IMG/VR virus record: IMGVR_UViG_3300044641_009805
Coordinates: 186,001 to 250,000 of that record
Source of the DNA: a virus
Reading direction: 5' to 3' (one strand)
Length of the DNA stretch: 64,000 bases
Both the position numbers and the translations under genes were made by a program. Below, in pieces: positions 1 to 64,000 of the stretch; position 1 is the first letter of the stretch; every line of letters begins with the position of its first letter. Below the pieces are notes generated by a model. That model was given only the letters and a program-made list of their open reading frames with translations, was not told the origin of the DNA and searched no databases.

Positions 1-2
1 AG

Positions 3-1076
3 AAAAACAGAGACTATCTAAGCTTTAATGTGATGTTCCAAGGAGGATTCGACGGGATCAACATCTTCGACTCTGATGAAGCTGCCATCAATGACGTCGC
101 CGTCAGAGGAGACATGGAGGACATTGCACGAGGCGGATTGAACGGTTCAGCCGTGGTCTCTCACAGAAAAGCGATAGACATCATCAAGAACACAGTCAAT
201 GCGGACATCGGCGTCATGGCCATCCCTGGAATAAGAGAACGCGTGATCACTGACGTCGCCGTGCAGGCGGCGGAAGAAAGAATGGACACTCTCTATATCA
301 TGGACATAGAACAGTACGATTCAGGCTCAAATCCCATGTCCATGTCGGCTCTAGGCAAGTCCAACGCACCCTCAACGTCATTGACCATTGCGGCTCTTAA
401 AGAACGCGGCGTGAACTCATCCTATGCAGCCGCATACTACCCCGACGTGATAATAACCCCTGATCAATTGCCTGATCAGGAGATAATCGTCCCACCCTCC
501 GTGGCCGTCCTCGGCGCCATCTCACTCAATGACTCTGTCGGAGCTCCATGGTTCGCTCCCGCCGGCATGACCCGAGGCCGTCTCACAACGGCCCTACAAC
601 CCGTGATCAACTTCGACGAACCCACGATCGATAACCTGTACATCAACAACATAAATCCACTCTACGCGACGACAAACATAAAACAACTATCCCCAGCCCA
701 AACGTCAGGCGTCGTCATCTGGGGTCAAAAGACGCTGCTGCTATCGACAGAATCTTCTCTAGGCAGAATAGCCGTCCGCAGGCTTCTCATCGACGTACGC
801 AAGGCCGTCAGACAAATCGCGCTACAATTCCTCTTTGAACCAAACGTAGAGAGAGTGTCAACCGTCTTCGCCTCACAGATCACAGAATACCTGTCGTCCG
901 TCCGCGCCCGCAACGGCCTCCAATCCTTCAAGGTGAACATAGAATCACCCCTAAAATCTAGACAAAACGTCGAAAACAACTTGCTCAAGGGCAAAATCTA
1001 CCTCCAACCCCCAAAGACCCTTGAATTCGTCTCACTGGATTTCATCATCTCGAACGGTCTACAGTCCGAGATTTGA
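3..1076 (+). CDS. Tail sheath protein, C-terminal part (gene cut by window edge)
   Basis: The frame is open from the first bases of the window, so the true start lies upstream; the first in-window start-like codon (GTG at 30) is internal. The visible ~358 residues form the C-terminal part of a contractile tail sheath protein. They include a loop with repeated Pro/Ala turns (VPPSVAVLGAISLNDSVGAPW) and the family-typical ending, in which a strand of the type FVSLDFII closes the chain at the C terminus. Sheath subunits polymerise around the tail tube and contract at infection. The tail tube gene follows directly, the usual myovirus order. Assignment is from motif and context; which sheath subfamily is not determined. 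Confidence 0.85.
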   Translation, partial: KNRDYLSFNVMFQGGFDGINIFDSDEAAINDVAVRGDMEDIARGGLNGSAVVSHRKAIDIIKNTVNADIGVMAIPGIRERVITDVAVQAAEERMDTLYIMDIEQYDSGSNPMSMSALGKSNAPSTSLTIAALKERGVNSSYAAAYYPDVIITPDQLPDQEIIVPPSVAVLGAISLNDSVGAPWFAPAGMTRGRLTTALQPVINFDEPTIDNLYINNINPLYATTNIKQLSPAQTSGVVIWGQKTLLLSTESSLGRIAVRRLLIDVRKAVRQIALQFLFEPNVERVSTVFASQITEYLSSVRARNGLQSFKVNIESPLKSRQNVENNLLKGKIYLQPPKTLEFVSLDFIISNGLQSEI

Positions 1077-1142
1077 AATATTTTTTGTTATATCATCTTT
1101 TGTGAATAATTATGTTAGTTCCAATAGCAGGAGAATTCTACA

Positions 1143-1631
1143 ATGGCCGAAACTCTTGACGTCACGTCAATGATTCCAAACAAGTTTGAACCAAAGCGTA
1201 AGAACCGCTGGGTCCTCATGATTGAAGGCATCGACGCCTACATCATCAAGACAGCGGCTCGTCCACAAATCACGACAGAAGAAGTCCCAGTCCCGTTCAT
1301 CAACTCAACCCGCTACCTCGCAGGCAAAACGACGTTCAGCACCATGGGCGTCACCCTCCACGACCCAATCGCTCCATCAGGCGCGCAACAGGTCATGGAA
1401 TGGATCCGCCTCCACTTCGAATCGGTCAGCGGCCGCGCGGGCTACGCCGACTTCTACAAGCGTGACATCCAACTCAAGATGCTCGACCCCGTCGGCACCG
1501 TCATCGAACTCTGGGACATCAAAGGCGCATTCATCACGGATGCTAACTTCAACGAGGTCACCTACGAGGACGGAAACCCAACGGAAATATCACTAACTCT
1601 CCGTTTCGACAATTGCGTGCTGCAGTTCTAG
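1143..1631 (+). CDS. Tail tube protein (T4 gp19-like)
   Basis: A 162-residue protein, the usual size of T4 gp19-type tube subunits, which stack as hexamers to make the inner tail tube. The start ATG is preceded by a clear AGGAG Shine-Dalgarno at about 1129. The sequence begins with an acidic/polar arm, has the ERxxRWVLxIEGID-type first strand, and ends in a beta-rich segment (LTLRFDNCVLQF) typical of tube proteins. It lies directly after the sheath gene and just before an inserted endonuclease gene. GC content is high, as in neighbouring structural genes. An upstream TTATAT-like box may be its promoter. Confidence 0.85.
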   Translation: MAETLDVTSMIPNKFEPKRKNRWVLMIEGIDAYIIKTAARPQITTEEVPVPFINSTRYLAGKTTFSTMGVTLHDPIAPSGAQQVMEWIRLHFESVSGRAGYADFYKRDIQLKMLDPVGTVIELWDIKGAFITDANFNEVTYEDGNPTEISLTLRFDNCVLQF

Positions 1632-1699
1632 AAAAAGTCTTATACCAAATCATAAAGTGATGTATAATTACCTCTGTGGCGTCAAGCTGCAGAGGTTTT

Positions 1700-2599
1700 A
1701 TGCTTAAATGTCCCCAATGCGACTTTCAAATTGAAAGCATCAATTCCCTTAGAATTCATGCTTCAAAAAAACATGATATTTCAAGCGAAGATTTATACAT
1801 TCAAGTTGTGCTAAAAGGAATTAAACCAACGTGCGAATGTGGGTGTGGTTCCGATACAAAATTTAACGGATTGGTGAATGGATACTCTAAGTTTGTATGG
1901 GGTCATGCTTCGAAAGTGAACAATAATTGGGGTCACAACAAAGAAGCCTTCAAGAAAAGTCTCACAACCAGAAGAAAAATGTGGGAAAATGGTGAAATTC
2001 AAGGATGGTGTAAGGGATTAACGAAGGACGATCCAAGAATAGCATCAATCATTGAAAAGATGAATACTCCTGAAAGATCTGAAAAAATATCCAGATCTTT
2101 AACAGGAAAATCAAAATCAGAATCTCATAAACAAAAAATCTCAGAGCATATGAAATCTTATTGGGGCAAAGAAACCAATCGAGAACGTCAAAGCTTGGAG
2201 CAAGCTGAGAGAGTAAAAAATGGATTGCTGACTAAATGCACTCGCGTTCATGGATATTTCAATAACTCTAAGAAATCATCTAAGCCTAATGTTTATTACA
2301 GGTCATTATTCGAATTAAATGCGATTCTACATTTAGAATCAAACGAAGATGTTATTTCTTATACGTTTGAACCTTACAACATCGAATATTCATTTGAAGG
2401 AAAAATTAGACATTACATCATTGATTGTTTAATAGAGTATAAAGACGGAACAAAACGTATTGTAGAATTTAAACCAAATTGCCATGTTACTCATGACAAA
2501 AATGTCGCCAAATTTCAATCTGCTCAAAAATTTGCAACCGAAAATGGTTTCATATTTGAAATATGGACAGAAAAATCTCATAGATTTTTGTCAAGCTAA
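1700..2599 (+). CDS. Free-standing homing endonuclease, zinc finger plus PD-(D/E)XK-type nuclease
   Basis: A 299-residue protein inserted between the tail tube and the next baseplate gene. ATG 1700 is preferred over GTG 1676 because AGAGG lies just before it. The N terminus is a C2H2-like finger (CPQCDF...H...KH). A middle region is rich in Lys/Ser and carries NUMOD3-like repeats and the motif GLTKDDPR. The C-terminal ~90 residues look like a TnsA/Vsr-like nuclease fold: an early Glu (LFELNA), an Asp in YIIDCLI, then EFKP as the E-X-K element. It shares this architecture with the endonuclease at 23284-24210. It is strikingly AT-rich compared with the GC-rich tail genes on both sides, a sign of separate origin. 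Target site is unknown. Confidence 0.75.
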   Translation: MLKCPQCDFQIESINSLRIHASKKHDISSEDLYIQVVLKGIKPTCECGCGSDTKFNGLVNGYSKFVWGHASKVNNNWGHNKEAFKKSLTTRRKMWENGEIQGWCKGLTKDDPRIASIIEKMNTPERSEKISRSLTGKSKSESHKQKISEHMKSYWGKETNRERQSLEQAERVKNGLLTKCTRVHGYFNNSKKSSKPNVYYRSLFELNAILHLESNEDVISYTFEPYNIEYSFEGKIRHYIIDCLIEYKDGTKRIVEFKPNCHVTHDKNVAKFQSAQKFATENGFIFEIWTEKSHRFLSS

Positions 2600-2691
2600 C
2601 ATGACGTTCAAAATACTTTGATTTTCAACTACGTAGCGTGGTCAAATTTTTCTCACGTTCTTTATTTACGCGTAAGAAGCTGTGTTTAGTA

Positions 2692-2697
2692 TATAAT
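2692..2697 (+). promoter_or_regulatory. Putative late-type promoter -10 box TATAAT
   Basis: TATAAT lies in the ~125-nt gap after the endonuclease gene, 28 nt before the start of the baseplate gene at 2726, which also has a good AAAAGGAA ribosome site. No convincing -35 box is seen, as in T4-type late promoters. The rest of the 2600-2725 gap holds no gene that I can support. Confidence 0.45.
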
Positions 2698-2725
2698 AAG
2701 CTTCTTTTTATAAAAGGAATAATAG

Positions 2726-3604
2726 ATGAGCACAGAAGAACGTGAGCAACGAAACGCAGTTTTTTCAGGGGCTTCGGTCCCAGCTGGTGTGGATCCCCGC
2801 ATGCCGTCGCAGACGGCCGCAGAAAAGCTGAAGGCAGAGTTTGGTTTGGACATCCCGACCGAACTGGTTCCTCTGCCCAGCGCTGGAAAGATCTATCCTG
2901 TTGGATCATCGCTGCATGATCAGGACGTCGTTGAGATCAGGCCGATGACGGCTCGTGAGGAGGACATTCTCACCTCGCGCGCTCTCATCAAGAAGGGCAC
3001 TGTCATATCTGAGCTCATCAAGGCGTGTTTGATCGATCGTTCAGTCAATCCTCAAGATCTTCTCGTTGGCGATCGAAATGCTCTCATGGTCGCGGTTCGC
3101 ATCACGGGATATGGTCCTGAGTACAACACGGAGATGGAGTGCAATGAGTGTGAGGCGAAGGGTCAGCATTCTTTCAATCTGACCGAGCTTCCGATCAAAC
3201 GGCTTGAGATCGATCCTGTCATGAAGGGAACGAACGCGTTTGAGTTCCTGCTGCCGCGGACGAAGAAGAAGGTGGTTTTCAAGTTCCCAACGGGTCGTGA
3301 CGAGGAAGAGATCTTGCACATGGCAGAGAAGCAGAAGAAGTTGGGTCTTCAGTCGGACTCCACAGTGACGACCTCATTGCAGCAGGCGATCATTTCGATC
3401 GATGGTATTGAGGATCGATTCAAGATACAGAACTTCATCAAGCTGATGCCTGCATCGGACTCCTTGGCTCTCAGGAATTACATCAGAGACAATGAGCCTG
3501 GTGTCACCATGAAGCAAGAGACGTCGTGTCCATCTTGTGGTCACGAAGAGGAGGTGAACATGCCCCTCGGAGTCTCGTTTCTTTGGCCTGCAGCCGCAAG
3601 ATAG
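2726..3604 (+). CDS. Baseplate hub/assembly protein, T4 gp26-like, with zinc ribbon
   Basis: A 292-residue protein with a strong SD (AAAAGGAA). The first ~60 residues are polar; the core carries the family pattern ELVPLPSAGKIYP followed by REEDILTSRALIKKGT. Two Cys pairs, CNEC near residue 139 and CPSC near 268, can form a split zinc ribbon. The protein ends in a hydrophobic SFLWP motif like the FFWP ending of phage T4-type baseplate proteins. It sits between tail tube and tape measure genes, where baseplate hub or hub-assembly proteins are expected. The exact T4 counterpart (gp26 versus another hub component) is uncertain. Confidence 0.6.
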   Translation: MSTEEREQRNAVFSGASVPAGVDPRMPSQTAAEKLKAEFGLDIPTELVPLPSAGKIYPVGSSLHDQDVVEIRPMTAREEDILTSRALIKKGTVISELIKACLIDRSVNPQDLLVGDRNALMVAVRITGYGPEYNTEMECNECEAKGQHSFNLTELPIKRLEIDPVMKGTNAFEFLLPRTKKKVVFKFPTGRDEEEILHMAEKQKKLGLQSDSTVTTSLQQAIISIDGIEDRFKIQNFIKLMPASDSLALRNYIRDNEPGVTMKQETSCPSCGHEEEVNMPLGVSFLWPAAAR

Positions 3605-3611
3605 AGAAGCG

Positions 3612-3851
3612 TTGGTCCTTGAGCCAGCGTTCCTATTGATGTATTACTGCGGATTCACGTACCGGGAGGCCTACGCTCTCCCGGTTGCGTACAAGCGTTG
3701 GTTCATCGACAGGATCAGTAAAGAGCTATCCAAGGGTCAAGAAGAACAGAAGAACACCTCACGAGCACTTCACCAGAATACACCCGACGCGAGGGCCATG
3801 ATGGGCGCAGCACGTGCCCAGGTACCTTCTAGGCTGCGGCGATTTACATGA
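3612..3851 (+). CDS. Small tail/baseplate-associated protein
   Basis: A 79-residue protein starting just after the preceding gene. The start is uncertain: TTG 3612 fits the conserved-looking segment EPAFLLMYYCGFTYREAY, while ATG 3639 would remove its first nine residues. The sequence has an aromatic N-terminal helix (MYYCGFTYREAYALPVAYKRWFIDRI) and a basic, disordered tail. I recognise this kind of short protein from phage tail operons placed after gp26-like genes but cannot give a function. The frame is open upstream to 3558, inside the preceding gene, so a translational frameshift product is conceivable. Confidence 0.55.
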   Translation: MVLEPAFLLMYYCGFTYREAYALPVAYKRWFIDRISKELSKGQEEQKNTSRALHQNTPDARAMMGAARAQVPSRLRRFT

Positions 3852-3917
3852 CGTTGTCTCGTGATAATCTCGTTAATATTTTTGGATGTTTTATACCGCA
3901 AAATATTAGATATATGC

Positions 3918-4220
3918 ATGACATGCCAAGAACCTAATTCTTCCATAAATCTGAATGAGATGAAGAACGATCTCACCCGTCGTGATCTCTTTTCTTCCGT
4001 TAGCGCGTGGTTGTTCGAGGGCCGCGCCTCCGATGTTAATCTGAGGGGTTCTCAGCAGCAGCTAGAGACGGTGCGAAGAGTGATGATCGCCTCGCGACAA
4101 TTTCACGAGGAGTTAAACAGGCCGAACGCTAGTCTACAATCCATCGCCGAGAAGCTGGAAGAGAAGCACGCAGCGGCAGAACGATTTGAAGCCAGCTTCG
4201 GCGTTCGTTGGCTTCTCTGA
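3918..4220 (+). CDS. Small protein upstream of the tape measure gene, possible assembly chaperone
   Basis: A 100-residue, mostly helical, charged protein without known motif. ATG 3918 is chosen over an upstream ATG at 3861 because the segment before it overlaps an AT-rich, promoter-like stretch; ATG 3960 (MKNDLTRRDLF) is an alternative. No clear SD precedes either. Its position directly before the tape measure gene is where many tailed phages encode the tail assembly chaperone, but that role is inference from position only. The C-terminal half is a likely coiled coil (IAEKLEEKHAAAERFEASF). Confidence 0.5.
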   Translation: MTCQEPNSSINLNEMKNDLTRRDLFSSVSAWLFEGRASDVNLRGSQQQLETVRRVMIASRQFHEELNRPNASLQSIAEKLEEKHAAAERFEASFGVRWLL

Positions 4221-4239
4221 TCTCTAGGGGATTTAGAGC

Positions 4240-7200
4240 ATGACCCCGACGCCTCCTGGTAGTCCGCCGAGCGCACCTGATTTGTCAGCACAGGTAGAAG
4301 CGACGAAACAGCTGACCGCTGTGATGGCTGCTTTTGCTAAGCAGCTAGAGAAGACGAACAAAGGCCTTCGGGATCAATCAGAGATCAGCGAAGAATTATC
4401 TGACGTCTTGGATGATATTGCTTCTGAACGCGAGAAAGAAGAGAAGCAAGCGAAAGAGAGACTAGAGCAGCTGCAGAAGGAGATAGAGAGCATTGAGTCT
4501 CTTAAAGATCTCACGTCTCTCTTGGATAAAAAGTTGAAAGAGGCCGCCAAGAGCAACAAATCGTTGGCTATTAGTCTTGCGGCGGTCAGTGGAGCGGCAA
4601 AGGGGTTCAAGGCTGGAATCACGTTGATGAACAACGTATTGAGCGGCCTCGGTGGCATACTGTCGACCATCATAGGAACAGTTTTTGATCTCGGCGTCGC
4701 GATCCTCACTGGACCGATCAAGATGTTCAACGCCTTGTTCTCTAAGGCGAAGCAAGCGATGTCCGGATCGACAGAGCTCGCGACGGCGCTCGAAAAGATA
4801 AGAGAGAACTTTGGTGACATTGGTTCTGGATTAGGCGGCATCGTTGCAGGGATGGGTAAGTCTCTCACGCAAGGGGTGATCGTGCCCGGATTGAGCGCGA
4901 TGCGCGTCTTCGGCAACGTGGCTGAAGCCACCGCATACGCGAATGAGATGGCATCTTTGGCACCCGCAGCCTTCCAGAAATTGTCATCTCAATTTAAGGA
5001 CAGCGCCAAAGAGGCGTTGGCGATGGCCAAGGGGTTAGGTATCTCGAAGGAAGAGTTCGCGGGCCTGATGAATGCAGCTGTGTCTAGCGGTCGTGACGTC
5101 GTTGAGATTCAGACTGAAATCACGAAGTACGCCAAGGGAATGGCAAAGGAATTCGGATTAGATTCCAAGATGATATCGCGTGACATGGGTCGTGCCATGA
5201 AGGACGTGAAGCACTTTGCCAACGTTTCAGTCAAGGAGCTCGCGAAGGCGACGACCTATGCTCACGGGTTGGGGTTGGAGTTGAAAGACATCACAGGCGT
5301 TCTTGATGCATTCAACACGTTTGAGTCAGCCGCAGAGAGCGTCTCCAAGCTGTCGCAGGCTTTCGGCATCAACCTTGACACGATGAAGTTGCTCGAGGCA
5401 GAGACGCCTGATCAGGCCCTAGACCAGATCAAGCAGGCCTTTAACGCCGCAGGTAAGTCTGCAGATCAGATGAGCCGCCGTGAGTTGCAGCTCATCGCAC
5501 AGTCAGTCAACATGGATGAGGCGGCTGTTCGGCAGGCATTGTCGACCAAGAACGCTGGCATCTCCATGGATAGAGCCGCTGCGGCGTCGGCCGGGCTTGA
5601 AGGGCAGACGATGTCCACCGCACAGGCGATGCAGGCGTTGTCGAAGGACATTGAACGCGTGGTGAAGGCGGGTGAACCTCCGAAGGGAGAAAACTTCTTC
5701 GAGGTGTTCTTTGAAGGTGTGATGGAAGGCATGGAGAGGACCTCTGAGTTCAGGAAGTTAATGATGAACATGATGCAGTCCATTAATGCAGTTCGTCAAG
5801 CTGGGCGCGAGCTCGGCGCGCAATTGATGAATGTGATTCCTGGCTTGAAGCAACTTATAGGAGGATTGTCAGACATAGTTTCACCAGACAAGATAGGTGG
5901 AATGTTTAGATCATTTTCCAAGAGCTTCGTGGAATTTTTTCAAACGTTAAAATCAGGCGGAACTGTCACGATCCGTGAGTTGGTTGAAAATCTAAAGAAA
6001 AACTTCTTAGATTATTTGACTGCAGCAGGCCCAGGTGGTCAGAGTTTCTTGAACGGATTGAAAGATTTATGGACAGCAGCCAGAGCTATCATCGCGAGCG
6101 CATTAGATTATATCGGCGATGTTTTGTCTTCAGGTATTACCACACTTACTGATATGCTCACGGGCAAGTTCAATGAACAGGCTTCTTCGGTTGGTAACGC
6201 AATCATGGATGAAGTTAGCCCAATTACTGAAGCCTTTGGACGTCTGTTCGACAAATTGAAAGAACCGGTTTCTAAACTCGTTGAAATTGCTCTTAATTTC
6301 ATTGGAACTAAGATTGGAGAATTTTTAGACAATCATTGGATGAAGATATTATCGGGGTATCTGTCCTTTGCGTTCATTGGAGCATTTGCCAACGCTTTTG
6401 TCTCTGCGACGGGAACGGCAATCATGCAAATGGTTATTACGCCATTTTTGCAGAAGTTAGCCGCTCAAATTGTCATAGCTAGCGCATCGAGCGCCGCGTC
6501 ACAAGGCGCTTTAGGACCAATTCAAGCTCTTGGAGCCCAATCCGCAGCGGGGGCTGCCATACCATTTGAGATCGGTACAGATACTTTTATTCGTATGGGA
6601 GTTTTCATGCTTGCTGCTCTTGCGATGGTCGGCGCTGTTATTTTCGCTGTTAGGGCAGCGGGAGTAACGACCGAAGAAGTAATAAAGGCGGTTGCAATAG
6701 TTGGTGCCGCCGCGGTGCTCGCCGTAGCGGCTGGCGTGGCTACGATGATGACTGCTACAATAGGAGCACCAACTGCTGGTGCAGCACCAGTTGCGACTGC
6801 AGCTTTGCCTGTCTTAGGAGCGGTTGTTGGAGCTATGCTTCTCTTTGCATTTACTACGCTGGGTCTTGCAGCAGCCGCTAAAAATGTATCACCGGGGTCG
6901 ATTGGAAAAGCCTTGGTGATTTTAGGTGCCACCGCAGTTTTGATGTTAGCAGCCGCGGGTCTTACGATGGTAGCAGCGTCGGTTGGAGCTGCCATAGTAG
7001 CAACTGGCGGTGGCCTTGCAGCAGGAGTGGGGTTGGGTCTTCTGGTTATAGGTGGTATCGTTACCGCAATGATCGTAACCGCTGGGGTGATTATAGGCGT
7101 AGCTAGCTCAATTACAGATACCAACAAAGTAGAATCAGTAACAAAATTGTTGATGGTGGTCGGAGGGTTATACATCGCGACGATCCCGATAATGGCTGCA

Positions 7201-9408
7201 ATATTAGGAGCAATTGCGCTCGTGGCAGCTGGACCTCTTGCTATTGCTGGATTTAATAAAATAAAACAGATTGTTAACAGCATTATAGAGACAACAAAAA
7301 ATGTCATTGTAGAAATTAATAAACTACCAGTTGATCCTTCGACACTAAAAAACAAAGTAGAACCTTTCATCTCAGTCATGAAAACAATCATTGAGATGAT
7401 AAAGTCTATTGGCGAAATCTTAAAGGTTGCTCAAAATTCTAGTGTGAATAGCACGATCAACCAATTTGAAAACAAGAGTCCTTTTGATGGAGCTGCAAAT
7501 CTCATATCTAATTTGATGGGCAAAGATGATAAAAGCGGGATATTAGGAATTCTCAACGTTATTAAAGGCACAATTTCGCTGTTACAAAATGTTCCGACGG
7601 CGACCGTCAAGGCTTTTGCAGACATTCTTCTAGGAGTTAGCAAGGTCATTGGCGAAATAACCGGGATCATTAAATCTTTCACTTTGAAATACAAGTCAAC
7701 TGGACTCTTTGGATCAGATGAGCAAGACATGGCTAATGAATTTGGGAAAAATGCTCCTATTTTGCAAGGGTTCATTGAGTCAGTTTTACCTTCCATGTCA
7801 TCGCTGATAGATGCCACCGCAGTTGCTCTTAATAAAATAAAACCTGAGCAAGCTAACGCAGTTGCTCAATCAGCTGCAGGCATAGGACAGGTTCTGACCG
7901 CTACAGCGACCCTGATGGAAAATTTAGGTAAGAACGTAAAAGATTTTAAAGAAACAACAAAGACTGAAGGGATTGTTACAGATACATCAGAAGAAAAGTT
8001 TAACACAGAAGCTTACACGAAGTACATCGAGCAATTTACTGCAAAAATGGGGCCTTTGTTGGGAGTGTTAAAAACTTTTATGGCTGACACCATAGGCGCC
8101 ATCTCGACAAGCTTGTCAGGCATGGACGTATCCAAGATTGATGCTTTGAAGCCTTTGTCAGAAGTGATAGTTTCAACCTTAGGTATTATACAGGGTCTCT
8201 ATTCGGCTATGTCGAATCCAAAATTAGTTGTAGAAAATCAGCAACTGATGAACAAGTCAAAGCAGCAAACAGTTGGAAAGATTGCTGATTCAATCACCTA
8301 TAACATCACGACGACGTTCCCAAAGATAGAGGATACGTTAGAGGCCATAAAAAATAAAGCACCAGGAATTTTCAAAGTAATTGGTGATGCAATCAATTCA
8401 GTAACGTTCGCCCCGGATGCAGCAAAGAAGGTTGAGACATTGAAGGGAGGGATGGACGCTCTTGGAACCATTATAAAAGCATTAAACGAAATTGCGACTT
8501 CTATTCCTGATCCCGGGGAAGGTAAAAAGCTTTCAAACGAAGAAAGAATAACGGGTTTAATGCATAACGTGCTAATAGCAGGCGCGTTTTTGCGCAGGCT
8601 TATCTCACCAGTAAAAAATTCAAAAAAATCTCCGCTAGAAGCGTTATCTGAAACGTTGAGTAAAATCCCCGCAGGTCCAGACCTTGGGTCAGTAAAACGG
8701 CTTACATCTTTTGCTGAGAGTTTGAAATCGTTAAAAACGGTGACAGACGCGTTGGAAGGCATTTCAGATGTTATGTCAAAGGACGACGGAAATGTACCTG
8801 TGATGCCCGGTGGGGAGATAGGCGTTCCCACTGTAGAACAAGCAAATGTTTCTTACATAGCTGGCCGAATAAGCAACGTGAAATTTTTGATAGAATCTTT
8901 AGGTAATCCTGAAAGTGGTATTCCCACCTTGGACAAAGCCATACAAGACGCGAATAAAAACATCAGAGGCGGAGCAGCAACTGAATTTGCGGCATTGATG
9001 CTCAAGCTAAAAGGATATGGCGAGATAAAAGATTTGCCTGTTGTCGTCAACTCTGTCGCGGATGCATTACCAAAGGCGGTTGCCGATGCATCGCTTGGAA
9101 AACTCAGTAAAGCACTTGGAGACTTCGAGACGCAGCTCAAACAAATATCGGGAGCAAAAACGGAAAAGATTGCGGTGGAATTACGACGAACTCTCGACAC
9201 CCTCGGCGTCAAGGGCGCCAAGTACACCGTCGAGGCAAAACCGATCAACATCACAGTTGATTTAAGCATCATCATGAAGGCTGGCGACGTCGCCGACGGA
9301 ATCGCGAAGTCTTCGAACATCATTAAGCACAGAATAGAGCAGCTGGCCGTCAGATCAGGCGTGCAAAACTATGACATCTCGCAGACAGTGCCTGTTGTAG
9401 AAAAATGA
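4240..9408 (+). CDS. Tail tape measure protein
   Basis: At 1722 residues this is the longest protein in the window, in the tape-measure position after the tube gene. The first ~110 residues are coiled coil rich in Glu/Lys; a helical region follows. Long Ala/Gly/Val-rich hydrophobic stretches span about residues 700-1000, typical of the transmembrane part of tape measure proteins that is ejected into the host membrane. Tail length scales with protein length in this family. An SD-like AGGGGA precedes the ATG. Composition changes inside the gene: the first ~1.6 kb and last ~0.3 kb are GC-rich, the middle (about 5840-9040) AT-rich. For example, bases 4741-4800 have 34 G+C of 60 and 7261-7320 have 14 of 60. 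Confidence 0.9.
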   Translation: MTPTPPGSPPSAPDLSAQVEATKQLTAVMAAFAKQLEKTNKGLRDQSEISEELSDVLDDIASEREKEEKQAKERLEQLQKEIESIESLKDLTSLLDKKLKEAAKSNKSLAISLAAVSGAAKGFKAGITLMNNVLSGLGGILSTIIGTVFDLGVAILTGPIKMFNALFSKAKQAMSGSTELATALEKIRENFGDIGSGLGGIVAGMGKSLTQGVIVPGLSAMRVFGNVAEATAYANEMASLAPAAFQKLSSQFKDSAKEALAMAKGLGISKEEFAGLMNAAVSSGRDVVEIQTEITKYAKGMAKEFGLDSKMISRDMGRAMKDVKHFANVSVKELAKATTYAHGLGLELKDITGVLDAFNTFESAAESVSKLSQAFGINLDTMKLLEAETPDQALDQIKQAFNAAGKSADQMSRRELQLIAQSVNMDEAAVRQALSTKNAGISMDRAAAASAGLEGQTMSTAQAMQALSKDIERVVKAGEPPKGENFFEVFFEGVMEGMERTSEFRKLMMNMMQSINAVRQAGRELGAQLMNVIPGLKQLIGGLSDIVSPDKIGGMFRSFSKSFVEFFQTLKSGGTVTIRELVENLKKNFLDYLTAAGPGGQSFLNGLKDLWTAARAIIASALDYIGDVLSSGITTLTDMLTGKFNEQASSVGNAIMDEVSPITEAFGRLFDKLKEPVSKLVEIALNFIGTKIGEFLDNHWMKILSGYLSFAFIGAFANAFVSATGTAIMQMVITPFLQKLAAQIVIASASSAASQGALGPIQALGAQSAAGAAIPFEIGTDTFIRMGVFMLAALAMVGAVIFAVRAAGVTTEEVIKAVAIVGAAAVLAVAAGVATMMTATIGAPTAGAAPVATAALPVLGAVVGAMLLFAFTTLGLAAAAKNVSPGSIGKALVILGATAVLMLAAAGLTMVAASVGAAIVATGGGLAAGVGLGLLVIGGIVTAMIVTAGVIIGVASSITDTNKVESVTKLLMVVGGLYIATIPIMAAILGAIALVAAGPLAIAGFNKIKQIVNSIIETTKNVIVEINKLPVDPSTLKNKVEPFISVMKTIIEMIKSIGEILKVAQNSSVNSTINQFENKSPFDGAANLISNLMGKDDKSGILGILNVIKGTISLLQNVPTATVKAFADILLGVSKVIGEITGIIKSFTLKYKSTGLFGSDEQDMANEFGKNAPILQGFIESVLPSMSSLIDATAVALNKIKPEQANAVAQSAAGIGQVLTATATLMENLGKNVKDFKETTKTEGIVTDTSEEKFNTEAYTKYIEQFTAKMGPLLGVLKTFMADTIGAISTSLSGMDVSKIDALKPLSEVIVSTLGIIQGLYSAMSNPKLVVENQQLMNKSKQQTVGKIADSITYNITTTFPKIEDTLEAIKNKAPGIFKVIGDAINSVTFAPDAAKKVETLKGGMDALGTIIKALNEIATSIPDPGEGKKLSNEERITGLMHNVLIAGAFLRRLISPVKNSKKSPLEALSETLSKIPAGPDLGSVKRLTSFAESLKSLKTVTDALEGISDVMSKDDGNVPVMPGGEIGVPTVEQANVSYIAGRISNVKFLIESLGNPESGIPTLDKAIQDANKNIRGGAATEFAALMLKLKGYGEIKDLPVVVNSVADALPKAVADASLGKLSKALGDFETQLKQISGAKTEKIAVELRRTLDTLGVKGAKYTVEAKPINITVDLSIIMKAGDVADGIAKSSNIIKHRIEQLAVRSGVQNYDISQTVPVVEK

Positions 9409-9432
9409 TTCGGCCTGACCTTCTCACAGCGT

Positions 9433-9438
9433 TATAAT
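9433..9438 (+). promoter_or_regulatory. TATAAT box 8 nt before a start codon (leaderless promoter candidate)
   Basis: TATAAT is followed by only eight bases (GTGGCATC) and then ATG 9447. No Shine-Dalgarno lies between, and no -35 box is visible at normal spacing. With usual -10 to +1 spacing, transcription would begin about two bases before the start codon. Confidence 0.5.
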
Positions 9439-9446
9439 GTGGCATC

Positions 9447-9728
9447 ATGAAAGACATCGGTTCAAAAGAAGAGTTGTTGAAGCGTTTCCGCGAAGATCCT
9501 GAGGTCGCAGCCGTGCTCAAGAAGGCACCGAACGCGATAGATGGTGCGAAAGCCTTGAAGACGGTGGAACACATACTTGGCACATTGTATGAGGCAATCA
9601 TTCCAGCGATGGCTCAGATGAAGCAGGATCCTGCGGCCGCCTCTAAGATTTCAGAGGCTCTGAAAAGTGGCGAGGGCATAATTAAAGAAAGCGATGGTTC
9701 ACCCATCAATTCTGGATCGAAAGGGTAG
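9447..9728 (+). CDS. Small acidic helical protein, function unknown
   Basis: A 93-residue protein between the tape measure gene and a very large structural protein. It is predicted helical, with Ala/Lys-rich middle segments and a Gly/Ser-rich C terminus. I see no catalytic motif, membrane segment or signal peptide. The start ATG lacks a ribosome site but follows a TATAAT box by eight bases. Its position suggests a tail or baseplate accessory protein; I do not recognise a family. Confidence 0.6.
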   Translation: MKDIGSKEELLKRFREDPEVAAVLKKAPNAIDGAKALKTVEHILGTLYEAIIPAMAQMKQDPAAASKISEALKSGEGIIKESDGSPINSGSKG

Positions 9729-9736
9729 GTCATTCC

Positions 9737-12700
9737 ATGGCCGGAATCAAGACAGGCAATAAGGGGTTCGTCAATCCCGCTGATCAAAACAAGGTTTACA
9801 CGATGGATTCAGCCGCTCCAGGTCAACCCGGGGCGAATGAGAACCCTCCTGACCTTGATCCCGGCAACATGACCGTCGACAACACGGTCAAGGACATCAG
9901 CAAGAAGACTCGAATCACCTTGGGAACGTACCTCAGCAAGGTCACCAAGGGTGAGGTGGGATCTTCGACAAAACCTAACAAGTACATCGTCGATGCCTCG
10001 ACCGACGCCTCCTTACCTTCGGCCATCACTACGGGTGGGTATCCGACGCCCCTGGGCACCTCAGATAATTCTTCACAATTCAACAAGGTGTTGCCAAGCT
10101 CTTTTTCTCCTGATTATGCAAGCATTGCTGGAGGAATCAAGAAAGGCAGATCGGCAGCTCAACTCCCTGACGGCAATGAGATCTTGCGTAACGCCACGGC
10201 CGGCAACACTTCAACGCAGCTCGTTCCGAACACGCCCGTCGACAAGTACACTGCCGCCGTGATTGCCGACAATCGTTGGGACTCACAGAATGAGTTCACG
10301 GGTGGGGAAGACCCGTCGAATCCGAGCGCGGGATTTGAGGTTAAGCTTCAATCCAACGCAGAGTTCGTGATGCCTTCAGGAGAAGCCACTAAGTTCCCTT
10401 CTGCTGAGTATGAACTTGGACTCGCAGAAGCTCAAGCGAAGGTCATAGAGGTCTCAGCTCAAAACGATCAAATCGTAGCCACATCCGATAAACAGTTCAT
10501 AAAAGCATCTCACACCACCCAAGGCGTGCCGACACCTCTTAGCCAACCAGTTGACGTCGGAGAAGGTGCATTTGCGCCGAACGTGAAAAACTCTTACAAT
10601 GAAGAGGATTACGTCAGGTTGAACGTCGGCGCCGCAGATGGCCTTCAAAAGGGTAAAACTTCGGCCGAAGGTCCAAGCGGTCACGATTTCTTGCCAGGAG
10701 CGCAGGTCGCGGGTGGCGTGTTGAAGGGTCCAAAACCTCTTGTTGACTATACAGACGCAGCCGTCAGACCAAACAGGTTGGTGCCTGGCGTTAACTCATT
10801 CACGAATGGTGAAGACCCTTCTTCACCGCCTAAGGACTTCAACGCGATCCTTCAATCTGAAGCAATCCCAGGACTACCCGGTGAAGAAGTTACGACTTCC
10901 TCCAAGTACGAGCTCGATCTCGGGGCCTTGACGAAGAAGCCTGTCGCAGACACTGTTGCTGCAAAGAACGCCTATCCTGTCTCCAAACCTGATATCACCG
11001 ATCTGGACTCAATCTCTTCAGCCGACGGGAAATATCCTGCACCTCTCACTCCTGCAGTCAACGTCAATTCCACTGTGCATGCTGAAAAGGTTACCGATTC
11101 AATGTCAGACGCGTACCCAACAGTCGCGAACTTGATAAAAAAAGGTAAGTCAAACGAGTCCGGTAAGGACGGCAATGAGTTATTGACGAAGGGCGTCACC
11201 ACGAATGCTCAAGGAAAAACCAAGCTAGATCCAGTTCTAAACGTCTACACAGAAACGACGTTAAAAAAGAATGATCAAAAACCTTCAAAACCCCTGATTC
11301 CATCCGAGATTGATCCGACGGCACCTCCTGCTAACTATCATCCCTACTTGGCTGACGTTTCGACTCCTGGTTCTCATACAGGTGCACCTCACGATCAGTT
11401 GACATTGAATGAGTTACGCGGGTTGCCTGTTGCAGCGACGCAAAGAAATAGCTTTCCGATCGATAAGAACACATATGCTCTAGATTCAACCACCACTCAA
11501 GGAATCCCTACTCCTCTTGCTAATTCACAAAACGACGACAGGTTTGTGAATGACAGGGTGAACATAAACCCTCCTTCTTCAGATGCTAGCGTAACCAACT
11601 TTAAAAAAGGAAAAGGCCCAGCCGACAGCAAGTATGACGGTCACAACCTATTAAAAGAAATTGACGGCAATCTCAGCACGGGTCGAAATAGTGACAAGTA
11701 TGCGAAACAAATAGTTCCTATCGTCGGAAAAGGAACGGTCGATTTAGCAACCTCTAAAGGAAACCCTTCTCCTGATAAAACGCCAGCTGATCATCCAATT
11801 AAGACTTACAAGGGTGATAGAGGTTCAACATTATCGTTAGGTAACAATCGTTTCGCTCCTCATGTTGGCTTAGATGCAAAGATACCAGGATTCAATCCCA
11901 CGTTGAAGCTCTCAGACGGAAAATCTATCACAACGATGGAGATGGCACAGATCGGCGCCGGCTTGTCGCAACGAGCCTCTGCAGAGATACCAGGGTACTT
12001 ACAAGGAAAATTCGATCCTAATGGTAACATCGCAGAGATAGCAGCCCAGTTGCCCTCGGTCGTTCAAACCGGCATCCTCAAGGTTGACAACGTCATCTTG
12101 GAAGCGAAAGACATGTTGAATTCCCTGGAAGGATCTTTTCCGACTCGTTCTTTGACTGAGATAGCTCCATTCGGTGATCAATCGTGGGGCGTCATGAACA
12201 ACGTGTCCGAACCCTTTGACGATCCCACCAATATCGGATTAATGATCACGATGATCTTGATGATGATCGCCGTAAGATTGCTACTAGAATTGTTTGCCTT
12301 ACCGACGAATCGACCGTACGGCAAAGTAACAAAGAAAGAAAGTAAAGGTCAAAGGGTCCTAGGATCCTACATGTACACGGAGCCGAATAACACCTTTAGT
12401 TTGTTTCCCTTTGATGTTTACGAGATCTTCGGATTCAAACGTACCATCAATTTATTTATAGATTGTCTACGCGCGGGATTCAATGCTTTCTTTTTAGGAT
12501 ATAGCAAAGCTGATGTCAGTCTCGGGGAACTTGCGTTCGGAGCTTTGGGCATCGGGCTAGATTCTCTCGTAGGCGAAGGTCAAGCCGTCGGTTACAACCT
12601 TGGAGTTTGCAGGACAATTATCAGGTTCGGATTGGTCCTCGCACAGGCGCTTGATAGAGTCATCAGATCGCCCAACATTGTTGCGGGAATAAAGTCAGCC

Positions 12701-14317
12701 GTCGGGATTCTTAGAATCATCAGATCTTCAAAGTTTATCGCTTCTTTTAACGTGTTCACGTCGTTAGGAGACACACTAATAGAGAGATCGAAACAATCTG
12801 CGATAAAAGGGTTGAAAGGTCCTGACGGGAATGACTTGACAGTAGCTGCAATTGACGCAGCAGAACCGAATACTATCATGCATTCTTCCGTGTTAAAGAG
12901 TAGATTGTCGGGGGGTGGATCTTATAACGCGACATTGGCTTGGAGCTCTCAGCGTGCGCCTTCGTTGTATTTGGTGTCTAGTAACGTTTATTCATTACAG
13001 AGAGCTGACACTATCAACGGCAATAAGCTGGAATCTTTCAAAGGAGGCCGTGCTTTACCTTTAGAATACGTTGGCATAGAAGATCCAAACAAAATAGTAT
13101 CTCGTGAGTATCATGCTAGCGGAAACGGCGCAAGAATCCCCAATGACGTTAGAAAAAAGTTAGAAGATGCCCTCGACGCTGAGTATGTGCCTTTTTCATT
13201 CCATGACGTCAGAACGAATGAAATCGTGTCTTTCCATGCGTTTTTAAATTCGTTGACAGATGATTATAATGCGCAGTATGACTCCGTCGACGGTTTCGGA
13301 AGAATTGAACCCGTGAAAATCTACAAAGGAACCACACGTAGGATAGGAATGTCGTTCGTAGTGGCGTCCACAAGCGATAACGACTTTGATAGAATGTGGG
13401 TAAAGATTAACAAACTTTTGACGATGATCTATCCTCAATACACAAGAGGTAGGGATCTTCTGGGCGAGAACTACAGATTTGTAGCTCCGTTCAGCCAGCT
13501 TGTCGGAGCTTCACCTTTAGTAAGAATAAGACTAGGAGATCTTTTTAGATCCAACTACTCTAGGTTTTCTCTCGCTAGATTGTTTGGGATGGCTGATGGA
13601 AATGTGGAATTCCCAGATGCAGACGGCAATCCAGCGAAGATAGAATTACAAAATAAAGCAGCAACATCAGAGAATCAAAAAAAGTATCAAGAAGCAACGA
13701 CCACATTCGAAGTCGGCGAAGAAGTAGAAATTACAGATGAAAACATCAAGAAAGAGCTTGACAGATACATCAGCGTTGAAAATGTAATAACAAATGATGC
13801 AGGGGAACCAGTCTCTAGTGAAACAATTCCAGCTGTTGATGCAACAAAGAAGCGTACTTACAAAGTAAAAAATGTTGTGTTTGGTTCATACTTGGTTGCG
13901 TCGGAAGTGGAAAATCAAGTAATAGAAACTAAAATTGTTAGTAGTACAAATTTGAAAAAGACGCCAGAAAACTTGAAAAAAATATCTCAAAAAATTTTTG
14001 GGGAAGATTCTAAAGGTGTCGGTTTTGATGCTGTTGCCAACTTCATGAATCCTGACAACAACGCCATCACCAAGTCTTTCGAGTCCGCCGGTGGCAAAGG
14101 CCTTGCTGGATTCATCGAATCAATGCAATTCGACTGGTTGAATCAAACGACCTGGTCGGTCGATCTTGGAAGAACTGCTCCCAAGATGTGTAAGGTCACG
14201 ATCAGCTTTAGCCCGATTCATGACATCACTCCTGGTATCGATCATATGGGTTATAATCGTGCTCCCGTATATCCAGTTGGCGCCGCGATGGGTAATTCAA
14301 AAGAGAAGGCAAAGTAA
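9737..14317 (+). CDS. Large virion structural protein with four ~160-residue N-terminal repeats
   Basis: A 1526-residue protein in the baseplate region. The N-terminal ~700 residues consist of four degenerate repeats, marked by a PTPL/PAPL motif at residues 101, 263, 432 and 589. Each continues with a KKGK/KGK segment, a DG(N/H)ELL-like segment and mostly a GEDPS/EIDPT-like segment. A hydrophobic segment lies near residues 835-855 (MITMILMMIAVRLLLELFAL). The C-terminal ~450 residues are a globular region with YVPFSFHDVRTNEIV and later FVVASTSDNDFDRMW. A short AT-rich stretch (about 13630-14010) interrupts the GC-rich C-terminal part. It is probably a baseplate or tail-associated protein, placed between tape measure and gp53-like genes; family not recognised. 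Confidence 0.65.
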   Translation: MAGIKTGNKGFVNPADQNKVYTMDSAAPGQPGANENPPDLDPGNMTVDNTVKDISKKTRITLGTYLSKVTKGEVGSSTKPNKYIVDASTDASLPSAITTGGYPTPLGTSDNSSQFNKVLPSSFSPDYASIAGGIKKGRSAAQLPDGNEILRNATAGNTSTQLVPNTPVDKYTAAVIADNRWDSQNEFTGGEDPSNPSAGFEVKLQSNAEFVMPSGEATKFPSAEYELGLAEAQAKVIEVSAQNDQIVATSDKQFIKASHTTQGVPTPLSQPVDVGEGAFAPNVKNSYNEEDYVRLNVGAADGLQKGKTSAEGPSGHDFLPGAQVAGGVLKGPKPLVDYTDAAVRPNRLVPGVNSFTNGEDPSSPPKDFNAILQSEAIPGLPGEEVTTSSKYELDLGALTKKPVADTVAAKNAYPVSKPDITDLDSISSADGKYPAPLTPAVNVNSTVHAEKVTDSMSDAYPTVANLIKKGKSNESGKDGNELLTKGVTTNAQGKTKLDPVLNVYTETTLKKNDQKPSKPLIPSEIDPTAPPANYHPYLADVSTPGSHTGAPHDQLTLNELRGLPVAATQRNSFPIDKNTYALDSTTTQGIPTPLANSQNDDRFVNDRVNINPPSSDASVTNFKKGKGPADSKYDGHNLLKEIDGNLSTGRNSDKYAKQIVPIVGKGTVDLATSKGNPSPDKTPADHPIKTYKGDRGSTLSLGNNRFAPHVGLDAKIPGFNPTLKLSDGKSITTMEMAQIGAGLSQRASAEIPGYLQGKFDPNGNIAEIAAQLPSVVQTGILKVDNVILEAKDMLNSLEGSFPTRSLTEIAPFGDQSWGVMNNVSEPFDDPTNIGLMITMILMMIAVRLLLELFALPTNRPYGKVTKKESKGQRVLGSYMYTEPNNTFSLFPFDVYEIFGFKRTINLFIDCLRAGFNAFFLGYSKADVSLGELAFGALGIGLDSLVGEGQAVGYNLGVCRTIIRFGLVLAQALDRVIRSPNIVAGIKSAVGILRIIRSSKFIASFNVFTSLGDTLIERSKQSAIKGLKGPDGNDLTVAAIDAAEPNTIMHSSVLKSRLSGGGSYNATLAWSSQRAPSLYLVSSNVYSLQRADTINGNKLESFKGGRALPLEYVGIEDPNKIVSREYHASGNGARIPNDVRKKLEDALDAEYVPFSFHDVRTNEIVSFHAFLNSLTDDYNAQYDSVDGFGRIEPVKIYKGTTRRIGMSFVVASTSDNDFDRMWVKINKLLTMIYPQYTRGRDLLGENYRFVAPFSQLVGASPLVRIRLGDLFRSNYSRFSLARLFGMADGNVEFPDADGNPAKIELQNKAATSENQKKYQEATTTFEVGEEVEITDENIKKELDRYISVENVITNDAGEPVSSETIPAVDATKKRTYKVKNVVFGSYLVASEVENQVIETKIVSSTNLKKTPENLKKISQKIFGEDSKGVGFDAVANFMNPDNNAITKSFESAGGKGLAGFIESMQFDWLNQTTWSVDLGRTAPKMCKVTISFSPIHDITPGIDHMGYNRAPVYPVGAAMGNSKEKAK

Positions 14318-14323
14318 AAAGTT

Positions 14324-14623
14324 ATGGCGATATTCAGCAGGTATAGAGGGTCTCCTAGGTTAGGTTTCAACGAACAGTTCGGAACGTCGCGTGCCGTGGC
14401 CACCATTCGAGCCGCACTCGCCGAAGGCGTGCTTCCGATCATCGACACGGTGACCCTGCAAGGAAATCAGAGGTTGGATCACCTGGCTGCAACTTATTAC
14501 AAGGATTCGAGATACTGGTGGGTTCTTGCGGCAGCCAGCGAAATAGGGTGGGGATTGCAGCTACCACCAGGAACGGTGATCGTAGTGCCAGATCTAAACG
14601 CAGTGTCAGTTCTCATAGGGTGA
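14324..14623 (+). CDS. Baseplate wedge-type protein with LysM-like domain (T4 gp53-like)
   Basis: A 99-residue protein. The C-terminal half has the LysM-like pattern of gp53-type baseplate proteins: a segment LDHLAATYYKDSRYWWVL followed by GTVIVVPDL. In T4, gp53 is a baseplate wedge component that joins wedges around the hub; the LysM fold serves protein interaction rather than necessarily peptidoglycan binding. It lies between two large baseplate-like genes with only a few bases on either side, so all three are probably cotranscribed. The assignment is by motif. Confidence 0.65.
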   Translation: MAIFSRYRGSPRLGFNEQFGTSRAVATIRAALAEGVLPIIDTVTLQGNQRLDHLAATYYKDSRYWWVLAAASEIGWGLQLPPGTVIVVPDLNAVSVLIG

Positions 14624-14626
14624 TAG

Positions 14627-17600
14627 ATGGCTTTTAAATTCGATAACATCGCAGATCTTTATCGCAGTTTCGAGACAGTCGACGTCCTCGGCTCACAAAA
14701 GCAAGCGTCCTTGTCCGGGGTCGAAGGTGCCACGGAGGACATGTTTACAGCTTTACGTAACATTCTGCTTCAAAATAATGATAAAGTTCTCAACGGCGCT
14801 GAGATATTTGCCAAACTCAAAGAGCTTGCGGGAAAAGATAAAGAAAAAAGCAGAACGCTCGCAAAGCTCTTCAGAGTGTACACGACGAACGTTGGAGACA
14901 AGAATGGCAACAGCGGCGCGGAAAGTATCGCAACGTGGTACAATGAAAATGGAAGACCGTCTGCATACACCTACCTAGACAACGACGGTACCTATAAAGA
15001 AGGTAACTTCGATTTGATGATCCCCAAGCTCGCCGGTGATTCAACTGAGATTCCTTATCCCGAGTTGACATACCTCCTCGTCGACGCTCCCAATATTGAC
15101 TTGAAACTTCGCAACGCAGACAAGGCCGAGACGTTTCTAAATTACGTGCCTGGCATCATCGCATCACAGCTCGTGCCTTACCTTTCGGCTGAGTTCACGT
15201 TGCACCGGAACAACGATAAAAACACGACGGCCACGAATCGTCCCTTGATGACGATGAGCCCCCTTAAGTTCTTGTTGGGCGCTGACACGTCGACGATACC
15301 TGACAAGAACAAACCTCTCACCGCGAACGCGATGATCTACGACGCGATGACAAGGAACAACTTCTTTAACTCGGTCGGTATAGAGAAGGTAGATTTTGTT
15401 AAAAGAAAAAATGCGCAGCTGAAGCAGCAATATGATTTTCAATTATTGCAGTACAATTTGTTACCTCCACAAGACAAATTGAAGGCATCCCCACCAAAAG
15501 AGCCAGATTACCTCAAACAGATAGATAATCCGACCCCTGATCCTAAACCCTCAGGAGCTTTCACGACAGTGACGGGTATGGAGATGTTCACCATGCCTCA
15601 GACGCTGATCAACATGGATTATGATCAGACAGCAAGTCCCAGGTATCACCCTGTCATCAATCCCATGTTACCTTTTGGAACCATCACAGATTTTTCTGTC
15701 AACGTCCAATCTTCGGTTGGAACGTTCTCGTTCAAGACGGCGAAGATGACGTTGAAAATATTCGACAGGTCTAGGTTGGTCGAGATAGCCGACTTCATCA
15801 GCCCTAAGCTGTACAAGTCCACGACGATTTGGGTGACGTATGGGTGGCGGGCCCCCGCGCTTCCTGCGAACGATCCGTCACAGGACAATCCTTACTTTCG
15901 TTTCATCAATGAAACAATGCTAAAGAGAGAAGCGTACGGAGTCATCAACTCTAGCATACAGATAGACAGCAACGGCGTGGCGACGGTGACTCTTTCTCTA
16001 TCATCTCAAGGAGGCAATGAGGTGATAATCTCAAGTCCAGACGCTATCTCTAACAGCTTTGACGTGTTCCAGCAGAAGCTCTCCGCCGACATAAGTAGGA
16101 TACAAGAGCTAGCAGCTCGCTTGGGTTTGCCTGCCATCTACGCCGCAGCTCCTGACATCCGTGGTTCAGTGTTGATGTCGTCTGTTAATTCTGGAAACTT
16201 GTCGACTGCGGATACAAAGACTCTGAATGCTGAAATAGCCGGATTGACAAACGCTCTTAATAGTAGTAAGAGTGGCGACGCGGCAACGAAGCAAGAATTT
16301 CTGGGACTGCTAAAAAAGCTTTATTCTCCCGCAAATAACGCGGAGACGGAGCTTGCTAAACAGGCTAACGCAACCTCCGCAGAGAGATTCTCTGAGCTTG
16401 CGAAAGCGAAAGACTTCTTTGCCGTGGTGAAAGACGCAAAAAAGCAGGACGCAAAAAAGTTTGCGAACGATCAACCAGCTCTCACGAAACATCCTCTGCT
16501 TGATATAATGAATAACAGCCCAGGACAAAGAGATTATTCTGAGACCGCTGAGGCTTTGGTGTATGGTGATTACGGTACAAACTCGTTTGGGAAGGTTTTT
16601 GCTGTATACTTCGCCGCCCTGGCCCGCGCCATGGCCGGCAACGTGGTGGATGAGTTTCAGGTCATTTTCTATAAATTAAATCATCGGGCAGGCAAGGCTC
16701 GTGGTTTGAACATAGCTGAGTTCCCGATCGACGTGCCGACTTTGAAATCTGCTTATGCAAAAAGGGTCAAGCAACAAAAGGGTGATCGAATGTCGTTTTC
16801 TTCTTTCATGGAGATCGTTAGAGAATCTCAGTTTGGTGACATGAAGAATCGCGCGTATGGGTTCAGCGATCAATACAAGGTCGACAAGACGAATGGCACT
16901 TTAGTCGCAAAGGATGAAAAAGCCAACACGACCATCTCTAAATTGGCAATCGACAACTGGGGTGCAGATGGTCCATTCTTGTTACCAATGGTGGATTTTT
17001 ACATTGAAACCTTGTCAAAGGGATCCCAACACAGCACGACTGATCTGTTAGAAAAGTACACGATTGCGGCCAACGAATCTGACGGGAGGTTCAAGGCCCG
17101 AGGTCAGACGCGCATCATGAGAATCCACATTTATGACCGCGCGGCGACTCCTCATCAAACCGCCGAGACTTACATGAAAGCTGCGAGCGGTCTAGGATAC
17201 GTCGCTGTCGAGAACGATATCGGTCAGCAGACGGGCACCAGAGTAGTATCGGATGAAAACTCGGCTCAAATGAAGGCGAATGCTGGTCAGCTCGACGCCG
17301 CAAAAGCGGAAATTGGAGATTTAAAACAGAAAACAGGATTGACCGCCCAGCAGACGCTCACTGAGGCTGAATCAATCATCAACAAGCGATTCCCAGGCGC
17401 CAACGTGAAGTTTAAGGCGAGATTTATAAAACCTCGTGGTGAAGATGGCAAATCGGCTCCTAGCTTTGAGGTCATAAAGAGAGAGATCTCGCGCCTGGTT
17501 CCCACCCTAAATGTGGGATCAAACGGCACAATGATCTCTAACGTGAACTATTCCACGAACCAAGACGCGTTGCTGTCCACCATCATGATGCTCAGGAACA

Positions 17601-17965
17601 CTTCCGACGCGGCGAACCCTTCGGAACCCAACGGTTCGGGGGCTGGAGATCTGCCGATGAGAGTCGTGCAGGGCACCATGTCGTTGACGACGATGGGTTG
17701 TCCAATACTCGAATACATGCAACAATTCTTTATAGATCTAAACACTGGTACGACTGTTGACAACCTCTACAACGTCATCAGCCTGAATCACAACATGTCT
17801 CCTGGAAAGTTCACGACAGAGTTGAAGCTAGCCTTTGCCGACGCATATGGAACGTTCGAAGGAGCTCAATCGGTGGTCGCCGGGTTGACCACACAATTAA
17901 GCACTGTTACTGCTGGGATCAATGCCCAGGCCGCCCGCAACGCGCAGAAAAAGCCAGGTGGTTGA
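14627..17965 (+). CDS. Large baseplate hub-like structural protein
   Basis: A 1112-residue protein following the gp53-like gene by three bases. Around residues 345-430 it has a beta-rich segment (TDFSVNVQSSVGTFSFKTAKM, then LKIFDRSRL and IWVTYGW), resembling the barrel domains of gp27/hub proteins in contractile tails. Coiled-coil and Lys/Ala-rich segments occupy roughly residues 480-640. A later beta-rich domain near the end includes RVVQGTMSLTTMGCPILEYMQ, similar to hub-type proteins. I infer a hub role from context and fold-like patterns. It lacks a recognisable lysozyme domain. This is the last clear tail gene in the run. Confidence 0.55.
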   Translation: MAFKFDNIADLYRSFETVDVLGSQKQASLSGVEGATEDMFTALRNILLQNNDKVLNGAEIFAKLKELAGKDKEKSRTLAKLFRVYTTNVGDKNGNSGAESIATWYNENGRPSAYTYLDNDGTYKEGNFDLMIPKLAGDSTEIPYPELTYLLVDAPNIDLKLRNADKAETFLNYVPGIIASQLVPYLSAEFTLHRNNDKNTTATNRPLMTMSPLKFLLGADTSTIPDKNKPLTANAMIYDAMTRNNFFNSVGIEKVDFVKRKNAQLKQQYDFQLLQYNLLPPQDKLKASPPKEPDYLKQIDNPTPDPKPSGAFTTVTGMEMFTMPQTLINMDYDQTASPRYHPVINPMLPFGTITDFSVNVQSSVGTFSFKTAKMTLKIFDRSRLVEIADFISPKLYKSTTIWVTYGWRAPALPANDPSQDNPYFRFINETMLKREAYGVINSSIQIDSNGVATVTLSLSSQGGNEVIISSPDAISNSFDVFQQKLSADISRIQELAARLGLPAIYAAAPDIRGSVLMSSVNSGNLSTADTKTLNAEIAGLTNALNSSKSGDAATKQEFLGLLKKLYSPANNAETELAKQANATSAERFSELAKAKDFFAVVKDAKKQDAKKFANDQPALTKHPLLDIMNNSPGQRDYSETAEALVYGDYGTNSFGKVFAVYFAALARAMAGNVVDEFQVIFYKLNHRAGKARGLNIAEFPIDVPTLKSAYAKRVKQQKGDRMSFSSFMEIVRESQFGDMKNRAYGFSDQYKVDKTNGTLVAKDEKANTTISKLAIDNWGADGPFLLPMVDFYIETLSKGSQHSTTDLLEKYTIAANESDGRFKARGQTRIMRIHIYDRAATPHQTAETYMKAASGLGYVAVENDIGQQTGTRVVSDENSAQMKANAGQLDAAKAEIGDLKQKTGLTAQQTLTEAESIINKRFPGANVKFKARFIKPRGEDGKSAPSFEVIKREISRLVPTLNVGSNGTMISNVNYSTNQDALLSTIMMLRNTSDAANPSEPNGSGAGDLPMRVVQGTMSLTTMGCPILEYMQQFFIDLNTGTTVDNLYNVISLNHNMSPGKFTTELKLAFADAYGTFEGAQSVVAGLTTQLSTVTAGINAQAARNAQKKPGG

Positions 17966-18000
17966 AAATCCGCTCATCGACGTGTTACCATATATGTTGC

Positions 18001-19188
18001 ATGGATGTTGCTCTAGAATCGTCCTTGTTGGGAACGAACCAACACCTTCTCGTGTCGGATGATGGTTACTCGAGAATCAAAAAGATTCCTGATGAAGTCT
18101 GGCGATGTTCTCTAGACCGCCGTGAGGACGCGACTTTCTGTTGGAATACTCTGCAGATGTTGCATGACAAGTCAGAGGTCCCTCAACCTCCTGAGGCACA
18201 CGTCAGGTCGATTCGTTCCTTGATGAAGGAAGGGATTCCTCCATGGTCGATGGTTCTGCCCCCAACGATCTACAGGACATACCTAGATTCACTCGTGGCT
18301 TTTTCAAAAAAGAAGGTTGATGAAACAACAATCGAATATTATAAGAATATTTGGATGCATGCTTCCTCTCTTCTGTCATCATTAAAACCTGCAAAGGTTG
18401 ATGGTGCATTGGTTGAAGCCTTGTGCGAATCAGTTCACAATTCTCAAATCGTTTCCACATTCAAGGCCCGCGCGGGAGGATACGCTCATCCTATCACGTA
18501 TGACAGGTTTGGGACGGTGACGGGTCGTCTCACAGTGTCCTCAGGTCCAAATATTCTGTTGCTGAAGAAAGAAAACAGGAGGTTGTTGAAACCTTCGACG
18601 ATCGGAGGATACGTGGTTTCATTGGACTTTTCATCTCTTGAAGCGAGGATTCTGCTCTATGAATCCGGCAGAGGTTGCGAAGCGGCCGATCTCTACGCGG
18701 ATATAGCGACACGTTTGGGTGGCATACCCAGGAACGTAGTGAAGGCAGCTGTTCTGGCTGAACTGTATGGATCTTCCAGAAATGCCCTGGCTTTGACTCT
18801 CGGCATGTCAAACGATGACCTATCACGCTTCATAAGCAAAGTTGGAGAGATCATAGACACTCGAGCCTTGCTTTCTAACCTAAAGAGGCAATTTTCTCGT
18901 GAGGGTTTCATCACGAACAAGTATGGTCGAAGGATCGAGGTCTCTCGCCCGCAGGACAACATCTTCATCAATTATTACGCTCAGAGCACGGGCGTCGATG
19001 TGGCTCTCGTAGGATTCAACAAGATTTTGACGTCGCTGGGTAACGACGGGATCAGGCCTCTTTTCGTTCTTCACGATGCTCTCATACTAGACGTAAGAGA
19101 GGACAGGATAAAAGACGTGGAATCCGTCGAGTCAGTTAAAGTTCCAGGTTATGAATTTGAATTTCCGTTGAAGTTAGAAAAAATCTGA
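18001..19188 (+). CDS. Very small family A DNA polymerase (PolA-type palm domain)
   Basis: A 395-residue protein holding the polymerase part of a Pol I-like enzyme, without a 3'-5' exonuclease domain. Motif A is SLDFSSLEARI with Asp209; motif B is RNVVKAAVLAELYG with Arg244, Lys248 and Tyr256; motif C is LHDALILDV with His358 and Asp359. Two features are unusual. The residue equivalent to E. coli Phe762 is Leu252, and the Glu normally following the catalytic Asp in motif C is Ala360. ATG 18001 is chosen over TTG 17962 because homology-like sequence begins there and it follows a TATATG-like box. The same genome encodes a family C replicase at 43832, so this enzyme may serve repair, lagging-strand or specialised synthesis. 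Confidence 0.85.
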   Translation: MDVALESSLLGTNQHLLVSDDGYSRIKKIPDEVWRCSLDRREDATFCWNTLQMLHDKSEVPQPPEAHVRSIRSLMKEGIPPWSMVLPPTIYRTYLDSLVAFSKKKVDETTIEYYKNIWMHASSLLSSLKPAKVDGALVEALCESVHNSQIVSTFKARAGGYAHPITYDRFGTVTGRLTVSSGPNILLLKKENRRLLKPSTIGGYVVSLDFSSLEARILLYESGRGCEAADLYADIATRLGGIPRNVVKAAVLAELYGSSRNALALTLGMSNDDLSRFISKVGEIIDTRALLSNLKRQFSREGFITNKYGRRIEVSRPQDNIFINYYAQSTGVDVALVGFNKILTSLGNDGIRPLFVLHDALILDVREDRIKDVESVESVKVPGYEFEFPLKLEKI

Positions 19189-19239
19189 CTCTTCCTTGTC
19201 GCTGTGAACAACAACGTCGTGAAAGAGTAATGTGATTTT

Positions 19240-19836
19240 ATGACATTAAGTCCTGAGAAAATTGCTTCAAACTTTGACAAATTTCGATCTCTGTGTGAGA
19301 GGTTAGGAGATCGATCCGCTGCCGCCCTGTCTCTAGTCGATCATTTCGGCGAGAGATTGGCTTTATGTCCTGCTTCAGGCAGAAAAGAATTTCATTTGGC
19401 AGAACCCGGAGGTTTGGTGGATCATTCTCTTCGCGTTCTCAGCAATGCAATGAAGTTGTGTAAGGCATTTGAATATGATTTGCCAAAGGATTCTCTGATC
19501 ATCGGGTGTCTCTTTCACGATGCAGGAAAGCTGGGAGATCTGGAACAAGATTATTACCTGCCCCAAGACTCAGATTGGCATAGAGATAAGTTGGGTGAGA
19601 CCTACAAACACAACAAAAATATCAAGTACATGACTGTTCCTCATCGAGGCGTTTGGTTGTGTCAGCAATTCGGTCTGCGCCTCACTCAAGATGAGTGGCT
19701 TTCCATCATGTTGAACGATGGATGGGTTCTTCAGGAAAACAAAGCCTACTGTCTAAAGGAATCGAACCTCGTTCACGTCGTACAAACGGCTGATTATCTT
19801 GCGACGAAGCAAGAAAAAGAGATGATTGACGAATAG
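19240..19836 (+). CDS. HD-domain phosphohydrolase
   Basis: A 198-residue protein with the metal-binding HD pattern: a first His in GGLVDHSLRVL, the paired His-Asp in GCLFHDAGKLGD, and a later Asp in VVQTADYLAT. Proteins of this superfamily hydrolyse nucleotide or cyclic nucleotide phosphates; the substrate here is unknown. It follows the small polymerase gene and precedes a tagged small protein by eight bases, suggesting one transcript. A weak AAAGAG lies upstream of ATG 19240. An immune-countering nucleotide hydrolase or a dNTPase are both possible; neither can be decided from sequence. Confidence 0.75.
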   Translation: MTLSPEKIASNFDKFRSLCERLGDRSAAALSLVDHFGERLALCPASGRKEFHLAEPGGLVDHSLRVLSNAMKLCKAFEYDLPKDSLIIGCLFHDAGKLGDLEQDYYLPQDSDWHRDKLGETYKHNKNIKYMTVPHRGVWLCQQFGLRLTQDEWLSIMLNDGWVLQENKAYCLKESNLVHVVQTADYLATKQEKEMIDE

Positions 19837-19844
19837 TTAGCAGC

Positions 19845-20075
19845 ATGAACGACTTACTACGCCGTTATGTTCTAGAGATCATAAAAGAATCAAGCTTGAA
19901 GATTGATGAAGATGAAGACGAAAAAGAACCAAAGTCAGATTCTGATGACATCAACGAATTTAGCGGCGTAGGCGCAATAGCGGGTTTTACCGCTCCTTTG
20001 GGATGGACGAGTAAAGACATGGAGTCTCCTAAAGTTAAAGAAAGAAAGAAGAGAAAACAACCGGCCTGGAAGTGA
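19845..20075 (+). CDS. Small protein with N-terminal RRYVLEIIKES tag, probable packaged protein
   Basis: A 76-residue protein beginning MNDLLRRYVLEIIKES, a variant of the N-terminal element found on many proteins of this phage. The element contains IKE, matching the (L/I)-X-E cut site of T4-type prohead proteases. After it come an acidic low-complexity stretch (DEDEDEKE), a Gly-rich segment (FSGVGAIAGFTAPLGW) and a basic tail. No enzymatic motif is seen. I infer delivery to the capsid with removal of the tag. It overlaps nothing and sits one base before the next gene. Confidence 0.6.
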   Translation: MNDLLRRYVLEIIKESSLKIDEDEDEKEPKSDSDDINEFSGVGAIAGFTAPLGWTSKDMESPKVKERKKRKQPAWK

Positions 20076-20076
20076 C

Positions 20077-20385
20077 ATGAAAAGCTTATTTCTACCATAT
20101 GCTGTTCTATTCGTGATAGGCATTGTAGGAGCATTCATCACGAAAAAAGTACAGGCATCTGAGTTACCCATTTGGGTCCCCATATTCCCTTCTATCGCAA
20201 GTGGATTCTTATGGGGGTGGATCGCGAAGAGGTCGGAAAACCTGAGCCTCATGTCCGTTCTTGTTGACGTTCTTTACACGGCTGCTTTCGTCATCGGCTT
20301 CATGATCTTAGGTGACAGACTCACCCCGTTGCAGATAGCAGGATTTTTGGTGTCGTTGATCGGCGTCGCAATGATGGCAGCCTAA
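20077..20385 (+). CDS. Small four-helix membrane protein, SMR/EamA-like
   Basis: A 102-residue, highly hydrophobic protein with four predicted membrane segments, roughly residues 5-23, 31-48, 58-78 and 82-101. The last pair has the pattern GDRLTPLQIAGFLVSLIGV, similar to the repeat end of EamA/drug-metabolite transporters and to small multidrug resistance proteins. It is unusual among phage proteins and may be a host-derived accessory gene acting in the inner membrane. No substrate can be named. It starts one base after the preceding gene and is followed by a 250-nt gap. Confidence 0.6.
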   Translation: MKSLFLPYAVLFVIGIVGAFITKKVQASELPIWVPIFPSIASGFLWGWIAKRSENLSLMSVLVDVLYTAAFVIGFMILGDRLTPLQIAGFLVSLIGVAMMAA

Positions 20386-20638
20386 AATTGCGATTCTGCA
20401 ATATTTATACCATCGACTTGTTCGATGCGGAAACGGACTGGACATGGGAATTAAAAATAAAACTTGCTCTGTCGAATCGGCATCGTGCAAAGTTGACGTC
20501 AGGAATAATAAAACGATACATCTCGTTTACCCTGGCTTAGTTTAAAAATGACTTGAATGTCCAACCAAGACTTGGTTCGCATGTTGCGGATTCGTCAAGG
20601 ATGTTTCATTCACAGCGGAAACGGAAAAGGAAAATAAC
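20386..20638 (+). other. Intergenic region before the SSB gene
   Basis: This 253-nt gap contains one possible tiny gene (20444-20545). It also has a weak 5-bp hairpin just after the membrane protein gene (ATTGC/GCAAT near 20388-20403), and a strong AAAAGGAAAA ribosome site for the SSB gene at its right end. I saw no tRNA-like cloverleaf in it. A promoter for the highly expressed SSB gene is expected here, but I could not fix its position. Confidence 0.4.
20444..20545 (+). CDS. Possible 33-residue protein, unsupported by homology
   Basis: An ATG-initiated frame of 34 codons, translating to a Cys-containing, Lys/Asn-rich peptide that ends HLVYPGLV before TAA. It lies in the gap before the SSB gene. 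A GGAC stretch sits directly before the ATG but is not at normal SD spacing. No family recognised; it may be chance. Confidence 0.25.
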   Translation: MGIKNKTCSVESASCKVDVRNNKTIHLVYPGLV

Positions 20639-21478
20639 ATGGCAATCGATCTAGAAGCAATCAAGCGTCGCGTGGCAGAACTCAGTGGTGTGAAGAAGAC
20701 GTCATCAGTCCAGATGTGGAAGCCACAAATCGGAGAATACAAGATTCGTTGTCTTCCATGGAAGAATGCTCCTGAGGGCCAACCCTTCGCCGAGAGGTGG
20801 TTCTATTATATTGGAGAGAACGCAGGCCTTCTGGCGCCGAATCAGTTCGGTAAGCCAGATCCCATCAACGATCTGATTCGCAAGCTGTATAGCAGCGGTA
20901 AGCCAGATGATAGGGTTCTTGCGAAGAAGCTTGCCCCTAAGATGCGTTGCTACGCTCCCGTTGTCGTTCGAGGTGAGGAAGACAAGGGCGTGCAGGTTTG
21001 GGCATTCGGCAAGATCGTATATCAGCGTATGCTTGGTTTCTTCCTCGATGAGGAGGTTGGAGACATCTTGGATCCGAACCAAGGATTCGACCTCAAGGTG
21101 ACAATCTCCAAGGCACCAGGCAAGCAGTTCAATGACACGATGGTGGATCCTGCTCGCCGCCCCTCAAAGCTGCATGAGGATCCAAAGGTCATGGCGACGT
21201 GGCTTGAAAACATTCCAAACATCGATGACATGTATCGTCTTAAGTCAACTCAAGAGATTGAAGCAGTCCTCAATAACTGGCTCAATGGTGGCGCGACGGA
21301 TGACACACCTGTTGAGACGACCCGTGGACCTGCAACAGCAGATGCTCTTGAAGATCTTGTGGCAGAAGTGAAAGCTTCGTCTCCTGAGAAGCCGAAGAAA
21401 CCGAAGAAGGCCGATGAGGATGCTCCAAAGAAACAGTCGTTAGATGATGCATTCGCTGACCTGATGGGCGACGAGTGA
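20639..21478 (+). CDS. Single-stranded DNA-binding protein, T4 gp32-like
   Basis: A 279-residue protein with a very strong ribosome site (AAAAGGAAAA). The N-terminal ~20 residues are basic, as in the cooperative arm of gp32. The core carries MWKPQIGEYKIRCLPW and later GKIVYQRMLGFF, the pattern of phage OB-fold SSBs. The C terminus is Lys/Pro-rich and then acidic, ending DDAFADLMGDE, the typical protein-interaction tail. It coats ssDNA during replication and recombination, and lies before UvsX as expected. I see no gp32-type zinc-binding Cys/His cluster. A strong hairpin follows the stop codon. Confidence 0.85.
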   Translation: MAIDLEAIKRRVAELSGVKKTSSVQMWKPQIGEYKIRCLPWKNAPEGQPFAERWFYYIGENAGLLAPNQFGKPDPINDLIRKLYSSGKPDDRVLAKKLAPKMRCYAPVVVRGEEDKGVQVWAFGKIVYQRMLGFFLDEEVGDILDPNQGFDLKVTISKAPGKQFNDTMVDPARRPSKLHEDPKVMATWLENIPNIDDMYRLKSTQEIEAVLNNWLNGGATDDTPVETTRGPATADALEDLVAEVKASSPEKPKKPKKADEDAPKKQSLDDAFADLMGDE

Positions 21479-21488
21479 TTTGACGATA

Positions 21489-21526
21489 TCAAGCGCCGGG
21501 GAAATTAAAAAATCCCCGGCGCTTGA
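21489..21526 (+). terminator. 14-bp perfect GC-rich hairpin between SSB and UvsX genes
   Basis: Arms TCAAGCGCCGGGGA (21489-21502) and TCCCCGGCGCTTGA (21513-21526) pair perfectly around the 10-nt loop AATTAAAAAA. There is no long T-tract after it, so it may be an attenuator, an mRNA-stabilising 3' end for the SSB transcript, or a terminator. It ends 32 nt before the UvsX start. Confidence 0.7.
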
Positions 21527-21558
21527 ACTATTTAATGCTCTTAAAGGATAATAAACGT

Positions 21559-22746
21559 ATGGCAAAAAGAGAGAAGTCTGAAGAGATTGAGACCGTGACT
21601 AAAAAGTCCGAAGTTGATAACATGATGAAAGATCTCATTTCATCTATCAATAAGGAGTTTGGTCAACGCATCGCATATAACCTGTCAGAGATGGATGCAC
21701 CCACTGTCGTAAAACGGTGGATTGACACAGGATCTATTCAGCTCAATTATGCGATTAGAAACGCGATGGATGGAGGATATCCAGAAGGACGAATCATAGA
21801 GATTGCAGGATTGCCTTCATCAGGTAAATCGCATCTTGCTTACCATGCAGCCAGCGTCGCGCAACGAATGGGTGGTCTTGTCGTCTATATAGACACAGAG
21901 AATGCAACTCCTGTTGCCAAGCTCGCCGACATGGGTATTGATGTACGTAAGAGATTTGTCTACTGCGATTCTCATTGCACAGAAGAGGTATTCTCCATCA
22001 TAGAATCTACCATCACTAAGGCGAAGCAAGTCCTTGATAAGAACATTCCAATCCTCGTCATTTGGGATTCAGTGGCTGCAACTTCTCCGAAGGCAGAGTT
22101 GGATGGCGATTACGATCAAAATTCGATCGGCCTTCAGGCCCGTGCCATTTCCAAAGGAATGCGCAAGATCACAGGCGTGATTGGTCAGAACAACGTGACT
22201 CTTCTCTGTATCAATCAAATTCGTGATGCCATTGGAGTCATGCATGGCGATCCAACGACAACACCAGGTGGTCGTGCAATTCCATTTCACTCGTCCGTCC
22301 GCATCCGTCTTGGTAGCGGAAATCAAGTGAAAGACAAAAATGGTAATCCGATCGGTATTCACACGACTGTCACTCTCAAAAAGAATAAAGTTGCAGCTCC
22401 TTTCCGCAAGTGCGAATTTGACATTATCTTCGGCAAAGGTATTGTTGAGGATGAGTATCTCTTTGATGAAGTTCGATCTCATTGCAAAGCAAATGGAGCT
22501 GTAAAACGAGATGGTCTTGAGATTAACATTAGCGGAGAAGGCGCTTGGAAAGAGTTATCAGTCGTCAATGCAAAAACAGGCGAAGTTATGGTAGAGAAAA
22601 AGTTCTACAAATCAGAGTTTGGTGACATGTTGAAGGATGAGAAATATCGTAACTATCTTTTGACGGCTATTGATTCTGCTCTTGTAACGACTGGCGGAGA
22701 GCCTTCTGGCGAAGGAGATGGTGAAGGAGGAATGTCAGATGAGTGA
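21559..22746 (+). CDS. uvsX: UvsX/RecA-like recombinase
   Basis: A 395-residue protein, close to the T4 UvsX length. Walker A is GLPSSGKS at residues 84-91; Walker B-type hydrophobic strand LVIWDSVAA follows, and the L2-like region includes [10 protein letters not shown]. The protein forms filaments on ssDNA and drives strand exchange for recombination-dependent replication. ATG 21559 is preferred over TTG 21523 because AAAGGA lies ten bases before it. The 3' end overlaps the dUTPase start by eight bases. The C terminus is Gly/Glu-rich and acidic. Confidence 0.85.
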
Positions 22747-23278
22747 TATATTCTGGATTCGATGTGAAGTAGACAGTGACGATCTTGTTCCGAAGTATCA
22801 AACACAAGGATCAGCAGGGTGTGATCTATACGCTAACGAGTATCTGACGATCAAACCTGGTCAAAGGGCTACTGTAGCGACTGGGTTAAAGATTGAACTG
22901 CCTCCTGGATTTGAAGCCCAAGTCAGACCTAGATCTGGGTTAGCTGCCAAATATGGTATCACTGTTCTTAATTCTCCAGGAACAGTAGATTGTTTTACTT
23001 CAAATTGTTTGATTTCAACTCCTGCTGGAAAAAAGCAAGTATTTGATTTGAAGATAAATGATGTCGTGTTTTCTATGAATGAACAGACTCTTTGTGTCGA
23101 AAGCGATGTGATAAGCGCAATTGTTGATGTAGGTGAAAAAGATGTAATCAAATTTGTTTTTGATGATGACACAGAACTGTGCGTAACTCCAGGAACGATG
23201 ATTTATACTCGAGATGGGCTTAAAAGAGCTGATGAGCTATCATATGATGATGAAATTGTAATTGACCATGATACTTAA
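22739..23278 (+). CDS. dUTPase N-terminal half fused to the N-part of a split intein
   Basis: A 179-residue protein. Residues 1-84 are the first half of a trimeric dUTPase, with motif 1 (GSAGCDLYA) and motif 2 (RPRSGLA), ending in the start of motif 3 (NSPGTVD). Residue 85 is Cys and begins an intein N-part ([13 protein letters not shown]...), which continues to the stop with a block-B-like segment ([10 protein letters not shown]) and the ending [12 protein letters not shown]. There are no endonuclease blocks. Translation starts at ATG 22739, seven bases after GGAGGA. It should trans-splice with the protein at 24191-24487. The usual block B His appears replaced by Thr153. Activity needs splicing, because motifs 4 and 5 are on the other half. 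Confidence 0.9.
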
Positions 23279-24298
23279 TTATCATGGTGAAATGTCTAAT
23301 TTGTAATCTAGAAAAGAAGTTTTCTATAGTTGAGCATCTTCGTAATACTCACAAAATATCAACAAAAGAATATCGACTGCGGTTCAAAGATGCAGAAGTA
23401 AAATCTCTTGAAGCAAAAGAGTTGGTCTCAAAAAACAATCGTAATGTTTGGTCCAATCCCGACTATCACAAGAAGATGTGCGAATCTCGTCAAGTTACTC
23501 ATAGAACGGATGCATTTCGAAAAAAACAATCTGAAATAATATCAAACACATATGCAAACGGTCATAAAAACTGGAATGATGGACTTACAAAGCATGATGA
23601 TGAACGTGTTGCTGCGGTTGGAAAAAGAAATTCTGCGCTTTTGACAGGTCGCACAAAAGAAACTCATGATTATCTAAAAAATCATAGTGATTTTATGAAA
23701 GAACACGTCTCTGATGAATTTAAATTTCGTCTGTCATGGACGGATGAAAGAAAAGAGCAATGGAGACAAAAGATTAGTGAAGGTGTTTCTGAAGCTATTT
23801 TAGAAGGTCGTTGTGGATCATCAAATAGATACAAAAAAGGGTGGTATCTTACTAAGATAGGATCAAAAGAATTTTACGATTCTTCTTGGGAACTTGAATT
23901 AATGACATTTCTTGACACAACATCGCTTTCATGGACAAAAGCTCATGGGTATAAAATTTCTTATATCGATGAAAACAATAAAACAAGACGTTACATTCCT
24001 GATTTTTACATCTACAACGATGACAAAAAATGCATTTTAGAGCTAAAAGGATTTAGCTTCAACGATAATAAAATAGAAAGAAAAAGTTCATCTGCTGAAT
24101 TGTTCGCCTTTAGCATTAATGCACGCTATTTTTTGTCTTTTAGCCTTGATGAATCGAAAAAATATATCATTAATTTTTTTGGAGAAAAAAATGAAGTTTG
24201 TAAAAATTAAAAATAAAACAACGCATAATGAACGATGTTATGATCTTACAGTAGAAAATAATCACAATTTTTTTTGTAATGATGTTCTTGTTCACAAT
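22991..24298 (+). mobile_element. Fractured intein cassette: intein-N, free-standing endonuclease, intein-C
   Basis: The stretch from the intein Cys1 codon (22991) to the last intein Asn codon (24296-24298) is foreign to the dUTPase gene. It contains intein-N (95 codons), a stop, a complete endonuclease gene, and intein-C (36 codons ending VLVHN). Removing both intein parts at protein level would join ...PGTVD to CDYRGE..., an intact dUTPase motif 3 with Cys at the junction. The segment is clearly AT-rich. This is the arrangement known for environmental phage 'fractured genes'. Confidence 0.85.
23284..24210 (+). CDS. Homing endonuclease inserted inside the split dUTPase gene
   Basis: A 308-residue protein starting five bases after the intein-N stop and overlapping the intein-C start by 20 bases. 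The N terminus is a C2H2-like finger (CLICNLEK...H...TH). The middle is Lys-rich and includes WNDGLTKHDDERVA. The C-terminal domain has SSWELELM, YIPDFYI and CILELKG, the Glu, Asp and E-X-K positions of PD-(D/E)XK/Vsr-like nucleases. It has the same domain order and the same GLTK motif as the gene at 1700-2599, so both belong to one family. It presumably cuts intein-free dUTPase alleles so that the cassette is copied in. No good SD is seen; translation may be coupled to the stop just upstream. Confidence 0.8.
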   Translation: MVKCLICNLEKKFSIVEHLRNTHKISTKEYRLRFKDAEVKSLEAKELVSKNNRNVWSNPDYHKKMCESRQVTHRTDAFRKKQSEIISNTYANGHKNWNDGLTKHDDERVAAVGKRNSALLTGRTKETHDYLKNHSDFMKEHVSDEFKFRLSWTDERKEQWRQKISEGVSEAILEGRCGSSNRYKKGWYLTKIGSKEFYDSSWELELMTFLDTTSLSWTKAHGYKISYIDENNKTRRYIPDFYIYNDDKKCILELKGFSFNDNKIERKSSSAELFAFSINARYFLSFSLDESKKYIINFFGEKNEVCKN

Positions 24299-24487
24299 TG
24301 TGACTATCGAGGGGAAATTAAGGTCATTTTGTTGAACACAGGTGACGAAGAATTTATTGTCAATAAAGGCGATAGGATTGCACAGTTGGTATTTTCTCGA
24401 GTTTTTCGTGGGATATTCCAACCAACCAACAGTTTGTCTTCAACGACCCGCGGCAGTGGTGGATTCGGTTCTACAGGCAAAACATGA
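24191..24487 (+). CDS. C-part of split intein fused to dUTPase C-terminal half
   Basis: A 98-residue protein. Residues 1-36 are an intein C-part with block F (CYDLTVENNHNFFCND) and block G (VLVHN), including the penultimate His and terminal Asn. Residue 37 is Cys+1 and starts the dUTPase C-half: CDYRGEIKV completes motif 3, GDRIAQLVF is motif 4 and TTRGSGGFGSTG is the Gly-rich motif 5. The spliced enzyme would have 84+62=146 residues, a normal dUTPase length. ATG 24191 follows GGAG by six bases, inside the endonuclease gene end. The stop overlaps the next gene start as ATGA. Confidence 0.9.
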   Translation: MKFVKIKNKTTHNERCYDLTVENNHNFFCNDVLVHNCDYRGEIKVILLNTGDEEFIVNKGDRIAQLVFSRVFRGIFQPTNSLSSTTRGSGGFGSTGKT

Positions 24488-25455
24488 GTTCAGATCGTCC
24501 CATCTTGGTTATTGATGGAGCAAATCTTTTTATTAGGTCATGGGCGGCATACCCACAAATGTCGACCCATGGCTATCAAATGGGAGGTTGCATCGGTTTT
24601 CTTAAGACGTTGAAAAGAATCACAACTGAGTTACAGCCTTCAATGATCTGTATAGCGTGGGAAGGTGGGGGTTCTCTAAGACGTAGATCAATTTATCCTG
24701 AATATAAGCTTGGTAGACGTCCTGAGAAGCTCAACCGTTTTTACGGAGATGATATACCTGAGTCAGAAGAGAACAGGAAACATCAGCTTATTTCTCTATT
24801 GAACATGCTAAAAAATTCTCCTGTTTGCCAAGTTTACGCCTCTGATTGCGAGGGTGATGACATAGTTGCGTTTCTTTGTTCGGGGCCATTTAAGCAAAAT
24901 AAAAAGATCATAGTTTCTTCTGACAAAGACATGTATCAACTGTTGGATGCAAATACTTCGATCTATTCTCTTCATAAGAAAAAAGTCTTGACAGTTGATG
25001 ACGTCTTTGAAGAATTCCGAATAAAACCCAACAACTTCGCAGCCGCCAAGGCGTTATGTGGAGATCCTGGAGATAACATTCCTGGAGTAAAAGGGTTGGG
25101 GTTTAAGACGGTTTCTAAAAAACTTCCTATATTGGGAACAGATGATGATCTCTTGATAGAGGACATCATTTCGTTTTGTCAATCCAGGATTGGAGAATCT
25201 ACTGTTTATAAGAAGGTCGTAGACAATCAAGATTTGATCAACAGAAATTGGAGATTGGTATACCTAGATGGTAGTATGTTGTCAGCATCTCAAATTTCTA
25301 AAGTGCAACATACGTTAGATACATTCGTTCCGCACGTTAATAAGATCGGATTGATCAAAGCCCTCCTCAAAGAAGGAATCAACGATTTTGATGTTGAGGC
25401 ATTTTTTTATTCAATGAACTGTATTGACAGCGCGAAATACGTGACTGGTAACTAA
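24484..25455 (+). CDS. 5'-3' exonuclease / flap endonuclease (T4 RNase H-like)
   Basis: A 323-residue protein of the FEN/5'-nuclease family. Acidic metal ligands appear in order: VIDGANLF near residue 10, the cluster SDCEGDDIVAF, SSDKDMYQ and GDPGDN. GDNIPGVKGLG is the DNA-binding helix-hairpin-helix. T4 RNase H and related proteins remove RNA primers and flaps during lagging-strand synthesis. The gene overlaps the dUTPase C-half by four bases (ATGA) and is one base before the helicase gene, in a clear replication operon. Confidence 0.85.
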   Translation: MSSDRPILVIDGANLFIRSWAAYPQMSTHGYQMGGCIGFLKTLKRITTELQPSMICIAWEGGGSLRRRSIYPEYKLGRRPEKLNRFYGDDIPESEENRKHQLISLLNMLKNSPVCQVYASDCEGDDIVAFLCSGPFKQNKKIIVSSDKDMYQLLDANTSIYSLHKKKVLTVDDVFEEFRIKPNNFAAAKALCGDPGDNIPGVKGLGFKTVSKKLPILGTDDDLLIEDIISFCQSRIGESTVYKKVVDNQDLINRNWRLVYLDGSMLSASQISKVQHTLDTFVPHVNKIGLIKALLKEGINDFDVEAFFYSMNCIDSAKYVTGN

Positions 25456-25456
25456 A

Positions 25457-26893
25457 ATGTTAGAAAACGAAAATAAAAACAAGTTAACCTTTGGATCTTA
25501 CGGTAAGTCTTTTCAAGAGAAGATCATGCAGGCTCTCTTGACTGACTCGAAATTTGCCGAGCAGATGATGGAAGTGTTTGACACTTCTTACTTTGAGTTG
25601 AAGTACTTACAGTTCCTTGCTGATCGATACTTTTCATATTCAAAGAAATATAAGGTTTTTCCAACCCTTCAATTGCTCGTCACCATTATTAGAGAGGATT
25701 TGAAGGTTGGTACAGACGTTATCCTTCGAGATCAAATCATTGAGTATCTCCAAAGGATGAAGGCCAATCCAGATCCAGGAGATCTGCAATTTGTTCGTGA
25801 AAAGTCTCTTGACTTTTGTAGGAAGCAGGCTCTAAAAGCAGCTTTGGAAAATGCTGTTGATCAGATGCAGGCAAACAAATATGAATCGATCGTCGAATCG
25901 ATTAAGAAGGCCGTTCAGGTTGGCACAGCTCCGTCTGTCGGTCATGACTTCTTTAACGAGATGGACGCTCGATTCACACGTCTGAAACGTGACACAATTC
26001 CGACAGGCGTACCTGAGCTTGATAAGAAAGAGATTCTGCAAGGTGGTTCTGGTAAGGGAGAACTTTTGTGTGTTGTCGGAGGAAGCGGAAGCGGAAAGTC
26101 TCACTGGCTCACAATGATTGGAGCCAATGCTCTGCGTGCAGGTAAAAACGTCATGCACTACACCTTTGAGCTATCTGAGACAGCCGTTGGTATTCGTTAC
26201 GATTCAAACCTTTGCGACATGGATTCTAATGAAGTCATGGATCATAAAGACGAGGTTGCTGAGAAGTATAAGAACATGAACCTCGGTCGACTTTACATTA
26301 AGGAATATCCAACCAACACAGCGTCTATCTTCACGATCCGTTCGCATATTGAACGTCTCGACCTAAAAGGTTTTAAACCGGACATTATCATCATTGATTA
26401 TGCTGACATCATGAGATCAACTCGTCAGTTTGATTCTCTTCGTCACGAATTGAAATTGGTATATGAGGAGCTGCGAGGTCTTGCAATGGAATTAGGCGTT
26501 CCAATCTGGACAGCATCGCAATCGAATAAAGAAGGAGCCAATAGCGAGATCATCGACATGACAAATATGTCAGAAGCTTACGGAAAGGCTATGATTTGCG
26601 ACTTCATCATATCAGTCTCTAGACGACCACATGAGAAGGCTTCAGGCTGGGGTAGACTCTTTGTCGCAAAGAATCGAGCAGGTAGAGATGGACTTGTTTT
26701 TCCTGCCAAGATCAACACTGCTCAGAGTAAATTTGAGATTACAGGAGCAGCAGATACGCCAGAAGAAACTTCATCCTCAGATGAAGTTGAACAGAAAAAA
26801 GCCTTAAGAGCCAAATGGAAAGAACTAAAAAATGAATTTTCTAGTTCAAGAAACTTTTCGAGCGCAGAATCAGTAACAACGGTTGGAAGTTAA
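25457..26893 (+). CDS. Replicative DNA helicase, DnaB/T4 gp41-like
   Basis: A 478-residue protein. The N-terminal ~150 residues resemble the DnaB/gp41 collar domain; the ATPase domain has Walker A GGSGSGKS at residues 208-215. It continues with the H1a-type FELSE, Walker B IIIIDYADIM and the sensor-like WTASQSNK. Hexamers unwind DNA at the fork. Genes gp41, NrdJ and IMPDH are known hosts of environmental split inteins, but this copy is uninterrupted. It follows the exonuclease gene by a single base. The C terminus is Ser/Glu-rich and probably disordered. Confidence 0.88.
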   Translation: MLENENKNKLTFGSYGKSFQEKIMQALLTDSKFAEQMMEVFDTSYFELKYLQFLADRYFSYSKKYKVFPTLQLLVTIIREDLKVGTDVILRDQIIEYLQRMKANPDPGDLQFVREKSLDFCRKQALKAALENAVDQMQANKYESIVESIKKAVQVGTAPSVGHDFFNEMDARFTRLKRDTIPTGVPELDKKEILQGGSGKGELLCVVGGSGSGKSHWLTMIGANALRAGKNVMHYTFELSETAVGIRYDSNLCDMDSNEVMDHKDEVAEKYKNMNLGRLYIKEYPTNTASIFTIRSHIERLDLKGFKPDIIIIDYADIMRSTRQFDSLRHELKLVYEELRGLAMELGVPIWTASQSNKEGANSEIIDMTNMSEAYGKAMICDFIISVSRRPHEKASGWGRLFVAKNRAGRDGLVFPAKINTAQSKFEITGAADTPEETSSSDEVEQKKALRAKWKELKNEFSSSRNFSSAESVTTVGS

Positions 26894-26943
26894 GATATAG
26901 TTATGCATCCCAAGAATTCAATGAATTGGAGACGGAACGTAAT

Positions 26944-29526
26944 ATGAAAACATACACGTATAATGAAGCATATGAAGCATCGTTGGACTACTTTAAGGGA
27001 GACGAGCTCGCTGCATCAGTCTTTGTTTCAAAGTACGCGCTGCGCGATTCTAAAGGAGGCATTTTAGAAAAGACGCCTACTGACATGCATCTGCGTCTCA
27101 CTCGTGAGTTTGCTCGTATTGAAGCCAAGTATCCAAATCCTCTTTCGGAGAAAGAGATTTTCTGTCTCCTTGCTGACACTGATCATCTAGACGTCACACA
27201 AAAGTCGACAATGACGCTTGAACAATTGGCAGCCGAATCGCGAGGCATTGGGGCAGTCGTTCCGCAAGGTTCTCCAATGTCTGCCATGGGCAATCCATAC
27301 AAGCTTCAATCATTGTCTAACTGCTTCGTTATAGCTTCTCCGCAAGATTCTTATGGCGGAATTCTATTCACGGATCAGGAACAGGCGCAAATCATGAAAC
27401 GTCGTGGTGGCGTTGGTTTCGACGTCTCTACGATTCGTCCCAAAGGCCTTGCCACAGCCAATGCAGCTGGAACGACCGATGGTATCGGCGTCTTTATGGA
27501 GAGGTTCTCCAACACATGCCGTGAGGTTGCTCAAGGTGGTCGTCGTGGAGCACTAATGCTCACAATTTCGGTGATGCATCCTGAGGTTGAGACTTTCATC
27601 AACATCAAACGAGATCTAAAGAAAGTCACAGGAGCAAACATCTCTGTTCGTCTCACTGACGAATTTATGAATGCAGTGAAAGATGATAAGGAATTTACTC
27701 TTCGTTGGCCAGTCGAGGTACCTGTTGAAGAAGCTAAAGTTACCAAGATCGTCAAGGCTCGAGAGCTTTGGAATCAGGTCATCGATGCCGCATGGACTTC
27801 TGCAGAACCAGGTCTTCTATTCTGGGATACAGTCAAGAAGATGACACCAACTGAGGCATATGCTTCAAAAGGATACGCCAACGTTTCTACGAATCCTTGC
27901 GCTGAGCTGATTCTCAGCCCTTACGATTCTTGCCGCCTTCTTCTCATCAACCTCACAAAGTTTGTGAAGGACGCATACCTTCCCACGGCTTCATTCGATT
28001 TTGATAAGTTCAAGAAAGTTTCTGCAAAAGCGCAAAAGTTGATGGATGATCTTGTCGATCTTGAGATTGAGGCCGTCGATGCTATCTTGAAAAAGATTGG
28101 ATCCGACCCTGAGAGTGAAGAGGTCAAACAACATGAGGTCAACCTCTGGCAAAAAATCAAAAAAGCTGCCTCAGGCGCCCGTCGCACAGGACTTGGAATC
28201 ACTGGCATCGGAGATGCTCTGGCTTCGATTGGCGTAACCTATGGTTCTGAAGAGTCAGTTCATAAGACAGAAGAGATTTATAAAACGTTGGCTCTTTCCG
28301 CTTATCGATCTTCAGTCGACATGGCAAAGGACAGAGGATCATTCCCCGTCTATGATTGGTCTTTAGAAAACGAAAGTCCATTTTTAAAGAGAGTTATGGA
28401 AGCTGATAAGGCCTTATTTGCAGATTGGGTGAAATACGGTCGTCGCAACATTGCGTTGACAACGACTGCTCCGGCAGGGTCTGTTTCATGCCTCACGCAA
28501 ACGACAAGCGGTATTGAACCAGCTTACCTTCTTTCCTACACACGCCGTAAGAAGATTAACCCTAATGACACCGCATCACGAGTTGATTTTATCGATCAGC
28601 TTGGTGATAAGTGGCAGGAGTATAAGGTCTACCACCACGGTTTCAAGAAGTGGATGGATGCCACAGGAAAGGTAGATGAGCAAATTGCAGAGTCACCCTA
28701 CTGGAAGGCAACAAGCAATGATGTTGACTGGCCTATGTCCGTCAAGCTTCAGGCTGCTGCTCAAAAGTGGGTCTGCCATGCAATCTCTAAGACCTGTAAC
28801 CTTCCTAATGATGTGACAAGAGAAGTTGTTGCTGACGTTTATATGGCTGCCTGGGAGGCCGGATGCAAGGGTTTCACTGTCTATAGAGATGGATGCCGTA
28901 CAGGCGTTCTAGTTCAGGATACTCCCAAGGAGACAAAGAAGGTTGATGACAGCCAGCCAGAAACCATGATAGAAAATCATGCTCCAAAGCGACCGAAGGA
29001 ATTACCATGCGATATTCATCGAATTAACGTAAAGGGTTCTGAAGGTCAGGAATCATATCTTGTCCTGGTCGGCAGGCTTGAAGGAAAGCCATACGAGATC
29101 TTCTGTGGCCTATCACATCACGTTGAAGTTCCGAAGAAGGCGAAGGTAGGAAATCTTATCAAGAATGGTAAGAAGGATGGAGTTGCAACATACAATCTTC
29201 AGATTCCTGTTGGGGATGACGATAACCTTGTTTTCAAGGACATTGTGGAGTTGTTCTCCAATCCAAATCACGGAGCTTTTACAAGATCCCTCTCGCTTGC
29301 TCTACGCCATGGGGTTCCTGTTCAATACGTTGTTGAACAGCTACAAAAAGACAAATACAGTGATATGCAATCTTTCTCTAGAGTCTTGGCCCGCGTTCTA
29401 AAAGGATACATTCCTGACGGCGCAAAATCAACGTCTGACAAGACGTGTCCTGAGTGTGGATCTAACTCTCTAGTTTACAAAGAAGGATGCGTCACATGTA
29501 ACAGCTGCTCTTGGAGCAAGTGTTGA
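26944..29526 (+). CDS. nrdJ: Class II (adenosylcobalamin-dependent) ribonucleotide reductase
   Basis: An 860-residue protein. Active-site residues are visible: the redox Cys in LSNCFVI (Cys127), the finger-loop NPCAE with the radical Cys319 and partner Glu321, and the second redox Cys330 in YDSC. The C terminus is a zinc ribbon with CPEC and CNSC pairs and a final CSWSKC, as in NrdJ proteins that are re-reduced by thioredoxin. No small subunit gene is seen nearby, consistent with the B12-dependent class. It makes dNDPs or dNTPs for phage DNA. ATG 26944 is preferred over TTG 26926. It carries no intein, although NrdJ is a known split-intein host. Confidence 0.88.
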   Translation: MKTYTYNEAYEASLDYFKGDELAASVFVSKYALRDSKGGILEKTPTDMHLRLTREFARIEAKYPNPLSEKEIFCLLADTDHLDVTQKSTMTLEQLAAESRGIGAVVPQGSPMSAMGNPYKLQSLSNCFVIASPQDSYGGILFTDQEQAQIMKRRGGVGFDVSTIRPKGLATANAAGTTDGIGVFMERFSNTCREVAQGGRRGALMLTISVMHPEVETFINIKRDLKKVTGANISVRLTDEFMNAVKDDKEFTLRWPVEVPVEEAKVTKIVKARELWNQVIDAAWTSAEPGLLFWDTVKKMTPTEAYASKGYANVSTNPCAELILSPYDSCRLLLINLTKFVKDAYLPTASFDFDKFKKVSAKAQKLMDDLVDLEIEAVDAILKKIGSDPESEEVKQHEVNLWQKIKKAASGARRTGLGITGIGDALASIGVTYGSEESVHKTEEIYKTLALSAYRSSVDMAKDRGSFPVYDWSLENESPFLKRVMEADKALFADWVKYGRRNIALTTTAPAGSVSCLTQTTSGIEPAYLLSYTRRKKINPNDTASRVDFIDQLGDKWQEYKVYHHGFKKWMDATGKVDEQIAESPYWKATSNDVDWPMSVKLQAAAQKWVCHAISKTCNLPNDVTREVVADVYMAAWEAGCKGFTVYRDGCRTGVLVQDTPKETKKVDDSQPETMIENHAPKRPKELPCDIHRINVKGSEGQESYLVLVGRLEGKPYEIFCGLSHHVEVPKKAKVGNLIKNGKKDGVATYNLQIPVGDDDNLVFKDIVELFSNPNHGAFTRSLSLALRHGVPVQYVVEQLQKDKYSDMQSFSRVLARVLKGYIPDGAKSTSDKTCPECGSNSLVYKEGCVTCNSCSWSKC

Positions 29527-29534
29527 GTAGTAAT

Positions 29535-29798
29535 ATGAAATTAAAAGCCAAAGATCTTCGTAGGATAATAAAAGAAGAATTTTCTAGCACAATTCCTGAC
29601 TTTATGTTACGTCAAATGGCGGAAAAGTGCTCTGAGGATCTTAAACGATTGATGATAAATCACATTAAAGTAAAATCACCAGCTGATCGTACTTATATGA
29701 TTGCTTTAGCTAACAAAGTATCTGAAGACTTGGAAGAAGAAGTAAAAAAGTTACTCGACGAAAAACTATCGGAGTTTTTGAATAGATCTTCTCATTGA
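29535..29798 (+). CDS. Small tagged helical protein (LRRIIKEE N terminus)
   Basis: An 87-residue protein opening MKLKAKDLRRIIKEEF, the clearest version of the tag seen across this genome. After the tag it is all helix, rich in Lys/Glu/Leu, without catalytic motif. ATG 29535 is chosen because the tag starts there, although a longer frame from TTG 29511 is open. The IKE within the tag matches T4-type prohead protease cleavage. I infer a packaged internal protein. It lies between NrdJ and ThyX, so it is inserted among metabolic genes. Confidence 0.6.
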   Translation: MKLKAKDLRRIIKEEFSSTIPDFMLRQMAEKCSEDLKRLMINHIKVKSPADRTYMIALANKVSEDLEEEVKKLLDEKLSEFLNRSSH

Positions 29799-29805
29799 GA
29801 AAAAT

Positions 29806-30465
29806 ATGCCTGCACAAAATAATAAAGTAGAGCTGATCGGGTATTACGGATCTGATGAAACCCATGCGCTTTCAGCGTGGACATCAACATCAAGAGATCT
29901 GACTGAAGAAAAAAAGAATAGAATACCTTCCTTGTTGAAGATGTTAGCTGAGAATGAACACCATTCTGTTTTTGAAAAATCTTCAATTCATTTTCTAGTT
30001 ACCAGCGATGTTGCTTCACACATACACTTAATCAAGCATAGAATCGGCGTATCAATCAATGCTGAATCAGCTAGGTACAAGGAATTGAAAGATGATAAGT
30101 ACTATGTTCCTGTTGATTGGGATAATGAAGAAGCGATTGCATACGTGATGCATATGGATCATTCTTTACAAAAATATCATGAAACTCTTGAGAGACTTGT
30201 GCGAAAAGGTATGTCACGCAAGCGTGCTAAAGAATCTGCAAGATTGTATTTGCCTTATGGTAATCAGATCACTGCTGATGTTATGTTCAATTTTAGAAGC
30301 TTTTATCATTTTTTGAAGCTTCGGTATTCTGAGCATGCTCAATTAGAGATAAGGAATATCGCACAACAGATGTTGGAACTTGTCGTAGCATCCAAAGCAT
30401 TTCCTGCTACTCTTGAAGCTTTTGGGTTAGTCGTTAACGGTGAGATCAGAGAACCTTTTTCTTGA
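29806..30465 (+). CDS. thyX: Flavin-dependent thymidylate synthase
   Basis: A 219-residue protein of the ThyX family. The signature RHRxxSxNxxSxRY appears as KHRIGVSINAESARY starting at residue 77, with the first Arg replaced by Lys. Other ThyX features include NEHHSVFEKSSIHF near the N terminus and FNFRSFYHFLKLR toward the C-terminal. The enzyme methylates dUMP to dTMP using FAD and methylenetetrahydrofolate. The presence of ThyX means that the thymidylate synthase-family enzyme at 52678 need not make dTMP. The Lys for Arg change in the substrate-binding motif deserves note but is conservative. Confidence 0.85.
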   Translation: MPAQNNKVELIGYYGSDETHALSAWTSTSRDLTEEKKNRIPSLLKMLAENEHHSVFEKSSIHFLVTSDVASHIHLIKHRIGVSINAESARYKELKDDKYYVPVDWDNEEAIAYVMHMDHSLQKYHETLERLVRKGMSRKRAKESARLYLPYGNQITADVMFNFRSFYHFLKLRYSEHAQLEIRNIAQQMLELVVASKAFPATLEAFGLVVNGEIREPFS

Positions 30466-30478
30466 AAGATTAAATCTT

Positions 30479-31060
30479 ATGTCCAAGCTAATAGTAATCG
30501 AGGGTCCTGATAGAGTTGGTAAAGCAACTCAAACAAATTTTCTTTCTAATTTTTTATCATGGAGAGGTTACAAGGTCTTAACGATTGAGGTTCCTATTCG
30601 TTCTAATTTTGTTTATCACATCATCTATTGGATGCTAAGGAATGGGCTAGCAAAAAAGTTTCCAAAATGTTTTCAGTGGTTACAGTATTTTAATAGACAG
30701 ATTTTTCAATGGTTCAGCTTGAGAAAGCTGGAGAAAAATTACGATTATATCATAATGGATAGATGGAGTCTATCCACGGTCGTTTATGGTAAAGCAACAG
30801 GAGTTCCATCTGAGTTCACTGAAAAATTACATGCTAGGTTAAGAAGACCTGAGTTCACCTTTTTATTGTTGGGTCCTGCCCACAAACACTCTGCTGAAGA
30901 CGTGTATGAATCTGATGCTGAGTTGCAAGAGAACGTGAGAAGAATTTACCTAGAATGGTCAAAAGAGCATCCGGCTTCTTGTAAGGTGATTGACTGCACT
31001 CAACCTCGTGAAGTCATTGCAGAAGAGATTAGAACCAAATTGAGCGAATTAAATTTTTAA
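30479..31060 (+). CDS. tmk: Thymidylate kinase-like deoxynucleoside monophosphate kinase
   Basis: A 193-residue protein with the P-loop EGPDRVGKATQT near residues 8-19, a DRWSLST motif for nucleotide-monophosphate binding, and a C-terminal lid region. ATG 30479 is used rather than an upstream ATG at 30440, because the family's first strand (KLIVIEG) begins there. Tmk phosphorylates dTMP to dTDP after ThyX, with which it overlaps operon-wise. A second, more divergent kinase lies at 47409. A role on modified dCMP is possible for either one; this copy is closest to a standard Tmk. Confidence 0.8.
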   Translation: MSKLIVIEGPDRVGKATQTNFLSNFLSWRGYKVLTIEVPIRSNFVYHIIYWMLRNGLAKKFPKCFQWLQYFNRQIFQWFSLRKLEKNYDYIIMDRWSLSTVVYGKATGVPSEFTEKLHARLRRPEFTFLLLGPAHKHSAEDVYESDAELQENVRRIYLEWSKEHPASCKVIDCTQPREVIAEEIRTKLSELNF

Positions 31061-31115
31061 TAGTGATTGTACTATCAAAGATAGATGATTTAAATTTCCA
31101 TGAAGGACAAAAAAC

Positions 31116-31367
31116 ATGAGCTATAAAATTTCTGATGCAGTTGCAATGAGAATGATTCAAATCTTTCAAGAGGCTCTTTTGCTGGGAGTTGATGGTGCTG
31201 ACCTGATGAGGCAAGTCCGTCTTGTTGTAGATGAGTCAAATCCTGACACTGTCACTCTAGATCCAAAGTATGAGTTGCAAGTCTCTGAAATGCATAAGAA
31301 GTATTTGGCAGAAGCAGAAAGCCTTAAAGACAAGAAAGATTCTCAAGGTGTGTTAGTCTTTGAATGA
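31116..31367 (+). CDS. Small conserved-looking protein, function unknown
   Basis: An 83-residue protein. Residues 5-40 form amphipathic helices (ISDAVAMRMIQIFQEALLLGVDGADLMRQV), with a charged C-terminal half. An SD-like GAAGGA lies ~12 bases upstream. I know no family with certainty; similar short helical proteins occur beside nucleotide-metabolism genes in large phages. It is followed two bases later by a tiny membrane-protein gene. Confidence 0.55.
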   Translation: MSYKISDAVAMRMIQIFQEALLLGVDGADLMRQVRLVVDESNPDTVTLDPKYELQVSEMHKKYLAEAESLKDKKDSQGVLVFE

Positions 31368-31368
31368 T

Positions 31369-31449
31369 ATGATGTTTTGGATTTCTATCAATTTAGCTTT
31401 GTTCGTGATTTGTTTCAAGTTTTATATTTCTGGTGAAAGAGACGAATAA
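31369..31449 (+). CDS. Tiny single-span membrane protein (26 residues)
   Basis: ATG ATG opens a 27-codon frame encoding a hydrophobic helix (WISINLALFVICFKFYI) with a charged C-terminal tail. Its TAA overlaps the next gene's ATG by one base (TAATG), the same coupling used elsewhere in this genome. It starts two bases after the preceding stop. The tight fit and composition support a real gene; function is unknown. Confidence 0.5.
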   Translation: MMFWISINLALFVICFKFYISGERDE

Positions 31450-31817
31450 TGTCAGATAAACTTGATGAGATGTGGAAACAGCAAAAGCAATTCATGGATT
31501 TACTCAGAGAAAAAAGAGAATTTCCAAGCTTTCCAGTCGACACTTCGACAAAAGGTGGACAAAAGATATTGAAGTCTATTACTCATGAATGTATGCATGA
31601 GTTGTTTGAAGCAAATCTTCTGTTAAAAAATTCGAAGGATCATCGTGCGACAGATCTACGAGATTTTGATCGCGATAGTTACGTTGAAGAGTTATGTGAT
31701 GCTCTTCACTACTTTTTTGAAATCGCCATACTTAGCGGAGTCTCTATTGAAGAGTTATATCAAGCTTACATGAAAAAGGGAGAGATAAACTTCAATAGAG
31801 TAGAAAAAGGTTACTAA
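31449..31817 (+). CDS. All-alpha NTP pyrophosphatase, dUTPase-2/dCTPase-like (MazG fold)
   Basis: A 122-residue protein of the all-alpha NTP pyrophosphohydrolase group, which includes T4 gp56 dCTPase-dUTPase. The metal-binding pattern is ECMHELFEAN followed by EELCDALHYFFE (E..D on the second helix), and the end YMKKGEINFNRVEKGY is typical. Because the phage also encodes a separate trimeric dUTPase, this protein may act on dCTP, which T4 destroys to keep unmodified cytosine out of its DNA. That specificity is inference from context. It is coupled to the tiny upstream gene by TAATG. Confidence 0.75.
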   Translation: MSDKLDEMWKQQKQFMDLLREKREFPSFPVDTSTKGGQKILKSITHECMHELFEANLLLKNSKDHRATDLRDFDRDSYVEELCDALHYFFEIAILSGVSIEELYQAYMKKGEINFNRVEKGY

Positions 31818-31913
31818 TTTTTTAGTTTGGTCCTTTTCAGTTTTTTTTTAATGTTTATCAATATCTCAACGACGGCGCCCAACGTATAAGCCGTTTTAAC
31901 AAGGAGAATTGAT
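31818..31913 (+). promoter_or_regulatory. Intergenic region with promoter-like TATAAG and strong SD before Hsp20
   Basis: The ~96-nt gap has a T-rich stretch right after the preceding stop (TTTTTTTT near 31842-31849). A TATAAG box near 31886 and AAGGAGAA follow, at good spacing for ATG 31914. It probably holds the Hsp20 promoter; exact start unknown. Confidence 0.4.
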
Positions 31914-32267
31914 ATGTTGACTTGGTATTACGATTTACACCGTTCAAACGACATACTAGACGTTTTTAAGACTTTTGAAGATCTTGGGAGACCATTAGAA
32001 AAAAAAGTTCAAGATTCTGTAGATGAAACTAGCATTAAATTAGAAATGCCAGGTGTGAAGCAATCTGAATTAGACATCACCGTCGAAGGAAGACGTTTAA
32101 AAGTAAAAGCTAAATCTAGTAAAACGAACAAAGAATATTCTTATTCATACTCTTTAAATTCTGCTGTAGATGAATCTTCGATAACAGCAAAATTAGAAGA
32201 TGGCTTATTAGAAATAAATCTTCCAAAAAAGCCTGAATCTGTGCCTAGAAAGATTAAAGTCCACTAA
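31914..32267 (+). CDS. Small heat shock protein, Hsp20/alpha-crystallin family
   Basis: A 117-residue protein with an alpha-crystallin domain: IKLEMPGVKQSELDITVEG is the classic first strand pair, LEDGLLEINLPK is the conserved GxLxIxxP element near the C terminus. It is a holdase chaperone, found in many marine and T4-related myoviruses. SD AAGGAGAA is strong and the gene is followed by a good terminator, so it is probably a single-gene transcript with high expression. Confidence 0.88.
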   Translation: MLTWYYDLHRSNDILDVFKTFEDLGRPLEKKVQDSVDETSIKLEMPGVKQSELDITVEGRRLKVKAKSSKTNKEYSYSYSLNSAVDESSITAKLEDGLLEINLPKKPESVPRKIKVH

Positions 32268-32288
32268 AATCAGCAAACTTAGAGAGAA

Positions 32289-32318
32289 AAAGGATCGAAC
32301 TGGTTTCGATCCTTTTTT
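32289..32318 (+). terminator. Rho-independent terminator after Hsp20
   Basis: An 11-bp stem (AAAGGATCGAA, 32289-32299, with TTCGATCCTTT, 32305-32315) around loop CTGGT, directly followed by TTTATTTTT. Stem plus T-tract fit a canonical intrinsic terminator. Confidence 0.85.
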
Positions 32319-32367
32319 ATTTTTGTAAGATTTTGATATATATAACGAAGAGTGGAGCCAGCAGAAA

Positions 32368-32889
32368 ATGAAAATAACTCATAATCAGCTTAGAAGAATC
32401 ATTAAAGAAGAGTATGAAAGAGCAACACCAGTTCAACCTGGACAGATAATGTCAGAAGCTAGAGCCATGTATCTGGCTGAAGAGGTCATGAACGAGGGAT
32501 TTTTTAAGAATGTTTGGGCGGGTCTCACAGGCGCGGGAAAAGAAGCTGGTAAAAAAGCTGGAGCTGCTAAAGATGTGGTAGTTAAAAAAGCCACAGCTGC
32601 AGGACAAGAAATTTCAGCTGCTGCTAAAAGATTTGCGGAACCAATCGCCGCTGCTGGAAGAACTGCAGTAAAAGCAATAGAAGACATTAAAGACGCAGGC
32701 ACTCGTGCTGCCGCTGAAAGTGCAGCAGCTGAATTGAAAGCCGCCTTGGAACCTATGATTAAGAAGCAAGTTGCAGAGCTAATCAAAAATGAAGTCAAGT
32801 CAGGAAAAGACGAAGCAGCTGCTAAAGTAGAAGCAGAAGCAATAGTCATGAATGCTTTAGCAGCTGCTCTGATGGGTATAGGAACTTGA
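32368..32889 (+). CDS. Ala/Lys-rich tagged protein, probable packaged DNA-binding or internal head protein
   Basis: A 173-residue protein starting MKITHNQLRRIIKEEY. Further possible (L/I)-X-E-type sites follow (YLAEE, then VMNEG near residue 40). The remainder is a long Ala/Lys/Glu helix with repeats of the type AAKDVVVKKATAAGQEISAAAK, similar in look to apolipoprotein- or histone-H1-like helices. The composition suits a DNA-associated internal protein. It lies after the Hsp20 terminator behind a TATATATAA stretch, so it probably has its own promoter. Confidence 0.6.
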   Translation: MKITHNQLRRIIKEEYERATPVQPGQIMSEARAMYLAEEVMNEGFFKNVWAGLTGAGKEAGKKAGAAKDVVVKKATAAGQEISAAAKRFAEPIAAAGRTAVKAIEDIKDAGTRAAAESAAAELKAALEPMIKKQVAELIKNEVKSGKDEAAAKVEAEAIVMNALAAALMGIGT

Positions 32890-32905
32890 GTATTCATTAA
32901 GGACA

Positions 32906-33526
32906 ATGAAATCTCTACAAGAAAAATCTAAAGTAAATCCAGGTTACATAAAAGGGTTATCAGGATCCGAGGCCGCCAAGCGTAAGAAAGAAATTGAGCG
33001 CGGTTCTAAAACGGACTCAGATGATCCTTCTGCATATGATGATGACAGATTTCAGACAGATTTTACTTCTAGTGGAGAAAGAAAAAAGACAAAACCATCG
33101 AAACACACCAAAGCCTTTAAACGTATGTTTGGTGAGATGGTTGACGAGTTTGATGATGTTTTAGAAGAAGACTTTGGGTCTGATGGCTTGCTTGAAGAAG
33201 ACATTGATTTTTTGATCGATCTATCTCTACTTAGAGAGTTCATAGGCGAGATTTTGAATGAGAAGAAAAAAGGATCAAACGTCACGACAGCCTTAAAAAA
33301 TAAGGCTGAAAAGTCAGGCGCTCCTATGGGCGCTCTTCGTGCGATCTATAATAAAGGATTGGCTGCGTGGAGAACTGGCCATCGCCCTGGTGCTTCGCCA
33401 CATCAGTGGGCGATGGCAAGAGTCAACAGCGTTCTTGCAGGAGGTCCAGCAAGAAAAGTTGATGCAGCGCAATGGGAAAAGATAAAAAAACATCGCGGTA
33501 AAAAAAGAAAGAAAAAGAAAGATTGA
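32906..33526 (+). CDS. Structural/packaged protein with internal tag and Lys-rich tail (DUF5824-like)
   Basis: A 206-residue protein. The first ~100 residues are charged and disordered. Near residues 110-122 lies LLREFIGEILNEKKK, the tag type seen at N termini elsewhere, here internal. After it the C-terminal domain has GAPMGALRAIYNKGLAAWRTGHRPGASPHQWAMARVNS, a pattern I associate with DUF5824-type proteins in large phages. The chain ends in a Lys/Arg run (KKHRGKKRKKKKD). Cleavage at the internal LNE would release the globular, basic domain. Function unknown; a packaged DNA-binding protein is plausible. Confidence 0.6.
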   Translation: MKSLQEKSKVNPGYIKGLSGSEAAKRKKEIERGSKTDSDDPSAYDDDRFQTDFTSSGERKKTKPSKHTKAFKRMFGEMVDEFDDVLEEDFGSDGLLEEDIDFLIDLSLLREFIGEILNEKKKGSNVTTALKNKAEKSGAPMGALRAIYNKGLAAWRTGHRPGASPHQWAMARVNSVLAGGPARKVDAAQWEKIKKHRGKKRKKKKD

Positions 33527-33546
33527 AATTTCTCAAAGCGGCAATG

Positions 33547-33552
33547 TATAAT
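33547..33552 (+). promoter_or_regulatory. TATAAT box 7 nt before a start codon (leaderless promoter candidate)
   Basis: TATAAT is followed by CAATTAC and then ATG 33560. No SD lies between, and no -35 box is seen at 16-18 nt. Predicted +1 falls within one base of the ATG. Confidence 0.5.
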
Positions 33553-33559
33553 CAATTAC

Positions 33560-33985
33560 ATGTCGCCTGAAAAAGATCGTTTGCTTCGACAAAGATATCC
33601 AAAGATTTTTAAAACGTCTGAACACAGCGATGAACCCCTGGACATGTGGGGAATTGAATGTGAAGATGGCTGGTTTGAACTGATTGATACACTTTGTAAC
33701 AGGATTCAATCTCATATCGAATGGCGCTCGAAGAACGCACAAGACGAAGAAGAACTTGAAGATCTCCAAGTAGTAGCACAGCAAGTAAAAGAAAAGTTCG
33801 GCGGACTTCGTTTTTACGTTGCAGGTGGAGACGATATTACAGAAGCTTTTATTTCTTTTGCCGAAACGATGTCCTACAAGATTTGTGAGACGTGTGGTCA
33901 ACCCGGAAGGCAACAAGACGACAGAGGCTGGATACATACTGTCTGTGATCCATGCTTTGAGAAGAGAGCGCGGAGAACAGCATGA
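33560..33985 (+). CDS. Conserved hypothetical protein with zinc-binding Cys pairs
   Basis: A 141-residue protein. It has DGWFELIDTLCNRIQSHI in the first half, VKEKFGGLRFYV in the centre, and a zinc-ribbon-like pair CETCGQPG with CDPC near the C terminus. The pattern is familiar from hypothetical proteins in phages and bacteria, but I know no established function. Its stop overlaps the methyltransferase start as ATGA, so the two are translated together. It is preceded by a leaderless-type promoter. Confidence 0.65.
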   Translation: MSPEKDRLLRQRYPKIFKTSEHSDEPLDMWGIECEDGWFELIDTLCNRIQSHIEWRSKNAQDEEELEDLQVVAQQVKEKFGGLRFYVAGGDDITEAFISFAETMSYKICETCGQPGRQQDDRGWIHTVCDPCFEKRARRTA

Positions 33986-34749
33986 AGAAAGTTGAGTTTA
34001 AAGATGGACTTGCTATTAATGGCGATTCTTCTTCAAGAGATACAATTGAAGAAGTTAAAACGTGGCTAGGCGAAGCAGGAGGTGTACCTCTGATCGCAAC
34101 CGATCCTCCTTATGGTAACATAGTCATGCAGGAATGGGATCGAGTAAAAATGACTGACGACCAATACGCCGACCACATGATCCAATGGACACGATTGTGG
34201 TCGGAGATTCTACTTCAAGGAGGAGCATTCTATGTCTGGGGAGGTATTGGACTTCCTGATTTCCGTCCTTTCATCAAGTATCTCACGAGAGTTGAAGATG
34301 ATAACTTTAAGATGGCCAATCTCATTACCTGGTCAAAGAAGCGGGCATATGGAGTCCAAAACAACTATCTCTTTACGCGTGAAGAACTCGCATACTTCAT
34401 CAAGGGAAATCCAAAGAAACCCCTGAAGTTTAATATTCCCCTCCTCGAAACGAAGCGCGGATACGCTGGATATAATGAAAAGTATCCAGCCAAGAGTGAG
34501 TTCTTTCGTCGAACCAACGTTTGGATGGACATTAACGAGATTTTTAAGGGAAAACTTCACCCAACTCAAAAAGCTGCTCGTGTGGTAGAGATTCCTATAG
34601 AGGTCCATACAGATCCAGGAGATGTCGTCATTGACCCATTCGCGGGTAGTGGTGCTACTGCATTTGCCGCTCGCAAACTTGGTAGAAAATTTATTGTTAT
34701 CGAAAAAGATGAAGAGATCTTCGGTAAGATGATAGAGAGGTTACAATGA
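33982..34749 (+). CDS. DNA methyltransferase, N6-adenine or N4-cytosine type
   Basis: A 255-residue protein with the amino-methyltransferase catalytic motif DPPY at residues 41-44 and the SAM-binding motif DPFAGSGA near residue 218. The order of motifs (catalytic first) fits the beta class. Between them lies a target-recognition region with KRAYGVQNNYLFTREELAYF. It methylates an amino group of adenine or cytosine; specificity cannot be read. No partner restriction enzyme gene is adjacent, so it likely protects phage DNA. It overlaps its neighbours on both sides by four bases. Confidence 0.85.
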   Translation: MKKVEFKDGLAINGDSSSRDTIEEVKTWLGEAGGVPLIATDPPYGNIVMQEWDRVKMTDDQYADHMIQWTRLWSEILLQGGAFYVWGGIGLPDFRPFIKYLTRVEDDNFKMANLITWSKKRAYGVQNNYLFTREELAYFIKGNPKKPLKFNIPLLETKRGYAGYNEKYPAKSEFFRRTNVWMDINEIFKGKLHPTQKAARVVEIPIEVHTDPGDVVIDPFAGSGATAFAARKLGRKFIVIEKDEEIFGKMIERLQ

Positions 34750-34994
34750 AAAAACAGTTTAACTCGCAAAAAGAATATTGGGAATCTTTACTTAAAGAAT
34801 ATTCTAAGATCTATTTGAACGCCCAGGACAAGATTGCTAGATATGAGTCTGTAATGTCTAGAAAATCTTCTAAAAATTGGTCTGATGATAAAAAGAAAAA
34901 GTTTCTTAATAGGCTCACGACAGCAAACAAAGAACTTAATGAATCTTTTGACATCATTAATCAACTACAAATGAGATTAAATCAATCAGAATAA
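34746..34994 (+). CDS. Small coiled-coil protein, function unknown
   Basis: An 82-residue protein rich in Lys/Asn/Ser, predicted fully helical with heptad-like spacing (YWESLLKEYSKIYLNAQDKIARYES). Its ATG overlaps the methyltransferase stop (ATGA). No motif or membrane segment. I do not recognise a family. Confidence 0.55.
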   Translation: MKKQFNSQKEYWESLLKEYSKIYLNAQDKIARYESVMSRKSSKNWSDDKKKKFLNRLTTANKELNESFDIINQLQMRLNQSE

Positions 34995-35020
34995 CACCAT
35001 CTTAATAAAAGAATTAAATT

Positions 35021-35854
35021 ATGAGATTGGCATGGGCGACTGATATACATTTAGATTGCGTTGATGATGTTGTTTCAAAGGTGCAAGATCTTGCTGTTCG
35101 AGGTGCTGAATGTGAGTCTTTCATATTGTCTGGTGATATCACCATAGCACCTCACTTGTTACAACACCTTAGAATCATAGAAAGCATCATACAAAAACCT
35201 TTTTATTTCGTACTTGGCAATCACGATTACTATTTTTCAGATATTCTTTCGGTTAGAAAGAGTGTGGCTGATGCATGTCGATCAATGTCATTCGCCAGAT
35301 ACTTGGCCATGACGCCTTACGTTAGATTGACTCCTCACGTCGCTTTAGTCGGTCATGATGGATGGTATGACGCGATGAATGGTAACTTCAGAGACAGTGA
35401 TGTTATCATGAATGATTGGATACGGATTGCAGATTTTTCTCCTGCAATCCTTCCTTCGTTGGGAGGTAAATCGATAAACAAAGATGTGATAATAAAAATT
35501 TCAAGAGCGATATGCAGCGCGTCTGTAAACCATATAGCAAATGGAATAAAGGCTGCCATTCGTGACAAAAATGAACACGTCATCGTTGTCTCGCACGTTC
35601 CTCCCTTTAAAGAATCCTACAATAGTACGAAGTACGGACCAACAAATTCTGCTTCAATTTTGCCGTGGTATACATCTAAAACCTTAGGTGATACGTTGCT
35701 ATCTGCAGCAAGAGCTTATCCACGTGTTAAGTTCACGATTTTATCGGGACACTCTCACAGTCATTATGATGAGTATTTGCTCAACAACTTGAACGTTCGC
35801 GTCGGAAATTCTCAATATGGTTCACCACAAATTGCAGGGATCATCGATATTTAA
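35021..35854 (+). CDS. Calcineurin-like metallophosphoesterase
   Basis: A 277-residue protein with the metallophosphoesterase motifs in order: TDIHLD, SGDI, GNHDYY, then VVSHVPP and SGHSHSH. These give the two-metal site (Asp/His, Asp, Asn-His, His, His). Such enzymes act on nucleic acid ends, nucleotides or phosphoproteins; the substrate is unknown. The gene precedes an HNH nuclease gene, whose coding region begins 19 bases after its stop. A second, shorter phosphoesterase of the same fold is at 41620. Confidence 0.85.
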   Translation: MRLAWATDIHLDCVDDVVSKVQDLAVRGAECESFILSGDITIAPHLLQHLRIIESIIQKPFYFVLGNHDYYFSDILSVRKSVADACRSMSFARYLAMTPYVRLTPHVALVGHDGWYDAMNGNFRDSDVIMNDWIRIADFSPAILPSLGGKSINKDVIIKISRAICSASVNHIANGIKAAIRDKNEHVIVVSHVPPFKESYNSTKYGPTNSASILPWYTSKTLGDTLLSAARAYPRVKFTILSGHSHSHYDEYLLNNLNVRVGNSQYGSPQIAGIIDI

Positions 35855-35873
35855 AGTTAAAGGAGTTTCCTCC

Positions 35874-36404
35874 ATGAAAAGAGCGCTTCTCTTAAACTTT
35901 AATGGAGAACCTTTACAATTCATCGATGGTTCTAGGGCTATTAAGTTGATGTTAAAAGGTAGAGCTGAAGTTGCTTCTGGTATGACAGGAGAGCCTTGCT
36001 TTTGGGATGAGATTGTTAACTCTCCGACTCGAGGAATTCAACTGCCTGCAGTTTTAAGATTAAAGTATTACGTGAATAAGAGGCAGTATATTAAGCCACC
36101 TAGATTTCAAAAGAAAGTTTTATTCAATCGTGATGCTTGGAAATGTCAATACTGCGGCATTGAGCTCAACTATTCTGGCATAACGGTAGATCACATCTAC
36201 CCTGCGTCTCGAGGTGGCGCTACTACGTGGAAAAATTGCGTTGCAGCATGTCGTTACTGTAACAATAATAAAGGGAATAAGACGCCTGAAGAAGCTGGCA
36301 TGAAATTATTGAAAGTTCCCGTTGAACCAAACGCGCTTCATTATTGGGATCTTTCTAAGTCTACTTCATGGCATGATGACTGGTTTTTGTTCGTTGGCGC
36401 ATAA
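35874..36404 (+). CDS. HNH endonuclease
   Basis: A 176-residue protein with a complete HNH module: RDAWKCQYCG, TVDHIYPASRGG, WKNCVAACRYCNNNKG and EEAGMKL. The four Cys make the structural zinc site; the His of VDHI and the second His-equivalent Asn complete the catalytic site. The N-terminal ~75 residues (MKRALLLNFNGEPLQFIDGS) match the common free-standing HNH family. AAGGAG precedes ATG 35874 at ~10 bases. It could be a free-standing homing enzyme or a packaging- or restriction-related nuclease. Confidence 0.85.
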   Translation: MKRALLLNFNGEPLQFIDGSRAIKLMLKGRAEVASGMTGEPCFWDEIVNSPTRGIQLPAVLRLKYYVNKRQYIKPPRFQKKVLFNRDAWKCQYCGIELNYSGITVDHIYPASRGGATTWKNCVAACRYCNNNKGNKTPEEAGMKLLKVPVEPNALHYWDLSKSTSWHDDWFLFVGA

Positions 36405-36478
36405 ATCTTTATATTCTATTTTCAACAATGATGTAATATCTTCTGTTGGATAATAGTTATGACAGGAGTTTTGCATTC

Positions 36479-37543
36479 ATGCGTTTGAAGATAACTGACT
36501 TACAACGTATCGTAGAAGAAACGGTACAAGAGAAAAAAGCAGTGGCAGAATTTTGTTCAGAGATAAAAAGAGTCTTTGGACCGACTGTGATTGTTGCAAA
36601 TGATGTGGTGGCTTTGTCTGAACAAGCCAACGATCGTTTGGATGTGCTAGAAAGAACTGGTAGAAGAAACTACATAAAGTTCTCTGCAAACGCAGCTCTC
36701 AAAGTAGCTCATCACAAGAATCCAGAAATCAGGAGATTGGCTATTAGATTGTTGCCAGAACATCTAGCATGCAAATTTATTAATGATAAGGTTCCTTTTG
36801 TTCGAGCCGCCGCCGCGCAAAACTCTCCCGTCAAGTTAATTGAAGAGACGATCAAAAAATATCCGACAGATGACACCCTACGTGATATCTTAAAACAAAA
36901 GCGTCTTACTGAGAGTAAGCCTGCTCTTAAGTCTGCTGCGTCAAGTCCTGAAGGAGAATCTTTCCTTAGCGACGCATGGTATGATTCAAAAGCCCGTAAA
37001 TTGATACAAGACTATGGTAGAACCCTGGACACAGGGTGGGTTTCTGCAGCGGTAAATCAATATTGTTCAGCCGCTAGATCCGTCAATCGCTACAACATAG
37101 ACTCTTATAAGCTCATGAAAAAAGTTGTAGAGATAATGGCTGACAACGAAGAAGAACGCAGAGACAAATTAGAGCTTAATGAATCGTTTAAACATGACGT
37201 TCAAGAATCAGATGAGCAGAATGATCAGGTAGAAAGCTTGTTAGAAACAGCTTCATTACCTAATGAATACATCACAAAAGCTCATGATGTTTTTTCTATG
37301 AAAATTACGAAGTTGGTTAAAGATGATGATCTCAATGAAGGTATAGCGGAATTTATTTCTGTTCCCTTATCAGGAATGTTACCTCATCAATCTTCTCCCA
37401 GATTTACGGATGAAATTGCTTTAGACACGTATGTGAAGCATTGGAACAATAAGCAAGCGCTTCAAGGAAGCAACTATAGACTTTCTTGGTCGCCACATCC
37501 AGAGATTCAAAATAAAGTCAAATTTTATCTGGGGTCAAAATGA
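36479..37543 (+). CDS. Tagged 354-residue protein, probable packaged/virion protein
   Basis: Begins MRLKITDLQRIVEETVQEK, a divergent form of the common tag with IVE as possible cleavage site. The N-terminal third has HEAT-like helices (NPEIRRLAIRLLPEHL and VPFVRAAAAQNSPVKLI), a pattern of paired helices with conserved Asn/Pro, and a long charged linker follows. The C-terminal domain has YRLSWSPHPEIQNKVKFYLG. ATG 36479 follows ACAGGAG and begins the tag, so it is preferred over TTG 36446. I do not recognise a family; role in the virion is inferred from the tag. Confidence 0.55.
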   Translation: MRLKITDLQRIVEETVQEKKAVAEFCSEIKRVFGPTVIVANDVVALSEQANDRLDVLERTGRRNYIKFSANAALKVAHHKNPEIRRLAIRLLPEHLACKFINDKVPFVRAAAAQNSPVKLIEETIKKYPTDDTLRDILKQKRLTESKPALKSAASSPEGESFLSDAWYDSKARKLIQDYGRTLDTGWVSAAVNQYCSAARSVNRYNIDSYKLMKKVVEIMADNEEERRDKLELNESFKHDVQESDEQNDQVESLLETASLPNEYITKAHDVFSMKITKLVKDDDLNEGIAEFISVPLSGMLPHQSSPRFTDEIALDTYVKHWNNKQALQGSNYRLSWSPHPEIQNKVKFYLGSK

Positions 37544-38100
37544 GCAAGAAAAAAATTACCGAATCTTTACACATGATGTTGACGATCGAACCAAACTTAA
37601 ACATCATTACAGAAAATATGATGGCTGAGTGGGGAAATGTTCCTTATTGCCAGCTTTCTGTTGTTTTAGTTCATCTAAAATTTTTGGCAGAACTACACCA
37701 GAATCATCACTGGACTTGCATGGGAGATCCATTCTACGGCGATCATCTTCTTTTTCAACGATTGTATGAAGGCGTTTCTGCAGAAGTAGATTCAGTTGCT
37801 GAAAAAGCTATAGGTCTTGGATCAACTTCCAACGTCAATATTCAGCTGATTCATTCTCAAATGTTAAAGCTCATTTCTAACGTTGGATCAGGTATGACGA
37901 TTCCGCAATCGACTGATTTAGCAAAACGCTCAATGATTGCAGAGTTGAACTTTTTGAAAGTAATTGATCACGCGATGTCTTCTTTGAATGAGTGTGGAAT
38001 GTTGTCAAACGGTATCGATAATTTGTTACAAGGCATTGCAGACAAACATGAAGGACATGTTTATCTCTTAAAACAACGTTGTTCCAAACAGGCCGTTTAA
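37540..38100 (+). CDS. Dps/ferritin-like protein
   Basis: A 186-residue all-helical protein. It carries the Dps-type ferroxidase signature: LAELHQNHHWTCMGDPFYGDHLLFQRLYEGVSAEV (His, His, Asp, Glu spacing), followed by DSVAEKAIGLG, the equivalent of the AER...LGG segment of Dps. Later helices match a four-helix bundle. Dps proteins bind iron and compact DNA; here it may protect phage DNA or store iron. The N terminus (MSKKKITESLHMM) is basic. It overlaps neighbours by four bases and is three bases before a tagged gene. Confidence 0.7.
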   Translation: MSKKKITESLHMMLTIEPNLNIITENMMAEWGNVPYCQLSVVLVHLKFLAELHQNHHWTCMGDPFYGDHLLFQRLYEGVSAEVDSVAEKAIGLGSTSNVNIQLIHSQMLKLISNVGSGMTIPQSTDLAKRSMIAELNFLKVIDHAMSSLNECGMLSNGIDNLLQGIADKHEGHVYLLKQRCSKQAV

Positions 38101-38102
38101 AC

Positions 38103-38663
38103 ATGAAAATTAAATTTGAACAGTTAAGAAGAATCATAAAAGAAGAAATTACTCTTGCAAAATCAGGCGAAAATCAAAGATTTTTACATGGACCTGACGA
38201 TGAAGGTGCAATGGTAAAATCTAGTTTGTCAGCCATGATGAATATGGCTTCTGATATTCAAGATGTCATGGCAGACGATGATCAACTCCCGGGTTGGGTT
38301 CAAGATCATCTTTCTGTTGCTCATGAAAATCTGCAACAGGTTCATGGTTATTTGATGGGAACATTGAAGCAAGAATCTAGATCTAGTAATCAGAAAAAAA
38401 ATATTTCAGAGTCTATTTCTAAGATTACGACAAGAGAAATTAAAGAATGGTCGAAAGGCAATTGGGGATTCATTTCTGAGACATCTCAATCTGTTGACCC
38501 CGATCGAATTAGAGAAGTTTGGGAAGACCTAGGCGGGTACAATGGCTCTAAAGTTACAGTTGAAGATATAGCTTTAGAATTGAGAGTTCTTCCAACGGAT
38601 GTTAACATGAATGGAACAGGCCTTGTGGTTCTTGATGGTGTTGTACAAAGAGAGTCATTCTAA
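38103..38663 (+). CDS. Tagged protein, probable packaged protein
   Basis: A 186-residue protein beginning MKIKFEQLRRIIKEEI, a clear copy of the tag. The segment MNMASDIQDVMADDDQLPGWVQDHLSVAHENLQQVHGYL is a compact helical module I associate with virion proteins of large marine phages. The second half has an unrelated globular domain (WGFISETSQSVDPDRIREVWEDLGGYNG). The ATG is three bases after the Dps-like gene, so the pair is cotranscribed. Function unknown. Confidence 0.6.
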   Translation: MKIKFEQLRRIIKEEITLAKSGENQRFLHGPDDEGAMVKSSLSAMMNMASDIQDVMADDDQLPGWVQDHLSVAHENLQQVHGYLMGTLKQESRSSNQKKNISESISKITTREIKEWSKGNWGFISETSQSVDPDRIREVWEDLGGYNGSKVTVEDIALELRVLPTDVNMNGTGLVVLDGVVQRESF

Positions 38664-38680
38664 CATTCTGGAATCGACGT

Positions 38681-39934
38681 ATGGGTGGTAATACTAAGGC
38701 TATAGATCGTGAGACTGGAGAAGTTGTAAACTTCTTTGGTCGTCCTGGGTATGCAGACAAAATAGATCTTAAAAAATTAGATCGCTCTTCTCTAAAAAGA
38801 TCTATCATTACTGCTTTAAAAAATTTGGATTCGTCGTATGAGAATGAATTTGGCGTTCCTATTTGGGATCGTTCGCAACGAAATTCATTACTCTCATCCG
38901 GTGAGGCGTTTAACGGATCTTCTGAACATCTATTCAACGATAAAATAACGGATAAAGAATTCACAAAATTTAAGCCTTCGGTAGGCGATATTGACTTGAC
39001 AGTTCCTGCTGAAAAAATAGAAACTATATTTGATCTACTAGCTTCTCTTGAAGGAAAAGAAGTGGTACCTGGGAAAATTTGGTATGTAGGACAAAATAGA
39101 AAAAAGTACGGAGGAGATCAAATAAATGCTTTGTTTGCGTACAGGCAAACAAAAGACGCAGACCCAGTATTCGTTCAAGTTGATTTTGAATCAGTAGACT
39201 ATGCTGGGGGGCGTCCGGATTCATTTGCGAAATTTGGACATTCTTCGGCTTGGGAAGACGTAAAAGAGGGCGTAAAAGGCGTGTTCCACAAATATTTGTT
39301 GAGATCTCTAACGACAAAATCAACTCTAAATGATGCAGTCATTCTTGCCAAGAATAGCCCAGTATACCCACCAGAAAAAATAAAGATTAAGAAGAAATCT
39401 GATCCAATTAAGCTGCTCTCGTTTTCTGTTTCGCAAGGGTTGAGAACCACTGTGGAGTTGCAGAAATACCCTGACGATCCTAATATTCCGAAAGAACTAA
39501 TCGGTCAACCTGTTAAATTAGGAGATTCTTTCGTTTATAGAGAACTATCAACAGCAGAATCAAGCTACGTAAAAAATATAGACGAAATATTTACGTTGTT
39601 GTTTGGTAAGGTTCCTTCGTCGTCAGATGACATGACAAAATTGCAATCTTTTTCTGGTATACTTTCGTTAATGAAAATGTATATGTCAGATGATGACATA
39701 GAAAATATCTACGAAGATTTTGTTAATGAAAAGCTATTTTCTCCTGAAGCTCAAGGATTAGATTTGACAAGTGCAGAAGTAGATAAATCTTCGAAGCTCG
39801 CCGCCGTAGGAAGATTTAGAAAAGAGTTTCCGTTTTTGGCAGAACCAGATGCGACCATGGTGCAATCTTATTATTCTTCGTATAAGATAAGAGAATCTAT
39901 ATCCAGGTATATACGCATCTTATTCGGTCGATAA
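38681..39934 (+). CDS. Nucleotidyltransferase-like protein with C-terminal tag-like end
   Basis: A 417-residue protein. The segment FKPSVGDIDLTVPAEK fits the Gly-Asp-x-Asp motif of the pol-beta nucleotidyltransferase fold, and FVQVDFESVDY could supply the third acidic residue. Other conserved-looking parts are FGHSSAWEDVKEGVKGVFHKYL. The chain ends KIRESISRYIRILFGR, which resembles the tag seen at N termini elsewhere. The gene is one of a trio with the ligase fusion and a phosphoesterase (39935, 41620), suggesting nucleic-acid end processing. This is inference. Confidence 0.5.
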   Translation: MGGNTKAIDRETGEVVNFFGRPGYADKIDLKKLDRSSLKRSIITALKNLDSSYENEFGVPIWDRSQRNSLLSSGEAFNGSSEHLFNDKITDKEFTKFKPSVGDIDLTVPAEKIETIFDLLASLEGKEVVPGKIWYVGQNRKKYGGDQINALFAYRQTKDADPVFVQVDFESVDYAGGRPDSFAKFGHSSAWEDVKEGVKGVFHKYLLRSLTTKSTLNDAVILAKNSPVYPPEKIKIKKKSDPIKLLSFSVSQGLRTTVELQKYPDDPNIPKELIGQPVKLGDSFVYRELSTAESSYVKNIDEIFTLLFGKVPSSSDDMTKLQSFSGILSLMKMYMSDDDIENIYEDFVNEKLFSPEAQGLDLTSAEVDKSSKLAAVGRFRKEFPFLAEPDATMVQSYYSSYKIRESISRYIRILFGR

Positions 39935-41620
39935 ATGTTAGATATTTCAATTCTAGAACTAAAAAAAGCAGTCAAGACTCCGAAGGCTGCCTCTAATTTT
40001 ATCAGAAAGCATATCAAGGTTGTCGAGAAAATCGACGGAACGAAACTTACCTTGATACGCAATGATGCGCAATTTGACCCAAATGACTATACAAAAAACT
40101 GGATTATTTCGTATAAGGGAAACATCATTTATTCTACGGAATTTTCTGGATTGGAAAAGAGAGATAAAGACATTAAAACGTCTGGGCTAGGTACGTCTCA
40201 ATATAAATTTGTGTATGATCATTTGAAAAGAGTCCATGAAGGAACTGCTTCAATTCCTCTCAATACAGAATTTTTTATAGAATTTGTTCAAAATAAACCT
40301 ACTGTAACTAGAGATTATGCGAAGAAACACGGCATGTTCTTGGTCGGATTTGGGCCGGCAGTGTATGCATCATCTAAAGGGCAAATCTATTCTTCATCCA
40401 CATTTGTTGATGATCCTGCTAAGTTAGAAGAGTACAGAGAAATATTACAGTTAAATTCTTTTCCATTACTCTACGAAGGTAATTTGTCTTCTAGGACGGA
40501 GATATTCGATAATAGCGAATATCTTGATCCAAGGCTTAGAGAATTATTCTCACAGAATCTAGAGACAGTGGATTTTTCAAATCCGCAAGAGATTCTTGAC
40601 GGAGTTGTTAGTTCTTTTCAAGCTTTGGAGTCCTCGTTAGGAGGACAATCAGAAGGAGTTGTCATCACCGTCGAAGGTGATGACATGTCTGAGAAGCAGC
40701 TATATAAAGTTTTAGCAGCCGATCAACACAACAAAGAAGTAAGAGAGAAAAAGAAATCTAGGTATAAGGGCACCCCGCAAGAAGAAGCAGCGTATTGGGA
40801 AGACATCAACGCTACTACTGATCTAATTCTGGACGAATTGCAGATTGATGCTAGGGATTCTCGACCTGAAGAAGCGTTGAAAGACTTGTCGGCAAGAGTT
40901 TATGAGATGTCTGAAGAAGACATAGGAGCATATCATCCTGTTAAAACTCTTTTAAATAAGCAAGAAGATTTAATGCTGACTGCTAAAACCAGATTGTTCG
41001 TTTTAGGTCATAGACTCAAAAAGATAGCTGTCATTCCTATGGCTGCAAAACCTTTTCACAGAGGTCATCAAGCGTTATTGGATGCAGCAGAAGCAGACGG
41101 AAATGAATTAATTCTAGTGTATGTATCTACGGGGGGAAGAGACGAAATAAGTTCTTCTGACATGGTCCCGTTGTGGAAAAACTACTACTTGCCAGCCATA
41201 CAAGAGACGTATGGAGATAAGGTCGCCATCAGGTTCACAAAAGGAATTTCTCCCATGTATGAACTGAGATCTGCAATCTCCAACCTAGTCAGACAATCAG
41301 AAGAAACAGTAGTGACTCTTTATGGAGATCCAGAAGATGCTGCCCGCCGCGTCGACGATATAATCAATAACGAAAAAAACGTGGTTGATCTAACGAGAAA
41401 AGTCGTGGCAGGATCGGTACCCAGAGAATCTTCCGGCGGAATTTCTGGCACAAAAATGAGAGAATTTTTGTCGACTGGACAAAGAGAACAGTTCATGAAG
41501 AATTTGCCTGATTTTTTGAACGAAGATTCAAAACTAGCAATTTGGAATTCTTTGTCAAAAAGTAAAGTTTCGCAAAGTGAAAATCTATTGAAATCATATG
41601 TAAGATTAATTCTTGCATAA
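39935..41620 (+). CDS. Polynucleotide ligase domain fused to a NadM-type nucleotidylyltransferase
   Basis: A 561-residue two-domain protein. The N-terminal domain has the ligase adenylation motif KIDG at residues 32-35, a later FFIEFVQ strand and SEGVVITV (motif IV) around residue 240, as in RNA ligase-like enzymes. The C-terminal domain has the HxGH motif (HRGH, residues 375-378) and the ISGTKMR motif (503-509) of the NMN/nicotinamide nucleotidylyltransferase superfamily. It might seal nucleic acids and also make NAD or a related dinucleotide. The end NLLKSYVRLILA resembles the tag found elsewhere. Fusion of these two is unusual. Confidence 0.7.
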   Translation: MLDISILELKKAVKTPKAASNFIRKHIKVVEKIDGTKLTLIRNDAQFDPNDYTKNWIISYKGNIIYSTEFSGLEKRDKDIKTSGLGTSQYKFVYDHLKRVHEGTASIPLNTEFFIEFVQNKPTVTRDYAKKHGMFLVGFGPAVYASSKGQIYSSSTFVDDPAKLEEYREILQLNSFPLLYEGNLSSRTEIFDNSEYLDPRLRELFSQNLETVDFSNPQEILDGVVSSFQALESSLGGQSEGVVITVEGDDMSEKQLYKVLAADQHNKEVREKKKSRYKGTPQEEAAYWEDINATTDLILDELQIDARDSRPEEALKDLSARVYEMSEEDIGAYHPVKTLLNKQEDLMLTAKTRLFVLGHRLKKIAVIPMAAKPFHRGHQALLDAAEADGNELILVYVSTGGRDEISSSDMVPLWKNYYLPAIQETYGDKVAIRFTKGISPMYELRSAISNLVRQSEETVVTLYGDPEDAARRVDDIINNEKNVVDLTRKVVAGSVPRESSGGISGTKMREFLSTGQREQFMKNLPDFLNEDSKLAIWNSLSKSKVSQSENLLKSYVRLILA

Positions 41621-42177
41621 TGAGAATTTTTTTTAGTTCTGACACTCACTACTTTCATGCGAACATCATAAAATATTGTGATAGACCTTTTAAAACTGTC
41701 GATGAAATGAATGAATTCATGATAGACGCGTGGAATTCATTCGTAGATGAAGATGATTTAACTTTTCATCTTGGCGATTTTTCGTTGTTGCGTCCCGTGG
41801 ACTCCGATCAACTAAGAGATGTAATAACCAGATTAAAAGGTAAGAAAATTCTCGTTAAAGGTAACCATGACAAAGATAGTGACTCGTTTTTTTTAGATGC
41901 AGGGTTTAAAAAAGTATACGATTCTATCAACGTAGCAGGCGTTTTGCTTGTCCATTATCCGTTGCACGAAGCTTTTTCTAGAAAAGTAAAAGATTCTCAT
42001 TGGGGTGAAGTGTCTCACGTAATACATGGACATTCACACGATAAAAAAAATCCTAATCTAGAAAATCATTACAATGTAGCCGTAGACAGGCATGAATTTT
42101 GTCCTGTTTCTTTGCAACAAGCAGTTCCTGAAAATTTGCAAAAGAATTTCTTTTTAGAAGCAGTTAAGCTTTTTTGA
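41620..42177 (+). CDS. Calcineurin-like phosphoesterase
   Basis: A 185-residue protein, compact for the family. Motifs in order: SDTHYFH, HLGDFS, GNHDKD, LLVHYPLHEA and IHGHSHDKK. These form the binuclear metal site. It begins with TAATG overlapping the ligase stop, so it is cotranslated with it. A role in removing phosphate from nucleic acid ends or nucleotides fits the neighbouring ligase and nucleotidyltransferase-like genes. Confidence 0.8.
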   Translation: MRIFFSSDTHYFHANIIKYCDRPFKTVDEMNEFMIDAWNSFVDEDDLTFHLGDFSLLRPVDSDQLRDVITRLKGKKILVKGNHDKDSDSFFLDAGFKKVYDSINVAGVLLVHYPLHEAFSRKVKDSHWGEVSHVIHGHSHDKKNPNLENHYNVAVDRHEFCPVSLQQAVPENLQKNFFLEAVKLF

Positions 42178-42218
42178 ACAAAGTAAAAAAGTTTTCATAA
42201 TATATCGTATGAAATAAT

Positions 42219-43286
42219 ATGCAACGTTCATTGTGCTTCGATGATGTACTGCTCGTCCCTCAACTTTCAGACATAGAGTCTAGATCGCATGTAGATCTTT
42301 CAGTGCCGGGATTTGACTCCGCTTTTGCTAGCTTAACCGACAAACACGAACAATTAAAGTGTCCCATTGTCGGTTCTCCTATGGACACAGTAATAAGTCC
42401 TCAGTCGGCGGCTGTCATTGCAAAGCTTGGAGGCTTCGGAGTTTTGCATCGATACTGTTCAATCGATGATTCTAAAAAGATGTTTCTTGAAACGGCTAAA
42501 CTATTGCTTGATGATTGTGACAATAGTTCTTCAGCTTTTATCCCGAACTTGATGGTGGCTGTTGGTGCGACGGGTGATTATCTTGAAAGAGCAGGTGAAC
42601 TATACGACGTGGGTTGTAGGGCTTTCTGCGTTGATGTTGCGCATGGTCACCACACAAATGTTAAAAATGCTCTAAATAAGCTAAGAGTAAAATTTGGTAA
42701 AAAAATTCACATAATGACTGGCAACGTTGCAACTTTGGAAGCCTTCAATGATCTTGCTGACTGGGGTGCTGATTCCATACGTACCGGTGTCGGAGGAGGA
42801 TCCATGTGTACAACGAGAATTCGCACGGGACATGGAGTTCCAACGCTGCAATCAATCATCGATTGTGCAAAATCCGACAGGGACGTTTACATTGTAGCAG
42901 ATGGTGGAATTAGGAACAGCGGCGATGCAGTGAAAGCTCTAGCTGCTGGAGCGGACATGGTGATGCTAGGATCAGTTCTTGCTGGACATGATGAATCCCC
43001 AGGAGCAATCATTACAAAAGACAACCAACGTTACAAGAAGTTTCGCGGAATGGCTTCAAGAGAAGCGCAATTGGAATGGAGAGGTAAGGTGTCCGTTGCT
43101 GAAGGAGAGTCAACGTTGATCCCTTACAGAGGTTCTCTTCAAGATACTTTGACAGACCTGCTTGAAGGCATTAAATCAGGTCTGTCATATTCAGGCGCTA
43201 AAAGTATTAGAGAGTTTAGAAGCAAAGCTAAATTTTTAGGTATCACTTCAAATGCTGTCAAAGAAAATGGTCCTCACGGAAAGTGA
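42219..43286 (+). CDS. IMP dehydrogenase/GMP reductase-family enzyme
   Basis: A 355-residue TIM-barrel enzyme with no CBS domain insert. It has [11 protein letters not shown] and SPMDTVIS at the N terminus, the catalytic loop GGGSMCTTR with its Cys, and [17 protein letters not shown] for the phosphate site. The length resembles GMP reductase, but the loop after it (LAGHDESPG) and the C-terminal end (KENGPHGK) mix features of both enzymes, so I cannot choose between IMPDH and GMPR. It would affect guanine nucleotide supply. IMPDH is a known host of environmental split inteins; this copy is intact. Confidence 0.82.
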
Positions 43287-43318
43287 TTTCACTTTTTCTT
43301 TTTCTTCTTTTTTCCGTG
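43275..43318. terminator. Nested hairpin terminator shared by two convergent genes
   Basis: An inner stem AAAGTG/CACTTT (43280-43285 with 43290-43295, loop ATTT) is followed on the + strand by a T/C-rich tract. An outer pair CACGGAAA (43275-43282) and TTTCCGTG (43311-43318) brackets the T-tract. The outer arms encode the HGK ends of both convergent genes. It likely ends the IMPDH-family transcript. Confidence 0.5.
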
Positions 43319-43819
43319 AAATGGAACGCCTGCTTGCTTTGACATCCAATTTGCTGCGGCCCAAGGATTCGTAGCCCAACTATCAACTTTTTTTGCTTTT
43401 TCTGTTGCGGTTACTGCGCCTTTCAATATTTTTTTTGCTGTTGATTTAGAAGGTCCTTTTTTTGCTTCTGTCATTGCACATGTGCATGGCCCTTCTAACT
43501 CTAAAGGCATCATACCGCACATAGGGCAAACTGAAGCTTGTTCGCATGAACATTGATCGGCAGGCATTCCACACATTCCACACATTTCAGATTCCATTCC
43601 ACCGCAACCACAATCTGACTCGACTGATTGCGACATCATGCCACACTCTTCGCATGGCATTCCTGCTTCTCTTGTGTCCATCACACCCGTTGGTGCGTTA
43701 CCTGCGTAACTTCCTATGGGTTCTCCAAATGTTTCTGCTAGATAGTCTTTTGCTCTCATGTCGATAAATATACCTTCTTCCAAGAAATATTGAAGTGCAA
43801 ATTTAAACTTCTTTAACAT
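43289..43819 (-). CDS. Cys-rich zinc-ribbon protein with poly-Lys tail
   Basis: A 176-residue protein on the opposite strand. Multiple CxxC pairs (CEECGMM, CGCGG, CGMCGMP, CSC, CPMCGMM, CTC) make several zinc ribbons or metal clusters between residues ~55 and 115. The N-terminal part has FLEEG and YLAETFG, matching prohead protease sites. The C-terminal part is basic, with WATNPWAAANWMSKQAGVPFHG followed by seven Lys. Start could be 43819 or the internal ATG at 43759. Function unknown; DNA binding in the virion is plausible. Confidence 0.6.
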   Translation of the reverse strand: MLKKFKFALQYFLEEGIFIDMRAKDYLAETFGEPIGSYAGNAPTGVMDTREAGMPCEECGMMSQSVESDCGCGGMESEMCGMCGMPADQCSCEQASVCPMCGMMPLELEGPCTCAMTEAKKGPSKSTAKKILKGAVTATEKAKKVDSWATNPWAAANWMSKQAGVPFHGKKKKKKK

Positions 43820-43824
43820 ACAAT
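43819..43824 (+). promoter_or_regulatory. TACAAT box 7 nt before the DNA polymerase III start
   Basis: TACAAT is followed by AGTTCTG and then ATG 43832. No ribosome site is visible between them. It lies in the divergent space between the minus-strand zinc-ribbon gene and dnaE, so the same region may drive both. Confidence 0.45.
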
Positions 43825-43831
43825 AGTTCTG

Positions 43832-46800
43832 ATGACGAGAGACAATAAAACAGCTTCACCTACCAGATTCGTGGGTCTTCATGCGCATTCTACATTTTCG
43901 CAGTACGATGGTCTCGATTATCCTCAAGAGCACATTGATTACGTGCTAGAAAATGGCATGGACGCTTGGTCGTTGACTGACCATGGTAACATGAATGGAT
44001 TCTGTCACGCTTTTCTTCATGCCGAAAAGATGAAAAAGTCAGGAAAGAACTTTAAGTTTATCCCTGGCTGCGAGATGTACGTTCATCCTGATCTTACCCA
44101 GTGGAAAAAAGATCTGGAAGCGTCCAAGGTAAAACCTGCAAAGGACGAGTCCATCATTACTCCTATCACCGCGGTCGTTGATGGCGATGACGAGACGACA
44201 GACGTTGGTACGGATGAAGCAGCTTTGACTGTTGAGAACGAGGACGAGACGAAGTCAGGTAAATACAATGATCCCGTCAAGCGTCGTCATCATCTAGTCG
44301 TTCTACCAAAAACCTCAGTAGGCCTTCAACGTCTGTTCCACCTGGTATCCAGGGGATACATGGAAGGATTTTATCGATTCCCTCGAATCGATTATTCGAT
44401 GCTAAAAGAAGCAGCAAAAGGTGATCATCTCATGATCAGCACAGCTTGTTTAGGTGGTCCTTTGGCTTTCGACGCTTTCGAACAGCTTCAAAAAGTTCCG
44501 TTCGAAGAATTGAAACACCAATTGCTTAACGACAGATCACTTTTGGATCGTATCATTGCTACGATGAGTAACACTTACGACAAGTTAGTTGATGCCGTCG
44601 GTCGCGATAACGTATGTCTTGAACTACAATTCAACAAGCTCCCTGCTCAGCATCTTGTTAATCGAGCTCTCATTGAGTTTTCCAAACGAAATTCCCTGCG
44701 CGATAGAGTGGTGGTTACTTGCGACTCGCACTATTCACGACCAGAAAACTGGAAAGAACGAGAGATTTATAAGAAGCTAGGTTGGCTTAACTATCAAAAC
44801 TTTGATCCAAGCTTGTTGCCTAAGTCTAAGGACGATTTAAAATGCGAATTGTATCCCAAAAATGCCAAGCAGGTGTGGGAATCTTATTTGTCTACGACGG
44901 AAGGCATGGATTTCTATGACGATGAATTTGTTAAGGACGCGATTGAAAGAACCCATGATATCGTTCATAACGAATTAGGTGACATTCAGCCTGACAAGAC
45001 AATGAAGCTTCCTTCTTACGTGATCCCTGAGGGAACCACGGAAGATAAGGCACTCGTGGTTGCGTGTAAAAATGGATTGAAGTGGAGAGGTCTAGACTCA
45101 AGACAAGACTACATCGACAGAATCAAATATGAGCTAGGCATCATCAAAGGTAAGAAGTTCTCTAGGTACTTCTTGACGATGAAGGCTATCATGGATATTG
45201 CTCGTGAGCATATGTTGATCGGACCAGGTCGTGGATCAGCTGCTGGTTCACTTGTAGCCTATGTTCTTGGAATTACGAATTTGGATCCAATTGAATATGA
45301 TCTTTCTTTTGAAAGATTTTTGAATCCTTCTAGAACAGGTGCCCCTGATATTGACTCTGACATCTCTGATCGAGATTTATTGATTGAACTTCTTAGAAAG
45401 AATCTTGGCGAAAGGAACGTCATTCCTATCTCCAACTACAACACCTTCAGGTTAAAGAGCCTCATTAAAGATATTGCTCGATTCTACAGTATCCCTTTTG
45501 AGGAAGTCAACGCTGCTCTTGCTCCTGTCGAGGATGATGTCAAGAAGGAGGTCTTTAAACCAGGAACAGACAAGAACTTGTTCGTTCTTACATACGAAGA
45601 CGCCATCAAATATTCAAAGTCTCTACAAGACTTCATTGCTGCACACCCCGAGGTGGCCGAACCAATTGAGATTTTATTCAAGCAAAACCGTTCTTTGGGC
45701 CGCCACGCCGGTGGCGTCATCGTATCAGAAGATGTCGCCGAAAGAATGCCTCTAATCCTTGCTCGCGGTGAGGCCCAGACACCTTGGGTCGAAGGCATGA
45801 ACTATAAACATCTCGAAGAATTTGGGTGGATCAAGTTCGATCTGCTAGGTCTTGAAACCTTGCGTATCATCGAACGATGCATCGGCCTAATCCTCGAGCG
45901 CCGGGAAGGTGTAAAAAATCCTGATTTTAAGCAAATTCGAGCGTGGTTTGATAAGCATATGGATCCGAAGAACATTGATCTGAACGATCAAAAAGTCTAC
46001 GAATATGTTTACCACGAAGGTAGGTTCGCAGGTATCTTCCAGCTAACACAAACAGGTGCTCAGCGGCTGTTTACGAAGGCTAAACCACGTAGCATCATCG
46101 ACATTGCCACTCTTACTTCGATCTATCGTCCTGGTCCTCTTGCGGCTAACGTGGATAAACTTTATATTGATGCAAAGAATAATCCTGACAAGATTGATTA
46201 TCAACATCCGTTGATCAAAAAAGTCCTCGAGTCTACATACGGTTGTATCATCTTTCAAGAGCAGACCATGAGGTTATGTTCTGTGGTGGCGGGATTCCCT
46301 GAGGCTGAGACTGACACCATCCGTCGTAACATTATGAAGCGCAGCGCGTCTAAGAAAGACGATGCTGCAGCGGATGCGAGGAAAGCAAAAGAAGAGTTCG
46401 TGTTAGGTGCTGTGAAGAATGGCGTAAACGAGAAGGTCGCATCTGAACTATACGATAAGATTCTATTCTTCTCTGGATACGGCTTTAATGCCTCGCATGC
46501 CGTGTCTTATGCAATTGATTCTTACTATTGCGCTTGGCTCTTGACTTATTATGAAGAGGAATGGCTATGCGCATATCTCGAATCGATGTCAGGAAACGAC
46601 GAGAAACGAGCCAAAGCTTTTTCAGAAGTAAAAGCGCTAGGATATAAGATCGTTCCAATTGACGTAAACTACGCGACAAAGAGCTGGACAATCTTGGAAG
46701 GTAAACGATTCATGCCAAGCTTCTTGTCTTGCAAGGGAATTGGAGAGGCTGCTATCGATGAAATCGTCGAGAACAGACCTTACAAGAGTGTCGAAGAGAT

Positions 46801-47416
46801 GTTGTGGAATGATGATGGTTCATGGAAACATTCCAAATTTAACAAGCGAGCTTTTGAAGGTCTCATCTCCATCAGAGCGTTTGACTCTCTTGACTGCGTA
46901 GGTGAAGGAAAAACATTTAACAGCTACAAACAGATGCATCACATCTTGATTGATAAAGGTGCCGATATCAAGAAAACTTCAAAGAAAAATCCTACTCTCG
47001 GTATGGAAAACTTTCGAAATCTTTTGATAGAAACAAATGACATGGATGAGTGGACTCGTGGGGAGTTGGTTGACAACAGCGTGAAATATCTTGGATCATT
47101 CAACTCTAACATTTTAGTTTCTCAAGAACTGATTGCAAAGCTAGAATCTAAAGGTGTCAAATCCATCGACCTCATCGAGCAAACTGACGTTTATTGGTTC
47201 ATTATTTCTGACGTAAAAGAAAAAAAGACGAAGAACGGAAAGCCATACTTGCTTCTGACGGCAATAGGCCTTGAAGGCCAAACCCGTCGGATCTTTTGTT
47301 GGGGATGGGATGGCCGAACTGAGTTGCCGAAGTACTCCACATGCATAGCAGAAATTACTGTCGATAATTACGGTAATAAAACTTTTATGAGCAAGGTTAA
47401 GGTAATCGATGAATAA
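43832..47416 (+). CDS. dnaE: DNA polymerase III alpha subunit (family C replicative polymerase)
   Basis: A 1194-residue protein, the usual DnaE length. The N-terminal PHP domain starts GLHAHSTFSQYDGL and includes DHGNMNGF. Catalytic Asp residues are in PDIDSDIS (Asp506, Asp508) and KFDLLGL (Asp670), matching E. coli Asp401, Asp403, Asp555. GRGSAAGSLVAYVLGI and IIFQEQTMR are conserved palm/finger motifs. The C-terminal domain has an OB-fold-like region. Family C replicases are unusual in phages with a T4-like tail; together with the small family A enzyme the phage encodes two DNA polymerases. No intein, though this gene is a known split-intein host. Confidence 0.92.
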   Translation: MTRDNKTASPTRFVGLHAHSTFSQYDGLDYPQEHIDYVLENGMDAWSLTDHGNMNGFCHAFLHAEKMKKSGKNFKFIPGCEMYVHPDLTQWKKDLEASKVKPAKDESIITPITAVVDGDDETTDVGTDEAALTVENEDETKSGKYNDPVKRRHHLVVLPKTSVGLQRLFHLVSRGYMEGFYRFPRIDYSMLKEAAKGDHLMISTACLGGPLAFDAFEQLQKVPFEELKHQLLNDRSLLDRIIATMSNTYDKLVDAVGRDNVCLELQFNKLPAQHLVNRALIEFSKRNSLRDRVVVTCDSHYSRPENWKEREIYKKLGWLNYQNFDPSLLPKSKDDLKCELYPKNAKQVWESYLSTTEGMDFYDDEFVKDAIERTHDIVHNELGDIQPDKTMKLPSYVIPEGTTEDKALVVACKNGLKWRGLDSRQDYIDRIKYELGIIKGKKFSRYFLTMKAIMDIAREHMLIGPGRGSAAGSLVAYVLGITNLDPIEYDLSFERFLNPSRTGAPDIDSDISDRDLLIELLRKNLGERNVIPISNYNTFRLKSLIKDIARFYSIPFEEVNAALAPVEDDVKKEVFKPGTDKNLFVLTYEDAIKYSKSLQDFIAAHPEVAEPIEILFKQNRSLGRHAGGVIVSEDVAERMPLILARGEAQTPWVEGMNYKHLEEFGWIKFDLLGLETLRIIERCIGLILERREGVKNPDFKQIRAWFDKHMDPKNIDLNDQKVYEYVYHEGRFAGIFQLTQTGAQRLFTKAKPRSIIDIATLTSIYRPGPLAANVDKLYIDAKNNPDKIDYQHPLIKKVLESTYGCIIFQEQTMRLCSVVAGFPEAETDTIRRNIMKRSASKKDDAAADARKAKEEFVLGAVKNGVNEKVASELYDKILFFSGYGFNASHAVSYAIDSYYCAWLLTYYEEEWLCAYLESMSGNDEKRAKAFSEVKALGYKIVPIDVNYATKSWTILEGKRFMPSFLSCKGIGEAAIDEIVENRPYKSVEEMLWNDDGSWKHSKFNKRAFEGLISIRAFDSLDCVGEGKTFNSYKQMHHILIDKGADIKKTSKKNPTLGMENFRNLLIETNDMDEWTRGELVDNSVKYLGSFNSNILVSQELIAKLESKGVKSIDLIEQTDVYWFIISDVKEKKTKNGKPYLLLTAIGLEGQTRRIFCWGWDGRTELPKYSTCIAEITVDNYGNKTFMSKVKVIDE

Positions 47417-47942
47417 CATGCATACTGTCGTAATTTTTGAAGGATGTGATAAAGTTGGTAAGACTGAAATGGCTCGTGAGCTTTCGCGACGAATGGAGAT
47501 TCCATATTTCAAGAATAAATCAGAATGGAAAGCGTTTAGCTCAGATCCAGATTATTTCGTGAAGGCTCTTCGATACGGAGACCCTTACTTCTACACTTTT
47601 CTTCGAGACACCAAGACGTCTGTTATTCTTGATCGATCGTACCCTTCAGAGTGGGTGTATTCAAGAGTTTACGATAGAAAGACCGATCATGATGCTCTGT
47701 CTCATATTGATTTTCTTGCAGCTTCTTTTGGCGTTAAGATAGTCATTCCGTATAGGACTTCTTATTCTGGTCTAAAAGACGATATTCATAACATAGGCGA
47801 ATATCATCTACAAAAATTGTCAGACATGTATGAAGAATTTGCAAAGTGGACCAAATGTGACGTACTACGCTTTTGCATTGATTCTGAAAACCTAGAATGG
47901 GAAATGGAGACCATTCGTAAATTCTTGAAAAAGGAGGCATGA
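47409..47942 (+). CDS. P-loop deoxynucleoside monophosphate kinase-like protein
   Basis: A 177-residue protein with P-loop FEGCDKVGKTEMA near residues 10-22 and a DRSYPSEWVYS element of the thymidylate-kinase group. It starts inside the last codons of dnaE. It is more divergent than the Tmk at 30479. Located at the head of the cluster with a glycosyltransferase-like protein, epimerases and a dCMP hydroxymethylase-like enzyme, it may phosphorylate a modified nucleotide, as T4 gp1 does. That role is inference. Confidence 0.7.
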   Translation: MNNMHTVVIFEGCDKVGKTEMARELSRRMEIPYFKNKSEWKAFSSDPDYFVKALRYGDPYFYTFLRDTKTSVILDRSYPSEWVYSRVYDRKTDHDALSHIDFLAASFGVKIVIPYRTSYSGLKDDIHNIGEYHLQKLSDMYEEFAKWTKCDVLRFCIDSENLEWEMETIRKFLKKEA

Positions 47943-48967
47943 TGCGCATCGGAATTAGTTATTGGGGTTTTTGTGAGCCTTTTGGAGCATCAGGAGAAGC
48001 AAAAACGCCTGATGGTCATCGGTATGGTCGTCCTATTTTTGTGAACGCAGCTGTCGCATCAGGACATCAGATTTATGCGTTACAAAAGCGTAGAGAAGTT
48101 GTGCCATATAAAAACATCAATTATGATGAGGGATTTCCTGACATAGATGTTTTATTTGTTGAGTGGCGATGGCCAACTTATAAAAATTCAGGAGAAAATC
48201 CTGCCGAACCTGATCTGCTCAGGCAAAATGAGCTTCTTCGGCACTATCACGGAAAGATTCCTGTCGTTATTTGGGATTGTGATTATAAGGTGACACCAGA
48301 AGATGAGCTAGCATGGCCTAAAGCTATAATTGCAGATCCCGCATTTGAACCAAGATATTTGACCAGAAAAAGAGAAAGATTGATGTTTTGGACAGATTGG
48401 CAATTTTTGCTGCAACCGTCCAACGTGTCTTTTGAATATGGCTATGTGGGAAACAATTATGAAAGACCAGAAGCATTTTATCAGTACTATTCCTCACCAT
48501 CAAGAGAGCTAAGAAATCTGGGAATACAGACGACGGTTCATGGTAATTGGTTAGAAGTTTCTCCTGAGAGAGAACATCCTACATCATTGATAAAACAGCA
48601 TCCCTTCGTTTCATTCGCTCAACGCTTGAATTTTCATGATTCAATGAAAAGGTTGAATTCTTTTATCTGCGCAACACACATAACCAAGCCAGAATACGCC
48701 AAACGTGGGTTTGCGTCTCCTCGTTACTTAGAAAATATGGCTGTGGGCACGCCTGCTTTGGTCCCATCAGAGTTTTTGATCCCAAACTTATTAGGAAGTG
48801 AGTGGACAGTATCGACGTCAGAACAAGTAATTGCTCAAGTTAAATACATCAGCAAACTTTCTTATGAATTCAGGGTTTCTTTAGTCAAAGAACAAATGAC
48901 GATTTTGAAAAATAAGAATGTATTTTCTGTAAGCGACGTAATAGATTTCTTGGAGACACTCGTATGA
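47942..48967 (+). CDS. Glycosyltransferase-like protein, possibly DNA-modifying
   Basis: A 341-residue protein starting in the overlap with the kinase stop (ATG at 47939 or 47942). The N terminus MRIGISYWGF with a following FVNAAVASGHQIYALQKR resembles the first beta-alpha unit of GT-B glycosyltransferases. The C-terminal part has PRYLENMAVGTPALVPSEF, the nucleotide-sugar-binding Glu motif of GT-B enzymes. The substrate is not known. Context with sugar epimerases and a dCMP hydroxymethylase-like gene suggests transfer of sugar to modified DNA bases, by analogy with T4 glucosyltransferases. Confidence 0.6.
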   Translation: MRIGISYWGFCEPFGASGEAKTPDGHRYGRPIFVNAAVASGHQIYALQKRREVVPYKNINYDEGFPDIDVLFVEWRWPTYKNSGENPAEPDLLRQNELLRHYHGKIPVVIWDCDYKVTPEDELAWPKAIIADPAFEPRYLTRKRERLMFWTDWQFLLQPSNVSFEYGYVGNNYERPEAFYQYYSSPSRELRNLGIQTTVHGNWLEVSPEREHPTSLIKQHPFVSFAQRLNFHDSMKRLNSFICATHITKPEYAKRGFASPRYLENMAVGTPALVPSEFLIPNLLGSEWTVSTSEQVIAQVKYISKLSYEFRVSLVKEQMTILKNKNVFSVSDVIDFLETLV

Positions 48968-49965
48968 TGAAAAAAGATAAGGTTCTAATCACAGGCGTAG
49001 CTGGACTTCTTGGGGCAAATTTTTCTAGATATCTGTTGTCCAGAGGTTATGATGTCGTTGGGATTGATGATTTAAGCGGCGGATATCTAGATTCTGTTCC
49101 AAAAGAAATGACATTCTACGACGTAGACTTGGTAGATCGTCATAAAACAGAAGAGGTATTTGCAAAAGAAAAACCTGATTATGTTTTCCATTTTGCTGCG
49201 TACGCAGCAGAAGGATTGAGTCCTTTCATTAGAAATTACAACTACACAAACAACGTGTTAGCTTCCGCTAATGTAATTAATGCTTGTGTAAATCATGATA
49301 TCAAAAAGATTGTTTTTACCTCATCGATGGCGGTATATGGAGTAGGCAATCCACCCTTTACAGAAGATCAGCTACCAACCCCAGAGGATCCTTACGGTAT
49401 TGCGAAATATGCAGTAGAGATGGATCTCAAACTTGCACATGAAATGTTTGGACTAAGATACAGCATTGTTCGCCCGCACAACGTTGTTGGCATTTATCAA
49501 AATATTTGGGATAGGTATCGAAACGTTATAGGCATTTGGATTCGTAAAGCTCTTGTTGGAGAACCGCTGACTATCTTTGGAGACGGTACACAAAAACGTG
49601 CTTTTTCAGACATCAAGTTCTATATGGCTCCTTTTGAAAAGCTTATGACGTCTTTTGACGGTGAAACTTTCAACATAGGAGCTGATAAAGATTTCACAAT
49701 TAACGAAGCTTGCGATCTCGTGATGGACGTTGCAGCTGAGCTTGGAGTTAAAGCGACCAAGGTTCATTTAGAAAAACGCAATGAAGTGCACACTGCATAC
49801 TGCGATCACAGTAAAGCTCATAAGCTGTTAGGGTTTAAAGATGAAACTAATCTTAGAGATATGATTAAAGAAATGTTTGTCTGGGCTATGAAGCAGCCTG
49901 ATAGACAAATAAAGAACATGGATTATGAGATTGAAAAGAACATGTACTCTTTTTGGAAGAAATGA
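48964..49965 (+). CDS. NAD-dependent nucleotide-sugar epimerase/dehydratase (SDR family)
   Basis: A 333-residue extended SDR enzyme. It has the GxxGxxG cofactor motif (GVAGLLG, residues ~11-17), a Ser-Met-Ala triad region (FTSSMAVYG) and the catalytic YGIAK. The C-terminal part binds the sugar nucleotide. Family members interconvert UDP- or GDP-sugars. It overlaps the glycosyltransferase-like gene by four bases (ATGA). A second SDR enzyme of different subtype is at 51713, so the phage makes at least one special sugar nucleotide. Confidence 0.8.
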   Translation: MMKKDKVLITGVAGLLGANFSRYLLSRGYDVVGIDDLSGGYLDSVPKEMTFYDVDLVDRHKTEEVFAKEKPDYVFHFAAYAAEGLSPFIRNYNYTNNVLASANVINACVNHDIKKIVFTSSMAVYGVGNPPFTEDQLPTPEDPYGIAKYAVEMDLKLAHEMFGLRYSIVRPHNVVGIYQNIWDRYRNVIGIWIRKALVGEPLTIFGDGTQKRAFSDIKFYMAPFEKLMTSFDGETFNIGADKDFTINEACDLVMDVAAELGVKATKVHLEKRNEVHTAYCDHSKAHKLLGFKDETNLRDMIKEMFVWAMKQPDRQIKNMDYEIEKNMYSFWKK

Positions 49966-49967
49966 TT

Positions 49968-50750
49968 ATGACTTTTCCTGAAAAATTAGCTGATAGAGAA
50001 AAATACATTTTTGATCAAGTTTTAGCTGGCAATTTTGATGCAGAATGGGTTCCTCTCGAATTTTCTTCAGGAGGAAGAACCATTAAATTCAATGTGATGA
50101 ATGATGCATTGAAAATTGACGGCATAAGAGTTAATGTATCTGCAGAACTTCAGCAAAAGTTAGCAGATGTATTTAATGCGTCTTTATTGACAACACATAT
50201 CGCTGACTTAATGTTTATCAATGCCACGCACCGAGTAGAGCCCTGTCCTATGACGATATCTTCGACAGTCGATTCTATGATTAAACACAGCAAAATGGTC
50301 GATGGAAAAGTTGGGTTTAATGTGACAGGATTAGTAGCTTCTCCTGGAAAGCATTGGATTTTAGATAAGAAACTAGACTTAAATCCTAGAAGAGCTTGTA
50401 ACTATGGGTGGCATTTCGTTGGTACGAACTACAAGGGTATAAAAGGTCACCCAACTGGATCTAAGCAGAACAAGCTAAATGGATCGACGATGTCAGTGAT
50501 CCAGCCGAATGCAACTGCCCATGATATGAAACATTCTGATTATTCTCAAATTTGTCAGCTTGTTTCTCAAGCTTGTTGGATCGACGGTGTCATACACCGT
50601 TTATCTGACGTTCTGCAAGATCCAACGAATTGTGATCTTGCTACCGCTAATGGTCCTTTAAGTTTTGTTAGACAACCTGGTACGTCTCCTTTTGTCGGAA
50701 CTTCTGTTATGTTTCCTGTAAAAATTACTTCGCAAGGAGGAATTGTATGA
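49968..50750 (+). CDS. Conserved hypothetical protein
   Basis: A 260-residue protein. Distinctive elements are PCPMTISSTVDSM, NPRRACNYGWHFVG, HPTGSKQN and ATAHDMKHSDYSQICQLV. The distribution of His, Cys and Tyr suggests an enzyme, and I recall similar proteins in phage and actinobacterial genomes, but I do not know a function. ATG 49968 is the first in-frame Met; an upstream TTG lies inside the preceding gene. It overlaps the zinc-ribbon gene that follows by four bases. Confidence 0.6.
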   Translation: MTFPEKLADREKYIFDQVLAGNFDAEWVPLEFSSGGRTIKFNVMNDALKIDGIRVNVSAELQQKLADVFNASLLTTHIADLMFINATHRVEPCPMTISSTVDSMIKHSKMVDGKVGFNVTGLVASPGKHWILDKKLDLNPRRACNYGWHFVGTNYKGIKGHPTGSKQNKLNGSTMSVIQPNATAHDMKHSDYSQICQLVSQACWIDGVIHRLSDVLQDPTNCDLATANGPLSFVRQPGTSPFVGTSVMFPVKITSQGGIV

Positions 50751-50935
50751 CGTATGAATACGAATGCAAAGCTTGCAATCATCAGTTTGAAGCGGAACAA
50801 TCAATCAAAGATCCACCATTAACAAACTGCCCTCGTTGTAAGACTGACTTTTTAAGAAGGCTTATAAGCAAATCAACATTTGTTTTGAAGGGCTCTGGGT
50901 GGGCTGCTGATAACTATTCTTCAAAATCTTCTTAG
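50747..50935 (+). CDS. FmdB-type zinc ribbon protein
   Basis: A 62-residue protein with MTYEYECKACNHQFE and two Cys pairs (CKAC, CPRC) at family-typical spacing, followed by a short basic helix. FmdB-like ribbons are found as putative regulators in many genomes; no specific role is established. It overlaps the preceding gene by ATGA. Its 3' end overlaps that of the minus-strand gene by four bases. Confidence 0.7.
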   Translation: MTYEYECKACNHQFEAEQSIKDPPLTNCPRCKTDFLRRLISKSTFVLKGSGWAADNYSSKSS

Positions 50936-51660
50936 TAAGTAGGTAGCGTGTGTTGTCTCAGCGGACAATCACTTTTGTTGCGAGATGATCTAGAAGCAGG
51001 ATGCCCAGGTTTCAAGAGGTTGTGTAAGTCTTCTCCTTCTTTGCTAGCAAAGACTGATTTGACTTCGCCTGTTTCACTATTAAAGATAATAGTATACCCG
51101 CCTCTGGACATATCTAGAGGCTTTTTTATAGTGTTCATATAATCGAACCTACCTGCTTTACTCATCTCCCTATCAAACCAAGCTTCAAGCACAAAGTTAG
51201 AGACAGAAACGGGCGTGCCATTGACATCAATCTCATACGAGTCTCCTTGAACGGGGTCGCACAATTCCAATGCTACGAAAGTATGATCTCCTCTATTCGA
51301 CCAAAGATTGACGTAGGGATTGTAGAATGTTTCAAGTATTTCGTGAGATAGGACGACCGAAACAGCGTGAGTTCCCTTCAACGTAGTTCCGCCATGCTTC
51401 AATAACGGGTCCGTAAAAACTCTACACCAAACTCTTCCGTCAGGATCTTGCGTATGGTATCCAAGAGCACCAGCAACATCTGGAGAGTTAATAAGAACAA
51501 CGGGGAATCCATCATTACCACCTACCTTTATCTCCCATGGCATCCTTTCCAGGAGCGGGGCTGCTTGTTGCGTTAACTGTATTTTGCAGGCTTCAACCAT
51601 GAGGTTCAAATCTGCTTCGGAAACGTTGGTCGATTTATTGATGACATTAAACGTTCTCAT
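50932..51660 (-). CDS. Putative zincin-like metalloprotease, phage conserved
   Basis: A 242-residue protein on the minus strand. The segment SVVLSHEILETFYNP contains the HE pair of a metalloprotease-like helix with a further Glu, and an N-terminal domain includes WEIKVGGNDGFPVV. The C terminus is Ser/Arg-rich. No signal peptide or membrane segment is seen. Upstream on the minus strand is TACAATT directly before ATG, without SD, another short-leader start. Role unknown; related motifs occur in hypothetical proteins of large phages. Confidence 0.5.
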   Translation of the reverse strand: MRTFNVINKSTNVSEADLNLMVEACKIQLTQQAAPLLERMPWEIKVGGNDGFPVVLINSPDVAGALGYHTQDPDGRVWCRVFTDPLLKHGGTTLKGTHAVSVVLSHEILETFYNPYVNLWSNRGDHTFVALELCDPVQGDSYEIDVNGTPVSVSNFVLEAWFDREMSKAGRFDYMNTIKKPLDMSRGGYTIIFNSETGEVKSVFASKEGEDLHNLLKPGHPASRSSRNKSDCPLRQHTLPTY

Positions 51661-51703
51661 AATTGTAAATATGAAACAAGCTTGTTTATAATTTAAAAAG
51701 GTG

Positions 51704-51709
51704 TATAAT
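51704..51709 (+). promoter_or_regulatory. TATAAT box 3 nt before an epimerase start
   Basis: TATAAT lies only three bases (CAT) before ATG 51713; a second TATAAT is at 51687-51692, 20 nt upstream, with AAAAAGG between. Which is the real -10 box cannot be decided. The divergent minus gene starts at 51660, so promoters in both directions are expected here. Confidence 0.4.
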
Positions 51710-51712
51710 CAT

Positions 51713-52681
51713 ATGAGAATTTTATTGACGGGTGGTGCGGGCTTCATAGGCAGTAACGTCGCAAAAAGGTTGTTGGCAGAAAATATAGAGTTTGACATCG
51801 TTGACGATCTATCGAACGGTCACATGTCGTTTGTTGATCCTTCGCTGCTGGATCGTAACATTACGATTGCCAGCTTCGACTCCGAAACAATCTTAGCAAA
51901 GATAAGGTCTGGATTGTACGATGTTGTTATACACTTGGCGGCCGTCCCGCGTGTGAGTTATTCCGTCGATTTTCCCCTTGAGTCTCACAACGCAAACGTG
52001 ACAGCAACAATGAAATTGATTGATGCTTGTCGAGGAAAGATTAAACGTTTTGTCTTTGCATCCTCGTCCTCTGTTTATGGAGGTGCTGACCAGCTACCAA
52101 CTCCTCCTGATACCGCAAAGAATCCTAAATCACCTTACGCTTTGCAAAAATCTATAATTGAAGATTATTTGAAGATGTATTACGATCTTTATGGGTTCGA
52201 TTCAGTCAGCCTAAGGTTCTTTAACGTCTTTGGTCCAAATCAATTAGGAAATTCTCCTTATTCCACAGCGGTTTCTGCGTGGGTTAATGCAATTATGAAG
52301 GGGACTTCGATGCGTTCTGACGGAGACGGAACGCAATCTCGCGACATGTGTTATGTTGATAATGTTGCCGATGCATGCGTAAGAGCAGCAAAGGCAAATT
52401 TCCCATTAAAGTCTGAAACTTTAAATGTGGCTTGTGGCGACAGGACAACAAATAGAGAAATTTTGCAATTTTTGTTGAAAAAATTTCCTGATGCGAAATA
52501 CCATGATGCTCCTTGGAGACCTGGCGATGTCATGCACACTCAAGCTGATATTTCTAGGACAAAAGAAGTTTTAGGTTACACTCCCCTGGTGTATTTTTGG
52601 GAAGGATTGGAAAAAACAATCCAGTGGTATCAGGACAATTGGGAACTAATTAAAACGTTGAGTGATAAAGAGAATATATGA
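51713..52681 (+). CDS. NAD-dependent UDP-sugar epimerase (SDR family)
   Basis: A 322-residue extended SDR protein. The cofactor motif is GGAGFIG, the Ser of FASSSSVYG and the SPYALQK catalytic Tyr-Lys complete the active site, and SLRFFNVFGPNQ is typical of UDP-glucose/UDP-GalNAc-type 4-epimerases. Together with the SDR enzyme at 48964 and the glycosyltransferase-like gene it would supply a nucleotide sugar. ATG 51713 is preferred over GTG 51701 because the family's N-terminal RILLTGG begins there. It overlaps the dCMP hydroxymethylase-like gene by four bases. Confidence 0.82.
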   Translation: MRILLTGGAGFIGSNVAKRLLAENIEFDIVDDLSNGHMSFVDPSLLDRNITIASFDSETILAKIRSGLYDVVIHLAAVPRVSYSVDFPLESHNANVTATMKLIDACRGKIKRFVFASSSSVYGGADQLPTPPDTAKNPKSPYALQKSIIEDYLKMYYDLYGFDSVSLRFFNVFGPNQLGNSPYSTAVSAWVNAIMKGTSMRSDGDGTQSRDMCYVDNVADACVRAAKANFPLKSETLNVACGDRTTNREILQFLLKKFPDAKYHDAPWRPGDVMHTQADISRTKEVLGYTPLVYFWEGLEKTIQWYQDNWELIKTLSDKENI

Positions 52682-53676
52682 AAGTTTTTTCTAGCTTCAC
52701 TGAAGCCTACTATGATCTGCTTCTAGACGTCTACAAGCATCCTGACTTTGTTTCTTCTCCTCGAGGGCAGAAGATCAGAGAAAAGTTGGGCGTATCATTC
52801 AGGATTTCTAATCCTCTTGATAGATTACCGTATGTAGAGCAAAGAGACTTTAGCTTATCATATTTTGTTGCAGAGTCTTTGTGGTATCTTTCTGGAAACG
52901 ATTCCACTGAATGGATATCGAATTATTCTTCTTTTTGGAAGAACATTTCTGATGATGGCACTACAGCTAACAGCGCTTACGGCGCCAGGATTTTTAATCC
53001 TCATTCAAGAATTGCTGGTCAAATCGATCCTTCTTGGACACAATGGGATTACATCTTGAATGAACTGACGACAGATCCAGATTCTCGCCGAGCCGTCGTT
53101 CATATTAGATCTCCTCAGGATTCTATCCTAGCCTCAAAGGACGTTCCTTGCACTTTGTCTTTGCAGTTTTTTTTGCGTAACGATCAGGTTCACATGATAG
53201 TCTCTATGAGATCATCTGATCTCATCTTAGGAATTGCGTATGATGTTCCTGCATTCACGTTGTTTCAAGAGTTGTTGGCTAATCAATTATCGGATAGGCT
53301 GAACAGGTCTATAAGCGTTGGTGAGTATACTCACGTAAGCAATTCTTTGCATATTTATGAAAAGCATTTTGGAATGGTAGAAGAAATTCTAAAAAAACGA
53401 GAGTTTTTTAGTTTAGAAATGCCGAAGCTACCAAAGGGTAAACTACCTTTAGAATATATTTTGGAGCAAGAATCCAAGTGCAGAAATTGTCAGACTATTG
53501 ATGAATTAAAACAGTTGGCTTCTAATCTCAATGCTGGTTCTGAATATTGGAATGATTGGTGCAAGATTTTAATTTCGCATAGAGCAAATAAGTTAAAAGG
53601 TGTTGATTCTGAAAACTTTAAGTTAGTCCTCTTGAAATCAACGGAATTTAACGGCTATAAATTTTTTAACAAATAA
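52678..53676 (+). CDS. Thymidylate synthase-family enzyme, probable dCMP hydroxymethylase
   Basis: A 332-residue ThyA-fold protein. The catalytic Cys is Cys158 in DVPCTLSLQF. The dUMP-binding segment RSSDLILGIAYD aligns residue by residue with RSCDVFLGLPFN of E. coli ThyA: Arg178 and Asp181 are kept, but Asn177 of ThyA is Asp189 here. This Asn-to-Asp switch is the known mark of dCMP-using members such as T4 gp42 (Asp179). The phage has ThyX for dTMP, and a sugar-transfer cluster precedes this gene. I infer it makes hydroxymethyl-dCMP; methylating dCMP is an alternative. Confidence 0.7.
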   Translation: MKVFSSFTEAYYDLLLDVYKHPDFVSSPRGQKIREKLGVSFRISNPLDRLPYVEQRDFSLSYFVAESLWYLSGNDSTEWISNYSSFWKNISDDGTTANSAYGARIFNPHSRIAGQIDPSWTQWDYILNELTTDPDSRRAVVHIRSPQDSILASKDVPCTLSLQFFLRNDQVHMIVSMRSSDLILGIAYDVPAFTLFQELLANQLSDRLNRSISVGEYTHVSNSLHIYEKHFGMVEEILKKREFFSLEMPKLPKGKLPLEYILEQESKCRNCQTIDELKQLASNLNAGSEYWNDWCKILISHRANKLKGVDSENFKLVLLKSTEFNGYKFFNK

Positions 53677-53682
53677 GGTGTT

Positions 53683-54246
53683 ATGTCAAATCCTCAATTC
53701 ATACTCTATACGGGTCCAATGTTTTCTAGCAAAACAACCGGACTGCTGTCTTCAATAGATCGTTTTAAATACCAAAACAAACGAGTAGCTGTGTTTAAGC
53801 CGCGCTTAGATGATAGATACAGTGAAGAGTATATTTGTACTCATAGCGGGTGGAAAGTACCTGCCATTTGCATAAAAGAAGGAACCGACATACTTGAAAA
53901 ATTGTCAGAGATGAATGAAAATCCTCATGTCGTGGCTGTTGATGAAGCATTCATGATACCAGGTATTTCGAAAGTTTTAGTCTGGCTTTATAGAAGTGGA
54001 TATTCGATAGTGGTATCGTCATTAGATCTATCAGCCAGCGGAAAACCGTTCAATGAAATTGAAAAAATGCTGCCTTGGGCAACCCAGGTGGAAAAACGGA
54101 CGGCGGTCTGTACAGTCTGCAGCAAAGATGCTCATTACACATACAAAAAGCAGATTGGAGGAAATGAAATAGAGGTCGGCGGAGCTGAACTTTATGAACC
54201 AAGATGTTTAAAGTGTCATCCAGTAATATTTGATCCGGCTAGCTGA
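53683..54246 (+). CDS. tdk: Thymidine kinase
   Basis: A 187-residue protein of the TK1-like family. Walker A-like TGPMFSSKTT near residues 10-19, VVAVDEAFMI with the catalytic Glu, and the lasso region with paired Cys (CTVCSKDA... and CLKC) for zinc. It salvages thymidine by phosphorylation to dTMP. Six bases separate it from the preceding gene, and it is followed after one base by dCMP deaminase. A weak GGTG precedes ATG 53683. Confidence 0.88.
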   Translation: MSNPQFILYTGPMFSSKTTGLLSSIDRFKYQNKRVAVFKPRLDDRYSEEYICTHSGWKVPAICIKEGTDILEKLSEMNENPHVVAVDEAFMIPGISKVLVWLYRSGYSIVVSSLDLSASGKPFNEIEKMLPWATQVEKRTAVCTVCSKDAHYTYKKQIGGNEIEVGGAELYEPRCLKCHPVIFDPAS

Positions 54247-54247
54247 A

Positions 54248-54688
54248 ATGATTGATAGGAAAAAATTAAAGCTTTCTGTTTTCATGCAAATGTGCAGGGA
54301 CCTGTCTGTTCTTTCATATGATCCGAAATACAAGGTAGCTTCAATTATTATCACTCCAGACTTTAGAGAAGTTTGTGCTATCGGGTATAACGGAGGATAC
54401 AAAGGCGGGCCTAACGAGAGAAGTTCTTTAGACCACGGTAACTCAGGATTTCTCCATGCCGAAGAAAATGCTCTTTTTCATCTTTGCAAGCCTTATGAAC
54501 TTCGATCTGGACTAATCATGCTATGTACTCATAAGCCTTGCTCAATGTGTGCCCGTCGCATCGTGAATAGTGGAATTCAAAATGTTGTCTATGAAGTCGA
54601 TTATTTAGATAAAGAGTCTGCTACAGATGAGATATTCAAGAATAGCAATACTTCTTGTAAAAAGTATGAAGATATAATTTCTTTATAA
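54248..54688 (+). CDS. dCMP deaminase-family zinc enzyme
   Basis: A 146-residue protein with the zinc-binding deaminase signature: HAEENALF and PCSMCARR, giving His-Ala-Glu and two Cys. The extra GYNGGYKGGPNERSS segment is typical of dCMP deaminases. It converts dCMP to dUMP, feeding ThyX. ATG 54248 is chosen over TTG 54230 because it is the first ATG; the SD is weak (translation is probably coupled to thymidine kinase). Confidence 0.85.
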   Translation: MIDRKKLKLSVFMQMCRDLSVLSYDPKYKVASIIITPDFREVCAIGYNGGYKGGPNERSSLDHGNSGFLHAEENALFHLCKPYELRSGLIMLCTHKPCSMCARRIVNSGIQNVVYEVDYLDKESATDEIFKNSNTSCKKYEDIISL

Positions 54689-54742
54689 ATTCCGAACGTG
54701 GACTAAACGGCATGATAATTACTATGTAGTTTGGGTAGATTC

Positions 54743-55087
54743 ATGAAAAAATTAACAGAAAAAGAAGTAGTAAGACTTTTACGAGAAGAGTGGAATAAAA
54801 AAATAGAGTCTTTCCTCCCTGAAAAAGACAAATTAGAAAAGAAAGACAAGAAAAAAGCTGACACTGATTTGTCTGTAGAATTTCCACTCAAAGGAGAAAA
54901 AGAGATTGTTATATCTCCTGAATTCAAGGTGAAAAGTAAAAAAGGAACGGGGCAGGGTCTTTTGTACACTGTTTCAAACGTGAATCCAACCAGCAAAACC
55001 ATCACTTTAACTCACCAAAAAGAAGATGGCGTGGCAGAAACAACGGTAACTTTTGATGAATTTGTAAAAGAATTCGAGAGGCAGTAA
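54743..55087 (+). CDS. Tagged small protein, probable packaged protein
   Basis: A 114-residue protein beginning MKKLTEKEVVRLLREEWNKK, a variant of the tag with LRE. A Lys/Glu linker is followed by a small beta-rich domain (GLLYTVSNVNPTSKTITLTHQ). No known motif. It begins the long run of tagged and small proteins that fills the right end of the window. A GATAAT lies ~23 bases upstream. Confidence 0.6.
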   Translation: MKKLTEKEVVRLLREEWNKKIESFLPEKDKLEKKDKKKADTDLSVEFPLKGEKEIVISPEFKVKSKKGTGQGLLYTVSNVNPTSKTITLTHQKEDGVAETTVTFDEFVKEFERQ

Positions 55088-55091
55088 TCAA

Positions 55092-55820
55092 ATGAACAAG
55101 CTTATAGATCCTCAAAAAATAGACTCGTTATTAAAAAAAGCTGTTAAGGACAGCATCTCCAAAAAAGCGCCATCTATTGGTTTAACGCCTCAAGCAGATC
55201 AGATAAATGAATCTTACGTTGCTGAGCCCAAGGTTTTTAAACAAGTAACTGAGTTTGTTACTCAAAAAACCAAAGATGCTCATTATGATCTCTACAAGGG
55301 CTACGTCGAATCATTCAACAAAGTATCTGCTGAACTCGACACTTCAAAACGTGGAGATGCTAACCCTCGTCACTCATCGTATAAATCTCTGAAAAAAGAT
55401 GAGGTTTATAACCTAAACGCGATTTGGCTTCACGAGTTATACTTCTCGAATTGTTTCGACCCACATTCTGAGATCACGATGGACTCTTTGTCTTATTTAC
55501 GATTGGAACGAGATTTCGGCACATTTGAAGACTGGCAAAGAGATTTCATAGCGTGTTCAAACTCAGCAGGAGTTGGTTGGGCTGTTTGCGGATATCACAT
55601 GTTTTTGCAGCGATATGTGAATACTTTCGTCGGAAGTCATGATGCGAATGTCATGTTGGGTATATACCCAGTGATCGTTCTAGACGTTTGGGAACATGCT
55701 TATCGTGATTACTTGAACGACAAACAGAGCTATATAGTTTCTCAAATGAGAGAAATTAATTGGAATGTGGTTGAAGAAAGAGTTAAGAAAGCCGAGCAAA
55801 TTGCGCAGGTATTAAAATGA
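55092..55820 (+). CDS. Fe/Mn superoxide dismutase-like protein
   Basis: A 242-residue protein with the complete set of Fe/Mn SOD metal ligands: His64 (KDAHYDLY), His114 (AIWLHELYF), Asp198 and His202 (VLDVWEHAY). Spacing closely follows E. coli FeSOD (26, 73, 156, 160). FGTFEDWQRDF and GVGWAVCGY match the conserved SOD core. The N-terminal ~45 residues are an extra segment, Lys-rich with INES, and could be a cleavable propeptide. Phage-encoded SODs are rare. It lies among tagged genes, so packaging in the virion is possible. Confidence 0.8.
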   Translation: MNKLIDPQKIDSLLKKAVKDSISKKAPSIGLTPQADQINESYVAEPKVFKQVTEFVTQKTKDAHYDLYKGYVESFNKVSAELDTSKRGDANPRHSSYKSLKKDEVYNLNAIWLHELYFSNCFDPHSEITMDSLSYLRLERDFGTFEDWQRDFIACSNSAGVGWAVCGYHMFLQRYVNTFVGSHDANVMLGIYPVIVLDVWEHAYRDYLNDKQSYIVSQMREINWNVVEERVKKAEQIAQVLK

Positions 55821-56359
55821 AAATTCATTTAAAAGAGTTGAAAAAGATTATTAAAGATAGCGTATCTCATTTGCTCGAGGAGAAAAGCAAATCTTCTAAA
55901 GTAGAATCGGAAGACTCTTTAGACTCGCAAATAGACTCTTACTTCGCCAAATATGAAAAAGAAGCGACCTCTGTTAAAAAAGAAGGATTTGATTTCAAAA
56001 TCATGACGAGAAATTTTCTGTTAGAAGCAGAAGATGACAAAGCAGGCAAAGATGATAAAGCTCAAGAAGCTCCATCTGATCTTACGATCGATGATATAGA
56101 TCTAGAATCCTTTACAAACAGCGTAGTTCGTTTAATTGATAACTACGATTCTCTTTTAGAGGTAAGAGACACTGTGGTTCGTAGAGCCGTAAATTTCTTA
56201 TCAAAGAGTTATGATTCGAGCGTCATACAATCATTTAAAGAAATATTAGAAGAACAGTATGATATAGAAGTTGGCAAGAATCAATCAGAAGAAAAATTTT
56301 CGAAATTCCCAGCACCACCAGCCGATAGAGCTATGGGACCATCTGGAGGTGGTGCTTGA
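55817..56359 (+). CDS. Tagged protein, probable virion protein
   Basis: A 180-residue protein starting MKIHLKELKKIIKDSVSHLLEEK. The second half has a helical module, VVRLIDNYDSLLEVRDTVVRRAV, and the Pro/Gly-rich end FPAPPADRAMGPSGGGA. The overlapping ATGA at the preceding stop indicates coupling. I associate this module with structural proteins of large phages, but have no firm family. Possible cleavage sites are LLE|E near residue 21 and LLE|A near residue 70. Confidence 0.55.
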   Translation: MKIHLKELKKIIKDSVSHLLEEKSKSSKVESEDSLDSQIDSYFAKYEKEATSVKKEGFDFKIMTRNFLLEAEDDKAGKDDKAQEAPSDLTIDDIDLESFTNSVVRLIDNYDSLLEVRDTVVRRAVNFLSKSYDSSVIQSFKEILEEQYDIEVGKNQSEEKFSKFPAPPADRAMGPSGGGA

Positions 56360-56694
56360 TCAGAACTGACATTTTGCATGATAGAAAATGCATTCATGTT
56401 AAATTGAAGAAAGATGTTCATCTACGTCTAAGAGAAAAATTATTCGCTTACCAGTTGTCTATACAATCTGTTTTTGATGAATTTGCGATGTTGATTGTTA
56501 CGGAGGATCGAAAAGCAATAAAAATGCTGGAAGATCTTGCGCTAAAAAGAGCTCAGGCTGAATTAGAAAAACCAATTAGGAAATTTACAGGAAGTCGTGA
56601 ACGTATTGATGAACTAGATCATAACACGCTGTATAATATGATCAATGCAGAAGACAAAAGAGGAAAGCGAAAAAAAGAAGATGAGTCTGCTTGA
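56356..56694 (+). CDS. Possible ribbon-helix-helix DNA-binding protein
   Basis: A 112-residue protein with TTG start overlapping the preceding stop (TTGA) and GGAGGTGG at ideal SD distance. It has IHVKLKKDVHLRLREKLFAYQLSIQSVFDEFAML, a strand followed by two helices like the Arc/MetJ fold, then a charged helical tail. No ATG lies in frame near the 5' end, so TTG is the likely initiator. Role as a regulator or DNA-binding virion protein is inference. Confidence 0.5.
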   Translation: MIRTDILHDRKCIHVKLKKDVHLRLREKLFAYQLSIQSVFDEFAMLIVTEDRKAIKMLEDLALKRAQAELEKPIRKFTGSRERIDELDHNTLYNMINAEDKRGKRKKEDESA

Positions 56695-56935
56695 AGAGAT
56701 TATCGATGTCGCAATAGGGTCTTCTCGAGTCATGTCAACCGTCGTCAATAACATGTTGGTGTTGACCAATGAGATAAAAAGCATCAAAGAATCTTTGTCG
56801 ACTCTTACTAAAGCGTTACACGTTCATCAAATTGCTATCTCTGAACTGATGGAAAACTTAACGCAAGATTCTATTAGAGAAAATTTTGAAGACGTAGGTC
56901 AAATAAAAAATGCGAGAAAAGACAAACCAAATTGA
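56681..56935 (+). CDS. Small helical protein, function unknown
   Basis: An 84-residue protein starting at ATG 56681 inside the end of the preceding gene. It is predicted helical with an amphipathic N terminus (MSLLEEIIDVAIG) and coiled-coil middle (NEIKSIKESLSTLTKAL). No motif or membrane span. The cluster 56356-58212 has four overlapping or abutting genes. Confidence 0.5.
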   Translation: MSLLEEIIDVAIGSSRVMSTVVNNMLVLTNEIKSIKESLSTLTKALHVHQIAISELMENLTQDSIRENFEDVGQIKNARKDKPN

Positions 56936-56936
56936 T

Positions 56937-57320
56937 ATGAGCAAGTTATTACCTTTTTTGAAAAAAAATTGGAGATATTTTGCGATTGCGATTTTTACTA
57001 TTTTAGTGTTGTTATTCTTGCAAAAAGATAGAATCTCTTTAACGCAACAACTTCAATCTACTCGAACAGCGTACGAAGAAAGAATCAGTCAGATTGAAAA
57101 TGCAAGAAAAGAAGAACGCAGACAAAATGATGAAGCGTTGTCACAACTAAAGAAAAAGCTTGTTGATGTCCAAAAACAGTATGACGATGCAAAAGTAGAA
57201 TTAGAAAAAAAGAAAAAAGAAGAAATAAAAGATCTTGTCGAAAAGTACTCAGACGACCCAGAAGAGCTAGCAAAGAAGCTTTCTGAAGTTACGGGATTTA
57301 AGATAATTCTTCCGGAGTAA
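56937..57320 (+). CDS. Membrane-anchored coiled-coil protein (possible inner-membrane spanin-like)
   Basis: A 127-residue protein with one N-terminal membrane span (YFAIAIFTILVLLFLQ) followed by a long periplasmic-type coiled coil rich in Glu/Lys and an end PEELAKKLSEVTG. This layout fits an i-spanin/Rz-like protein, but spanins are too diverse for a firm call. ATG 56937 is used; ATG 56910 in frame would add nine residues. It precedes a protein with a signal peptide and one with two membrane spans, which may form a lysis set. Confidence 0.45.
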   Translation: MSKLLPFLKKNWRYFAIAIFTILVLLFLQKDRISLTQQLQSTRTAYEERISQIENARKEERRQNDEALSQLKKKLVDVQKQYDDAKVELEKKKKEEIKDLVEKYSDDPEELAKKLSEVTGFKIILPE

Positions 57321-57322
57321 AT

Positions 57323-57853
57323 ATGAAAAAAATTATACCGTTGTTCTTATCTGCATTTATATTCACGATTTCTTCTTGGGCTGTTTCTGATGAAAAGAAA
57401 GGTCCTAATGTTGAACTGTCTAAAGTTGTCAAAGACGTTGTTCCTGAGATGCCTAGTTCTGAAAAAGACTTGACAGCAATTTCTCCTATGCGAAAATCTC
57501 AGTTTGCTCCTTTTACTGGTGTCTTGCTGTCTCCGATGGCTATTGCGACGATCATCTCTGAAATAAAGTTTCAACAAGAAAAGATTGATATTGAAGTAAA
57601 GAAAGCAGTAGAAACAACGACGGCAGAATTTGCATACAAACAGCAAATCTTTGAAAATAGATGTACAGCAGATAAAAAATTGTTAGAAGTCAGCGTAGAA
57701 GAAAAGAAAAAGCAAATTGAATTGTTAGACTCTACCATCAAAGCAGAAATAGAATCAAGACCAAATCCAGTCATGTGGTCTTTATTGGGCCTTGCTGCAG
57801 GCGTTGTCGTAACAACAACAACAGCTTCTATAATAACAGCCGTTTCTAATTGA
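57323..57853 (+). CDS. Secreted protein with C-terminal membrane span
   Basis: A 176-residue protein with a clear signal peptide (MKKIIPLFLSAFIFTISSWA) and a Gly/Val-rich span at residues ~152-172 (SLLGLAAGVVVTTTTASIITA). Between them lies a helical region with VEEKKKQIELLDS. No Cys lipobox follows the signal peptide, so it is not an obvious o-spanin lipoprotein. Might belong to the same lysis-related operon; function otherwise unknown. Confidence 0.5.
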   Translation: MKKIIPLFLSAFIFTISSWAVSDEKKGPNVELSKVVKDVVPEMPSSEKDLTAISPMRKSQFAPFTGVLLSPMAIATIISEIKFQQEKIDIEVKKAVETTTAEFAYKQQIFENRCTADKKLLEVSVEEKKKQIELLDSTIKAEIESRPNPVMWSLLGLAAGVVVTTTTASIITAVSN

Positions 57854-57864
57854 GGAAAATTACA

Positions 57865-58212
57865 ATGAGAAGAAATAACAGCATCCCGCCTCCTACTCTT
57901 GAACCGTTTATGGCAAAACCAGTAAAAATTGTTGAGAATGAAGAAAAGAAATCTTCCGCTATCCCGTGGTGGTGGATGAGGAACGACAAAGGTCGTAAAT
58001 CAGTGAGCGTGACATTCGCGTCAATTTCATTTTTAGTGACAACTTTAGTCTATCTTGTTGCAGCTTTTGAAAAATTAGGACCGGTATCCTTTAGACCTTT
58101 TGACGTAGGGGCGTGCATGGCTTATTTCTTGCCAGCTTTAAGCTTGTATTTTGGTAGAAGGTTAACTGAGGCAAAGTATTCTTCCACGCCTGAAACAAAA
58201 TCTGATCAGTAA
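57865..58212 (+). CDS. Two-span membrane protein, holin-like
   Basis: A 115-residue protein. ATG 57865 has GAGGAAAA at good distance, so it is favoured over TTG 57850. It has SVSVTFASISFLVTTLVYLVAAFE and MAYFLPALSLYFGRR as two membrane segments separated by FRPFDVGA, a pattern I recognise from small conserved membrane proteins of large marine myoviruses that are often called holins. The actual role has not been shown. Confidence 0.5.
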   Translation: MRRNNSIPPPTLEPFMAKPVKIVENEEKKSSAIPWWWMRNDKGRKSVSVTFASISFLVTTLVYLVAAFEKLGPVSFRPFDVGACMAYFLPALSLYFGRRLTEAKYSSTPETKSDQ

Positions 58213-58227
58213 ATTAGGAAATAACGT

Positions 58228-58233
58228 TATAGT
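58228..58233 (+). promoter_or_regulatory. Promoter-like TATAGT box before a tagged gene
   Basis: TATAGT precedes ATG 58248 by 14 bases. Predicted +1 would give a leader of about eight bases with no SD. Confidence 0.35.
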
Positions 58234-58247
58234 TATCGAAGTATATT

Positions 58248-59198
58248 ATGAACTCGATTGTCATAACAGAATCTGCTTTGAGAGAGTTTTTGAGAGAGAT
58301 GTTAGATTCTCCGTCGACGAATAGTCATTTAGATGGAAATATGCCTGTTAGAATAAGTCCCGTTGTAGCTCCTGATGCTGCCGAGGTCAATTCTGCTAAT
58401 TCTAATTTCACACCTCAAAATAAAGTCGAGTTGTTATCTGCTTTGCGCACAATATGCAACGTAGAAGACGATCAAGTTCCCGCTGTTTACATAGCTGTAA
58501 AAGATGCGCTAGAGAAGCAAGGTGAAGAGATGAAGAATACCCAAGTTGAATCAACTATTCGTGCTACGGTTAGAAAACTATTATCTGAAATTTCAGCATC
58601 AGAAAAACGCCAAATGGCTGCCGACAAGTTGTGGAGTGAACTACCCAAAGTAGATCCTTCTACTTATCCACAAGTAACGAAGGTAGATCCAGGGGTTTCT
58701 AGTAAATCAGGAACTCCAGCAGAACAAAAAGCAAAATTTGAAAAGAATAAATCGCAGCTTCAAAAAACATTTTCAACTATGAAAATGTCAGACTTAGAAG
58801 ATGAAGCAGAATCAGAACCGACAGGACGTAAGAATGTCATGATGACAGACGTTGGTGGTTCCTCATTTAAAGAGATTGCAAAAGAGCTAGGATTTGCTGC
58901 AGAATCTGGTGCAAAACAAGCCGTTGAGAAAGCTTTAGAAAAAGCTAAACTTGTGACTAAGATGGATTTATTCGATCCTGACACTTTAGAGATTTTAGTT
59001 CTACAATCAATGTCAGATTATATCGACGTTTTATCTTCGACTGGGGAACTTACACCTCAAGAAGTAAAGATGCTGAAAGATAATCCAGCTATAGTTAGAA
59101 CGCTCGACGGATTTAGAGAATTTTTAGATAAAGATTTAAGAAAAGCTAAAAAGACGCTTGAGACAGCAAAAAACGAATCTAGATTGCGTGGACGTTGA
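58248..59198 (+). CDS. Tagged 316-residue protein, probable virion protein
   Basis: Begins MNSIVITESALREFLREMLDS, a variant of the tag with LRE. The next ~100 residues are low complexity with a second tag-like helix (IRATVRKLLSEISASEK) around residue 107. The C-terminal half has a helical domain with GGSSFKEIAKELGFAAESGAKQAVEKALEKAKL. No catalytic motif. Two tags in tandem might mean two processing sites. Function unknown. Confidence 0.55.
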   Translation: MNSIVITESALREFLREMLDSPSTNSHLDGNMPVRISPVVAPDAAEVNSANSNFTPQNKVELLSALRTICNVEDDQVPAVYIAVKDALEKQGEEMKNTQVESTIRATVRKLLSEISASEKRQMAADKLWSELPKVDPSTYPQVTKVDPGVSSKSGTPAEQKAKFEKNKSQLQKTFSTMKMSDLEDEAESEPTGRKNVMMTDVGGSSFKEIAKELGFAAESGAKQAVEKALEKAKLVTKMDLFDPDTLEILVLQSMSDYIDVLSSTGELTPQEVKMLKDNPAIVRTLDGFREFLDKDLRKAKKTLETAKNESRLRGR

Positions 59199-59200
59199 AA

Positions 59201-59956
59201 ATGTTTAATGCTACCATAGCCGCTGCAGTACAATTCGAACCGAAGATTCTTGACGTACAAAAGAATCTTTCTACTGCTCGTTATCTTGCTCATGAAGCCG
59301 CAGCAAAAGGAGCGAGCGTAGTGGTACTACCAGAATTGTGCATCAGCGGTTATGTATTGCGCAATAAACAAGAAGCTTCTCAATGTGCGCAAACTAGAGA
59401 TGGTTACCAAACTGAAGCATTTCTGCCAATAGCTAAACAGTACAATTGTCACATCGTGGTCGGATACGTAGAATTGAATGAAGGAAAGCTGTATAATTCA
59501 GCTGTAGTCGTAGGTCCAAATGGCGTTAGCGCTAATTTTCAAAAACACAATCTTTGGGCTAACGATTATTTGTGGGCAGAGTCTTCAGAAGCATTTAATC
59601 CCGTTGTTATAACAAGAGCTGGTCGACTTGGCGCTTTGATCTGTAGAGATGCTATGAATGTCTATAGAGAAAGTTACAAGTTTTACAAAGAAGATCAAAA
59701 ATTCTATAGAAAAGGGTCGGTTGATACTATAGCATTATTGACAAACTGGGGTGGGAATGTAGGTCATCCGGATCATACATGGGTAGAACTTGCCGAACAA
59801 ACGAATGCAAATATCATCGTTTCTAATCGTGTTGGAAAAGAAAGAGATTTGACATTCAAAGGCGGTTCTTGTATAGTTACTCGCAACAAACAAGTCTACA
59901 CACATGGTTCCAGCTTTTTGAACGAAGCCGTCGTTGGTGGTATAATTGAACTATGA
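59201..59956 (+). CDS. Nitrilase-superfamily carbon-nitrogen hydrolase
   Basis: A 251-residue protein with the full catalytic triad: Glu45 (LPELCISGY), Lys115 (FQKHNLW) and Cys148 (LICRDAM). The family hydrolyses amides or nitriles, or acts as glutaminase for NAD synthetase or other acyl transfers. It is rare in phages; the substrate cannot be read from sequence. A link with the NadM-type domain at 39935 (NAD metabolism) is possible but unproven. It overlaps the preceding tagged gene slightly (ATG 59201 follows stop 59198) and its last codons contain a TATAAT box for the next gene. Confidence 0.8.
   Translation: MFNATIAAAVQFEPKILDVQKNLSTARYLAHEAAAKGASVVVLPELCISGYVLRNKQEASQCAQTRDGYQTEAFLPIAKQYNCHIVVGYVELNEGKLYNSAVVVGPNGVSANFQKHNLWANDYLWAESSEAFNPVVITRAGRLGALICRDAMNVYRESYKFYKEDQKFYRKGSVDTIALLTNWGGNVGHPDHTWVELAEQTNANIIVSNRVGKERDLTFKGGSCIVTRNKQVYTHGSSFLNEAVVGGIIEL
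59941..59946 (+). promoter_or_regulatory. TATAAT box 6 nt before a start codon, inside the nitrilase gene
   Basis: TATAAT is embedded in the last codons of the nitrilase gene, followed by TGAACT and ATG 59953. With normal spacing transcription would begin at the ATG itself. Confidence 0.4.
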
Positions 59957-60333
59957 AGCTTGTAGAAATCAACCGAAATTTTATACGCGATTCTTTCAGA
60001 TCGATCGTCGATGCCCCGGTTAAGGTTGTAAAGAATGTTGATAAACCAATCATAGCGATTGAAAAATGGTCCTTTCTTGATGACGGAAATTCTTATGTAA
60101 AGAAGTTTTTCTTTGAAAGCCTACAAGATAGAAACAGATTTGTAACATCTCTATTAAGTTACGAGTCAGAGTCTGGTCATCATGCTAGATTAAGAATAGA
60201 CAAAAAAATAGTTTTTGTAGAACTAGAAACTCTAGAAAAGAACAAAACGACAGAGCTAGACAAAGCTTACAGCAGATATGCGGATTTAATTTGTAAAGAC
60301 ATAGCGTATAATCCGCTGTATGAAAGAGAATGA
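59953..60333 (+). CDS. Hypothetical protein
   Basis: A 126-residue protein overlapping the nitrilase stop by four bases (ATGA). It has mixed alpha/beta sequence with repeated Lys/Phe and a motif WSFLDDGNSYVKKFFFESLQ. No known domain. It overlaps the next gene by 14 bases, so the two are probably translationally coupled. The pair might form a complex; that is a guess from gene order. Confidence 0.5.
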   Translation: MKLVEINRNFIRDSFRSIVDAPVKVVKNVDKPIIAIEKWSFLDDGNSYVKKFFFESLQDRNRFVTSLLSYESESGHHARLRIDKKIVFVELETLEKNKTTELDKAYSRYADLICKDIAYNPLYERE

Positions 60334-60700
60334 TTCTAGAATTTTAGTCAGCAAAGAACTTGAAGGTCAGATACCTGACATAGAAGGATCTTTGTCTGAT
60401 TATTTGTTTTCAGCTGTTTGCATTTATCTTAAAGATTCTAATGCTTCATTGGAGCTAGATGGCCCCATTACATCATTTTCTATTTCCAATGAAGTTAGTA
60501 TTAACATGAAAATGCAAATTGATAAAGCTTTTCATATAATGAAGTTGAAAAGCTTTTTAAAGTTTGATGATGTCAACTTTGTTTTAAAAGACAACTTAAT
60601 AAAATTGAACGGTCATTATGCAGTTCAACAAGTGAAAATGTTAGACATCAACGTTGAAGATCAAGAGTGCAATCTAGAATTAAGCATTAAATCTGTTTAA
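60320..60700 (+). CDS. Hypothetical protein
   Basis: A 126-residue protein, similar in length to its upstream neighbour. Rich in Leu/Ile/Asp/Asn with a hydrophobic core (EGSLSDYLFSAVCIYL) and C-terminal beta-rich part (LEDQECNLELSIKS-like). No motif recognised. Starts within the preceding gene and ends before a promoter-like TATATAG stretch at 60720. Confidence 0.5.
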   Translation: MKENDSRILVSKELEGQIPDIEGSLSDYLFSAVCIYLKDSNASLELDGPITSFSISNEVSINMKMQIDKAFHIMKLKSFLKFDDVNFVLKDNLIKLNGHYAVQQVKMLDINVEDQECNLELSIKSV

Positions 60701-60749
60701 TGATTGATTCAAGCGTCTAATATATAGTTATACCAGGAGTCACGTCACA

Positions 60750-60917
60750 ATGGAACGAGATGAACAAGATATAAATTTTGACAAATTTATGGATGATATT
60801 CTCATTAAAGAGTCAAAGAAAAAGCAGGAATTAGTTGAAGAAACTCCGCAACGTAAATATGTAAAAAAGTATACAGAGCGTGCTTCAAATCGCATTAGAT
60901 TTTCTAAGGTGTTATGA
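60750..60917 (+). CDS. Small charged protein (55 residues)
   Basis: An ATG-initiated frame of 56 codons with CCAGGAGT at 60733-60740 as a good SD. The product is basic and acidic in blocks (ERDEQDINFDKFMDD, then KKKQELVEE and a RKYVKKYTERASNRIRF tail). Its TGA overlaps the next gene's ATG as ATGA (60914-60917). A TATATAG box lies 25 bases upstream. The gene layout supports it strongly although it is short. Function unknown. Confidence 0.7.
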   Translation: MERDEQDINFDKFMDDILIKESKKKQELVEETPQRKYVKKYTERASNRIRFSKVL

Positions 60918-61414
60918 TGTCTAATCGTCCTACTATAAAATCTGGAGAAACGCTTAGCAGTTTTTTATCTGAGATTATTAAAGAATCTTATTCTGAAAAG
61001 ATAAGACTGTCTGAGAAAAAAGATGCGGAAGCTTTATCAACAGGAGATATTTCTGTCGAGGACGTGGTCGATAAGTTGAACGTAATTCGATCAGGAAAAT
61101 CTTTTAAGGATGAAGAAGTTCTAGCAAATATGCAAAAATACTTAGAAGATCTTGACAAGCCAGAAAAAACAGCGCTTCTTGCATTTTTAAAGGGCATATC
61201 TGAAATAGTTACTGCAGGTGTATCAGGAGCCAAAGCGTTTGAACCAACAGACACTCCTTCTAAAGTGAAGATGAAAAAGAAGTCATCTGAAAAGCAAAAG
61301 GTTTCTGTCACGCCGAATGTGATAAAAAAGCCAGAGTCTGAAGAGACTACAAAGTCTTCTAGTCCTTCAGAAGATACTTCTCCTCCTGCCCCGATTGAAC
61401 CCAAGAAGAAATAG
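60914..61414 (+). CDS. Tagged protein with Pro/Ser-rich tail
   Basis: A 166-residue protein; ATG 60914 or 60917. The tag SFLSEIIKESYSEKIRLSE appears at residues ~16-34, with possible cleavage at IKE and LSE. After it come an acidic helical domain (VEDVVDKLNVIRSG) and a Lys/Ser/Pro-rich disordered end. Overlaps the small upstream gene by four bases. No further motif. Virion internal role inferred from the tag. Confidence 0.55.
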   Translation: MMSNRPTIKSGETLSSFLSEIIKESYSEKIRLSEKKDAEALSTGDISVEDVVDKLNVIRSGKSFKDEEVLANMQKYLEDLDKPEKTALLAFLKGISEIVTAGVSGAKAFEPTDTPSKVKMKKKSSEKQKVSVTPNVIKKPESEETTKSSSPSEDTSPPAPIEPKKK

Positions 61415-61417
61415 TAT

Positions 61418-61423
61418 TATAAT
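61418..61423 (+). promoter_or_regulatory. TATAAT box 9 nt before a start codon (leaderless promoter candidate)
   Basis: TATAAT is followed by TCAATCATT and ATG 61433. No SD lies between and no -35 box is visible. Predicted +1 is three bases before the start codon. Confidence 0.5.
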
Positions 61424-61432
61424 TCAATCATT

Positions 61433-61642
61433 ATGGAAGAAGTTAGGCGAATACATTTACATGATGGTGAAGTGCTTGAAGTCTCTATGAGACCAGGATT
61501 TCTTGAAAGAATCTCTTCACATTTTCAGCTAGCTAAAGCTGAAAACGTAACAGATGATCACATACGTATGTACATATTTGATGTATTTAAAAATGCGATA
61601 GACAAGGCTGAAAATGAAGGATTCAGAGAAAATTCTGCTTGA
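61433..61642 (+). CDS. Small hypothetical protein
   Basis: A 69-residue protein with MEEVRRIHLHDGEVLEVSM at the N terminus, suggesting a small beta-strand pair, then a helix (DDHIRMYIFDVFKNAIDKAE). Translation starts without an SD, nine bases after a TATAAT box. It overlaps the next gene by 29 bases. Family unknown. Confidence 0.55.
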   Translation: MEEVRRIHLHDGEVLEVSMRPGFLERISSHFQLAKAENVTDDHIRMYIFDVFKNAIDKAENEGFRENSA

Positions 61643-61886
61643 ATATGTTACTTTAATACTTGAAAAAAAGATTAGAGAAGCCGACATATCTGACGGTCAA
61701 AAGGCCAAATGGGGATCAAGAAAACACATCTCAGATCTCAAGCGCCGTTTGAAAGAAGCTGAGTACTGGCGTGACAAGCAAAAGAAGGGCTCTGAAAAAA
61801 GAGCCCATTATAGAAATGTTGTTAATGACATCAAACGTCAGTTAAAAGCTGCTATAAAAAAAGAAAAAGTTGAAGACGAAAAGTAA
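61614..61886 (+). CDS. Tagged small basic protein
   Basis: A 90-residue protein starting inside the preceding gene. Begins MKDSEKILLEYVTLILEKKIREADI, a variant of the common tag with several (L/I)-X-E sites. The rest is Lys/Arg-rich helix (ISDLKRRLKEAEYWRDKQKK), suited to DNA or protein binding. Its last codons, encoding DEK and stop, form one arm of a palindromic terminator shared with the convergent gene. Confidence 0.55.
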   Translation: MKDSEKILLEYVTLILEKKIREADISDGQKAKWGSRKHISDLKRRLKEAEYWRDKQKKGSEKRAHYRNVVNDIKRQLKAAIKKEKVEDEK

Positions 61887-61901
61887 TTTTTACTTTTCGT
61901 C
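61875..61901. terminator. Perfect 12-bp palindromic bidirectional terminator spanning two stop codons
   Basis: Arms GACGAAAAGTAA (61875-61886) and TTACTTTTCGTC (61890-61901) pair perfectly around loop TTT. The arms encode Asp-Glu-Lys-stop on both strands, so the convergent genes end in the same tripeptide. T-rich bases flank it in both directions. Confidence 0.75.
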
Positions 61902-62915
61902 TTTTACAATTTCGTCTTTCTTAACTTTGCCGCTTTCAGGCTGCTGAGAGTTGATTAAACTTAGAATTTTTTCTTTTCCTGCGACGGAAACCACGATTCT
62001 TCCACCTTGCGTCGTCGCAACTATCGAGATAATATCTTTTGTAGCAAAAAACAACGAATTATTCTCATACCACACAATGCCTACTGCATCTCCCACTGCG
62101 GCTTTGATAGCTTCAGCATTGATTATTTTGTAGATGTTTTCCGGCGTGTAATCTTGCAAGTCGTTTTTCTTGAATTCATCCGACCATTTCTTTAGAAGAT
62201 TTGCGAATTGTTTTTGACCAAATTCTGTCAAATCGCTGATGTCTGAAATACCCATTCTTACGAGTTTTAGTACGAATGGAGTGCTAGTAAGCAACTTTCC
62301 TTTTGCTGAACCCATCTTGATTCCAGCGGTTTTAGACCCAGCTTTAACGTGCCAAGGTTCATTATTGATTGTTACATCATATAAAGAATTGCTTTTTTCA
62401 CCAGTACTTGTGTTTTCAAACATCAGACGAATCACAATTTCGCCTGCTCCAATTTGCATACCACCAGCTTTAGGATTAGTCGACAATCTTGCTACATCAC
62501 GCAAAACTTCAGGCACATTTATTGACGTATTAGCAGGCGCCGCAGCCAGCTTAAATAAAGAAGCCTCTAGCTTCGCTGGATCTTTTTTTGAAAGTAGAAT
62601 CTTAAGCTCGTCTCTTAGTACGTTTGTGCTTTCTACAATTCCCTTTAGTTTTTCAGAAACTGCTGGGTCGATACGATCTATGCCTTGTAACAAATTTTCA
62701 TAATCTTGGGATTCTTTCGCGGAAGGCTTTGACCCTTGCTCTACTGGAGATGTCCGATCTTTAGTTGTCGCCTTTAAAATAGAAGTTTTAATTTTCTTTG
62801 CGACTTTATCAGGAACTTCGAATTCTTCGTCATTAATAGTGACTTTTACTTCAAGCAATTGTTTTACGTACTCTCTAAGCAATGTTACGCTGCTTTTTCT
62901 ATTGTTATATGGCAT
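61890..62915 (-). CDS. Tagged protein on minus strand, function unknown
   Basis: A 341-residue protein beginning MPYNNRKSSVTLLREYVKQLLEVKV, a tag variant. It has a central region with GAGEIVIRLMFEN and NNEPWHVKAGSKTAGIK, a pattern I associate with virion proteins of large phages, and a C-terminal part with YKIINAEAIKAAVGDAVGIVWYEN. Transcribed toward the gene at 61614 and ending in the shared palindrome. Divergent upstream is the Nudix gene; the 54-nt space probably contains promoters for both. Confidence 0.6.
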   Translation of the reverse strand: MPYNNRKSSVTLLREYVKQLLEVKVTINDEEFEVPDKVAKKIKTSILKATTKDRTSPVEQGSKPSAKESQDYENLLQGIDRIDPAVSEKLKGIVESTNVLRDELKILLSKKDPAKLEASLFKLAAAPANTSINVPEVLRDVARLSTNPKAGGMQIGAGEIVIRLMFENTSTGEKSNSLYDVTINNEPWHVKAGSKTAGIKMGSAKGKLLTSTPFVLKLVRMGISDISDLTEFGQKQFANLLKKWSDEFKKNDLQDYTPENIYKIINAEAIKAAVGDAVGIVWYENNSLFFATKDIISIVATTQGGRIVVSVAGKEKILSLINSQQPESGKVKKDEIVKDEK

Positions 62916-62969
62916 ATCTAGATCTAATAATCCTATATTTATCTACTTAACAGGATAAATTTAGAATTT
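62916..62969. promoter_or_regulatory. Divergent promoter region
   Basis: Short divergent gap. On the + strand GATAAA (62953-62958) precedes ATG 62970 by 11 bases with no SD; on the - strand TATAGGATTAT lies upstream of the minus gene. Boxes resemble the TATAAT elements at other starts. Confidence 0.35.
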
Positions 62970-63389
62970 ATGGTACCAACAAGATTTTCATGCGGAGCTG
63001 TAGTTTATAGAAAGCAACCTACTTGCACGCAAATCTTATTGGTGAAGCAGTCTACAAATGATGAAGCTTGGGGAATTCCGAAAGGCCACATGGAGTATGG
63101 CGAAACATACGTAGAGACAGCTGTTAGAGAAACCTTTGAAGAGGCTGGAATTGACATAAAAATAATCACGCAATTACCCCACGTGTTCATAACAAGAAAA
63201 AAATATAAAAAAATTGTGATACCTTTCCTAGCAATACAAACATGTGATCGTGAGCCGAGCAGCGGTCATGAAGCTTCAGAAGTCGTAGAAGCAAGATGGT
63301 TCGATATAAAAAAGTTGCCTCCGTTGTGCTCGTATCAGCGTCCTATCTTCGATGCAGCTCTTTTGATGTTGGAGATGGGAAATGGATGA
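62970..63389 (+). CDS. Nudix hydrolase
   Basis: A 139-residue protein with a near-perfect Nudix box (G-x5-E-x7-R-E-x-x-E-E-x-G): GHMEYGETYVETAVRETFEEAG starting at Gly39. The enzyme would hydrolyse a nucleoside diphosphate linked to another group, for example a modified dNTP, NAD-type dinucleotide or RNA cap. Given the NadM-like domain and possible base modification in this phage, several substrates are thinkable. Starts without SD. Its stop overlaps the next gene. Confidence 0.85.
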   Translation: MVPTRFSCGAVVYRKQPTCTQILLVKQSTNDEAWGIPKGHMEYGETYVETAVRETFEEAGIDIKIITQLPHVFITRKKYKKIVIPFLAIQTCDREPSSGHEASEVVEARWFDIKKLPPLCSYQRPIFDAALLMLEMGNG

Positions 63390-63630
63390 AAAGAAGCTAG
63401 AGCAAATTTTGTTAGAAATACGTAGTTATGCTATGAACGTGAAAGATTGGCAGACTATAAAAAAGGAAATTTTAAAATCCTTGCCTCCATCTGACAGGAA
63501 GTTTTTTTCTACAAGAGATCCATACACCAAACAGCAGACGTTAAATGAATTTGAACGTACGGTTGTAGAAAAATGGGAGAAATTAACGAGCGTTAAACTG
63601 ATAATTAAGAGTCGTGATGCAAGAAAATAA
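63382..63630 (+). CDS. Small hypothetical protein
   Basis: An 82-residue protein overlapping the Nudix gene by eight bases. Basic, mostly helical (KDWQTIKKEILKSL), no motif. Its last 14 bases overlap the start of a tagged gene. I do not recognise a family. Confidence 0.5.
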   Translation: MDEKKLEQILLEIRSYAMNVKDWQTIKKEILKSLPPSDRKFFSTRDPYTKQQTLNEFERTVVEKWEKLTSVKLIIKSRDARK

Positions 63631-64000
63631 ATTATTAAGAGAGTACGTTCGACGAATTCTAACAGAAGAGATGTCAGGCGACTATTCGGCGTCCTACATG
63701 TCAGGTGGTAGTACCTTTGGTGGCACAGCCATAAAGACAGCATTCGTAGATCCCGTTACTGATATTTTCAAGATATTGAAAGGTAGAGCAAAAGAATTAT
63801 TCTCAGGAGTAAAAAGACTCGCCCGCGTGTCTCTTAGCGGAGGGTTGGGTCTCTTGACAGCTGGCGCTTGGGAACCGAATTATCAAGCCGCCAAAGACGC
63901 GTACAACAATGAAATATCGAAGATAAGAAGTGAGTATGAAGGTGCAAGATCGGCCGGTATAAAAGCTTTGTTGGCTAGCGATTTAGTCGCAATCGGTTTT
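63617..64000 (+). CDS. Tagged protein, runs off the window (partial)
   Basis: ATG 63617 opens a frame with no stop before the window ends. It begins MQENKLLREYVRRILTEEM, a clear copy of the tag; LTE|E fits T4-type prohead protease cleavage. After it comes a Gly/Ser segment (SGDYSASYMSGGSTFGG), then a helical region including VDPVTDIFKILKGRAKELF. At least 128 residues are encoded. It resembles internal or head-associated proteins of large phages. The C terminus is unknown. Confidence 0.65.
   Translation, partial: MQENKLLREYVRRILTEEMSGDYSASYMSGGSTFGGTAIKTAFVDPVTDIFKILKGRAKELFSGVKRLARVSLSGGLGLLTAGAWEPNYQAAKDAYNNEISKIRSEYEGARSAGIKALLASDLVAIGF

Follow-up and report, generated by a model that had tools for sequence, protein, structure and literature searches.

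A miniature family A DNA polymerase with Leu762 and an HDA motif C next to a stand-alone FEN in a large DnaE-encoding phage: a candidate half of a split DNA polymerase I

What is the role of a 395-residue family A DNA polymerase in a virus that encodes a DnaE of its own? The question is raised by a gene at 18001-19188 (+ strand) of the window, the 64,000-nucleotide stretch of DNA analysed here (positions 186,001 to 250,000 of IMG/VR record IMGVR_UViG_3300044641_009805). Its reading frame is intact from ATG to stop, and the translated product, hereafter mini-PolA, matches the Pfam family DNA_pol_A (PF00476) with 49.8 bits, above the curated cut-off of 34.3, and the DNA polymerase family PHROG_17 with an E-value of 2.6e-22. 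In its relatives the gene begins at the corresponding position, with either ATG or GTG as start codon. An upstream start, for which the frame is open to a TTG at 17962, was ruled out because the relatives begin at 18001. The polA start has no Shine-Dalgarno-like word and is immediately preceded by an extended -10-like word (17979-18000); such words were found at 13 of 43 gene starts, compared with a background of 11%, and hint at leaderless mRNAs for some genes, dnaE included.

An AlphaFold2 model of mini-PolA, built from 12 family members, has a mean pLDDT of 81.5 and matches the Pol I polymerase fold, with a VIA Z-score of 23.3 (rmsd 5.5, 373 aligned residues) to the large fragment of Bst Pol I (4dsj_A) and a Foldseek E-value of 1.7e-13. 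A preliminary description of this DNA had called the gene a family A polymerase with polymerase motifs and had proposed structure prediction as a check; coordinates, Pfam match and fold all agree with it. DNA_pol_A is the sole Pfam domain of the protein and covers residues 121-376. Neither Pfam nor motif reading revealed a recognisable 3'-5' exonuclease domain, and the Asp-x-Glu pattern is absent from the first 170 residues, so that the exonuclease domain declared missing in that description is indeed missing in function. Part of its fold may persist, because the model can be aligned over its full length with Klenow-type large fragments: the short N-terminal part, rich in beta structure, may be what is left of the exonuclease domain. 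By hhalign, the N-termini of the sister family introduced below match full-length PolA colinearly but weakly (E 0.014, probability 3%); the N-terminus of the window lineage gave no match to full-length enzymes.

The polymerase motifs were aligned with those of E. coli K-12 Pol I, in which the counterparts are D705, E710, R712, R754, K758, F762, Y766, H881, D882, and E883. Motif A (18625-18648, + strand) reads D209-F-S-S-L-E214-A-R216, the O-helix or motif B (18730-18771, + strand) R244...K248...L252...Y256-G257, and motif C (19072-19080, + strand) H358-D359-A360. By this alignment Leu252 (codon at 18754-18756, + strand) occupies position 762 and Ala360 replaces E883, the Glu after the catalytic Asp, both as first proposed. 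In a 12-sequence alignment of the window lineage, D209, F210, S211, L213, E214, A215, and R216 of motif A are invariant, as are R244, K248, Y256, N324, Q328, H358, and D359. The motif A Asp, the O-helix Arg, Lys, and Tyr, and the motif C Asp are kept in the window and in 19 of 19 relatives, all of which also have Leu, rather than Phe or Tyr, in the O-helix position and HDA in motif C in place of the usual HDE. HDE is not universal in this enzyme group; the related T7 RNA polymerase, a single-subunit enzyme that is active, has HDS, and the full-length PolA of phage immuto has HDQ. A non-acidic residue after the motif C Asp therefore need not mean a dead enzyme. Because both metal-binding Asp, R244, K248, Y256, N324, and Q328, all of which we take to have active-site roles, are kept, Ala360 is presumably compatible with catalysis. 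A literature search for kinetic effects of Glu883 changes in Klenow returned none.

The relatives of mini-PolA are encoded on IMG/VR virus contigs and share 50-61% identity with it, apart from near-copies of the window's virus. The 19 relatives include two such near-copies (L023, L024) and two identical pairs (L035/L037 and L036/L038), and the partial sequences L004 and L016 are left out of the lineage counts. One scan of genome contigs yielded no cellular relative, and none of 50,697 cultured phage records covers 80% of mini-PolA. Among 17 sequences (16 distinct), Leu252 is encoded by six codons and Ala360 by GCT (n = 6), GCA (n = 6), GCG (n = 4), and GCC (n = 1). For pairs in this set with more than 70% identity and measurable divergence, dN/dS was 0.06-0.17; saturated pairs gave no value. 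The use of all four GCN codons together with these ratios indicates that the alanine is kept by selection, and we regard the Leu252/HDA pattern as not due to chance.

The two substitutions differ in how unusual they are. For comparison we took 80 full-length phage PolA loci, the highest-ranking of 593 that Leu762-type patterns recovered; the set is biased towards Leu762 and carries flanks of 3 kb only. In this Leu762-biased set, Leu occupies position 762 in 75 of 80 loci, and motif C is HDE in 78 and unrecognised in two; HDA does not occur among these best 80. The enzymes are 614-818 aa long in the 67 of the 80 loci that were measured, and an hhalign comparison relates the window lineage to them with an E-value of 3.5e-17. 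Leu762 likewise ranks first among the types in the viromes treated in part of PMC6302109, with 934 of 2,045 SERC sequences. Of the pair presented as unusual in the preliminary description, HDA thus retains that standing and Leu762 loses it: going by these motifs, HDA is the odd feature of mini-PolA, and Leu762 is commonplace in phage PolA.

The genes around mini-PolA bear on its role. Upstream lie tail sheath, tail tube, baseplate, and tape-measure genes, and the virus is a large phage with a contractile-tail gene set; between the tail tube and baseplate hub genes, ORF reading found a free-standing zinc-finger/endonuclease-like ORF at 1676-2599. Downstream, mini-PolA opens a conserved block in the order PolA, gp32, UvsX, dUTPase, FEN nuclease, DnaB, and ribonucleotide reductase, with all of its window members on the + strand. 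A 198-aa HD-domain protein (19240-19836; PF01966, 27.8 bits) stands between the polymerase and the gp32-like single-strand DNA-binding protein (20639-21478; PF08804, 38.4 bits; PHROG_1192), which is followed by a UvsX/RecA-like recombinase (21523-22746; PF00154, 215.6 bits; PHROG_97) and the dUTPase (22718-24487; PF00692 and weak Hint matches). The stand-alone 5'-3' exonuclease or FEN (24484-25455; PF02739, 90.8 bits) hits the Pol I model PRK05755 over positions 2-253 and has the acidic motifs; its counterpart in bacterial Pol I forms one chain with the polymerase. After it come a DnaB-like replicative helicase (25457-26893; PF03796, 64.1 bits; PHROG_19, E 3.5e-74) and a putative ribonucleotide reductase of 866 aa (26926-29526), named by reading of the ORF and by its place, since an annotated ribonucleotide reductase comes after DnaB in phage immuto.

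The association with FEN is regular. A PF02739 FEN is present in 13 of 13 records of the window lineage, and it lies downstream of mini-PolA on the same strand in all 15 loci with at least 6 kb of downstream sequence. Within the 3-kb flanks of the full-length comparison loci (best 80 of 593), FEN, gp32, and DnaB were found in 0 of 80 and UvsX in 1 of 80. A second, more distant 5'-3' exonuclease match lies outside the window (G000:C1:255573-256022), and likewise in two relatives. The dUTPase is in two pieces around a Hint-like sequence and a free-standing ORF of 308 aa (23284-24210); the first piece (22718-23278) has a Hint-like end, and the last reads ...LVHN-C and continues into the dUTPase C-terminus. 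The broken gene looks like a split-intein fractured gene with an endonuclease-like ORF of its own. Farther downstream, at 39935-41620, a protein of 561 aa has an RNA-ligase-like domain fused to a cytidyltransferase-like domain.

The virus also encodes a DNA polymerase III alpha subunit, DnaE, with a PHP domain (1194 aa; 43832-47416, + strand; TIGR00594, 592 bits; Pfam domains PF07733, PF17657, PF02811, and PF14579). Its catalytic D506, D508, and D670 align with E. coli D401, D403, and D555, and PHP-type motifs, which we take to be metal-binding, are present. The gene lies 26 kb beyond mini-PolA in the window's virus and at 22-27 kb across records of the lineage. DnaE was found in all five lineage records that reach 187 kb or more but not in the eight shorter ones (8.8-97 kb), whose sequence breaks off at most about 13 kb downstream of polA. 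The gene is interrupted in one of the five long records (G010, 171788-173923; L021, L022), with two PF07733 pieces about 1.3 kb apart. Each of the five long records has one PolA only, and neither PolB nor a DnaQ-type RNase_T exonuclease was found in any of them. An ATP-dependent DNA ligase is encoded in four of the five; none was found in the fifth, nor in Mel-JY01, immuto, or LR756508, and the NAD ligase model matched none of eight records. DnaE is the probable main replicase of the window's virus, and since the virus encodes this enzyme itself, mini-PolA is probably not.

Through a search with DnaB, this gene order was also recognised in two cultured phages, namely Flavobacterium phage immuto and Microcystis phage Mel-JY01. 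The PolA of the block has 441 aa in immuto, where it is annotated as 'DNA polymerase family A', and 408 aa in Mel-JY01, where it is annotated as 'hypothetical protein' (WWT39333.1, L056:8579-9805); motif C is Tyr-Asp-Ala in both. A scan with these two proteins recovered at least 451 related IMG/VR stretches, of which the best 80 were analysed. Members of this sister family have a size of about 400 residues, and the best 80 have Phe762 (80/80), mostly Tyr754 (78/80) and His710 (74/80), and a motif C of YDA (n = 69) or YDS (n = 8 or 9, depending on the pattern used), with two or three unrecognised. Most of those tested escape domain models: the Pfam DNA_pol_A cut-off was reached in two of eight members scanned (L231 and immuto) and in none of 14 long YDA records scanned whole. 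PHROGs gave no match at E 0.01 for the mini-PolAs of L209, L225, immuto, and Mel-JY01 and none at E 0.001 for L162, and matches at E 0.01 for L165, L231, and LR756508. A model of a YDA member nevertheless has the PolA fold (pLDDT 93.0; Z 27.4, rmsd 3.6, 351 aligned residues to the Taq large fragment). The block is also the same; in 39 YDA loci with at least 6 kb of downstream sequence, gp32 was present in 39, UvsX in 39, FEN in 38, and DnaB in 35.

The replicase of these phages varies. Immuto additionally encodes a full-length PolA of 777 aa, Mel-JY01 encodes PolB, and the 484-kb record LR756508 contains both pieces of PolB and a match to DnaE. Among 14 long YDA records, PolB was found in seven and DnaE in none, and in seven PolB, DnaE, and PF00476 were all below cut-off or absent; these seven are probably fragments, the alternative being an enzyme that went unrecognised. 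The block coexists with DnaE, PolB, or full-length PolA, so a mini-PolA holds its position whichever of these replicases a phage has. Residue 762 does not track the block, because the sister family in the same block has Phe762 in all of the best 80. The published neighbourhood of Leu762 enzymes, with SNF2-, UvrD-, and RecB-like helicases and without ribonucleotide reductase (part of PMC6302109), is likewise not matched by mini-PolA, which is adjoined by DnaB, UvsX, gp32, and the ORF read as ribonucleotide reductase. On these grounds, and with a DnaE in the same genome, the idea that the identity of residue 762 tells the replication biology of this virus is not supported, and mini-PolA is doubtful as a replication-defining polymerase. 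As far as the motifs go, the oddity common to both mini-PolA families is the residue after the catalytic Asp.

The relationship between the two families can be read in more than one way. The two mini lineages group together in the best tree (97/92), though it does so by joining long branches. The union of the window lineage with the full-length Leu762 enzymes received a p-AU of 0.06, or 0.37 without the YDA rows, and in profile comparisons the window lineage is nearer to those enzymes (E 3.5e-17, as above) than to a two-sequence YDA alignment (E 4.8e-6). The two mini lineages may have shrunk separately at the same locus.

We propose, with a probability of about 0.58, that mini-PolA is the gap-filling polymerase half of a split Pol I that works with the stand-alone FEN, and with a ligase. 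In the proposed scheme DnaE would copy the phage genome, FEN would remove RNA primers or flaps and leave short gaps, mini-PolA would fill these gaps, and the phage ligase would then seal them. A separate FEN lies in the same block, and another replicase, DnaE, is present in five of five long records; this is our best reading because the polymerase stays with FEN while the replicase changes. A parallel is offered by bacteria without canonical Pol I, which mostly have a solo FEN according to part of PMC12926913. RM378 was dismissed as a precedent for a split PolA, since the annotated polymerase piece of RM378 looks, on inspection, like the exonuclease portion of a family B enzyme. Several observations speak against a split Pol I. 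HDA lacks the carboxylate that most PolA enzymes examined carry after the catalytic Asp. The sister family is also without Glu710 and Arg754, a loss (His in 74/80, Tyr in 78/80) that casts doubt on ordinary DNA synthesis in that family. Half of the long YDA records (7/14) have no recognised replicase, and in some records no ligase was found.

The main rival, because UvsX and gp32 share the block, is a polymerase for recombination or damage repair, which would extend D-loops or bypass lesions together with UvsX and gp32, with an only incidental linkage to FEN. With recombination genes in the block, such a role fits nearly as well as a split Pol I: gp32 and UvsX sit between PolA and FEN in both mini-PolA lineages, and mini-PolA has no 3'-5' exonuclease domain, so that it cannot proofread and would be of low fidelity. 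In addition, the bacterial PolA2/APEX enzymes, in which the exonuclease is inactivated, are proposed for mutagenic repair in part of PMC12926913. However, FEN and DnaB, which are replication functions, are linked to mini-PolA just as tightly, and no damage-response signature was noticed in an unsystematic inspection. Overall we consider this role somewhat unlikely.

More improbable is that mini-PolA is the main replicase of the phage and DnaE an accessory, as the preliminary description implied. Mini-PolA does head a replication block with gp32 and DnaB, and in some jumbo phages, as stated in part of PMC7824862, no replication element is conserved except a T7-type family A polymerase. Against this, DnaE is complete, with catalytic Asp and PHP motifs, in all five long records (one of them with the interruption described), the same block coexists elsewhere with PolB or a full-length PolA, and mini-PolA lacks a proofreading domain, for which no separate RNase_T protein was found. 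With DnaE present, a role as sole replicase is unlikely.

That mini-PolA is catalytically dead or nearly so and acts as a structural partner of FEN, DnaB, or DnaE would fit the replacement of the Glu that normally follows the catalytic Asp, and of Glu710 and Arg754 in the sister family, but is very improbable overall, being unlikely in the window lineage, where both catalytic Asp, E214, R244, K248, Y256, N324, and Q328 are invariant, purifying selection is strong, and the residue at issue is Ser in the active T7 RNA polymerase, and less clearly so in the YDA lineage.

A broader picture can be put forward tentatively. Phage half-Pol I enzymes of about 400 aa, marked by a non-acidic residue behind the motif C Asp, might form a wide clade that stays in one block through changes between DnaE, PolB, and full-length PolA and so constitutes a replicase-independent module for primer processing. 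The larger, YDA branch might then have a changed substrate, because the steric-gate Glu710, Arg754, and Glu883 are lost, perhaps with a tolerance for ribonucleotides that would parallel T7-type RNA polymerases.

Among the closest known systems is the Klenow part of bacterial DNA polymerase I (PolA1), which has the same fold, the same order of active-site motifs, a FEN-type partner, and a DnaE in the genome. Mini-PolA and FEN differ from it in being two genes, in the lack of a 3'-5' exonuclease, in Leu762, in HDA rather than HDE, and in a length of 395 rather than 928 aa. With the virioplankton Leu762 PolA groups I and II, as described in part of PMC6302109, mini-PolA has Leu762 and profile similarity in common, whereas the full-length enzymes examined here keep HDE (78/80), are 614-818 aa long, and have other neighbours. 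The YDA/YDS family of Mel-JY01, immuto, and IMG/VR contigs shares with the window's enzyme the size of about 400 aa, the non-acidic residue after the Asp, and the gp32-UvsX-FEN-DnaB block; it differs by Phe762, mostly His710, Tyr754, Tyr-Asp-Ala/Ser, and a PolB or full-length PolA as replicase. Jumbo phages of group 3.2 encode a DnaE with a PHP domain, as does the window's virus, but unlike there, no accompanying mini-PolA is mentioned in the part of PMC7824862 considered here. In group 2.2 of the same source, again as far as that part goes, PolB occurs with a split minimal Pol III alpha, so that two polymerase families are present and one is reduced, as here; the reduced enzyme is Pol III alpha in group 2.2, whereas in the window's virus PolA is reduced and DnaE is whole.

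Taken singly, an exonuclease-poor PolA, a phage DnaE, and a solo FEN are all of known kinds. The literature searches made found no paper on an HDA mini-PolA or on the combination of mini-PolA, DnaE, and FEN, nor an earlier account of a mini-PolA family that is large, mostly lacks annotation, and sits in a conserved block. With such a combination, this virus would seem to have reassembled, out of small separate proteins, the way in which bacteria divide the work of DNA copying. Polymerases of about 395 aa that lack an exonuclease and are naturally altered in motif C would be useful for testing which portion of Pol I is required for catalysis and for cooperation with FEN. Virome studies use polA, and especially residue 762, as a marker of phage replication mode; since polA in the window most likely encodes something other than the replicase, reading its residue 762 in this way would be misleading. 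Pfam and PHROGs overlook most of the sister-family members tested, and many large phages therefore probably carry an unannotated second polymerase.
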